From: Bacteroidaceae bacterium
GTDB taxonomy: Bacteria; Bacteroidota; Bacteroidia; Bacteroidales; Bacteroidaceae
Assembly (NCBI GenBank): GCA_017628845.1
Contig: JAGBYI010000056.1
Span: 1 to 37,484 of the forward strand
Length of the DNA stretch: 37,484 nucleotides
Reading direction: 5' to 3'
Below the pieces are notes generated by a model. The model was not told the DNA's origin, searched no databases, and saw only the letters and a list, made by a program, of their open reading frames with translations. Positions 1-37,484 of this stretch are shown here, in pieces (positions within the stretch are counted from its first letter, which is position 1; the number at the start of each line of letters is the position of its first letter). The position numbers and the translations under genes were made by a program.

Positions 1-1
1 C

Positions 2-1678
2 AAGAAAATCATTTTCTCCATGGTTGGTGTGAGCAAGACCATCACACAGAACCAGAAACAAGTATTGAAGAACATCTACCTGAGTTTCTTCTATGGCGCC
101 AAGATAGGCATCATAGGTCTGAACGGTTCGGGTAAGACCACTCTGATGAAGATTATCGCCGGATTGGAGCAGCCCTCGCAAGGCGAAGTGGTGTGGAGCC
201 CCGGCTACAGCGTGGGATACCTGGAACAGGAGCCCTATCTGGACGACGAGAAGACCGTGTTGGAGGTAGTTAAGGAAGGCGTGCAGAACGTGGTGGATGC
301 TCTGAATGAGTACAACGCCATCAACGACAAGTTTGGTCTGCCCGAATACTACGAGAACGAGGACAAGATGAACGAACTCTTTGCACGCCAGGGAGAGCTT
401 CAGGACATCCTTGATGCCACCGACGCATGGAACCTGGACAGCCGTCTGGAGCGTGCCATGGATGCACTCCGCTGTCCTCCTGCCGACCAGAAGTGCGGCG
501 TCCTTTCCGGTGGTGAGCGCCGCCGTGTGGCACTGTGCCGCCTGCTTCTGCAAAAGCCCGACGTGCTCCTGCTTGACGAGCCTACCAACCACCTCGATGC
601 AGAGAGTATTGACTGGCTGGAGCAGCACCTTCAGCAATATGAGGGTACCGTCATCTGCGTTACCCACGACCGCTACTTCCTGGACGACGTGGCTGGCTGG
701 ATTCTGGAACTCGACCGTGGCGAAGGCATACCCTGGCAGGGCAACTACAGCTCTTGGCTCGACCAGAAGACCAAGCGCATGGCTCAGGAGGAGAAGGTGG
801 CAAGCAAGCGTCGCAAGACCCTGGAGCGCGAGCTGGAATGGGTGCGCATGGCTCCCAAGGCCCGCCAGGCCAAGGGCAAGGCTCGTTTGAAGTCATACGA
901 GAGTATGCTCAACCAGGAGCAGCGCGAGCGCGAAGAGAAACTGGAAATCTTCATCCCCAACGGTCCCCGTCTGGGCAACAAGGTCATAGAGGCTCACGGC
1001 CTGTGCAAGGCCTATGGCGACAAGACCCTCATCAAGGATCTCGACTTCATGCTTCCCCCCAACGGCATCGTAGGTGTAATAGGTCCCAACGGTGCAGGCA
1101 AGACCACCCTGTTCCGCATGATTATGGGCCTGGAAACACCAGATGCAGGTACCTTCGAGGTGGGCGATACCGTCAAGTTGGCCTATGTTGACCAGAGCCA
1201 CAAGGACATCACCGCCGATGCCAGCGTCTTCCAGGTTGTCAGCCAAGGCAACGAACTCATCCGCATGGGCGGCCGCGACATCAACACACGTGCCTATCTG
1301 TCACGCTTCAACTTCACCGGTGCCGACCAGGAGAAGAAGTGCGGCGTGCTCTCCGGCGGTGAGCGCAACCGTCTGCACTTGGCCATGGCACTGAAGGAGG
1401 AAGGCAATGTGCTCCTGCTCGACGAGCCCACCAACGATATTGACGTAAACACACTCCGTGCCCTGGAGGAAGGTCTCGAGGCCTTCGCCGGCTGTGCCGT
1501 GGTAATCAGCCACGACCGTTGGTTCCTGGACCGCATCTGCACCCACATCCTTGCCTACGAGGGCAACGGCGAGGTGTTCTTCTTCGAGGGTTCATACTCC
1601 GAGTACGAACAGAACCGTTGCAAGCGCCTTGGCATAGAGGAGCCCAAGCGCATCCGCTATCGCAAGTTGGACGAATAG
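2..1678 (+). CDS. ettA: Energy-dependent translational throttle protein EttA (ABC-F ATPase), 5' end outside window
   Basis: This is a cytosolic ABC-F ATPase. Members of the EttA group bind the ribosomal E site and gate the start of elongation according to ATP/ADP level. The protein has two ABC domains and no membrane segments. Counting from the ATG at position 20, the first Walker A (GLNGSGKTT) is near residues 33-41, and the first signature LSGGERRR is followed by DEPTNHLD near 160-193. A basic helical linker follows at about 245-315. The second Walker A (GPNGAGKTT) is near 353 and the second signature LSGGERNR precedes DEPTNDID. The open frame continues upstream of the ATG as KKIIFS, which matches the usual EttA start, so the true start lies just before the window. 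About 555 residues is normal for the family. nth follows after 30 bases. Confidence 0.93.
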   Translation, partial: KKIIFSMVGVSKTITQNQKQVLKNIYLSFFYGAKIGIIGLNGSGKTTLMKIIAGLEQPSQGEVVWSPGYSVGYLEQEPYLDDEKTVLEVVKEGVQNVVDALNEYNAINDKFGLPEYYENEDKMNELFARQGELQDILDATDAWNLDSRLERAMDALRCPPADQKCGVLSGGERRRVALCRLLLQKPDVLLLDEPTNHLDAESIDWLEQHLQQYEGTVICVTHDRYFLDDVAGWILELDRGEGIPWQGNYSSWLDQKTKRMAQEEKVASKRRKTLERELEWVRMAPKARQAKGKARLKSYESMLNQEQREREEKLEIFIPNGPRLGNKVIEAHGLCKAYGDKTLIKDLDFMLPPNGIVGVIGPNGAGKTTLFRMIMGLETPDAGTFEVGDTVKLAYVDQSHKDITADASVFQVVSQGNELIRMGGRDINTRAYLSRFNFTGADQEKKCGVLSGGERNRLHLAMALKEEGNVLLLDEPTNDIDVNTLRALEEGLEAFAGCAVVISHDRWFLDRICTHILAYEGNGEVFFFEGSYSEYEQNRCKRLGIEEPKRIRYRKLDE

Positions 1679-1708
1679 TCCGCCAGTGCACGATATTTCT
1701 CTCTCTCT

Positions 1709-2359
1709 ATGAAGACAGCGGACAGATACAGTCATGTGATAGACTATTTTCAGGAGTCCATGCCAGTGGCAGAGTCTGAACTGGACTACACTACACCTTT
1801 TGAATTGTTGGTGGCGGTCATACTCAGTGCACAATGTACGGACAAAAGGATAAACCAGGTCACCCCGCCTCTTTTTCGTGATTTCCCCACTCCCGAGGCT
1901 ATGGCACAGGCCACTCCCGAGACTATATATAATTATATAAGGAGTGTTTCCTACCCCAACAGCAAGTCAAGGCATCTTGTCGGTATGGCACAGATGCTTG
2001 TGGATGAATATGGTGGCAAAGTGCCTTCCACGGGAGAAGAACTTGAAAAGCTGCCCGGGGTAGGGCGGAAGACTGCCAACGTTATCCAGGCCGTCATATT
2101 CCGCAAGGCGCGTATGGCAGTAGACACCCATGTTTTCCGTGTCAGTCATCGCCTTGGACTTGTTGGCGTCAGGTGTACCACACCGCTTTCTGTGGAAAAG
2201 GAACTTATGAAACACCTGCCCGAGGACATAGTTCCGTTGGCGCATCATTGGCTGTTGCTGCACGGACGCTATGTGTGCCAATCGAGGAAACCGCATTGCG
2301 AAAAGTGTGGATTAACTGCTGTCTGCAAACATTTCTCGGCAAAAGGTTTGCAGATATAA
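1709..2359 (+). CDS. nth: Endonuclease III (DNA glycosylase/AP lyase)
   Basis: This is a base-excision repair enzyme that removes oxidised pyrimidines and cleaves the abasic site. The helix-hairpin-helix LPGVGRKTAN spans residues 115-124 and holds the catalytic lysine K121. The catalytic aspartate is D139 in VDTHV. The C-terminal 4Fe-4S motif is complete as C190-x6-C197-x2-C200-x5-C206. The length of 216 residues is typical. The start is the first ATG after the ettA stop, 30 bases downstream, so the two genes may be co-transcribed. The 3' end overlaps the promoter predicted for pgk. No anomaly is visible. Confidence 0.95.
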   Translation: MKTADRYSHVIDYFQESMPVAESELDYTTPFELLVAVILSAQCTDKRINQVTPPLFRDFPTPEAMAQATPETIYNYIRSVSYPNSKSRHLVGMAQMLVDEYGGKVPSTGEELEKLPGVGRKTANVIQAVIFRKARMAVDTHVFRVSHRLGLVGVRCTTPLSVEKELMKHLPEDIVPLAHHWLLLHGRYVCQSRKPHCEKCGLTAVCKHFSAKGLQI

Positions 2360-2378
2360 ATCCTTTTAGGTAACTTTG
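2347..2378 (+). promoter_or_regulatory. Bacteroidetes-type promoter for pgk
   Basis: A -33 element TTTG (2347-2350) is followed after exactly 20 bases by TAACTTTG (2371-2378), which fits the Bacteroidetes primary-sigma consensus TAnnTTTG. It lies across the nth stop codon, 44 bases before the pgk ATG, leaving an AT-rich leader. The match is read directly from sequence; activity is inferred. Confidence 0.8.
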
Positions 2379-2421
2379 TGTGCAAAATTCTTTTAATTAC
2401 AAACAAATAAACATTCAAGTT

Positions 2422-3669
2422 ATGACAATCAATCAGTACAACTTTGCCGGCAAGAAGGCAATCGTTCGTGTGGACTTCAATGTCCCCCTGGACGAGAATG
2501 GTAACATCACCGACGATACCCGTATCAAGGGTGCTCTTCCCACTCTGAAGAAGATTATCGCTGATGGCGGTGCTGCCATCATCATGAGCCACATGGGCAA
2601 GCCCAAGGGCAAGGTTAACCCCAAGCTCTCTCTGGGTCAGATTCGTGCTGCCGTTGAGGCTGCTCTGGGTTGCCCCGTTGCATTTGCCGAGGATTGTGCC
2701 AATGCTGCCGAGGCTGCTGCAGCTCTGAAGATGGGTGAAGCTCTCCTGCTGGAGAACCTTCGCTACTATCCCGAGGAGGAAGGCAAGCCCGTAGGTGTTG
2801 AGAAGGGTACTCCCGAGTTCGACGAGGCCAAGAAGGAGATGAAGGGCCGTCAGGCTGAGTTCGCCAAGACCTTGGCAAGCTATGCCGACTGCTATGTAAT
2901 GGACGCATTCGGTACAGCTCACCGCAAGCACGCTTCTACCGCTGTTATCGCCGACTACTTCGATGCAGACAACAAGATGCTGGGCTACCTGATGGAGAAG
3001 GAAGTGGAGGCTGTTGACAACGTTCTGTCCAACATCAAGCGCCCCTTCATCGCTATCATGGGTGGTTCTAAGGTATCTTCTAAGATCGGTATCATTGAGA
3101 ACCTCCTGGGCAAGGTGGACAAGCTCATCCTGTGCGGTGGCATGACCTACACCTTCTCTAAGGCTCACGGCGGCAACGTAGGCCAGTCAATCTGCGAGAT
3201 GGACAAGCTGGACGTGGCTCTCGGTGTTGAGGAGTTGGCCAAGAAGAACGGCGTAGAGCTGGTTATGGCTCCCGATGCTCTCTGCGGCGACGACTTCAAG
3301 AACGACTGCAACACTCAGGTATGCCCCTCTGACAACATCCCCGAGGGCTGGGAAGGTCTGGACGCAGGTCCCGAGGCTCAGAAGCTGTTTGCCGAGGCTA
3401 TCAAGGGTTGCAAGACCATCCTCTGGAACGGTCCTGCAGGTGTATTCGAGATGGAAACCTTCACTGGCGGTTCTCGTGCTATCGGTAACGCTATTGCCGA
3501 GGCTACTGCCGAGGGTGCATTCTCTCTGATTGGCGGTGGCGACTCTGTGGCTTGTGTCAACAAGTTCGGTCTGGCCGACAAGGTATCCTACATCTCTACC
3601 GGTGGCGGTGCTCTGCTCGAGGCTATCGAGGGTAAGGTTCTTCCCGGTGTTGCTGCTATCAAGGGATAA
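2422..3669 (+). CDS. pgk: Phosphoglycerate kinase
   Basis: This glycolytic enzyme transfers phosphate between 1,3-bisphosphoglycerate and ADP in the cytosol. The N-terminal substrate signature [14 protein letters not shown] is present near residues 14-27, followed by the substrate-loop sequence SHMGKPKG. The C-terminal nucleotide domain has WNGPAGVFE and the glycine-rich GGGDSVA and STGGGALLE motifs. The protein is 415 residues from the ATG at 2422. An in-frame start 42 bases earlier gives a 14-residue AT-rich extension with no homology to the family, and it would place the start almost on the promoter -7 element, so 2422 is preferred. Codon use is strongly biased, as expected for a highly expressed gene. 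Confidence 0.96.
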
Positions 3670-3705
3670 TCAACTGGTCACGAAACTTAATTCAGTAAAT
3701 AGGGT

Positions 3706-3733
3706 AGGGACGTGCAACTCGTTGTGCGTCCCT
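3706..3733 (+). terminator. Strong hairpin after pgk, terminator-like
   Basis: A 13-bp inverted repeat starts AGGGACGTGCAAC, has a 2-nt loop, and closes with GTTGTGCGTCCCT, allowing two G-U pairs. It lies 36 bases after the pgk stop. No U-tract follows, so it could be a factor-dependent terminator, an RNA-stabilising 3' end, or a dispersed repeat. It also overlaps the longest possible N-terminus of the next gene, which argues for a later start there. Confidence 0.55.
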
Positions 3734-3756
3734 CATCTATACTCTCAATTCTATCT

Positions 3757-4545
3757 ATGGGCTTCTCAATGTATTCTTTTACCCGACATCTTTTATCCGC
3801 ACTTTCTTTCGTTATCGTAGTCGCGCTACTATCTTGTGGGGGAAGCAAGGACGACACGGCGGTATCCGCAGTTGTTTCCGACAGTTCTCCCAACGACTCT
3901 GTCTTGCGTGTTGCCGTGCTCCCTGTCAGGGAATGCGATGTCCTCAGGTACGCCCAGAATAGTGGCATGGCAGAGCGGATGGGGCTTAGGATGGAACTTG
4001 TCGAATACGATGCACTGATGAATGTGGATACCGCAGTCCTCTCGGGCATGGCCCATATTTATTTTGAAGACTCGTTGCGTGTCTGCCGCATTGTGGAGGA
4101 CTCCGTTCGTCCCCATCTGCTCTTGTCTGTTCCTGTCCGCTTGTCCCTTATTGCCAATAAGGATAAGGAAATCAAGACCGTCCGTGACTTGAAGGCGAAT
4201 ATGGTGGGTCTGACACGATGGAGTCAGTTGGAGCGTTGGATGACGGCCATTTCATCTTCTGCCTCATTGGAGCAGATGGACGTATATCATGCACAGATAA
4301 ACAGTATACCGCTTAGGTTCAGCATGCTTAATGATGGACTGATAGATGCAGGCATTTTGCCCCAGCCATGGGCAGATTCGCTCCTCAGCAATAGTCACAT
4401 ACTCATGGAAGATACCATTCTGGAGGGCATGGGGTTCTACGTTGCCCCATCAGTGCAGAAGGACTCCATTTGCCAAAGGCAGACCGACCTTCTGAAAAAG
4501 GTATATCTTGAAGCACTGAAGACGCAGTACGAAGTTAAACCCTAA
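3757..4545 (+). CDS. Predicted lipoprotein with periplasmic-binding-protein-like body
   Basis: The N-terminus is a lipoprotein signal: a basic start, a hydrophobic stretch (LLSALSFVIVVALLSC) and a lipobox cysteine followed by GGSKDD. Acidic residues just after the cysteine resemble the lipoprotein export signal of Bacteroidetes, so outer-membrane or surface placement is possible. The mature part has the feel of a type 2 solute-binding protein: VLRVAVLP near its start, a central RDLKANMVGLTRWSQ, and a later DAGILPQPWADSLL. I cannot name a ligand, and no transporter partner lies nearby. The ATGs at 3757 and 3769 both give a proper signal peptide. The earlier ATG at 3712 falls inside the hairpin and is less likely. 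Family assignment is inference. Confidence 0.75.
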   Translation: MGFSMYSFTRHLLSALSFVIVVALLSCGGSKDDTAVSAVVSDSSPNDSVLRVAVLPVRECDVLRYAQNSGMAERMGLRMELVEYDALMNVDTAVLSGMAHIYFEDSLRVCRIVEDSVRPHLLLSVPVRLSLIANKDKEIKTVRDLKANMVGLTRWSQLERWMTAISSSASLEQMDVYHAQINSIPLRFSMLNDGLIDAGILPQPWADSLLSNSHILMEDTILEGMGFYVAPSVQKDSICQRQTDLLKKVYLEALKTQYEVKP

Positions 4546-4791
4546 TCGTTCAACGTTCCTCGTTCACCGTTCACCCCTAATCGTTTACCGCTCCCTTTCT
4601 CCCCCTGAGACAGGTGGGAGTACCCCCAAAGGGGGGGAGGGGGTGGATAACAAACTCACCGCTCATCGCTCAACTTTCATCGTTAAACGTTAACCTCTCA
4701 CCTCTCACCCCCCTCACCGCTCCCCGCTCATCGTTAAACTTTCAACGTTAAACTTTCCTCGTTCCTCGTTCACCGTTCACCGTTATCCCCT
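4546..4791. repeat. Heptamer-periodic repeat region with short GC-rich core
   Basis: No gene is visible in these 246 bases. Most of the stretch can be cut into consecutive 7-mers that vary around C-G-(T/C)-T-(A/C)-A-N, for example CGTTAAA, CGTTCAC, CGCTCAT, CTTTCAA. The array is interrupted at 4601-4650 by a GC-rich core. It ends immediately before the ATG of the following gene. Similar arrays occur at 13262-13578, 15640-15702 and 27951-27983. Confidence 0.85.
4601..4650 (+). repeat. GC-rich core element, short form, copy 1
   Basis: It begins CCCCCTGAGACAGG and ends GGGGGTGGATAA, with a CCCCC-AAA-GGGGG hairpin between. It is nearly identical to 13319-13368. It corresponds to the long copy at 15511-15639 with its middle absent. 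Confidence 0.85.
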
Positions 4792-6360
4792 ATGCCTCTT
4801 TCCATACAGTTAGCCTATCTTTATATGTCATGGTATGCCCATGACGGTTCCATGTCCAGGTATGCCGCTTATATCACCTTCATGAATATATGGATGTGGG
4901 ATGGTAAGGATGCTGGACATTTTCCGGAGCATCAGACCCAACTTCTCATAAAGATGCTGAAGCACGAAGACAGGCAGATCCGTGCTGTGGCATTGAGCGG
5001 AGTGGTGCTGATGGTTGTCAGGTATGGCGATCTGCTACCGGATTGGTTTGTCAAGTCTTTCAATGAATGGTCCGAGGATGAAACCCTCAGGGAGGAAATG
5101 TTCGAGGTCCAGAAGTACCTGCTTACCTCCATAACCGGACTGAAGATGCAGAAGAAACTTCACGACGACTTCTTCGACAAGATGCAGAAGGAGCAGCAGA
5201 TTATCCGCGACAAGCTGGGCATGGCAGAGGACGAGGAGGAACGTACGGAGATAGCCGAAGAGGGAAACAGGAAAATGATGTCCTATGCCCGTAGACTGAA
5301 CGGCATGGTCCAGGACGGTGTGGATATGAACCTCGGCACTTTTGCTTCTCTCTGTTGGCTCGAGTTCTTTAAGGAACTGAAGAACTGGTTTGTCGACTTC
5401 GACATAGAGCATCCCATGCTGAGCGACTTGGGTGACAGGAAAAAGATGGCATCTGCACTTTTCGGACATGCCGAGCTGTGCGATTTGGACAAATATGCCC
5501 TTGTCTCTGTTGTGGACAAGATAGCGTCGGCAGATGCCTTGGGCAGACAGATGCCGCTCGACATCATGGAGAGTATTTCCAAGGAACAGATTGCCGGGCA
5601 TGTTCTCAGTGAACGGCGACGTAATGCATACAGATACACTTTCCAGACCCTGTTCCGTTTCTTCCAGTTCTCGCCCTGGAGCGACCAGACGGTAAATCCT
5701 TTCCGTATGGGGCCTTTCCTTACGGACTATAACATCCTTGCTCCCATGTTTACTGACTCTTTCCTGTGGGAAAGCAGCAAGCTGTTCATGCGCAACTCCT
5801 TTTACAGTCATCCTGCCGCCTATTTGCGCTCATGGATGCAGCGCAACGGACAGACTGACGAGGCATTGGAACTTCTGGCGCATTGCGACAAATGTCTCGG
5901 TGAAAGTCAGGAGCGTCTGCAATGTCTCATGGAATTGGAAAAACGCCACCCCGAAGATATGCGCATACTGCAGGAGACCGGTTTGTGCCTTGTGCAGGAG
6001 AAGCGCTATGAAGAGGCATTGAAGCGCTTTTTCCATCTCGAGGTAACAGAGAACTATCTTCATGGTTCTGCACGCGCCATAGCATGGTGTTCGCTGATGA
6101 CTGGCAATATGGTGCGTGCCAGCCGGTATTACCGGAAACTTCTGGATTGGCAGGGCGGCCCCAGTTGGGAGGATGTCCTCAATGCCGGACACTGTGCATG
6201 GCTGAACGGCGACCCTGTAGAGGCATCAAGGCTCTACAACAGGTACCTGTCCATGCACAAGGACAACCTGACGGCATTCGACAATGACCGGGAAGTTCTG
6301 ATGGAGCTTGGCTTTACTGCCGATGATATCAGCCTTATGCGGGATACCGTATCCAAATAA
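4792..6360 (+). CDS. TPR-like repeat protein of unknown function
   Basis: The protein has 522 residues, is cytosolic by appearance (no signal peptide), and is largely helical. The N-terminal half holds an acidic helical stretch with likely coiled-coil character (about residues 120-165). The C-terminal third shows tetratricopeptide-like helices, for example DEALELLAHCDKCLG, EEALKRFFHLEV and VEASRLYNRYLSM. From memory, Bacteroidales carry a longer TPR family (roughly 700 residues) whose second part resembles this protein, so the N-terminal third may have been lost. The start sits only about 10 bases after a repeat array, which fits that idea but does not prove it. It is convergent with upp, with 2 bases between the stop codons. 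No specific function can be named. Confidence 0.75.
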   Translation: MPLSIQLAYLYMSWYAHDGSMSRYAAYITFMNIWMWDGKDAGHFPEHQTQLLIKMLKHEDRQIRAVALSGVVLMVVRYGDLLPDWFVKSFNEWSEDETLREEMFEVQKYLLTSITGLKMQKKLHDDFFDKMQKEQQIIRDKLGMAEDEEERTEIAEEGNRKMMSYARRLNGMVQDGVDMNLGTFASLCWLEFFKELKNWFVDFDIEHPMLSDLGDRKKMASALFGHAELCDLDKYALVSVVDKIASADALGRQMPLDIMESISKEQIAGHVLSERRRNAYRYTFQTLFRFFQFSPWSDQTVNPFRMGPFLTDYNILAPMFTDSFLWESSKLFMRNSFYSHPAAYLRSWMQRNGQTDEALELLAHCDKCLGESQERLQCLMELEKRHPEDMRILQETGLCLVQEKRYEEALKRFFHLEVTENYLHGSARAIAWCSLMTGNMVRASRYYRKLLDWQGGPSWEDVLNAGHCAWLNGDPVEASRLYNRYLSMHKDNLTAFDNDREVLMELGFTADDISLMRDTVSK

Positions 6361-6362
6361 GG

Positions 6363-7013
6363 CTACAGTTTCTCGCCATAGCACAGGTCACCGCAATCTC
6401 CCAGTCCCGGTACTATGTATGACAGGCTGTTCAGTTCGGGGTCTATCACGGCACACCACAGGGTCACCTCGTCCGATGGAAACAGTTTCTGCAGGTATGC
6501 CACGCCCTGTTCCGATGCTACTACTGCCACGATGTGCAGCTTGGCTGGCATACCATGTGTGAGATATGCCTTATAGGCAGCCTCGAAACTCTTGCCCGTT
6601 GCCAGCATGGGGTCTACGAGCATAAAGGTCTTTCCATCCAAAGAGGGTGAAGCAAGATAATCCAGCTGTATGGTGATGTTCTCTCCATCTTCCTTTCTGA
6701 AGGCTGCCACAAATCCGGCATCGGCCTCATCGAAAATCTGCATGAAGCCTTCGTGCAATGCCAGTCCGGCTCTGAGAACTGTGCCTACTACAATACGGTC
6801 GCTGCATGTAGAAACCGTGCATTCTGCCAAGGGGGTCAGGATTGTCTTGGGAGAATAGTCCAGGGTCTTGCTTATCTCATACGCCATCAGCATGCCAATC
6901 TTTTTCAGGTTGCTTCTGAACAGGTATCTGTTTCCCTGTGCCGTAATGTCGCGCAACTGTGCCACGTAGTTGGACACCGCGCTGTTCGTTTCCGCCAAGT
7001 TTATTACCTTCAT
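6363..7013 (-). CDS. upp: Uracil phosphoribosyltransferase
   Basis: This is a pyrimidine salvage enzyme making UMP from uracil and PRPP in the cytosol. The PRPP-binding motif VDPMLATGKS is at residues 133-142 (usual form DPMLATGG). The C-terminal uracil-binding loop PGLGDCGD is at 202-209, where most homologues have GDAGDR. An Arg-to-Leu change therefore follows the second GD, a mild deviation. The length of 216 residues is normal. It lies 34 bases downstream of the aminotransferase fusion gene on the same strand, so read-through transcription is possible. No separate promoter was recognised. Confidence 0.93.
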   Translation of the reverse strand: MKVINLAETNSAVSNYVAQLRDITAQGNRYLFRSNLKKIGMLMAYEISKTLDYSPKTILTPLAECTVSTCSDRIVVGTVLRAGLALHEGFMQIFDEADAGFVAAFRKEDGENITIQLDYLASPSLDGKTFMLVDPMLATGKSFEAAYKAYLTHGMPAKLHIVAVVASEQGVAYLQKLFPSDEVTLWCAVIDPELNSLSYIVPGLGDCGDLCYGEKL

Positions 7014-7047
7014 GGATATCTTGTATTATATGGTGAGTGTGTGTATA

Positions 7048-9198
7048 TTACTTTACGAATTTGTTTAGCAATCGGATGACATACTCCGTCTCTTCCATCG
7101 TCATGATGGGAGAAATGGGCAGGGAGAGTTCCTCGTTGTGTATTCTCTGCGTAATGGGTAGCGGACCATGCTCCAGAGCGCTTAGCGCCTGCTGCTTGTG
7201 CGGAGCTATGGGATAATGGATTAGGGTCTGCACTCCTGCCTCCCTGAGATATGCTTGCAGGGCTTCGCGCTCGGGGCAGCGTATCGGGAACACATGCCAG
7301 ACGCACTCCTCCTCGTCTTCCGGCCACGCCGGAAGCACAATCATGGGATTCTTTATGCCCCGGATATATGCCTGGGCTATCTCGCGTCGATGGGCATTGT
7401 CCTGGTCCAGACGGGGGAGTTTTACTCGCAGCACTGCGGCCTGCACTTCATCGGTACGGCTGTTTATTCCCTCTAATTCATTCACGTATTTGATGCTGCT
7501 ACCATAGTTGGCCATGGTGCGGACCGTATTGGCCAGTTCTGTATCGTCCGTCACCACACAGCCTGCATCGCCCATGGCTCCAAGGTTTTTGCCTGGATAG
7601 AAGCTGAACCCGGCAGCATTGCCAATGGTGCCTGCTCTCCTGCTCTGCCACATGGCGCCATGTGCCTGAGCGGCATCCTCGATGAGAATCAGATTGTTGT
7701 CGGCAGACAACTGCTGCAGCTCGCCTATGTCGGACGATATGCGCCCATATAGATGAACAGCCAGAATGGCTCTGGTTCTCTGGGTTAAAGCCTTCTTGCA
7801 CTCGTCGGCATGGATATTGTAATCGTTCAGCGAAGGTTCCACAAGAACAGGTGTCAAGCCTGCTTCCCTGATGGCAAGAATGGTGGCAATATAGGTGTTG
7901 CCAGGGACTATGACCTCGTCGCCATCCGCCCATCCTTTCAGGAGCTTGTAGGCTCTGAGTATGAGTACAAGGGCTTCCAGTCCATTTCCGCAAAGCACTG
8001 CATGGGAGACTCCCAGATAGTTGCTCCATTCCTGTTCAAAGGCCTTGTTCTCCTCACCCAAAAGATACCATCCGCTGTGCATGGCACGCAGGATGCTGTT
8101 GGAGAGTTCCGGTTCGTAGGTTTCGTTTATGGTCTTCAGGTCCAGGAACTTTATTGCCTTGGTTCCTTCTGCATTAGATGCCATGGAGGTCATCTTCTGC
8201 AGACGGTTTCGTTTCAGTTCCACCCTATAGGCATCGTAGCACACTGCCCTGCCTCCGAAACCTTCCTTCTGGAATATGAGCCCTTCGTTCAGGAAATGTC
8301 CTCCGTTTTCTGTGCTGGTGCCAAAGTCCACATAATCCTTGTCCTTATACTTCTCGTTGCACAGGTGGCGCAGGAGCAGGTCCAAGGCGCCATACTTGCG
8401 TCCTTCAGCTGCCGAGGCTATATACTGTACATGTGCCACAAGGTCTGTTTCGAAGACAACAATGCCGGAAACTATCTGCCGGTCTGTATTCCTTACAACA
8501 AACAGCTTGATCTGTTTGGGGAAACGGTGCATCAGCAGGGCTATCTCCTCAAGGGTGTGGACGGGCTTGGCTTGGTGATACTCCATCAGCACACTCTCCA
8601 GTATGCTCCAGTATTCCGCCAGACTCTGGCTGTCCGCGTCCTTTATTCGTTCTATGTAGAAGCCATGCTCCAGAGCCTTCTTGGCCTGGCGGATCCTCAG
8701 AGTGCGCATGTTCAGCGGATGGGCTGTGCTCACAACCGTTGCAACGGAACGGTTCTCCAGCTGTCCTCCTGCACGGAACAGAGCATACAGATCTTCCTGT
8801 GCCGGCACCCTGCTGTATATATATGGTATAGGTTTGTACACCATGGCCTTGGCTCCAAGATAACCCTCGTAGTACATCAGTATCTTCTGCATTATCTGCA
8901 TCACCTCGGTTTGGGTGATACTGCTCTTCGTTATCAGTCCGCCATACGTCAGCCCTTGGTGCGAATACACGGTTTTCTCCTCTTCTCTCCAGTTGGCGGG
9001 GAACAGTGCTATGAGACTGTCGTCCGTCACGTCGCTCTCGTCCACATCATCGCCATATACCAGCAACGAGCAGTCAAAGAAGTGGTCGGCATGATAATCC
9101 ATGAAATTCCTGTCGATAAGGAAGGTGCCTTGCTTGCTTTCCTGCACAAACCTGTTCCATGCCTCGCGCTTGTTTATGCTATAGGGTAGAATAGTCAT
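7048..9198 (-). CDS. Fusion protein: FemAB/GNAT-like acyltransferase plus FdtB-type sugar aminotransferase
   Basis: This is one uninterrupted 716-residue frame with two enzymes. Residues 1 to about 340 look like a FemAB/GNAT-fold acyltransferase. The segment [21 protein letters not shown] followed by FGTS and [11 protein letters not shown] (about 270-316) is the recognisable core. Residues 348-716 are a DegT/DnrJ/EryC1/StrS PLP-dependent aminotransferase with D508 in EDAAQAHG contacting PLP and the Schiff-base lysine K537 in FYPGKNLG. The adjacent fdtA-like gene suggests that the aminotransferase makes dTDP-3-amino-3,6-dideoxyhexose. The fused domain would then be a candidate for acylating the new amine, in place of the separate left-handed-helix acetyltransferase FdtC/QdtC. 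That role is inference. No rmlA or rmlB is in the window, so the dTDP-4-keto sugar must come from elsewhere. Confidence 0.85.
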
Positions 9199-9227
9199 AT
9201 ACCTTATTTATATATATGGCAATTTGG

Positions 9228-9665
9228 TTACCGGGTAATATCCTTGGAACCATAGATGGACATAAACTCGTCGTAGTCCCTGATGTAGCCTTCCATGTTA
9301 TAGTACTCGCTTGCACCCACCAGAACAACGCTGCCTTCGGCAAAATCCTCCAGCGAGCACCACACGCCCTCTTGTATGACTATGGCATAATCGGGATTGT
9401 CCAAAAGAAATTCCCTGCTCTCCAGTCCGTTGTGTATAACCAGGCGGAAAGAACCCTTCACACAGCATATCATCTGCTTGCATTTCCTGTGAGCATGACC
9501 GCCACGGTTATACTCGCCGGAAACATCCGTTATCCAGAAAATGCGCTTCAGTGGAAAGGGAATGTCCTTCATTCCTTCGGCAAAAGTAAGCAGCCCTCTG
9601 TGGTCTCTGAAGGAACGGAAATGCACTTCTACATTATCTATCGGAGCATGTTTTATATTGTCCAT
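9228..9665 (-). CDS. fdtA: dTDP-4-keto-6-deoxyhexose 3,4-ketoisomerase (FdtA/QdtA, WxcM-like cupin)
   Basis: This is a small cupin enzyme that moves the keto group of dTDP-4-keto-6-deoxyglucose from C4 to C3, preparing it for 3-amination. The family signature RIFWITDVSGEYNRGGHAHR is present near residues 41-60, with the catalytic/base histidines in GGHAHRKC, followed by the barrel strand KGSFRLVIHNG. At 145 residues it matches the family size of about 140. The 3-aminotransferase fusion follows after 29 bases on the same strand, so the two form an operon. Stereochemistry (FdtA versus QdtA product) cannot be decided by eye. Confidence 0.88.
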   Translation of the reverse strand: MDNIKHAPIDNVEVHFRSFRDHRGLLTFAEGMKDIPFPLKRIFWITDVSGEYNRGGHAHRKCKQMICCVKGSFRLVIHNGLESREFLLDNPDYAIVIQEGVWCSLEDFAEGSVVLVGASEYYNMEGYIRDYDEFMSIYGSKDITR

Positions 9666-9690
9666 AGGTATAATTACGTATTTGTTAGGA

Positions 9691-9698
9691 CAAAGTTA
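9691..9698 (-). promoter_or_regulatory. Possible -7 element for the fdtA operon
   Basis: Read on the minus strand this is TAACTTTG, a full TAnnTTTG match, 25 bases before the fdtA start codon. No TTTG is found at the expected 19-21 base spacing upstream, so only the -7 half is supported. Confidence 0.45.
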
Positions 9699-9718
9699 CA
9701 AAAAAATATCCACAAACA

Positions 9719-9750
9719 CTTGCATGAATCAAAAAAAAGCTATACCTTTG
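9719..9750 (+). promoter_or_regulatory. Bacteroidetes-type promoter for the tRNA pair
   Basis: A -33 TTG (9720-9722) is followed after 20 bases by TACCTTTG (9743-9750). It lies about 75 bases before tRNA-Ser and is divergent from fdtA. The leader between promoter and tRNA contains small complementary stretches (AGAGG with CCTCT, CGCC with GGCG) that could fold. Confidence 0.7.
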
Positions 9751-9824
9751 CATCGCAATTGAGAGGAAAGACGCCAAGAGAGGCGCTAAAAAGACCTCTG
9801 ATACTGCAGGAAGCATCCAAGTTT

Positions 9825-9911
9825 GGAAGTGTGGGTGAGTGGCTGAAACCACCAGTTTGCTAAACTGACGTACGGGTTACCGTACCGGGGGTTCGAATCC
9901 CCCCGCTTCCG
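9825..9911 (+). tRNA. tRNA-Ser (anticodon GCU)
   Basis: The acceptor strands GGAAGTG and CGCTTCC pair, with one G-U. The anticodon loop TTGCTAA gives GCU at 9859-9861, which reads AGC/AGU serine codons. The long variable arm (GTACGG, loop, CCGTAC) and the T-loop in GGGGGTTCGAATCCCCC are typical of class II tRNA-Ser. The first anticodon-stem pair appears as C-A, a likely mismatch. CCA is not encoded. Confidence 0.95.
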
Positions 9912-9938
9912 CAAAGGTCCACACCATCAATTGCAAAT

Positions 9939-10010
9939 GGCGATTTCGTCTAGGGGTTAGGACACATGCCTCTCACGCATGGAACACGGGTTCGATTCCC
10001 GTAGTCGCTA
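9939..10010 (+). tRNA. tRNA-Glu (anticodon CUC)
   Basis: The acceptor strands GGCGATT and AGTCGCT pair, ending with a G-U at the 1-72 position. The anticodon arm CATGC-CTCTCAC-GCATG gives CUC at 9972-9974. The T arm is ACGGG-TTCGATT-CCCGT. CCA is not encoded. The arm pattern is that of tRNA-Glu; this isoacceptor reads GAG. Confidence 0.92.
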
Positions 10011-10030
10011 CAACATCATCAGCATGTTTC

Positions 10031-10067
10031 AAAGAACTCTTTCCTTTTGGAAGGGGTTCTTTTTTTT
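10031..10067 (+). terminator. Rho-independent terminator of the tRNA operon
   Basis: AAAGAACTCTTTCC pairs over 14 bp (with G-U pairs) with GGAAGGGGTTCTTT across a TTTT loop and runs into eight Ts. It begins 20 bases after tRNA-Glu. Confidence 0.88.
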
Positions 10068-10320
10068 GTGCGCCCAGCATGGGCGTCTGCCAACGGAATG
10101 TCTTGTCTCTAATTGTAATTGCCTTACATTCCCGGCAGCCTCCCCAATAGTTCCATATTTGCTTCAACCTTTCCGGTTAGTTTTTTCTTCTGGTGTGCTA
10201 TATGCCTTGCTTCTTCTCATAAAGGCATACTGTACACTATAGGTTGTTTTTCATGTCCTGCTCCTGTTTTGCAAGGGACATTGTATGGATGTGTTCCATC
10301 AAGATTAAACTTATAATATT
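10068..10320. other. Intergenic region before the recombinase, nothing recognised
   Basis: In these 253 bases I see no gene, no copy of the tRNA 3' end, and no clear promoter. The recombinase ATG at 10321 is preceded by an AT-rich stretch without a Shine-Dalgarno sequence. Confidence 0.6.
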
Positions 10321-11526
10321 ATGTTCACAGCAAAATTAAAATTCAGGCAATCTGTTGTCGTTGGAAAGGAAGGAAGTTTGTACTATCAGCTGATACAGGG
10401 CGGGGTTGTCAGACAGGTGCCTACACCTTTTCGTATCTACCCCGAAGAATGGGATTTCCATGCCAACAGGATTGTAATAAATCCCTCGTCAGACAGGTCT
10501 TCGTATTTGGAGTCTGTTCTCAGGACAACATATTCGGATATCCAGAGTCTTGAGGATATAACAGAGGGTTTAACTTCTGCCAGGCAGGATATATCTTTGG
10601 ATAGCATCATCGCCGAGTTCAACAGGCAGAGGTCTGCCATTTCCTTGTTCGTCTTCATGGAGCAGGTTATTGCCCAGTATATGAGGCTGGGGAAATTCAG
10701 GACAGGCGAAACCTATTCCGCCACTCTCAGCAGCTTCGGGAAGTTTCGGGGTGGGGTAGACATAGCCCTGGAGCATATCGATTCGGATATCGTTGCAGCA
10801 TACGAAGGTTACCTCAGAACCAGCGGTCTGTCTTCAAATACCATATCCTTCTATTTGAAACACCTCAGGGCCGTTTACAACAGGGCGGTGGACAAGGGCC
10901 TTGTTGCCGACAAAAGGCCTTTCCGCCATGCCGCAACTTCCACAGAAAAGACCATCAAGCGGGCATTGTCCCTGAAGACCATTAAGCGTATCAAGGCGTT
11001 GGAACTCGGCAATCAGCCTATGAAACGTTTTGCCAGGGACATGTTCCTGTTCAGCTTCTATACCAGAGGCATGTCTTTTGTCGACATGGCTTTCCTTAAA
11101 AAGAAGGACCTCTCCGGAGAAATACTTTCCTATCGCAGGAAGAAGACAAACCAGCGCCTTATAGTCCATTGGGAAAAGTGTATGCAGGATATACTCCACT
11201 CTTATGCCGCCGGGAAATCGTCGCCATTCCTGTTTTCTCTCATCAGGGACCATTCGGGTAATCACAGAAGACAGTACCTCAATGCAATGTGCCTTGTCAA
11301 CAGGCATCTCAAGGAAATAGGCAGGGAACTTGGACTTGTCCTGCCTCTGACATTGTATTGTGCCCGTCACTCTTGGGCAAGCATAGCCAGGGACGAGGGC
11401 ATACCTCTTTCTGTTATCAGCGAGGGCTTGGGGCATGATTCGGAGAAAACAACCCAAATCTATCTTGCTTCTTTGGAAACAGAGGTGATAGATAAGGCAA
11501 ACAGGAAGATTCTGAAATTGCTGTAA
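10321..11526 (+). CDS. Tyrosine recombinase (Bacteroidales integrase/DNA invertase type)
   Basis: This is a site-specific recombinase of 401 residues. The N-terminal Arm-like domain covers about residues 1-95, a SAM-like core-binding domain about 105-195, and the catalytic domain about 215-401. Catalytic residues are R249 (YTRG), K275 (in RRKKTN), R349 (ARHSW), H372 (GLGHDS) and nucleophile Y381 (TQIYL). The usual first His of the HxxR box is replaced by Y346 (YCAR), a variation I associate with Bacteroidales recombinases. The downstream context of inverted repeats, an enclosed promoter and upxY suggests that it is the invertase of a phase-variable capsule promoter. An integrase of an element inserted by the tRNAs is the alternative, but no flanking direct repeat of the tRNA end is seen. 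Confidence 0.88.
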   Translation: MFTAKLKFRQSVVVGKEGSLYYQLIQGGVVRQVPTPFRIYPEEWDFHANRIVINPSSDRSSYLESVLRTTYSDIQSLEDITEGLTSARQDISLDSIIAEFNRQRSAISLFVFMEQVIAQYMRLGKFRTGETYSATLSSFGKFRGGVDIALEHIDSDIVAAYEGYLRTSGLSSNTISFYLKHLRAVYNRAVDKGLVADKRPFRHAATSTEKTIKRALSLKTIKRIKALELGNQPMKRFARDMFLFSFYTRGMSFVDMAFLKKKDLSGEILSYRRKKTNQRLIVHWEKCMQDILHSYAAGKSSPFLFSLIRDHSGNHRRQYLNAMCLVNRHLKEIGRELGLVLPLTLYCARHSWASIARDEGIPLSVISEGLGHDSEKTTQIYLASLETEVIDKANRKILKLL

Positions 11527-11540
11527 GAACCGTTGTCGTA

Positions 11541-11672
11541 TCCATGCCGTCCAGAGGACCCATTTCTGCCGTCCCGAGGACCGAGCCTTGCCGTCCCGAG
11601 GACCGAGCCTTGTCGTCCCGACGACCGAACCTTGACGTCCCGAGGGTCAAATTTTGTCCTCGGGAGGGTGAG
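11541..11672 (+). repeat. Six tandem degenerate 22-bp repeats
   Basis: Units begin at 11541, 11563, 11585, 11607, 11629 and 11651. Units 2 and 3 are the best preserved and contain GTCC-CGA-GGAC, a small perfect palindromic hairpin; units 4-6 have drifted. The array starts 15 bases after the recombinase stop. It could be recombinase accessory sites, a transcription stop, or a relic of slippage. Its role is unknown. Confidence 0.8.
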
Positions 11673-11876
11673 GATAATGGTTCGTTGTCTGTTTTGGGGA
11701 AAAGTGCAAGCACCATTGGCTTTTTGCCAGCGCCTCAATGCTTCATCGCATAAGCCGGTAACACAATCTGCGTAATCCTAAATCGGATGTAGTGAAACTT
11801 GCGGCAAATCAGAACCGCCAAAATAAGAAAAATAGTGATGAGGGAAACGGCAGACGCCTTTTGGCATAACTCTCAA
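11673..11876. other. Intergenic spacer, no gene recognised
   Basis: Short open frames exist on both strands but none has gene-like composition or a recognisable product. No TAnnTTTG promoter directed at upxY was found here. Confidence 0.6.
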
Positions 11877-11914
11877 TCTTCTCGGAGAAGACGGATAAAT
11901 CTTCTCGGAGAAGA
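11877..11914 (-). repeat. Left inverted-repeat pair of the capsule promoter switch
   Basis: Two copies of TCTTCTCGGAGAAGA (11877-11891 and 11900-11914) are separated by 8 bases, a 23-bp period. Each is itself a 7-bp-arm palindrome whose central base is G on the plus strand. They are the reverse complement of the three copies at 12062-12122. Confidence 0.93.
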
Positions 11915-11927
11915 TAGTTTTTCTCCA

Positions 11928-11959
11928 CAAATATACATAAAAATTCACATATAGGCAAA
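11928..11959 (-). promoter_or_regulatory. Promoter inside the invertible segment, pointing away from upxY
   Basis: On the minus strand TTTG (11959-11956) is followed after exactly 20 bases by TATATTTG (11935-11928), an excellent Bacteroidetes promoter. It fires leftward, toward the recombinase and antisense to it. Confidence 0.8.
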
Positions 11960-12061
11960 TATTTCCGTTCAAAAGGCCATTGAAAGCCCCAATCTTTTTG
12001 GTTCATTTTCCTCTTGAAAATTATAACCTCTTGATATTCGGGGTATAAAGCGGTATATGCA

Positions 12062-12122
12062 TCTTCTCCGAGAAGATTGATATGTCTTCTCCGAGAAGAT
12101 TGATATGTCTTCTCCGAGAAGA
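12062..12122 (+). repeat. Right inverted-repeat triplet of the capsule promoter switch
   Basis: Three copies of TCTTCTCCGAGAAGA start at 12062, 12085 and 12108. The two 8-base spacers are both TTGATATG, so the period is 23 bp, the same as in the left pair. The central base is C, the opposite orientation to the left pair. Confidence 0.93.
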
Positions 12123-12164
12123 TTTACACGCATATACTGCATGATTTCAATGGAGAAATCACCT

Positions 12165-12860
12165 ATGTGCACTGAGAAAGGTAACACCTCGCAGTCACAT
12201 AAATGCCTGAAACAGAGCCTGCAAGCACAAGTTTCGGGGAGCCAAGAGAATGTGCCTGTACTCAACAGGAAGAATTTTGCGAGCGACTCAAATTCAGTTG
12301 ATAAAGAAAATGCCGAAATGCTTTGGTTTGCCATGAGTGCCACTTTTGGCAGAGAGATGAAAGCCAAGGAGTTTCTCGAGAACAACAATGTACGTTGCTT
12401 CGTTCCCCTGCGGTATCAGTTGGTGAAAGGCAGAAGCAAGGACAAGGTCCGTAAACTGGTTCCGGCCGTCAGCAACCTTGTTTTTGTAAATGCCACCAGG
12501 GATAGTATCAAGATATTAAAGACCAAACTTCCATACTTGCAATACCACACCCGCCCCGAAGGCGGCAAGAACATCCCTGTCACCGTTCCAAGCGCACAGA
12601 TGGAGCAGTTCATAGCAGCTTGCAACACCTACAACGAGAAGATGACCTTTGTTCGTCCGGACGAAATCAAACTTTCGGAGGGAACAAGGATAAGGATTGT
12701 CGGTGGAGCCTTCGATGGAATAGAGGGAACGTTCATCCGTATCGACAAAGGCAAACAGAAGCATGTTGTCATTAATGTCGACAGGATTGCCGCCATAGTA
12801 CTGGCAAAGGTAAATGATGGATACATACAGGTGTTGGACAACAATAATGTTTCTATATGA
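12165..12860 (+). CDS. UpxY-type NusG paralogue, capsule operon antiterminator
   Basis: This is a specialised NusG homologue. Known UpxY proteins act at the 5' leader of their own capsule operon to prevent early transcription termination. The NGN domain starts at MLWFAMSATFGREMKAKEFL and a C-terminal KOW motif lies in SEGTRIRIVGGAFDGIEGTF. As is usual, it is the first gene of the operon. The start is uncertain. The ATG at 12165 has GGAG nine bases upstream and is chosen here. In-frame ATGs at 12105 (within the right inverted repeats), 12141 and 12150 are possible, and the NGN core begins only at 12318. From 12165 there are about 50 low-complexity residues before the NGN domain, longer than in UpxY proteins I recall. 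The stop overlaps the next start by 4 bases. Confidence 0.87.
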   Translation: MCTEKGNTSQSHKCLKQSLQAQVSGSQENVPVLNRKNFASDSNSVDKENAEMLWFAMSATFGREMKAKEFLENNNVRCFVPLRYQLVKGRSKDKVRKLVPAVSNLVFVNATRDSIKILKTKLPYLQYHTRPEGGKNIPVTVPSAQMEQFIAACNTYNEKMTFVRPDEIKLSEGTRIRIVGGAFDGIEGTFIRIDKGKQKHVVINVDRIAAIVLAKVNDGYIQVLDNNNVSI

Positions 12861-13261
12861 ATGACGTAAAGGCCCCCGGTGTTATTCTGATGATGAATCT
12901 TGATTCGCTCCTTTCTGCGGAACAAGGCAATATCCTCAAGAGGGAAAGGGAAAATACCCATCATATACATTTGTATAATGTAGGTCAGTATTGGGCAGCA
13001 TTCGACAAGTCTGCCTTTCAGGCCGAGCATCTTACGAAACTCAAGGACGTTCCCGATGTAGTAAAGCTCAAGGACAATCCATTCCCCATTGTCATGCATA
13101 TAATCGACGAGAACCAGTTCCGTAGCCTATGCAAGTCAAATCCCTCCTTGCACCAGAAAAAGAAACACATCCAAATCGACGGCACACACGTAGACATGGC
13201 AGAATACAACACCTGGTATCTGCAGAAATCCGATGCCCTCATAGAATCAAAGAAACCATAA
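12857..13261 (+). CDS. Small protein of unknown function coupled to upxY
   Basis: The protein has 134 residues, no signal peptide and no membrane segment. The ATGA overlap with upxY implies translational coupling, and the gene occupies the place of upxZ in Bacteroides loci. However, the sequence does not look like UpxZ as I know it. The stretch HLYNVGQYWAAFDKSAFQAEHL, at about residues 37-58, faintly resembles the start of MutS domain I (Y-x-x-G-x-F/Y-x-x-x-x-x-x-D/S-A), which is only a pattern-level guess. The remainder is basic and charged. A regulatory role next to UpxY is plausible from position alone. Confidence 0.72.
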   Translation: MNDVKAPGVILMMNLDSLLSAEQGNILKRERENTHHIHLYNVGQYWAAFDKSAFQAEHLTKLKDVPDVVKLKDNPFPIVMHIIDENQFRSLCKSNPSLHQKKKHIQIDGTHVDMAEYNTWYLQKSDALIESKKP

Positions 13262-13578
13262 ACCTTTTAACGTTAAACCTTCATCGTTAAACATTCAACC
13301 TTAACCGCTCACTTTCTCCCCCTGAGACAGGGTGGAGTACCCCCAAAGGGGGGGAGGGGGTGGATAACAAACTCTCCGCTCACCCCTCACCGCTCATCGT
13401 TAAACTTTAATCGTTAATCGTTAATCGCTCATCGCTCCCCGTTAAACCTTCAACTTTAAACGTTAAACTTTCACCGCTCATAGCTCATAGCTCATAGCTC
13501 GTCCCTCGTTAAACTTTCAACGTTAAACCTTAATCGCTCCCCGTTCAACTTTCAACCTTCAACGTTAATCTTTCAACC
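13262..13578. repeat. Heptamer-periodic repeat region with short GC-rich core
   Basis: No gene is present in these 317 bases. From about 13387 to the next ATG the sequence cuts almost without slippage into 7-mers such as CGTTAAA, CTTTAAT, CGTTAAT, CGCTCAT, AGCTCAT and TTCAACC. A GC-rich core interrupts at 13319-13368. It separates the regulatory pair from the biosynthetic genes and could act as the leader or attenuation zone for the rest of the operon. Confidence 0.88.
13319..13368 (+). repeat. GC-rich core element, short form, copy 2
   Basis: It begins CCCCTGAGACAGG, includes a CCCCC-AAA-GGGGG hairpin, and ends GGGGGTGGATAA. It is nearly identical to the copy at 4601-4650. Confidence 0.85.
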
Positions 13579-15486
13579 ATGAAACTCCTCTCCAAACTCA
13601 GTGACTGGTACTTCGCCCGCAAGACCCTTCCCCATTGGGGAGTTCTGGCGTTGGATTGCTTCATCGTCTTGTTTGCAAGTTTCGTAGGCAAGTATTACGA
13701 ACTGGATGATATAGGTTTCACCAACTCCTTCCGCTCCATTGTGATTGGAGCGCTCCTCACCACCCTGCTATATGCCATATCGTTCGCCCTCTTCCATACC
13801 TACAGAGGCATTATCCGCTACTCCTCTTTCATAGACCTTCAGCGCATAGCATTTGCCACCATGGTTGGAGCACTGCTCACAGCCTTGCTCTCGTTTGTGG
13901 ACGAATACATACCCCATTGCTCCGTAGCATCCCCCCATGGTGTCGTTGTCACCTTCCTCATTGCCACCATGCTCATGTGGATGGAGCGCGTCATCGTCAA
14001 GAGGATGTACGACAACTTCCATACCGACAACTCCGTTCCCGTAGCCATATACGGCACCAAGGCAGGAGGCATCTCCCTTGCCAAGAGCATCTCCTCCGTC
14101 AAGGACAAGAAGTACACCCTCTTAGCCTTTATCTCCGACGGACAGGAAATGAAGGGCATTACCCTCTTTGGCAAGAAGATATATATCAACCATCCCGGCA
14201 TCGCCACAAAGATGAAGCACCTTGGCGTCAAGACACTCCTCGTATCACCGCTAAAGACAGAGATGTTCCGTCAGAACACCGAGATGGTTGACGAGTTCCT
14301 TGCCGCAGGCATACACATCATGATGATGCCTGCCGCCGAGGAGTGGGACGGCACCTCCGAACTCACACACCGCAACCTCCGCGAAGTGGACATTGAGGAC
14401 CTCTTGCCTCGCGACAAGATAGAAGTGGACATGGATGCCATTGGACAGCTGCTTCAGGACAAGGTCATCCTCATCACCGGTGCTGCCGGTTCCATAGGTT
14501 CCGAGATGGTGCGTCAGGTTGCCCTCTACCGCCCCTCTTCCATGATACTCATCGACCAGGCAGAGACTCCCATGCACGACATCCGCCTGATGATGGCACG
14601 CCAGTTCCCCTATATACCTAGTCACACCATCGTCAGCAGCATTGCCAACAAGGACCACATGGAGCAGATCTTCTCCCAGTTCCGTCCCGACTACGTCTTC
14701 CATGCCGCCGCCTACAAGCACGTGCCCATGATGGAGGACAACCCCGGCATAGCAGTGCAGAATAATATATATGGTACGCGCGTGATAGCCGACCTTGCAG
14801 TGAAGTATGGCACCAGGAAGTTTGTCATGATCTCCACCGACAAGGCCGTCAACCCCACCAACGTCATGGGGTGCTCCAAGCGCATCTGCGAAATCTACTG
14901 CCAGTCCCTGAACAAGGCCATCCAGGAAGGCAAGGTGCAGGGCATCACCCAGTTCGTCACCACCCGCTTTGGCAATGTCCTGGGCAGCAATGGCTCTGTC
15001 ATCCCCATCTTCAAGGAACAGATACGCAAGGGCGGTCCCATCACCGTCACCCATCCCGACATCATCCGCTTCTTCATGCTCATCCCCGAGGCATGCAAGC
15101 TCGTCCTCGAAGCCGGTACCATGGGCAAGGGAGGCGAAATCTTTGTCTTCGACATGGGCGCCCCAGTCCGTATTGTCGACCTTGCCCACCGCATGATACA
15201 GCTCTCCGGGGCAGAAGGCATAGACATACAGTTCACCGGTCTCCGCGAAGGCGAAAAACTCTACGAGGAAGTCCTCAGCGACAAGGAGCAGACCAAGCCC
15301 ACCCACAACCCCAAGATAATGATAGCCACCGTCCGCGAGTACGACTACGAAGTAGCCTGCCAGAACGAAGAGCGCCTCCTCTCCGCCTCCCACTCCCACG
15401 ACGACATGGCCATAGTAAAGATAATGAAAGAAATAGTCCCCGAATACAAATCCAAATGCTCCAAGTACGAAGCCTTGGACAAGTAA
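13579..15486 (+). CDS. capD: Membrane-bound UDP-GlcNAc 4,6-dehydratase, CapD/WbpM/PglF type
   Basis: This nucleotide-sugar dehydratase makes UDP-4-keto-6-deoxy-GlcNAc, the precursor for QuiNAc, bacillosamine or AATGal sugars. The first roughly 150 residues hold about four membrane helices, followed by a Rossmann-like domain (VAIYGTKAGG) and the extended SDR domain. The NAD-binding GAAGSIG is at residues 301-307. The active site STDK is at 419-422, with M430 replacing the usual SDR tyrosine and K434 following, the S-M-K arrangement of this family. The length of 635 is typical for the long form. Codons end mainly in C or G, in contrast to the AT-rich genes downstream, which suggests that this gene is native and the following block acquired. 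The exact end product depends on the later aminotransferase. Confidence 0.92.
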   Translation: MKLLSKLSDWYFARKTLPHWGVLALDCFIVLFASFVGKYYELDDIGFTNSFRSIVIGALLTTLLYAISFALFHTYRGIIRYSSFIDLQRIAFATMVGALLTALLSFVDEYIPHCSVASPHGVVVTFLIATMLMWMERVIVKRMYDNFHTDNSVPVAIYGTKAGGISLAKSISSVKDKKYTLLAFISDGQEMKGITLFGKKIYINHPGIATKMKHLGVKTLLVSPLKTEMFRQNTEMVDEFLAAGIHIMMMPAAEEWDGTSELTHRNLREVDIEDLLPRDKIEVDMDAIGQLLQDKVILITGAAGSIGSEMVRQVALYRPSSMILIDQAETPMHDIRLMMARQFPYIPSHTIVSSIANKDHMEQIFSQFRPDYVFHAAAYKHVPMMEDNPGIAVQNNIYGTRVIADLAVKYGTRKFVMISTDKAVNPTNVMGCSKRICEIYCQSLNKAIQEGKVQGITQFVTTRFGNVLGSNGSVIPIFKEQIRKGGPITVTHPDIIRFFMLIPEACKLVLEAGTMGKGGEIFVFDMGAPVRIVDLAHRMIQLSGAEGIDIQFTGLREGEKLYEEVLSDKEQTKPTHNPKIMIATVREYDYEVACQNEERLLSASHSHDDMAIVKIMKEIVPEYKSKCSKYEALDK

Positions 15487-15510
15487 TGTGAACCTATCCC
15501 CTCAAACTGT

Positions 15511-15639
15511 CCCCCTGAGACAGGTGGGCGAAGAGGGTCTTTAGATGAAGCACTAAATGTGCTTCAGTGCCCTATGAGGGTAGCAGTTTCCAGTGCGACG
15601 TGCGGACACCCCCAAAGGGGGGGGGAGGGGGTGGATAAC
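15511..15639 (+). repeat. GC-rich core element, long form
   Basis: It has the same ends as the short copies (CCCCCTGAGACAGGTGGG at the left, CCCCCAAAGGGGG and GGATAA at the right) but about 75 extra bases in the middle. The extra part includes the inverted repeat GAAGCAC-TAAAT-GTGCTTC. The short copies look like internal deletions of this form, or this is the short form with an insertion. Confidence 0.82.
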
Positions 15640-15702
15640 AACTCACAACTCACAACTCATTGCTCACTACTCACTACTCATAACTCACTACTCACTACTC
15701 AC
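15640..15702 (+). repeat. Tandem heptamers (about nine units)
   Basis: Nine consecutive 7-mers of the form (A/T)(A/G)CTCA(C/T) run up to the wzx start, for example AACTCAC, TACTCAC, TACTCAT. This is a cleaner array than those at 4546-4791 and 13262-13578. Confidence 0.88.
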
Positions 15703-15710
15703 ATCTATCC

Positions 15711-17255
15711 ATGTCTGCTCAATTAGCAAATAATAAACGCATAGCGAAGAATACAATAGCATTGTATTTCAGAACATTTATAACTATGATTGTTAGCCTA
15801 TACACCAGTCGAGTGATGCTTCAGGCGTTGGGAGTTGACAACTATGGTATCAATAATGTCATCGGAGGGATCGTTGCAATGAGTTCCTTGATAACAGGAG
15901 CTGTTACACAATCTATTACAAGATTCATCACATACGCTTTGGGAGAAGGCGACAAGCAACGAATGAAGGTTGTATTCTCTACTAGCGTAAATGTTATGAT
16001 TGCACTATCTATCATTGCTGTTTTGGCGTTAGAGATTGCTGGAGTATGGTTCCTTACTTATAAAGCCGATATCCCAGATGGACGTATGATTGCTGCTCAT
16101 TGGGTGTTGCAATGCTCAATCGTTACGTTAGTTCTCAATCTGATTAGTCAACCTTACAATGCAACAATTATTGCTCATGAGCACATGTCTATTTATGCCT
16201 ATATGAGCATAGTCGATGTTACTCTAAAACTGGCAGTCTGTTTTGTAATAAAGGCTTTTGATGGTGATCGATTGATACTGTTCGCTATACTTAATACTGC
16301 AATTGCTTTATGTATGCGTTTATTCTATTCCTGGTATTGTGCAAAACATTTTGATGAGTCAAGGTACAACTACAGATTATTTGATAAATCCTTCTTCAAT
16401 GAAATGTCACAATTTACAGGCTGGTATCTTGTTGGCAATGGCGTTTGGGTGTTCAATACTCAAGGTCTTAATATGCTTATCAACGTGTTCTTTGGTGTTG
16501 CATTAAATGCTGCTCGAGGTGTTGCTATTTCGGTAACGAATTCTATCACATCATTTGTGAGTAATTTTACAGTGGCTTTTATTCCACAGATTACCAAAAG
16601 TTATGCTTCAAAAGATATGGATCGTGTCCTTTTCCTTGTGTTTCAAGGTACAAAGTTTACATGGTTCCTTATTTTCTTATTTATAGTACCTGTATTTTGG
16701 GAAGCTGATACTCTTCTAAAGCTTTGGCTTGAAGAACCTCCTGCTTTTGCGAGTCTATTCCTGCGTTTTGCACTTTTCGAAAGTTGGTCAATCATTATTA
16801 GTTTTGCTCTACACAATGTAATCTTAGCATCTGGTCAATTGAAAAGGGTACAGTTAAGGATTGCACTATACACAGCATTCATTTTCCCATTAACCTGGTT
16901 ATGCTATAGCTTGGGCGCTCCAGTATGGATTTCATACGTAATATTCATATTACTGAACACTACGGCAAAAGGCTTCACACTTGTAGAGTTAAAACGCATA
17001 ATTGACTTTCCAGTATTAAGGTTTATGAAGGAGTGTGTTTTACGGTGTACAATTATTACAATCATTGCCTTTGTAGTTCCTGGCATTTTTGTATATATTA
17101 TGCCGCAATCAACGTTGCGATTCTTTATAGTTGTTCCAATTGCAATAATCTGGACGTTGTTATGTGAGTTCACACTAGGACTCAGTAAAAGCGAAAGAGC
17201 CTTGGTGCTGTCAACAGGCAAGAAAATGGTAAATAAGTTTTTTAGTAAAAACTAA
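15711..17255 (+). CDS. wzx: Wzx-type polysaccharide flippase (MOP superfamily)
   Basis: This is an integral inner-membrane protein expected to flip the lipid-linked repeat unit to the periplasmic face. Its 514 residues contain about 12-14 hydrophobic helices. The N-terminus (RIAKNTIALYFRTFITMIVSLYTSRVMLQALG) is characteristic of Bacteroidales capsule flippases, as is DNYGINNVIGG that follows. The gene is clearly AT-richer than capD and starts directly after a repeat array, so it marks the beginning of the variable part of the cluster. The next gene follows after 9 bases. Confidence 0.92.
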   Translation: MSAQLANNKRIAKNTIALYFRTFITMIVSLYTSRVMLQALGVDNYGINNVIGGIVAMSSLITGAVTQSITRFITYALGEGDKQRMKVVFSTSVNVMIALSIIAVLALEIAGVWFLTYKADIPDGRMIAAHWVLQCSIVTLVLNLISQPYNATIIAHEHMSIYAYMSIVDVTLKLAVCFVIKAFDGDRLILFAILNTAIALCMRLFYSWYCAKHFDESRYNYRLFDKSFFNEMSQFTGWYLVGNGVWVFNTQGLNMLINVFFGVALNAARGVAISVTNSITSFVSNFTVAFIPQITKSYASKDMDRVLFLVFQGTKFTWFLIFLFIVPVFWEADTLLKLWLEEPPAFASLFLRFALFESWSIIISFALHNVILASGQLKRVQLRIALYTAFIFPLTWLCYSLGAPVWISYVIFILLNTTAKGFTLVELKRIIDFPVLRFMKECVLRCTIITIIAFVVPGIFVYIMPQSTLRFFIVVPIAIIWTLLCEFTLGLSKSERALVLSTGKKMVNKFFSKN

Positions 17256-17264
17256 TTCAATAAT

Positions 17265-18605
17265 ATGAAAAAGATAGAAATAGTAAAGACCTACGTAGAA
17301 GGTAATACAATACGCTACCAAGTCCGAGAAGAAAAAGGTCTCGGGTTATTGCAACAAGAGGTTGTAGATTTATTTATTAGATATCATGGCGAGGATTATT
17401 ATGATTTAAGTAAATGTCCTCAGTCAATTTTACAACTGCCTATCTCTCTCTATTTACTTCCAGTTACCTACTTCTATAAAGTTGAGCTGATTATCCCTGA
17501 GATGGATAAAACTTTATTTGACCAGCTCCCTGTCATTTATGATGCTTATTCAAAAATCTATGGACCATTCAATGCGGAATGGAGGGGTAAGGTAACAATA
17601 GGTAAAATTGTCAAGAACACACCAGTATTAGACGCCAAATATGATAAGGTAGTATTCTTCTCAGGAGGTGTGGATGCTTGCCATGCAGGAATCAATAATT
17701 CAGGAAAAAGATCCTTATTGGTAAACATTCCAGATATTGAAACACAAGCAAAGAACGAAGGTCCTCTTCGTGAGGAGAAATTCTCTTTGATCAAAAGTTT
17801 TTCGAAGATTGTAGATAGCGATTGGCTGCTTATCTCAAATAATTTCAATGCTCAATCAACTAAGTATCATGAAGTCGATACTTATCTTCGTAAATCTCTT
17901 GGGCTGAATAGTCCAGCTTTTAATTTTGATGGTTGGGGTGGTATAAGATATATAGCTAATATGTGTAGTGTCGCCCCTATTGCTTATTTATCAGGAATTA
18001 AGGAATTGGTAATGGGTTCGTCTTTTGAGCAACTTGAGGATCAACTCTTTCTTAATTTAGATGGTGCGCATCCTGACATTACAGACTCTATCGGGTTTGC
18101 AGATATTCGTTTTACTGAGCAGGAAGGACTCTTGGTGCGACGTTCAAAAAAGGTGAGCAATGTTATTGATTGGTGCAAGAAGCATAATGTAAAAACCAAA
18201 TTGTGGGCATGCTTTCGAGATGGATATACCCAATGCGGTTATTGTGGCAAGTGTGTGCGTACTCAGTTAAACATTCTATGTGCTGGAGAAAACCCAATAG
18301 ATTGGGGATTTGAAGGTTTTTCGGAGACAAAACTTGCAAAGCACATCAGTAAGTACAAATATGTTGAGAGTAATCCGTGTTGGCTATGGGATAACATAGA
18401 AACGATTGATGGCAATAAAACATATCCTTACTGTAACGAGTTGCTGCATTGGTTAAAAGACATAGGATACAAAGAATATTCTGCAGTAGCCAAAAAGAAA
18501 GCAGCGGAACGAGCGAAATACTCCAAGCTCAGATTGGCTCTTTCAGTCCACCGCTATCCCCACTATTTATACGTAATTATCTCAAGACTCATAGGAAGAA
18601 AATAA
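17265..18605 (+). CDS. PP-loop ATPase-like protein with QueC-like zinc motif, in capsule cluster
   Basis: I do not recognise a named family. A PP-loop signature FFSGGVDA (S133-G134-G135-V136-D137) indicates an adenylating ATP-pyrophosphatase fold, as in QueC, ExsB-type and asparagine synthetase-related enzymes. Near the C-terminus four cysteines, C316-x7-C324-x2-C327-x2-C330 (QCGYCGKCVR), copy the zinc-site layout of QueC. The first roughly 110 residues are a separate N-terminal region with no match that I can name. At 446 residues it is twice the size of QueC. No other queuosine gene is nearby. The place between wzx and the SDR/ThDP genes implies activation of a carboxylate or similar group for a polysaccharide building block. 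That is inference. The SDR starts 4 bases later. Confidence 0.75.
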   Translation: MKKIEIVKTYVEGNTIRYQVREEKGLGLLQQEVVDLFIRYHGEDYYDLSKCPQSILQLPISLYLLPVTYFYKVELIIPEMDKTLFDQLPVIYDAYSKIYGPFNAEWRGKVTIGKIVKNTPVLDAKYDKVVFFSGGVDACHAGINNSGKRSLLVNIPDIETQAKNEGPLREEKFSLIKSFSKIVDSDWLLISNNFNAQSTKYHEVDTYLRKSLGLNSPAFNFDGWGGIRYIANMCSVAPIAYLSGIKELVMGSSFEQLEDQLFLNLDGAHPDITDSIGFADIRFTEQEGLLVRRSKKVSNVIDWCKKHNVKTKLWACFRDGYTQCGYCGKCVRTQLNILCAGENPIDWGFEGFSETKLAKHISKYKYVESNPCWLWDNIETIDGNKTYPYCNELLHWLKDIGYKEYSAVAKKKAAERAKYSKLRLALSVHRYPHYLYVIISRLIGRK

Positions 18606-18609
18606 AGAT

Positions 18610-19467
18610 ATGTCAATTGTAAAGAAAATAAAGGGTGTTGCAAAGATTATATTAAATAATCTTCAGCCTAAAACCGTCATTCAGGCTAACGTTGCTAAAC
18701 TTGCCCCCAATGAAATGCTGAATGGGAGATGTGCCTTGATTACTGGTGGTACTAGTGGCATTGGATATGCTATTGCAGAGGCATTTATGGAAGCTGGAGC
18801 AAAAGTTATAATTACCGGTCGTTCCGAAAGCAAACTGAGTGCGGTTGTTGATAAACTTTCTAAACTTGGTGTTTGTTGTGGCATAGTAATGGATATGACA
18901 AAGGTCGAGACGTTACAAAGTTGCTTTGATGAAGCTGTGTCAAAATTTGGATCTATTGACATCCTTGTCAACAATGCAGGTGTCTCTGGATCTTCAATTG
19001 CAGATGCCACACCAGAGAAGTTTGATGATGTTATCAATACAAATCTGCGGGGTGTGTTTTTCTTGTCTCAGGTTGCAGGAAAGTATATGGTACAAAATGC
19101 TATTCATGGTAATATTCTAAACATATCGTCAGCATCAAGTATTCGTCCTGCAGCTTGTGCTTATACCATTTCTAAATGGGGCATCCGTGGCTTTACTCAA
19201 GGCCTTGCACGTACATTGCTTCCTTATGGTATTACAGTAAACGCTCTGGCTCCTGGACCTACTGCAACTCCTTTGTTGCGAAAGCCTGATACAAATGACA
19301 TTTCATTGCCAGCAACCCCTTCAGGCAGATATGCTTTGCCTTGCGAGATAGCCAGTATGGCGGTTATTCTTGTAAGTGATATGGCGCGCCTTGTCGTAGG
19401 AGACACACTCTTTATGACAGGAGGTGCAGGAAATGTTAATAATGGTGATATAGATTATCCTTTCTGA
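18610..19467 (+). CDS. Short-chain dehydrogenase/reductase
   Basis: This is a classical SDR oxidoreductase of 285 residues. The cofactor motif TGGTSGIG lies near residues 45-52, NNAG follows, and the catalytic Ser and Y-x3-K (SSASS ... YTISK) are intact. The basic residues in ITGRSESK after the second strand hint at NADP(H). An N-terminal extension of about 35 residues precedes the Rossmann fold. It is tightly packed between the PP-loop gene and the first ThDP gene (1 base between coding regions), so it probably reduces or oxidises a product of that pathway. The substrate is unknown. Confidence 0.88.
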   Translation: MSIVKKIKGVAKIILNNLQPKTVIQANVAKLAPNEMLNGRCALITGGTSGIGYAIAEAFMEAGAKVIITGRSESKLSAVVDKLSKLGVCCGIVMDMTKVETLQSCFDEAVSKFGSIDILVNNAGVSGSSIADATPEKFDDVINTNLRGVFFLSQVAGKYMVQNAIHGNILNISSASSIRPAACAYTISKWGIRGFTQGLARTLLPYGITVNALAPGPTATPLLRKPDTNDISLPATPSGRYALPCEIASMAVILVSDMARLVVGDTLFMTGGAGNVNNGDIDYPF

Positions 19468-19468
19468 T

Positions 19469-20383
19469 ATGAATAAATCAATAGATATATTACTCAAGTC
19501 TCTTGAGAATCAACAAATCATAAAGCATATTGTATGCCCTTCCGCTAGGTTGTTGCTCTCTAAATCAGAGATGAGTCTGCCTAACCCTATAGATATTATA
19601 GACGAGCGATCGGCAGGTTATGTTGCTACCGGCTTATGTGCAGAATCAGAGCAACCCGTAGTTATCTGGTGTGCAGATAATGATTCCTATCGTAATCTTA
19701 CATCAGCTTTAACAGAGGCCTACTATCGTAAATTGCCAATTCTGGTTGTTGCACTTTCTTGTGATAACGTGATTAACCAAACAATGAATCCTAATGATAC
19801 GATTAGGTATTATGTCAACAATACACTCTACAATCGTGCAGGTACAGAACAAGATATACACAAGGCGATTGACTATTTGTTCGCTGAAGTGAAAGGCCCA
19901 GTATATCTTTCATTAGGTTCCTATCAGGAACCTGTAGTACAAGCAGAGAATGCTGTTTCTGATCAGATAGACGTAACGGCTATCACTAAAATCATACCAT
20001 CTTCTGCATGTGTTCACATAGGAAAGGATTTTGTTTGTGAGTGTAGCCATCTTTGTGAGGTTGTATTAAGAAATGATCATTGTACAAAGGATGGCAACCT
20101 CTCTATGTTGATTGGTTCCTCCATCGTTGATCGCAACAAGCTTCATGTTGGCATTTTCTCTGCAGAAGAACTTGCATACGACCTTAATATGTTTGGCATC
20201 AGGCATGTTAACGGTAATATAGTTATCTTTTCAGTTATTATCGATGAACAAAATCCTACAATTCTTGATGTAGCAAAAAGGTTCGGGTGGGACTGCTGTC
20301 ATATTAACATTACAGAGAGGGACTGCGTAATAGAAAAGCTTGTAATTAGTGATAAACCTCTATATATAGAAATTGTATTATGA
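19469..20383 (+). CDS. Short ThDP-family protein: PYR domain plus degenerate PP-like domain
   Basis: The first 165 residues form a ThDP-enzyme pyrimidine-binding domain, with the catalytic-type glutamate E46 in DERSAGYVATGL and the strand-helix pattern SALTEAYYRKLPILVVAL. The remaining 140 residues follow the secondary-structure rhythm of a pyrophosphate-binding domain (ELAYDLNMFG, DVAKRFGWDCCHI, PLYIEIVL). They lack the GDG...NN diphosphate/magnesium motif, and the central domain is missing. At 304 residues it is about half a normal MenD or acetolactate synthase. Alone it is unlikely to be active. The ATGA overlap with the full-length ThDP gene suggests a heteromeric partner or regulatory subunit. 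This is a reading of motifs by eye. Confidence 0.72.
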   Translation: MNKSIDILLKSLENQQIIKHIVCPSARLLLSKSEMSLPNPIDIIDERSAGYVATGLCAESEQPVVIWCADNDSYRNLTSALTEAYYRKLPILVVALSCDNVINQTMNPNDTIRYYVNNTLYNRAGTEQDIHKAIDYLFAEVKGPVYLSLGSYQEPVVQAENAVSDQIDVTAITKIIPSSACVHIGKDFVCECSHLCEVVLRNDHCTKDGNLSMLIGSSIVDRNKLHVGIFSAEELAYDLNMFGIRHVNGNIVIFSVIIDEQNPTILDVAKRFGWDCCHINITERDCVIEKLVISDKPLYIEIVL

Positions 20384-22152
20384 ATCAGTTAGAAAAGCAA
20401 TATGATGACCTTCGATATAAAACAGGTTGTTACTACACAAACGAGCGCAATAAACAGATTATCATATTCCTTTTGAAGAAATATGGCATCAAAAGAGTCG
20501 TTGTTTCTCCAGGTGCAACAAATTTTGCGCTTGTTGGCAGTATGCAGCACGATTCATTTTTTGAAATGTATTCTTGTGTTGATGAGCGTGCTGCTGCCTA
20601 TATGGCAATCGGTATTGCCGAAAAGAGTAACGAACCTGTAGTTCTCTCATGTACTGGTGCAACAGCCTCTCGCAACTATATGGCGGCATTGACCTATGCC
20701 TACAAACGCAATGTTCCTATTCTGGTTATTACTTCAAGTCTCTCATTGGCTTCCGTAGGACATTTGCAGGCACAAGTAACAGATCGAGCACATTCTCCAA
20801 TAGATATGATTTACAAGTCATATCAGTTTGATAACATTAAAGATGGTGAAGACGAATGGTCTCAGACAGTGCGTTGCAACGAGGCTCTTTCAACATTATT
20901 GGACGTTAGAAAGCCCGTTCTCATTAATGTTTGTACCACATATAGTCTTGATTTTTCAGTCAAGGAATTACCACCAGCAAGGTATATACCTACAGTTTCA
21001 TCAGCAGAGAATCGTCCTAAACTTCCTATTGGTAATATTTGCATATTTATAGGTTCGCATTCCAAACTTACAGACCTGCAGATTCAAGCAATCGATACGT
21101 TTTGTAAAAATCATAATGCTATAGTCTTATGTGATCATACAAGCGGCTATAATGGCAAGTATAAAGTGAATATGAGTATTGTGCTCAGCCAAGAGAAGTA
21201 TTTATCAAAACACAGGAAGGTAAACCTTCTAATTCACTTAGGCGAAATATCTGGTGATTATTATACATTTCTCGGTATTAGTCCAAAAGAGGTTTGGCGT
21301 GTTAATCCCGATGGTGCTTATGTGGATTTCTTCCGCAAATTAAAAAATGTGTTTAAAATGAAAGAATCCAAATTCTTCAGTATGTATGCGGATGACAATA
21401 TAAATACATCTCAAACATTTCTTGCAAATTGCAGAAAAGAGTCTGAAGGCTTCTTCAACACATTGCCTGAGGTTCCTTTTAGCAATATTTGGATTGCCAA
21501 GGAATTATCATCAAAACTACCCCAAAACTCTCAGATTCATTTTGGCATTCTAAACAGTCTTCGTTCATGGGATTTCTTCAACCTGCCAGATGGAGTTGAA
21601 TCGGCATGTAATGTGGGTGGATTTGGTATCGATGGATGTGTATCTTCTCTCATAGGAGCCGCACTTTCCAATCCAGATAAGTTATTTTTTGGGGTTGTAG
21701 GAGACCTTGCTTTTTATTATGATTCAAATATAATTCTGAACAAGAATCTACCCCAAAACATAAGATTGATAGTTGTAAACAATGGCCGAGGCATCGAATT
21801 CCGAAATTATTGCCATCCCGCTTCGCGAGCGCTTGCTGATGGGGCAGATACTTACGTGGCAGCAGCAGGTCATTTTGGTGATCAGGTTAATAGCGCTATT
21901 GTAGATTTGTGTAAATCAGCAAACATCAAGTATTACCGCGTAGCAAATAAGGATTGTTTTCTTGAGGTCGAAAATGATTTTTTAAAGAATAATTTGGATA
22001 GTGCCATAATAATAGAGGCTGAAACAACCCCACAAAATGAGAACTTGGCTTTAATGATATATCGTCAATTTGCCAAGAATTTTGACAGCAAGATTCTTCA
22101 TTTTGGGGTAAAATATCCGTTTTTATTAAAACTTATTAGAAAGATAAAATGA
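20380..22152 (+). CDS. Full-length ThDP-dependent enzyme, MenD/acetolactate-synthase-like
   Basis: This is a 590-residue ThDP enzyme with three domains. The PYR domain carries glutamate E69 in VDERAAAYMAIG. The central domain lies around residues 190-330. The PP domain has the ThDP/Mg motif G441-D442-L ... ending in VVNNG about 27 residues later. The beginning (IIFLLKKYGIKRVVVSPGATNFALV) resembles MenD, but no menaquinone gene is nearby. ThDP enzymes in sugar pathways are known to add two-carbon units to keto sugars (YerE in yersiniose synthesis) or to decarboxylate keto acids. Which applies here is unknown. It overlaps both neighbours by 4 bases. Confidence 0.85.
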   Translation: MNQLEKQYDDLRYKTGCYYTNERNKQIIIFLLKKYGIKRVVVSPGATNFALVGSMQHDSFFEMYSCVDERAAAYMAIGIAEKSNEPVVLSCTGATASRNYMAALTYAYKRNVPILVITSSLSLASVGHLQAQVTDRAHSPIDMIYKSYQFDNIKDGEDEWSQTVRCNEALSTLLDVRKPVLINVCTTYSLDFSVKELPPARYIPTVSSAENRPKLPIGNICIFIGSHSKLTDLQIQAIDTFCKNHNAIVLCDHTSGYNGKYKVNMSIVLSQEKYLSKHRKVNLLIHLGEISGDYYTFLGISPKEVWRVNPDGAYVDFFRKLKNVFKMKESKFFSMYADDNINTSQTFLANCRKESEGFFNTLPEVPFSNIWIAKELSSKLPQNSQIHFGILNSLRSWDFFNLPDGVESACNVGGFGIDGCVSSLIGAALSNPDKLFFGVVGDLAFYYDSNIILNKNLPQNIRLIVVNNGRGIEFRNYCHPASRALADGADTYVAAAGHFGDQVNSAIVDLCKSANIKYYRVANKDCFLEVENDFLKNNLDSAIIIEAETTPQNENLALMIYRQFAKNFDSKILHFGVKYPFLLKLIRKIK

Positions 22153-23240
22153 AAATAGGTATAATTACATTTCATTTCCCGGTTAATTATGGCGCAATGA
22201 TACAAGCCTATGCTATGCAAGAGCATTTGCGTATGATGGGACATGAGGTCTTCATAATAGATTATGCACCAGAGTATCATATGAAGACTTATACGGGCAA
22301 GCGTTCGTGGAGATGGTGTTTAAGAGGCGGTTTTAGAAGTGAAATTCCAGACAGAATCCTTTCAAAGTTCTTTGATGGGCTACGTCAGAAAAGAAATGCA
22401 AACTTCTTTAGTTTCATGAAGAGTAAATTCCGCCTGTATCCATACAAGCCTGAGGATGACATGTCTTTCTTTGATTGCATTCTTCTTGGTAGCGACCAGA
22501 TTTGGAACCAGCGCATAACCAACAACTGTTTTGATGGACCATATTATGGTGATGGATTCAAGTGTAGAGTCTTTTCGTATGCAGCAAGTAATAGATCCAA
22601 GGAGTTGAACGAGGAAGAAAAGGCTCAGTATAGAGTCAAGCTTAATCAACTGCAGTCTATTGGCGTTCGCGAACTACAACTTCAGAAATTGCTCCAGCCT
22701 CTCACAGACAAACCTGTGTATATGAATGTTGATCCGACTATGCTTGCCCATCCATCTGTTTACGATAATTTGGATTTGAGCAGACCGATGATGGATAAGT
22801 ATGTAGTTATATACGAGTTGACAAATCATAAGAAAGTACAAAAGATGGCTGACCGATATGCTAAAAAAAATGGCGCAAAGGTCGTTATCTTGGTAAATGA
22901 CACCAGTCTTCTATATGGCAAGAAATATGACCAAGAGGCTAATCCCGAGAAGTTCCTGGCTTACATCAAGAATGCAGAATGTGTTTTTACAACTTCTTTC
23001 CATGGCACAGCATTATCTATGGTATTCAAGAAGGATTTCTATTCCGTGCGTCAAGGAAACTCAGCCGACATTCGCTTGGAGTCCATCCTAACGCAAGTTG
23101 GTCAGTTAGATCGATTTATAAGTATGGATGCAGTGCCTGAAATCGCCCCTGTTGATTATTCAAAGATTGATGATAGGTTGGCGGAAATGAGAGCTGCATC
23201 ACAGGATTATTTGGAAAAGTCCATAGCAGGAACTATCTAA
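22149..23240 (+). CDS. Polysaccharide pyruvyl transferase family protein
   Basis: This is a CsaB/WcaK-type enzyme of 363 residues that usually transfers pyruvate from PEP to make a ketal on a sugar. Family landmarks are GIITFHFPVNYGAMIQAYA at the N-terminus, LLGSDQIWN near residue 116, VDPTML, and the C-terminal TSFHGTALSMVF. It starts within the stop codon of the ThDP gene (ATGA), so translation is coupled. Some members of this fold transfer other groups, so a product of the preceding genes could be its substrate instead of pyruvate; that is speculation. Confidence 0.9.
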   Translation: MKIGIITFHFPVNYGAMIQAYAMQEHLRMMGHEVFIIDYAPEYHMKTYTGKRSWRWCLRGGFRSEIPDRILSKFFDGLRQKRNANFFSFMKSKFRLYPYKPEDDMSFFDCILLGSDQIWNQRITNNCFDGPYYGDGFKCRVFSYAASNRSKELNEEEKAQYRVKLNQLQSIGVRELQLQKLLQPLTDKPVYMNVDPTMLAHPSVYDNLDLSRPMMDKYVVIYELTNHKKVQKMADRYAKKNGAKVVILVNDTSLLYGKKYDQEANPEKFLAYIKNAECVFTTSFHGTALSMVFKKDFYSVRQGNSADIRLESILTQVGQLDRFISMDAVPEIAPVDYSKIDDRLAEMRAASQDYLEKSIAGTI

Positions 23241-23256
23241 AAATGAATAGTAGATT

Positions 23257-24228
23257 ATGAATACTATACCAAAAGTTTCAATCATAATTCCTGTCTATAA
23301 GGCAGAACCATATATAGAAGATTGTGTCCAGACAATTTTAAGGCAGACATTCACCGACTTTGAAGTCCTGCTTATAGACGACGGCAGTCCCGACCGAAGT
23401 GGAGAAATATGTGACCGAATTGCCTCCCAAGATTTACGCGTTAAGGTGTTCCACAAACCCAATGGAGGTGCTACATCTGCACGCAAATTTGGAGTCGAGC
23501 ATGCTATAGGCGAATGGATTCTCTTCTCTGATGCAGATGATGAAATGCCAGCTGATGCCATTAGCAATCTCATGAAGTATGATGATGGCAAAAACGAGTT
23601 TATTGCAGGTACGATTCTATATCAGTCAATAGACCGTTTAATCAAAACAAAAACAGACAAAGCCTCTCTTTCTCCCAAAGAATATATTTGCCAGTTGCTT
23701 GATAGAACTACATACTACGGTCCATGTTCAAAACTCATCAAGCGCCAATTATTTGACGGGCTTGAGTGGTTGGATGACAAGGATGTCTTCCAGAATGAAG
23801 ATCTCCTAATGCTTATTCTGATCACTTCCCGCATAAACTCAAATGTCGCTATTTGTAACGAAGGAATTCATTATGTATGTATCAGTCGAGAAGGGAGTGC
23901 GTCATCTCGAACTATGGGGTACATCGGCTGTAGTAAGTTAATGACTGCAATACAGGAAAGCTTGTTTAAGGCTGGAATTTGGGACAAGACTATTATGGAG
24001 TCTTATGTTAATTACTGTATTTGGACATTGAATTTATTATGCATAAGTTCAGGTATCATTCTTCGCAAAGATTCCTTCTTATCAGAATTAAACAATATGA
24101 TATCTTTAGTATCAATTCATAGTGAGAATATCCGACATGCTAAGCATGTTACATCAAGAACATCAATGTATATGGCTATTTATGTCAGACGTATAAAGAA
24201 TCAAGTAAAGAAAATATTACAAAAATAA
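23257..24228 (+). CDS. Glycosyltransferase family 2
   Basis: This is a cytosolic, membrane-associated GT-A glycosyltransferase of 323 residues. The N-terminal VSIIIPVYKAEPYIEDCV is followed by LLIDDGSPDRSGEI, the GGATSAR loop and the DxD metal site in FSDADDEMP (about residues 89-96). The C-terminus is helical with a hydrophobic stretch and a basic tail. The sugar added is not predictable from sequence alone. It follows the pyruvyltransferase after 16 bases and the next glycosyltransferase begins 4 bases after it. Confidence 0.92.
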   Translation: MNTIPKVSIIIPVYKAEPYIEDCVQTILRQTFTDFEVLLIDDGSPDRSGEICDRIASQDLRVKVFHKPNGGATSARKFGVEHAIGEWILFSDADDEMPADAISNLMKYDDGKNEFIAGTILYQSIDRLIKTKTDKASLSPKEYICQLLDRTTYYGPCSKLIKRQLFDGLEWLDDKDVFQNEDLLMLILITSRINSNVAICNEGIHYVCISREGSASSRTMGYIGCSKLMTAIQESLFKAGIWDKTIMESYVNYCIWTLNLLCISSGIILRKDSFLSELNNMISLVSIHSENIRHAKHVTSRTSMYMAIYVRRIKNQVKKILQK

Positions 24229-24232
24229 CTAT

Positions 24233-25492
24233 ATGAAAGTACTTTGGGTTAGCCTTGTGCCATTCCCTCCACTTTGTGAGCACCTTGGACAGGCTGCTCC
24301 ATCATATTGTGGTTGGATGTATTCGTCAGCAAAAGCTCTATTAGATAATATGCTTGATCTCCAGATGGGTGTAATTGTATATTCGCATGGTAAACAATAT
24401 ACTATGCACGAGGTCGGTGGCATTAGATATTACATGGTTCCATGCAAGCACATGGAAAAGACTACACGGATTCAAATTGTTGCCTGCCGTGAGGCAATTG
24501 CCGACTTTGCTCCAAATTTGATTCATATTCATGGCACAGAACATTCGTTGGCGCAAGCTGTTTGTATGGCTAATAATGGTAAAGTTCGTACGCTTGTAAA
24601 TATCCAGGGGCTTGCTAGTGGAATTGCACCATTTGCCGATGGGGGAATTTCCTTTTGGGACAAGTTGACAAACATCACACCTTTGGATTTTTATCGCAAA
24701 ACATTCCTTTTAAACGCAAAACCGAGTATGTATAAGCGTGCCAGGTGTGAGGAGTATGTGATAAAAAAAGCAACAGATATTATAGGCCGCACGCAATGGG
24801 ATCATGATCATGTCACTACAATTAACCCAAAGTTGCAATATCATCACATGGAGGAGACTTTGAGGACTTCATTCTACGAATCTCCTGTATGGGACTACTC
24901 CAAGTGCAATAAGCATACCATCTTCTTAAGTAATAGCGCATTTCCTTTAAAGGGAGCTCATATATTTGTGAAAGCATTAATGATTATTGCTGAACGTTAT
25001 CCTGATGTTAAAGTAAATGTATGTGGCAGTAGCGTACTGAACAATGATTTCAAAACTATACTGCATTTTCAAGGATACCATTTATACCTTAGGCGTTTGG
25101 TAAAGAAACATAAACTAGAGAAGCATCTCAATTTTATGGGTTCATTGACAGAATCTCAGATGAAACAGGCTTATCTTGATGCCAATGTTTATGTTTTATG
25201 TTCTGCCATCGAGAATTCATCCAATAGCCTCTGCGAAGCCCAGATTCTCGGTGTGCCCGTTGTTGCATCCTATTGTGGTGGAACACCATCGCTTGTCGAG
25301 GATGGGCATACAGGATATCTGTATCGGTATGAAGAGTATAAAATGTTAGCACAGCTTGTGATGCGATTGTTTGAACTAAAAGATTTTTCAACTTTGTCTT
25401 CTGCTGAGCGTAGTGTGGCAATTACACGTCACGATAGAAATACTAATGCATTGCGATTGGTTGAGATATATAACACAATCTGCAATATGTAA
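24233..25492 (+). CDS. Glycosyltransferase family 4
   Basis: This is a GT-B retaining glycosyltransferase of 419 residues. The N-terminal domain contains LIHIHGTEHSLA, typical of the GT4 donor/acceptor cleft. The C-terminal Rossmann domain holds the family E-x7-E motif in IENSSNSLCEAQILGVPVVA and the GGTPSLVEDGHTGYL segment. Length and layout are normal. Donor and linkage are unknown. Confidence 0.9.
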   Translation: MKVLWVSLVPFPPLCEHLGQAAPSYCGWMYSSAKALLDNMLDLQMGVIVYSHGKQYTMHEVGGIRYYMVPCKHMEKTTRIQIVACREAIADFAPNLIHIHGTEHSLAQAVCMANNGKVRTLVNIQGLASGIAPFADGGISFWDKLTNITPLDFYRKTFLLNAKPSMYKRARCEEYVIKKATDIIGRTQWDHDHVTTINPKLQYHHMEETLRTSFYESPVWDYSKCNKHTIFLSNSAFPLKGAHIFVKALMIIAERYPDVKVNVCGSSVLNNDFKTILHFQGYHLYLRRLVKKHKLEKHLNFMGSLTESQMKQAYLDANVYVLCSAIENSSNSLCEAQILGVPVVASYCGGTPSLVEDGHTGYLYRYEEYKMLAQLVMRLFELKDFSTLSSAERSVAITRHDRNTNALRLVEIYNTICNM

Positions 25493-25507
25493 ATACAAAA
25501 TACTAGA

Positions 25508-26641
25508 ATGATTAGGTCTCTGAAAAAGAATATAACATTAGATTTTGTAATGTGTTTACTGCTTATTGTTGCAAGCGGTAATCCAATTTTTATTTATTCC
25601 ACATATGTGCGTGAATTGTATATCATACTAGTTATATTGTCTTTTTTATATTCAAACAAAAGGAATATCTATATAGCTAAAGATTACATTTCATATATAT
25701 CTGTTTTTATTATTGTATTTTTATTACAGTTACTATCTGTTGATGATATTGCCGTTAATAGTCAAATTTTCCAGTTACTGCGAATGTTTGTTGGTCTAGC
25801 AATAATAAAATCATTAGGAGCAAAGTTTCAATACATATACGTTAAGGTTATTACAATAGTTGCTGTTATATCTTTGTTTTTATTTACATATACAAATTTG
25901 GTCGGATATATACCAGCCTTTATATCTTTTAAATCATCACACAGTCTTATCATTTATACAGAAATATATGAAGATTATTGGGGTGTAATTCCAAGAAATG
26001 CGGGTATGTTTTGGGAACCAGGTGCATTTCAAGGCTATCTCAATCTTGCAATTTTGTTTGCATTAATGATGCCAAAGAGTACTACGCGTAAATATTCGTT
26101 AATCTTTTTGATTGTTGCTCTATTAACAACAGTTAGTACCACAGGTTATGTAGTTTTTGGATTTGTAATCATCTATTATATCTATAAGTATAGTAAATTT
26201 AATAAATCTATTAGATTTTTGCTAACATTGATTGTATGCATTGCTGCTGTATGTGCGTTTTTTGAATTGAGTTTTTTGCATGATAAAATCATTGATAATC
26301 TCTCCGATGTAGATAGTTCTCAAGGTAGAATAACAGACTTTATTAGATATAGGACATATATAAAGGAAAACTGGATATGTGGAATGAACGTAGGACGTAT
26401 TCCGGAATTCATAACTGGTAACGGACTTGTCTATATGACCTTGAGCTTTGGATTTCCAGCTATGATATATTATCTCTTGTACACATTATTGAAGTTGAAG
26501 AAAAACAACAATTTTTCGTTGTCGATGTATATGTTTGTATTTATCCTTCTGACTATACAGGGGGAAACTTTTAATTTTTATCCTCTATATTTAGGTTTGC
26601 CATTTTTAAAATTACAATTTACAGAGGAACTATCTTTTTAA
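25508..26641 (+). CDS. wzy: Wzy-like O-antigen/capsule polymerase
   Basis: This is a very hydrophobic, AT-rich protein of 377 residues with about 10-11 predicted membrane helices. The largest extramembrane loop is near residues 155-175 (EDYWGVIPRNAGMFWEPGAFQGY), matching the loop position and the R/WEPGAFQ pattern of Wzy/O-antigen-ligase-like proteins. It would polymerise repeat units on the outer face of the inner membrane. The call rests on topology, the loop motif and the presence of a Wzx in the same operon; Wzy proteins are poorly conserved. Confidence 0.85.
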   Translation: MIRSLKKNITLDFVMCLLLIVASGNPIFIYSTYVRELYIILVILSFLYSNKRNIYIAKDYISYISVFIIVFLLQLLSVDDIAVNSQIFQLLRMFVGLAIIKSLGAKFQYIYVKVITIVAVISLFLFTYTNLVGYIPAFISFKSSHSLIIYTEIYEDYWGVIPRNAGMFWEPGAFQGYLNLAILFALMMPKSTTRKYSLIFLIVALLTTVSTTGYVVFGFVIIYYIYKYSKFNKSIRFLLTLIVCIAAVCAFFELSFLHDKIIDNLSDVDSSQGRITDFIRYRTYIKENWICGMNVGRIPEFITGNGLVYMTLSFGFPAMIYYLLYTLLKLKKNNNFSLSMYMFVFILLTIQGETFNFYPLYLGLPFLKLQFTEELSF

Positions 26642-26668
26642 AATATTTGAATTTGTTTTCAATTTGAT

Positions 26669-27433
26669 ATGGATAAAACAATTACAATTGTAACAGTATC
26701 TTTTAATGATGCGACAAACTTAAAAAAAACTATTGAAAATGTAACGCTGCAAGACTATAAGAATTTAGAATATATAGTCATAGATGGTGGCAGTAAAGAT
26801 AATTCTGTAGAGATTATAAAAAATTTTAAGGATAAAATTGATTTTTGGATCAGCGAACCCGACAGAGGAATTTACGATGCAATGAATAAGTCCTTAAATT
26901 ATGCACACGGCTCATGGATATTATTTATGAATGCTGGTGACACTTTTGTATCTAATAATACTTTATCTCAGGTATTTGCACATGACATCAAAGATGATGT
27001 ATGTGTCATTTATGGGGATAATTATTTAGTATATCCGTTTGGTAAGTCAGTGAATCGTGCTTCTTCAAATTTGGATTTTAGCAGACATCTTCCTTTTAAT
27101 CATCAGTCTTCTATGGTTCGAACTTCTGTCATTAAGAAGTATCTTTTTAATACTGATTACAAAATTTTGGCAGACATGGATATGTTCTATCGTATCTTTA
27201 AGGATGGTTTAGGATTTATGCATGTCGATGTTTTCATATGTAATTATCTGATGGATGGATTCTCTTCTACAAATGGTATGCTTTTATTTAAAGAGAGAGA
27301 GAAACTATTGGGAACTTATGGGAGCCTAGGTTATTACATTCGACACGTCAAACAATATTTAGTCTACCATTTTAAAAGTTTGGCTCCTAATTCCATTGTC
27401 ACTGTTTACAGAAGCAGAAAATACAAAAGGTAA
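26669..27433 (+). CDS. Glycosyltransferase family 2 (WcaE-like)
   Basis: This is a GT-A enzyme of 254 residues. It has ITIVTVSFNDATNLKKTI at the start, the nucleotide-binding VIDGGSKDNS near residues 38-47, and the subfamily signature SEPDRGIYDAMNKSL followed by MNAGD (the DxD equivalent). This subgroup is common in colanic-acid-like and capsule clusters. The gene stop shares a base with the ATG of the longest version of the next frame. The sugar specificity is unknown. Confidence 0.9.
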   Translation: MDKTITIVTVSFNDATNLKKTIENVTLQDYKNLEYIVIDGGSKDNSVEIIKNFKDKIDFWISEPDRGIYDAMNKSLNYAHGSWILFMNAGDTFVSNNTLSQVFAHDIKDDVCVIYGDNYLVYPFGKSVNRASSNLDFSRHLPFNHQSSMVRTSVIKKYLFNTDYKILADMDMFYRIFKDGLGFMHVDVFICNYLMDGFSSTNGMLLFKEREKLLGTYGSLGYYIRHVKQYLVYHFKSLAPNSIVTVYRSRKYKR

Positions 27434-27459
27434 TGTTGACTATTTTTCCAAATAATATT

Positions 27460-27879
27460 ATGCCAAAACTAGCAATTGATCTCCTCGTTTTTGAAAGAGG
27501 AAAAACATATGGATTTGAAGAGTATATCCTAAATCTTCTTAGCGACGAAGATGCAGACAAGGAGGAAAAGCACACGACAGGAGTTGACGAGTTTCGCAAG
27601 GGAATCAAGTACAATACGATGGCCGCGGACGAGGTACACGTTCACGAGTCCGACGAGACACGGATACCTGAAGGATGCACTTTCCTGTTCAAGCGCGTCA
27701 GGCGCTCTTTCGAACAAGTCCAGAAGATAATCCAGCACGACTACCAGATTGTGGTTTACCTTGACAGGGATGGCCGGATGCACGAGGCATATCTGCCAGC
27801 AGAGGGCCATCCGGAATTTATTGATAAGTTCCCAGGTACCCACGCATCGGCAAGCTACCAGGCACATCTCGGCTTCTAA
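27460..27879 (+). pseudogene. Chimeric frame: start of a glycosyltransferase joined to an unrelated tail
   Basis: From the ATG at 27460 about 27 residues (PKLAIDLLVFERGKTYGFEEY and ILNLL) look like the beginning of a GT4-type glycosyltransferase. At about position 27540 the sequence changes abruptly. The rest of the frame (roughly 110 residues, rich in charged residues, ending TSYQ-like AHLGF) is clearly richer in G+C than the neighbours and matches nothing I recognise. The product has 139 residues. The simplest reading is a deletion or recombination scar that fused two gene fragments in frame, so a functional protein is doubtful. An intact small gene with an upstream ATG at 27433 is the alternative. 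Confidence 0.55.
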
Positions 27880-27950
27880 AAATACATCATGTGCACACCA
27901 TTCTTCAGAGAGATGAACCGGGATTAATTGAATTCATATTCTTTAAAGGT

Positions 27951-27983
27951 GTTAAACGCTAAACGCTTATCGTTAATCGTTCC
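27951..27983 (+). repeat. Short heptamer array
   Basis: GTTAAAC, GCTAAAC, GCTTATC, GTTAATC and GTTCC follow in 7-bp register. The sequence is the same class as the arrays beside capD and upstream of the TPR gene. It lies between the chimeric gene and the next glycosyltransferase. A small hairpin, TTACGC-AGTAAG-GCGTAA, follows at 28015-28032. Confidence 0.75.
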
Positions 27984-28053
27984 AAATTAAAGGTGATATG
28001 CGAAAATTGGACGTTTACGCAGTAAGGCGTAAGTATAAATTCTATAAATAATC

Positions 28054-29256
28054 ATGCCTAAATTACTTCAAATCAACGTTACCGCTAATTGGGGATCGAC
28101 AGGAAAGATCTCTGAACAGATTGGTGTTTTGGCTCAGGCGCAAGGATGGGATTCTTATATAGCATATGGAAGACATGCAAATCCATCTAATTTAAATACC
28201 ATAAAAATTGGAAATCAGATTGATGTATATGAACATTATGCAGAGAGTCGTTTTGGTGACAGAGAGGGTTTAGCATCAAGAGATGCTACACGTGTCTTTC
28301 TGAAACACGTAGAAAAAATAAAACCTGACATAATACATTTGCACAACATTCATGACCATTACTTGAATTATAAATTGCTTTTTAACTATATTGTGGCAAA
28401 AGACATTCCTGTTGTTTGGACCCAGCATGACTGTTGGGCTTTCACTGGACATTGCTCCTACTATGATTATATAGGGTGTAAAAAATGGAAAAAGGAATGC
28501 AATAATTGTCCATTAGTTAATTGCTTATCTGTAGATAGATCAAGGCAAAACTTTTTGTTAAAGAAAGAGTTATTCAACTCCTTAAGATCTTTGACTATCG
28601 TACCGGTAAGTAATTGGTTGGCTAATCAGATAAATGAATCCTTTTTAAATCATCATCGTGTGGTTGTTATTAAAAATGGTGTAGACTTGAGTGTATTCAA
28701 AGAGAATTGCACAGATGTACACAAACAATACGGAATAAAAAAAGGAAGTAAAATACTATTAGGAGTCGCTTCAGCTTGGAGTAATAGAAAAGGTTTAGAA
28801 GACTATATAGAACTTTCAAAAGTTCTATCTTCATCCTATCAAATAGTTCTGGTTGGATTAAATAAAAAACAATTATCATTACTTCCATCAAAAATAATTG
28901 GAGTAGAGAGAACAAATAACATACAAGAACTAGTAAACCTTTATTCTTCAGCAGACATTGTGCTAAATCTCTCTTATGAAGAAACTTTTGGTCTTACTAC
29001 AGTTGAGGGTTTTGCTTGTGGTACCCCTTCCATCGTTTATAACAAAACAGCAAGTCCCGAACTTATTTCCTCTGATACTGGAGTAGTAGTGGAGGCAGGT
29101 GATTTTTGCGGTTTAGCCTATGCAATAGATGTAATTTGTTCTAAAGGAAAGAAGTTTTATTCTAAAGCATGCAGAGAACGCGCGGAACAATTATATAACA
29201 AGAATCACAGATTCCAAGACTACATTAATCTATATAGTGAAATAATTTCTAAATAA
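28054..29256 (+). CDS. Glycosyltransferase family 4 (WcaC-like)
   Basis: This is a GT-B glycosyltransferase of 400 residues. The N-terminal QINVTANWGSTGKISEQIG and the block VVWTQHDCWAFTGHCSYYDY, with nearby cysteines (CKKWKKECNNCPL), are typical of the WcaC-like group in capsule and colanic clusters. The C-terminal domain has the E-x7-E type motif in LSYEETFGLTTVEGFACGTP. The gene is AT-rich and the last of the low-G+C block; the next gene is visibly GC-richer. Donor sugar is unknown. Confidence 0.92.
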   Translation: MPKLLQINVTANWGSTGKISEQIGVLAQAQGWDSYIAYGRHANPSNLNTIKIGNQIDVYEHYAESRFGDREGLASRDATRVFLKHVEKIKPDIIHLHNIHDHYLNYKLLFNYIVAKDIPVVWTQHDCWAFTGHCSYYDYIGCKKWKKECNNCPLVNCLSVDRSRQNFLLKKELFNSLRSLTIVPVSNWLANQINESFLNHHRVVVIKNGVDLSVFKENCTDVHKQYGIKKGSKILLGVASAWSNRKGLEDYIELSKVLSSSYQIVLVGLNKKQLSLLPSKIIGVERTNNIQELVNLYSSADIVLNLSYEETFGLTTVEGFACGTPSIVYNKTASPELISSDTGVVVEAGDFCGLAYAIDVICSKGKKFYSKACRERAEQLYNKNHRFQDYINLYSEIISK

Positions 29257-29270
29257 TATTATTCATTATT

Positions 29271-30362
29271 ATGTCTATTTTCAAAGACAAAACCCTGTTG
29301 ATTACAGGTGGCACGGGTTCGTTTGGTAACGCCGTGCTTCGTCGCTTCCTCGAGAGTGACATCAAGGAAATTCGTATTTTTTCCCGTGACGAAAAGAAAC
29401 AGGATGATATGCGCCATCACCTGCAGGCTCAGTACTCCGATGTGGCCGGTAAGGTGAAGTTCTACATCGGAAACGTACGCAATCGTGAGTCGGTGGATGT
29501 GGCTATGCGTGGTGTGGACTATGTGTTCGCTGCTGCGGCTCTCAAGCAGGTGCCCTCATGTGAGTTCTTTCCCATGGAGGCTACCATGACCAATGTGGTG
29601 GGTACACACAACGTGCTGCTCTCGGCCATTGATCACGAGGTGAAGAACGTGGTGGTACTCTCTACCGACAAGGCGGCTTATCCCATCAATGCCATGGGAA
29701 TCTCGAAGGCGCTCATGGAGAAGGTGGCCATAGCCAAGGGACGTGAGCTCGGTCAAGGTGCCAAGACAACCATTTGCTGCACTCGCTATGGTAACGTGAT
29801 GGCCAGTCGTGGTTCGGTAATCCCTCTTTGGGTAGAGCAGATTGAGCAGGGCAAGCCCATCACCATCACTGACCCCAACATGACTCGCTTCATGATGACA
29901 CTTGATGATGCAGTGGATCTTGTTATCTATGCGTTTACTCATGGTGAGAATGGTGACCTCTTCGTGCAGAAGGCTCCTGCTGCTACACTCGATGTGTTAG
30001 CACAGGCACTGAAGGAAACCTATGCCCAGATCAATCCGAAGTATGGTGAGACCGAGGTGCGCGTAATCGGTACCCGTCATGGTGAGAAGCTCTACGAGAC
30101 GCTTGTGACTCGCGAGGAAATGGCCAAGGCCATAGACATGGGCGACTACTATCGCATCCCCTGTGACAACCGTGACCTTAACTACGATAAGTTCTTCACT
30201 GATGGCAGTGAAGAGGTGTCAAAGATTGAGGACTACCACAGCCACAACACTGGTCGCCTCGATGTGGAGGGTATGAAGCAACTGCTGCTCAAGCTCCGCT
30301 TCATCCGTGAAGACCTCGGTTTGATACCTCGTAGCAAGGGTAAGGAGATTCGTTCGGAGTAG
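29271..30362 (+). CDS. capE: UDP-GlcNAc 4,6-dehydratase/5-epimerase, first step to UDP-L-FucNAc
   Basis: This is a soluble extended SDR of 363 residues, CapE/FnlA type. It dehydrates UDP-GlcNAc and inverts C5, and its product feeds UDP-N-acetyl-L-fucosamine synthesis together with the next two genes. The NAD motif GGTGSFG is at residues 13-19, and STDKAAYPINAMGISK shows Met in place of the SDR tyrosine, followed by K. It has no membrane region, unlike the CapD-type dehydratase at 13579. The order capE-capF-capG is conserved. A 103-base gap with an inverted repeat separates it from capF. Confidence 0.95.
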   Translation: MSIFKDKTLLITGGTGSFGNAVLRRFLESDIKEIRIFSRDEKKQDDMRHHLQAQYSDVAGKVKFYIGNVRNRESVDVAMRGVDYVFAAAALKQVPSCEFFPMEATMTNVVGTHNVLLSAIDHEVKNVVVLSTDKAAYPINAMGISKALMEKVAIAKGRELGQGAKTTICCTRYGNVMASRGSVIPLWVEQIEQGKPITITDPNMTRFMMTLDDAVDLVIYAFTHGENGDLFVQKAPAATLDVLAQALKETYAQINPKYGETEVRVIGTRHGEKLYETLVTREEMAKAIDMGDYYRIPCDNRDLNYDKFFTDGSEEVSKIEDYHSHNTGRLDVEGMKQLLLKLRFIREDLGLIPRSKGKEIRSE

Positions 30363-30369
30363 TATATAA

Positions 30370-30451
30370 GAACACGAATCACCCGAATCTAACGAATAAT
30401 ATTTAGTACAGTGTACAGATGTTTTCGTGTTAATTCGTGCAATTCGTGTTC
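30370..30451. repeat. Imperfect inverted repeat between capE and capF
   Basis: GAACACGAAT (30370-30379) pairs with ATTCGTGTTC (30442-30451), and weaker complementarity continues inward through several CGAAT/ATTCG units. A small palindrome GTACA-G-TGTAC sits at 30406-30416. It could form a long hairpin in the mRNA. Sequences of this kind recur in Bacteroidales genomes as far as I recall. Confidence 0.7.
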
Positions 30452-30465
30452 ATAAAAGATAAATA

Positions 30466-31665
30466 ATGAAGATCTTAGTAACTGGTGCCAAAGGTTTCGT
30501 GGGACGTAACCTATGTGCACAACTCAATAACATCAAGGAGGGCAAGGCCAAGTGCTACGGCGACGTGACTGTCAGCGAGGTCTATGAATATGACATAGAC
30601 TCTACAGTCGAGGAACTGGACAGCTATTGCCGTGATTGCAACTTTGTCTTCAATCTGGCAGGGGTTAACCGTCCGCAGAATCAGGAGGAGTTTATGCAGG
30701 GCAACTTCGGTTTTGCCTCTACCTTGCTCGATACCTTGAAGAAGTATGGCAACACTTGTCCTGTAATGATATCCAGTTCCATACAGGCTACACTGGCGGG
30801 GCGCTTCGGCACCAGTGAGTATGGCAAGAGCAAGAAGGCTGGTGAGGAACTGATGTTCGAGTACAGTAAGGAGACTGGAGCTGAGGTGTTGGTATACCGC
30901 TTTCCCAATCTGTTTGGTAAGTGGTGCCGCCCCAACTATAACAGTGCTATAGCTACCTTCTGCAACAATATTGCCCACGACCTCCCCATACAGGTCAACG
31001 ACCGCAGTGTGGAGATGGAGTTGCTATACATTGATGACCTTGTGGACGAGATGATATCAGCCCTCAAGGGGGCAGCACATCGTTGCGAGTTTGATGGCGT
31101 AGAGACTGTACCTACTGCTGACGGACGGTATTGCTATTGCCCCATCACGCACAAGACCACATTGGGTGAGATTGTGGACATGATATACAGTTTTGCCGAG
31201 CAGCCCAAGACACTCAATATTCCCGAGATTCCCGAAGGTAGTCTGCCGAAGAAACTATATAGTACGTACCTGAGTTATCTGCCCAAGGAAAAGGTTTCCT
31301 TCCCTCTTAAGATGAATGTGGATGATCGTGGATCCTTCACGGAGTTGGTACACACACTCAACTGCGGGCAGGTATCCATCAATATCTCTAAGCCTGGTAT
31401 CACAAAAGGGCAGCACTGGCACAACACCAAGTGGGAGTTTTTCATCGTGGTGAGTGGCCATGGCTTGATTCAGCAACGTCGTGTAGGTTCCGATGAGGTG
31501 TTGAACTTTGAGGTGAGTGGCGACAAGATAGAGGCTGTGCATATGCTACCTGGTTATACGCACAACATTATCAATCTCTCCGATACCAATGATTTGGTCA
31601 CTGTCATGTACTGCAATGAGATATTTAATCCAAACAAACCAGATACGTATTTTGAGAAGGTTTAA
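30466..31665 (+). CDS. capF: Bifunctional UDP-sugar reductase/cupin CapF (FnlB)
   Basis: This is the second step of UDP-L-FucNAc synthesis: reduction and epimerisation of the CapE product to UDP-N-acetyl-L-talosamine. The N-terminal SDR domain (about residues 1-270) starts with ILVTGAKGFVGRNL. The C-terminal cupin (about 285-399) contains ISKPGITKGQHWHNTKWEFF and GYTHNI, including metal-binding histidines as in CapF. The length of 399 matches the family (about 370-400). It is flanked by capE and capG. Confidence 0.94.
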   Translation: MKILVTGAKGFVGRNLCAQLNNIKEGKAKCYGDVTVSEVYEYDIDSTVEELDSYCRDCNFVFNLAGVNRPQNQEEFMQGNFGFASTLLDTLKKYGNTCPVMISSSIQATLAGRFGTSEYGKSKKAGEELMFEYSKETGAEVLVYRFPNLFGKWCRPNYNSAIATFCNNIAHDLPIQVNDRSVEMELLYIDDLVDEMISALKGAAHRCEFDGVETVPTADGRYCYCPITHKTTLGEIVDMIYSFAEQPKTLNIPEIPEGSLPKKLYSTYLSYLPKEKVSFPLKMNVDDRGSFTELVHTLNCGQVSINISKPGITKGQHWHNTKWEFFIVVSGHGLIQQRRVGSDEVLNFEVSGDKIEAVHMLPGYTHNIINLSDTNDLVTVMYCNEIFNPNKPDTYFEKV

Positions 31666-31692
31666 ACATTAATTATTAAAGATGAAGTAGAT

Positions 31693-32877
31693 ATGAATAT
31701 ACGAACAGATTATTCAAATATCCAGTTTAAGAATGATGGTCGTTTGAAGTTGCTCATCATTGTCGGTACCCGCCCCGAGATTATCCGCTTGGCGGCAGTG
31801 ATTAACAAGTGTCGTAAGTACTTCGACAGCATCCTGGCACACACAGGCCAGAACTACGACTATAACCTCAATGGGGTGTTCTTCAAAGACCTCAAATTGA
31901 AAGATCCCGAGGTATATATGGATGCCGTGGGCGATGACCTCGGTGCCACGATGGGCAATATCCTCAATGCTTCGTATAAGTTGATGGTGCAGACAAAGCC
32001 TGATGCCGTGCTTGTTCTCGGCGATACCAACAGCTGCTTGAGTGTGATTGGTGCCAAGCGCCTGCACATCCCCATCTTCCACATGGAAGCCGGTAACCGC
32101 TGCTGGGACGAGTGCCTGCCCGAGGAGACCAACCGTCGCATTGTGGACATCATCTCTGATGTGAACATCTGCTATTCGGAGCATGCTCGCCGCTACCTCA
32201 ATGCCAGCAACGTGGCTCCACAGCGTACCTACGTGAGTGGTTCGCCTATGGCAGAGGTATTACACGAGAACCTTGCCGACATTGAGGCCAGCGACGTTCA
32301 CCAACGTCTCGGATTGGAGAAGGGTAAGTACATTCTCTTGAGTGCTCATCGTGAAGAAAATATCGATACGGAGAAGAACTTCCTCAGTCTTTTCACGGCT
32401 ATCAATGCCATGGCCGAGAAGTACGATATGCCTATTCTCTACAGCTGCCATCCTCGCAGTCGCAATCGTTTGGAAGCAAGTGGCTTCGTGCTCGACAAGC
32501 GGGTAATGCGTCAGGAACCGCTTGGATTCCACGACTACAACTGCTTACAGATGAATGCATTTGCCGTAGTTAGTGATAGTGGTACACTGCCTGAGGAAAG
32601 CTCATTCTTCACGAGTATCGGCCGTCCGTTCCCTGCGGTATGTATCCGCACCAGTACCGAGCGTCCCGAGGCCTTGGATAAGGGTTGCTTCGTCCTTGCT
32701 GGCATCAACGAACACGACCTATTGCAGGCTGTGGACGTAGCTGTAGAGATGAACAAAGAGGGTGACCACGGAATCCCCGTACCCAACTATGTGGACGAGA
32801 ACGTATCAACCAAGATTGTGAAGCTCATCCAAAGCTATACGGGTGTGGTGAACAAGATGGTTTGGAGAAAAGAATGA
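31693..32877 (+). CDS. capG: UDP-N-acetyl sugar 2-epimerase CapG (FnlC/WecB-like)
   Basis: This is the third step of the pathway, 2-epimerisation giving UDP-L-FucNAc. It has 394 residues of the WecB superfamily. Landmarks are IVGTRPEIIRLA near the N-terminus, LGDTNSCLS, HMEAGNRCWDECLPEETNRR with the catalytic acids, SAHREENID, and the nucleotide-binding SDSGTLPEESSFF. Adjacency to capE and capF separates it from a generic ManNAc-forming WecB. Its stop overlaps the next start by 4 bases. Confidence 0.93.
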   Translation: MNIRTDYSNIQFKNDGRLKLLIIVGTRPEIIRLAAVINKCRKYFDSILAHTGQNYDYNLNGVFFKDLKLKDPEVYMDAVGDDLGATMGNILNASYKLMVQTKPDAVLVLGDTNSCLSVIGAKRLHIPIFHMEAGNRCWDECLPEETNRRIVDIISDVNICYSEHARRYLNASNVAPQRTYVSGSPMAEVLHENLADIEASDVHQRLGLEKGKYILLSAHREENIDTEKNFLSLFTAINAMAEKYDMPILYSCHPRSRNRLEASGFVLDKRVMRQEPLGFHDYNCLQMNAFAVVSDSGTLPEESSFFTSIGRPFPAVCIRTSTERPEALDKGCFVLAGINEHDLLQAVDVAVEMNKEGDHGIPVPNYVDENVSTKIVKLIQSYTGVVNKMVWRKE

Positions 32878-33272
32878 ATATGAGAATAACCCAAGAAACC
32901 CTAAACCACCTCACCGCTCAGGCAAAAGCGTCTGAGCGGTTGAGGATGAGTCTGGATTTGCGAACTGCGTCTGATGAGCAGTCGCAACGCATGCTCAATG
33001 CTGTTGAGCCGGGTACTCCACTTCCTATCCATCGGCATCGCACAAGTGCAGAGACGGTGGTCATTGTACGTGGCCGCTTGGTCGAGCGCTTCTATGATGA
33101 TGGTGGCACGATTACTGAAGAGATTCTGATGGAGGTAGGTGGCGACTGCCCTGTACTGCAGATTCCTGCGGGACAATGGCATGGCATTGAGGTGTTGGAG
33201 TCGGGTACCGTAATCTTCGAAGCTAAAGATGGGGCATATGCTCCACTTACCGAGGAGGACTTGATGAGGTAA
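32874..33272 (+). CDS. wbuC: WbuC family cupin
   Basis: This is a small cupin of 132 residues from the ATG at 32874, which overlaps the capG stop as ATGA. The barrel motif LPIHRHRTSAETVVIVRGRL and the second metal site PAGQWHGIEVLESG are clear. WbuC proteins accompany FucNAc operons (fnlABC-wbuB-wbuC) in several O-antigen clusters; their biochemical role is not established to my knowledge. A TTG start 12 bases earlier is possible but less likely. Confidence 0.88.
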   Translation: MNMRITQETLNHLTAQAKASERLRMSLDLRTASDEQSQRMLNAVEPGTPLPIHRHRTSAETVVIVRGRLVERFYDDGGTITEEILMEVGGDCPVLQIPAGQWHGIEVLESGTVIFEAKDGAYAPLTEEDLMR

Positions 33273-33282
33273 CTTATTTTTA

Positions 33283-34374
33283 ATGAATACTCTTTTCTTC
33301 TCTTTAATACGCCTCTCAATAGGTGCAGGTGATAAACTTTCTCGACAACCCTCAGAGGAGGAGTGGGGAGAACTCTATAAGATGGCGGTGAAGCAGTCAT
33401 TGGTTGGTATCTGCTTTGTTGGTGTGAGGAAGTATATGGGAACTTCAGCACAGAGTGGTGATATTCCTGTTGTGCCTAAGAAGGTTTATTTTCAGTGGTT
33501 AGGGACTGCGGCTCAAATACAGCAACGAAATGATTTGATGAGTCAAAGATGTGTGGAACTCCAATCTAAACTCGGCTTGTACGGCATCAATAGCTCTATA
33601 CTGAAGGGACAAGCTGTTGCCATGTATTATGGTGAGCTTAAAGATTACCGTCAGCCAGGAGATATCGATGTATATGTGGATTGTGGTAGAGTAAAAGCAA
33701 TAGAATATGCACATTCGATAAAGCAAGAATACGTTAATTGGGATTATAAGCATCTGCATCTCAAAATTTTTAAGGATACGGAAGTGGAGATACACCATCG
33801 CCCAGAGGTGTTGCTCAACTTGGCCAAGAATAAGAGGCTGCAGAGATACTTTCGGTCTGAGGAAAGTCAGAAACAGATATTTCAACGCGAAGGCAAGCTC
33901 GTCGCTCCTTCTGCAGAGTTCAATTTATTCTATATCCTATTACACATATACCGTCACTTCTTGTATGAAGGTGTTGGGCTTAGGCAGTTGATGGATTACT
34001 ATTTTGTACTGAGAGCTGTGTATGGGCAAGAATGTAAGTCAAAAGGTTTGCAGACGATAGAAATGTTTGGTATGGAGCGTTTTGCAAAAGGTGTGATGTG
34101 GATTATGCAAGGCGTCTTCGGTTTGGACGAGCAATACTTATTATGCGAACCGAACGAGAATGAGGGAAGATACATCCTCGCTCAGGTAATGGTCGGTGGA
34201 AACTTTGGTCATCATGATGAAAGGTTGAAAACCTGCAAGAAGCAAGGAAAAAATGGTGCAGTAGGAAAAATCTTAAGACACAACCTTCACTTGTTGACAC
34301 ACTATCCTTCTGAGGTTATTTGGGCTCCTGTGTGGATTGTGTATCATTGGTGCTGGAAAAGAATAGTAAGATGA
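33283..34374 (+). CDS. Nucleotidyltransferase-fold protein (NTP_transf_5 type)
   Basis: This protein of 363 residues belongs to the uncharacterised nucleotidyltransferase group often seen in Bacteroidales capsule loci. The core is INSSILKGQAVAMYYGEL followed by YRQPGDIDVYVD (about residues 105-132), where GDIDVYV provides the acidic metal ligands of the pol-beta fold; VEIHHRP supplies another conserved patch. The rest is helical. It sits between wbuC and the WbuB-like transferase, interrupting an otherwise standard FucNAc gene order. The substrate is unknown; transfer of a nucleotide or phospho-group to a sugar intermediate is only a guess. Confidence 0.82.
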   Translation: MNTLFFSLIRLSIGAGDKLSRQPSEEEWGELYKMAVKQSLVGICFVGVRKYMGTSAQSGDIPVVPKKVYFQWLGTAAQIQQRNDLMSQRCVELQSKLGLYGINSSILKGQAVAMYYGELKDYRQPGDIDVYVDCGRVKAIEYAHSIKQEYVNWDYKHLHLKIFKDTEVEIHHRPEVLLNLAKNKRLQRYFRSEESQKQIFQREGKLVAPSAEFNLFYILLHIYRHFLYEGVGLRQLMDYYFVLRAVYGQECKSKGLQTIEMFGMERFAKGVMWIMQGVFGLDEQYLLCEPNENEGRYILAQVMVGGNFGHHDERLKTCKKQGKNGAVGKILRHNLHLLTHYPSEVIWAPVWIVYHWCWKRIVR

Positions 34375-34390
34375 TTATTTCAAATGACAT

Positions 34391-35599
34391 ATGAATATAC
34401 TTTTTTTAACCATGTCTTCGGGCATAGAGAAGTTTCAAGCCAGAGGGATTTATACGGACTTGATGCGTAAGTTCCAGGATGAAGGGCATGAGGTTTATAT
34501 TGTTTTCCCAAGGGAAAGAAAACATGGACTCCCAACTGAGGTGAGAGTGCAAGATGGTGTACATTTATTAGGTGTTAGGACCCTAAATGTGACTAAGACC
34601 AATGTCATTGAGAAGGGACTCGGACAGGTATCCATAGAATTTCTCTACAAACGTGCTATCAAAAAGTATTTTAAAGGTGTAAACTTTGACTTGATTCTCT
34701 ATAGTACTCCTCCGATTACTTTCCCGAAGGTGATTGAGTATGCCAAGAAGGCTAATCCGAAAGCAAAGACATATTTATTGTTAAAAGACATCTTCCCACA
34801 GAATGCTGTGGATATGGGAATGATGTCTAAGACTGGCGTAAAGGGTATTCTATATAAGTTTTTCCGTGCTAAGGAGAAGAAACTATATGCACTATCAGAC
34901 TACATCGGTTGTATGAGTCCTGCAAATGTGCGTTACGTGCTGGAACATAATCCGGAACTCTCTGCTGATAGGGTAGAGGTGGCTCCTAACTCTTTGGAAC
35001 TGGTAGATGATATTCAAGCAAAAGACAAGAGTGTTCTTGCAAAATACAACCTCCCTTTAGATAGGCCAATCTTTATCTATGGTGGAAACTTAGGTGTACC
35101 ACAGGGAATTCCATTCCTCATCCAGTGCTTAGAGGCGAATGCAGATAGAGAGGATTGTTACTTTGTGGTAGTAGGTACAGGTACTTATTATCAGAAACTG
35201 GCAGATTGGTACGGTGTTCGTAAACCGAAGGCCGTAACCGTGATGAAAGGGCTCCCCAAGGAAGATTACGACCGTTTGGTACAGGCTTGTCAGGTAGGTT
35301 TGATATTCCTGGATTATCGATTTACCATTCCTAATTTCCCAAGCCGTTTGCTCTCGTACTTAGAATACAAGATGCCTGTAATTGCTTGTACTGACCCCAA
35401 CTGTGACACAGGTACAATTGCTGAAGACAATGGCTTTGGTTTCTATGCTCCAAGTAATGATGTGATGGCTTTCACTCAGGCAGTGGATAAGATACTTACC
35501 TGTGATATGGAAACTATGGGAGATAAAGGCTATCAATTCCTAAAAGAAAACTATCTTATTGAACATACTTATAATCAGATAATGAAACATTTGCGTTGA
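34391..35599 (+). CDS. wbuB: Glycosyltransferase family 4, WbuB-like
   Basis: This GT-B enzyme of 402 residues resembles WbuB, the transferase associated with L-FucNAc. Characteristic parts are YSTPPITFPKVIEYAKK, LLLKDIFPQNAVDMGMM and IGCMSPANVRYVLEHNPE in the N-terminal domain, with FIYGGNLGVPQGI and LLSYLEYKMPVIA in the C-terminal domain. With capE-capF-capG directly upstream, transfer of FucNAc is the best supported role, although by context. The acetyltransferase starts 3 bases after it. Confidence 0.88.
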   Translation: MNILFLTMSSGIEKFQARGIYTDLMRKFQDEGHEVYIVFPRERKHGLPTEVRVQDGVHLLGVRTLNVTKTNVIEKGLGQVSIEFLYKRAIKKYFKGVNFDLILYSTPPITFPKVIEYAKKANPKAKTYLLLKDIFPQNAVDMGMMSKTGVKGILYKFFRAKEKKLYALSDYIGCMSPANVRYVLEHNPELSADRVEVAPNSLELVDDIQAKDKSVLAKYNLPLDRPIFIYGGNLGVPQGIPFLIQCLEANADREDCYFVVVGTGTYYQKLADWYGVRKPKAVTVMKGLPKEDYDRLVQACQVGLIFLDYRFTIPNFPSRLLSYLEYKMPVIACTDPNCDTGTIAEDNGFGFYAPSNDVMAFTQAVDKILTCDMETMGDKGYQFLKENYLIEHTYNQIMKHLR

Positions 35600-35602
35600 A
35601 AT

Positions 35603-36196
35603 ATGGTAAAACTATTGGTTTACATTAAACATCACTTGTCCTTTATATGGACTTTTATTGAATGGTGCAACTCCATCCTGTTTAATCTCTTGTATGGAAA
35701 AAAGCTACGGAAAGTGCTTCCTGGATTGTTGGGTGAGGCATCTTCAGATACATATACTTACAAATTATTGGCAAAGGTGGATATGTCGAGTCTTGCGACT
35801 TTCTTTGCCAATCAACCACAGGAGGCATATACCTTCTTTAATCCTCATAAACTCGATGAGAAGTCTTTAATAAAGAAGAATAAAGATAAAGCTTTTGTGA
35901 TGATTGGTGCCTATTACGATGGACAGTTAGTAGGATATTGTTTCTTGCGATGTTTCTTTAACAAACAGGCATTTAGAGGTAAGATTGTGGATGTTCATTA
36001 CCAAGGTCGTGGCATCGCAAAGCAGATGGGGGTATTGACTACAAATATATGTATAGTTTTAGGGTTAAGATTATATGCTACAATCTCAAAAAAAAATGTG
36101 AAGTCAATGGCTTCTTCTAAGGCTGTGAACGACGTGCGCATTGTGAAGGAACTTGAAGATGATTATCTATATGTGGAGTACTTGCTGAAAAAATAA
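35603..36196 (+). CDS. GNAT family N-acetyltransferase
   Basis: This is an acetyltransferase of 197 residues. The acetyl-CoA binding signature is VHYQGRGIAKQMG (about residues 131-143, the Q/R-x-x-G-x-G/A loop), preceded by the strand MIGAYYDGQLVGYCFLR. The N-terminus has a hydrophobic helix pair (about residues 5-32) that may associate with the membrane. Located just before the initiating transferase and a DegT aminotransferase, it is a candidate to acetylate the 4-amino group of a bacillosamine-type sugar. That assignment is inference. Confidence 0.82.
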   Translation: MVKLLVYIKHHLSFIWTFIEWCNSILFNLLYGKKLRKVLPGLLGEASSDTYTYKLLAKVDMSSLATFFANQPQEAYTFFNPHKLDEKSLIKKNKDKAFVMIGAYYDGQLVGYCFLRCFFNKQAFRGKIVDVHYQGRGIAKQMGVLTTNICIVLGLRLYATISKKNVKSMASSKAVNDVRIVKELEDDYLYVEYLLKK

Positions 36197-36205
36197 GATA
36201 CGACT

Positions 36206-36859
36206 ATGATACTAAAATTCTTATTTGACCGTGTGGTGGCTTTTATCGGTCTTTGTTTCTTGTGGCCAGTTCTTTTAGTTGTTGCCATCTTGGTGAAGGT
36301 GAAGATGCCTGGTGGTCCTGCTTTCTTTGTGCAGAAGCGTGTGGGAAAGGGTGGCAAACTGTTCAATTGTCATAAGTTCCGCACAATGACGGTGAACCAT
36401 AACGGTTCTACTGTTTCTGTAGCTGGGGACAGCCGTATCACTCCGTTTGGTGCAACGTTGCGACATTACAAACTGGATGAATTGCCTGGATTGTGGGATG
36501 TGATGATAGGTAACATGAGTTTTGTGGGTCCTCGTCCGGATGTGCCTGGTTATGCTGACAAACTGGAGGGGGATGACAGGGATGTGCTCAAGTTGCGTCC
36601 TGGCATTACAGGTCCTGCTACGCTGAAATACCGTTTAGAAGATGAGATGATTTCGGAATATGTGGCAAGGAAGCAGGTGGAGGGTGATACCCGTCCTATG
36701 CAGGAAATTGCTACGGAATACAATGATAACGTAATCTACCCGGATAAGGTGAGACTGAACTGCTACTATTACCGCAACTACAGTTTCATAAAGGATATAG
36801 AGATGATCTTTGCTACTGTCCTTGGCTTCAAGGTAAAGTTCGCTGGGGAAGAGGTGTGA
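36206..36859 (+). CDS. Initiating phosphoglycosyltransferase (PglC/WcfS-like bacterial sugar transferase)
   Basis: This is a monotopic membrane enzyme of 217 residues that moves a sugar-1-phosphate from a UDP-sugar to undecaprenyl phosphate, the first step of repeat-unit assembly. There is one re-entrant N-terminal hydrophobic helix (VVAFIGLCFLWPVLLVVAIL). The family blocks are QKRVGKGGKLFNCHKFRTM, the catalytic Asp-Glu in HYKLDELPGLWDV, and NMSFVGPRPDVPGY. It is the short form, without the long N-terminus of WbaP/WcaJ, and such enzymes often use di-N-acetyl bacillosamine or AATGal donors. It is followed by 121 bases and then the aminotransferase. Confidence 0.93.
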   Translation: MILKFLFDRVVAFIGLCFLWPVLLVVAILVKVKMPGGPAFFVQKRVGKGGKLFNCHKFRTMTVNHNGSTVSVAGDSRITPFGATLRHYKLDELPGLWDVMIGNMSFVGPRPDVPGYADKLEGDDRDVLKLRPGITGPATLKYRLEDEMISEYVARKQVEGDTRPMQEIATEYNDNVIYPDKVRLNCYYYRNYSFIKDIEMIFATVLGFKVKFAGEEV

Positions 36860-36980
36860 GATGAGAGGGGAAATAGGGTAGAGAGAGTAGAGAAGGTGAA
36901 GAAGGGAGAGAAAAGTATACTCCATACACTCTATACTCTCCATACACAGTATGAAAACAAACTAAAAATACAATATCATT
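36860..36980. other. Intergenic gap with purine-rich and pyrimidine-rich stretches
   Basis: A G/A-rich run (about 36858-36915) is followed by a C/T-rich, partly complementary run around 36919-36948 (ACTCCATACACTCTATACTC). It could fold back in the mRNA. A loose 7-bp rhythm is visible, but weaker than in the other arrays. No gene is present. Confidence 0.5.
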
Positions 36981-37484
36981 ATGTCAGAAGAAAGAAAAAT
37001 GATTTACCTGTGCCTTGCTCACATGAGCGAGGACGGAGCGGAACAGAAATATGTGAAGGAGGCGTTCGATACGAACTGGGTGGTACCAATGGGACCAAAT
37101 GTAAATGCTTTTGAGCAGGATTTGGCAAATATGGCTAACAGTAAACTGGATGGTAGCGAACCATTGGATCGTAAGGTCGTGTGTCTCTCTGCTGGTACTG
37201 CTGCTGTGCATTTAGCATTGATTGCTTGTGGTGTGAAAGCTGGGGATGAAGTGATTGTACAGTCGTTTACATTCTGCGCTTCATCTCACCCGATTACTTA
37301 CTTAGGTGCTAAGCCTGTGTTTGTCGGCAGCGAAAGGGATACTTGGAATATGGATCCTGAACTGCTGGAAAAGGCTATTATTGACCGCAAGTTAAAAACT
37401 GGACACTATCCCAAGGCGATAGTTCCTGTAGCACTATATGGCATGCCTTACCGTATAGATGAAATCATGGCAATTGCTGATAAG
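36981..37484 (+). CDS. DegT/DnrJ/EryC1/StrS aminotransferase, 3' end outside window
   Basis: The open frame runs from the ATG at 36981 off the window end (168 codons visible). Features of a PglE/WcfR-type UDP-4-keto-6-deoxyhexose 4-aminotransferase are present: NWVVPMGPNVNAFEQDLA, the PLP-phosphate region LSAGTAAVHLALIACGV, and GDEVIVQSFTFCASSHPI; the catalytic lysine lies beyond the end. With the CapD-type dehydratase, the GNAT enzyme and the initiating transferase it completes a plausible route to a 4-amino-4,6-dideoxy-HexNAc first sugar. Confidence 0.9.
   Translation, partial: MSEERKMIYLCLAHMSEDGAEQKYVKEAFDTNWVVPMGPNVNAFEQDLANMANSKLDGSEPLDRKVVCLSAGTAAVHLALIACGVKAGDEVIVQSFTFCASSHPITYLGAKPVFVGSERDTWNMDPELLEKAIIDRKLKTGHYPKAIVPVALYGMPYRIDEIMAIADK

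Follow-up and report, generated by a model that had tools for sequence, protein, structure and literature searches.

A probable phase-variable capsule promoter with stacked recombinase-type sites in a Bacteroidaceae genome

Results and Discussion

A stretch of 37,484 nucleotides from a Bacteroidaceae bacterium (contig JAGBYI010000056.1 of assembly GCA_017628845.1; hereafter the window) very probably carries a capsule promoter subject to phase variation through the tyrosine recombinase whose gene directly precedes it, as judged from its sites, promoter and gene order. The assignment of this capsule switch to the OFF orientation in the assembly, already proposed in a preliminary description of the sequence, is well supported: the one consensus promoter between the sites points away from upxY, and the recombinase, the sites and the capsule operon are in place. 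Both the palindromic site and the type of switch are known; what is unusual is the number of sites, two on the left and three on the right. The window is one whole contig of a 2.67-Mb genome with an estimated completeness of 84.6%, and it was compared with a genus sample of 139 genomes and an order sample of 393 Bacteroidales genomes.

The features of the window are as follows.

10321..11526, plus strand: local tyrosine site-specific recombinase, 401 aa (Pfam PF13102, 2.8e-19; PF00589, 3.1e-8)
11877..11891, plus strand: site L1, outer left, TCTTCT-CGG-AGAAGA, an extra copy outside L2
11900..11914, plus strand: site L2, promoter-proximal left, 13 nt from the -7 box, which equals the distance of the recombinase family
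11915..12061, no strand: inner segment L2-R1, 147 bp, predicted to invert
11928..11959, minus strand: Bacteroidota-type promoter TTTG-20-TATATTTG, facing away from upxY (OFF)
12062..12076, minus strand: site R1, inner right, the TCTTCTCSGAGAAGA unit inverted
12085..12099, minus strand: site R2, middle right
12108..12122, minus strand: site R3, outer right, matching the relatives' single right site in position
12200..12250, plus strand: conserved leader RNA hairpin, predicted stem 12206-12213 / 12231-12238, 17-nt loop, tail GGAGCCAAGAGAA
12252..12860, plus strand: upxY, UpxY-family antiterminator (NF033644), probable start GTG 12252 or ATG 12318 rather than 12105
12857..13261, plus strand: small second ORF, 134 aa, UpxZ-like by position only
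13579..36859, plus strand: polysaccharide operon (nucleotide-sugar enzymes, MatE-type flippase, glycosyltransferases, a Wzy_C-like protein below cut-off, pyruvyl transferase, initiating sugar transferase)

Organization of the promoter region

The five exact copies of TCTTCTCSGAGAAGA found in the window, two to the left and three to the right of the inner segment, are the only exact copies in the whole 2.67-Mb genome. Both left copies have CGG at their centre and all three right copies CCG; the start-to-start spacing is 23 bp in either array, the right one amounting to 2.7 copies of a 23-bp unit with a 100% match. The two left and three inverse right palindromes on a 23-bp period had thus been described exactly, orientation included. 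With up to 3 mismatches allowed, TCTTCTCSGAGAAGA has 6 matches in the window (the five sites and one at 5168) against 0.73 expected, a number reached by none of 100 shuffled windows. The linker between L1 and L2 is CGGATAAA, while both right linkers are CATATCAA, so that the site copies are distinguishable.

Scanning of both strands between 11500 and 12330 revealed a single TAnnTTTG, the box of the minus-strand promoter; no plus-strand TAnnTTTG was found in this interval. Three earlier statements are hereby upheld: that the promoter, TTTG-20-TATATTTG, lies at 11959-11928 on the minus strand, that no promoter motif faces upxY, and that inversion of the inner segment would bring the promoter to 12017-12048, the place obtained by reflecting the segment about the inner pair L2-R1.

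The tyrosine recombinase gene reported upstream was recognized by both of its Pfam domains. Residues R249, K275, R349, H372 and Y381, which we take to be the catalytic ones, are invariant in an alignment of 8 sequences. The marks by which a capsule switch with a local recombinase was defined are present in the window, namely an adjacent recombinase gene with an open reading frame and its presumed catalytic residues kept, family-type inverted sites around a segment of about 150-200 bp, a single consensus promoter set at a constant distance from one of the sites, and upxY at the head of a polysaccharide operon. A single-pair switch has exactly one site per side; the window has 2 + 3. The distance from the recombinase gene to the left array, 350 nt, counts against the switch reading: among the seven closest UpxY loci it is 52-253 nt in six and 781 nt in the remaining one (L042). 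Directly past the recombinase gene there is also a degenerate 22-bp tandem repeat (CCGTCCCGAGGACCGAGCCTTG, 11545-11658), which has 13 matches across 9 contigs of the same genome when up to three mismatches are allowed and is apparently a dispersed minisatellite unrelated to the switch.

upxY and the polysaccharide operon

The gene previously placed just downstream of the switch is indeed upxY, since its product passes the NCBIfam NF033644 cut-off (143 bits against 100). The start of its open reading frame at 12105, however, falls inside the right site array and is probably wrong, because the alignment with the seven closest UpxY relatives begins only near 12252/12318 and because the conserved RNA hairpin occupies 12200-12250; the true start is probably GTG at 12252 or ATG at 12318. 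Among first downstream ORFs of the recombinase loci described below, NF033644 matches 19 of the 39 scanned, that of the window included (48 were found, nine of them belonging to L106-element loci and set aside; an ORF of 110 aa was absent from 12 of 60 loci).

Long ORFs tile the plus strand from upxY to 36859, and the polysaccharide operon of about 24.6 kb agrees with the 25-kb operon described behind upxY. The 134-aa second ORF shares 33% identity with an ORF of one other locus (L120) and has no match in Pfam, NCBIfam or PHROGs. Degenerate repeats based on 7 bp (CGTTAAAC/ATCGTTA; ACAACTC) occupy intergenic positions within the capsule operon at 13259-13577 and 15638-15703. As to other upxY loci, the upxY-like gene is immediately preceded by a tRNA-Pro(CGG) gene in 20 of the 25 loci scanned in the genus (L014-L038), that is, in L014-L017, L020, L022-L025, L027-L031 and L033-L038, and in 17 of these 20 a tRNA-Phe gene stands beyond the tRNA-Pro gene on the other strand.

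Sites of the recombinase family

The relatives of the recombinase comprised the best 80 of 156 loci from GTDB contigs, a further 30 loci from among the 47 of 139 genus genomes matching at E <= 1e-30, and locus L149 of the window's own genome; removal of window copies and of duplicates of the 80 left 109 downstream regions, which were searched for inverted 15-bp quasi-palindromes 110-450 bp apart with at most 1 mismatch between the two 15-mers. Such a pair was found in 61 of the 109 loci, or 60 once L065 is dropped, where the pair is GC-rich and unlike the family and the family-type sites lie 653 bp apart, beyond the distance rule. The other 48 loci, which count against the proposed switch, gave no pair under the census rule, several of them being regions ended early by contig ends. 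The family site consists of 6-bp arms, mostly TCTCTT and in the loci nearest to the window TCTTCT, around a 3-bp centre. Across 48 non-redundant loci (L145, for its length, and the window being left out) the information content is 1.16-1.75 bits per position in the arms, as compared with 0.10-0.32 in the centre.

Given the pairs in 60 of 109 loci, the conserved arms and the variable centre, the 15-bp palindrome is an ordinary site of this tyrosine recombinase family, and its palindromic nature was rejected as a novelty. Of the multi-copy, internally palindromic design that had been called unusual, the copy number remains so and the palindrome is the family norm. The idea that identity of the centres proves them to be the overlap region is weak: the centres are equal in 48 of 48 loci, yet only 10 of these had any mismatch at all, and the agreement could be due to chance since the census allowed at most 1 mismatch between the 15-mers. 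Two site types stand side by side in L061 and L090, perhaps as two adjacent switches rather than stacked copies. A second recombinase and upxY pair is present in the window's own genome (L149, contig C174, 1425-3333), where no family-type site pair was found under the census rule.

In 45 of 50 non-redundant switches (window included, nine L106-element copies and L093 removed; L059 and the window scored with the promoter-adjacent copy in place of the census pair) TAnnTTTG ends 12-17 nt inside exactly one site, as compared with 1% of mononucleotide-shuffled segments; the 13 nt between the window's box and L2 is the distance usual in the family. The box points away from the next gene in 31 switches, the window's among them, and toward it in 14; it is lacking in 5 and present at both ends in 0. 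The resulting OFF:ON ratio of 31:14 across non-redundant family assemblies may reflect a bias either of the family or of sampling. A 15-bp site of the 6+3+6 form, together with TAnnTTTG 12-17 nt inside one copy, thus offers a rule for finding such switches in Bacteroidales, and the same rule allows an ON or OFF call from an assembly alone.

That members of the family invert in nature is indicated by the segment of L106, which was found exactly inverted in nine other loci (L107, L108, L109, L111, L114-L118). Taken by itself, this is one invertible element in ten loci of several genera (L106-L109, L111, L114-L118), ON in one and OFF in nine. L106-L118 appear to be IP-ARG elements, presumably resembling the resistance-linked IP-ARG-1.

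Extra site copies

Tandem sites of the TCTTCT type were found in the window alone among the 393 Bacteroidales and 139 genus genomes, and tandem TCTCTT-type sites in 1 of the 393 order genomes; since these patterns required exact arms (the genus search allowing R at one arm base), degenerate tandem copies escape them. Against the five sites of the window, most relatives found have two. One extra copy each, partly degenerate and at spacings of 19-77 bp, occurs in L059, L077, L130, L132 and L134 and, by pattern search, in L150; in L059, L077, L130 and L132 one copy retains the usual 13-17 nt to the promoter box.

Measured back from the codon for the conserved Trp of UpxY, the ends of R1, R2 and R3 lie at 247, 224 and 201 nt, respectively; in the seven closest UpxY relatives the right site ends at 177-232 nt (198-203 nt in five). 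By this distance R3 looks orthologous to the relatives' right site, and the TTTACA on its outer flank is likewise shared with L043 and L052. Since L2 and R3 occupy the single-site positions of the relatives, L1, R1 and R2 read as additions, and they are best read as later tandem copies that arose via slippage or unequal crossing-over. No paper on stacked sites at one promoter was found in the CC-licensed PMC literature searched; the stacked sites would allow the effects of copy number and of several states in a promoter switch to be tested.

As for the effect of these copies, we lean slightly towards neutral tandem expansion, by which replication slippage duplicated a working site with no consequence other than a larger number of targets. 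The right units, identical over 23 bp, are probably recent, the spacing of extra copies varies in other loci, and L2 and R3 retain the usual geometry. The same 23-bp period on both sides with differing linkers, however, demands two events or an exchange between sides, and the identity of all five 15-mers is not readily accommodated either.

It is unlikely that the array serves as a ladder of states, in which six inversions yield ON forms differing by steps of about 23 nt that tune leader structure and hence expression instead of plain ON/OFF. By enumeration, the six inversions from the present state put 4, 3, 2, 3, 2 or 1 sites on the upxY side, and the differing linkers make the copies distinguishable; a three-site leader start is predicted to fold into a single long hairpin (63 nt, -28.5 kcal/mol, z -5.5), a single site a 6-bp one. 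On the other hand, extra copies elsewhere are rare, one per locus, partly degenerate and of 19-77-bp period, which looks like sporadic duplication rather than a retained design, and the conserved leader hairpin folds alike behind zero, one or three site copies.

A conserved hairpin in the upxY leader

An element of 50-51 nt between the right site and upxY is common to the window and its seven relatives and also precedes the upxY of L012. In it, UAA is followed by a stem of 8 bp with a loop of 16-17 nt, and then by a tail near GGGAGCCAA. In the alignment, 95.8% of the 72 pair cells are standard pairs and both sides have changed in 5 of the 8 stem pairs; neither the paired percentage nor the covariation score was reached by any of 500 shuffles, while the number of further pair types, a less clear-cut measure, was equally high in 24 of 500. 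When the partner is shifted by one column, pairing falls to 56-58%. The case for a covarying conserved RNA hairpin before upxY is therefore strong but not final, as the alignment has few sequences and itself served to choose the structure.

A covariance model of the hairpin gave 11 matches at E up to 1 in 93 loci, nine of which are the model's own rows; of the others, L013 (the same place as in genome G006) is new and L136 is weak (E 0.29). In the genus, with 42 first-look candidates scored per genome, the model matched 7 of 139 genomes, including four of its own rows (G000, G106, G126, G121). The G006 hairpin lies after an upxY-like gene and before the next ORF, sugar-dehydrogenase-like by eye, while no convincing UpxY-like sequence was found in the 3 kb examined around the matches in G056 and G025. 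One independent hit in the genus thus speaks for the link between hairpin and upxY and two do not. A search against Rfam returned 12 hits, all below gathering scores and none overlapping the hairpin at 12200-12250; those over the site array fit its inverted repeats.

A leader hairpin general to UpxY is unsupported: none was seen by eye in the 130 nt upstream of 30 of the order-wide NF033644 matches listed, loci which belong mostly to another UpxY clade. Before the upxY genes of L054 (4127), L082 (7599), L099 (7641) and L136 (3100) lies a hairpin of a second type (UAACUGC, stem, GCAGGA or GCGGGA), and the leaders of L076, L085, L093, L107 and L101 appear different by eye. This suggests that UpxY clades have different leader elements.

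In the 5' leader that precedes upxY, UpxY proteins keep transcription from ending prematurely (PMC7819879), which makes the hairpin a natural candidate for the UpxY target and a concrete one for how the UpxY clade of the window picks its own operon. No paper on a UpxY leader hairpin was found in the CC-licensed PMC literature searched. A bolder proposal is a multi-level switch, in which the choice among six site pairs would set the number of palindromic hairpins ahead of a leader hairpin that is itself the UpxY recognition element; we consider this combination distinctly improbable. According to PMC12691694, LoaP is the sole bacterial NusG-like protein for which specific association with an RNA element is known; if true, the proposal would place UpxY beside it as a second class of hairpin-guided NusG paralogues.

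Proposed inversion and remaining alternatives

That the segment inverts in this organism, which enzyme acts on it and what the extra copies do, we infer from the arrangement of the DNA. The recombinase would pair one left site with one right site and exchange strands at the variable 3-bp centre, whereupon the segment would flip; six left-right pairs are possible, so that the leader of an ON form could contain 1-4 copies of the site, and via L2-R1 the promoter would arrive at 12017-12048. From there it would fire across the remaining sites and the leader hairpin into upxY, whose product would keep the polymerase running along the roughly 24.6 kb of the operon. The acting enzyme may be another than the local one, since the locus described in PMC13114119 inverts despite its own broken recombinase gene.

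The palindromes have 7-bp arms and fold as RNA hairpins, and might accordingly be thought of as operators of another DNA-binding regulator or as transcript hairpins rather than recombination sites. This is highly improbable, as the same type of unit forms inverted-repeat pairs in 60 of 109 recombinase loci, with the arms kept and the centre variable. Control of the segment by a distant Mpi-like serine invertase is scarcely credible, even though one global invertase handles 7 of 8 B. fragilis capsule promoters (PMC12632263), for no ARACGTTCGT-type repeat flanks the segment, the four one-mismatch matches elsewhere in the window lie within chance (2.41 expected, and 4 reached in 22 shuffles), and the sites match the family of the local tyrosine recombinase.

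Comparison with known systems

The order of elements in the window was earlier said to match known Bacteroides capsule switches, and recombinase, inverted sites with promoter, UpxY and polysaccharide operon are all there. In shufflons, the presence of more than two sites gives rise to several arrangements; unlike shufflon sites, those of the window flank one promoter and move no coding segments. The PS locus of Phocaeicola vulgatus has an invertible promoter, an upstream site-specific recombinase and upxY, and the window shares with such Bacteroidales capsule loci the order recombinase, inverted repeats with promoter, upxY and polysaccharide operon (PMC13114119). The window differs in having five stacked sites instead of one pair, and its conserved leader hairpin is set against a description of PS-type loci which, in the excerpt cited, does not mention one (PMC13114119).

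The IP-ARG promoters on integrative conjugative elements of Bacteroidales likewise have a local invertase gene and inverted repeats, and upxY is often the first gene there; these are single regions or two adjacent complete invertible regions (class IP-ARG-2), whereas the window has stacked sites around one promoter, and their cargo is resistance genes, that of the window a capsule (PMC8748976). The Mpi-type CPS promoters of B. fragilis and B. intestinalis are invertible as well, those of B. intestinalis measuring 183-186 bp and the Mpi-type transcription start lying near the proximal repeat; they have GTTCGTTTAA / ARACGTTCGTN repeats and a serine invertase, while the window has TCTTCT sites and no ARACGTTCGTN-type repeats flanking its promoter (PMC8375218). 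The hairpin of the LoaP/dfn system is of the UNCG type, whereas that of the window, a putative UpxY target, has an 8-bp stem, a 16-17-nt loop lacking UNCG closure and a tail near GGGAGCCAA; what the two have in common is a NusG paralogue together with a small hairpin in the operon leader (PMC12691694).
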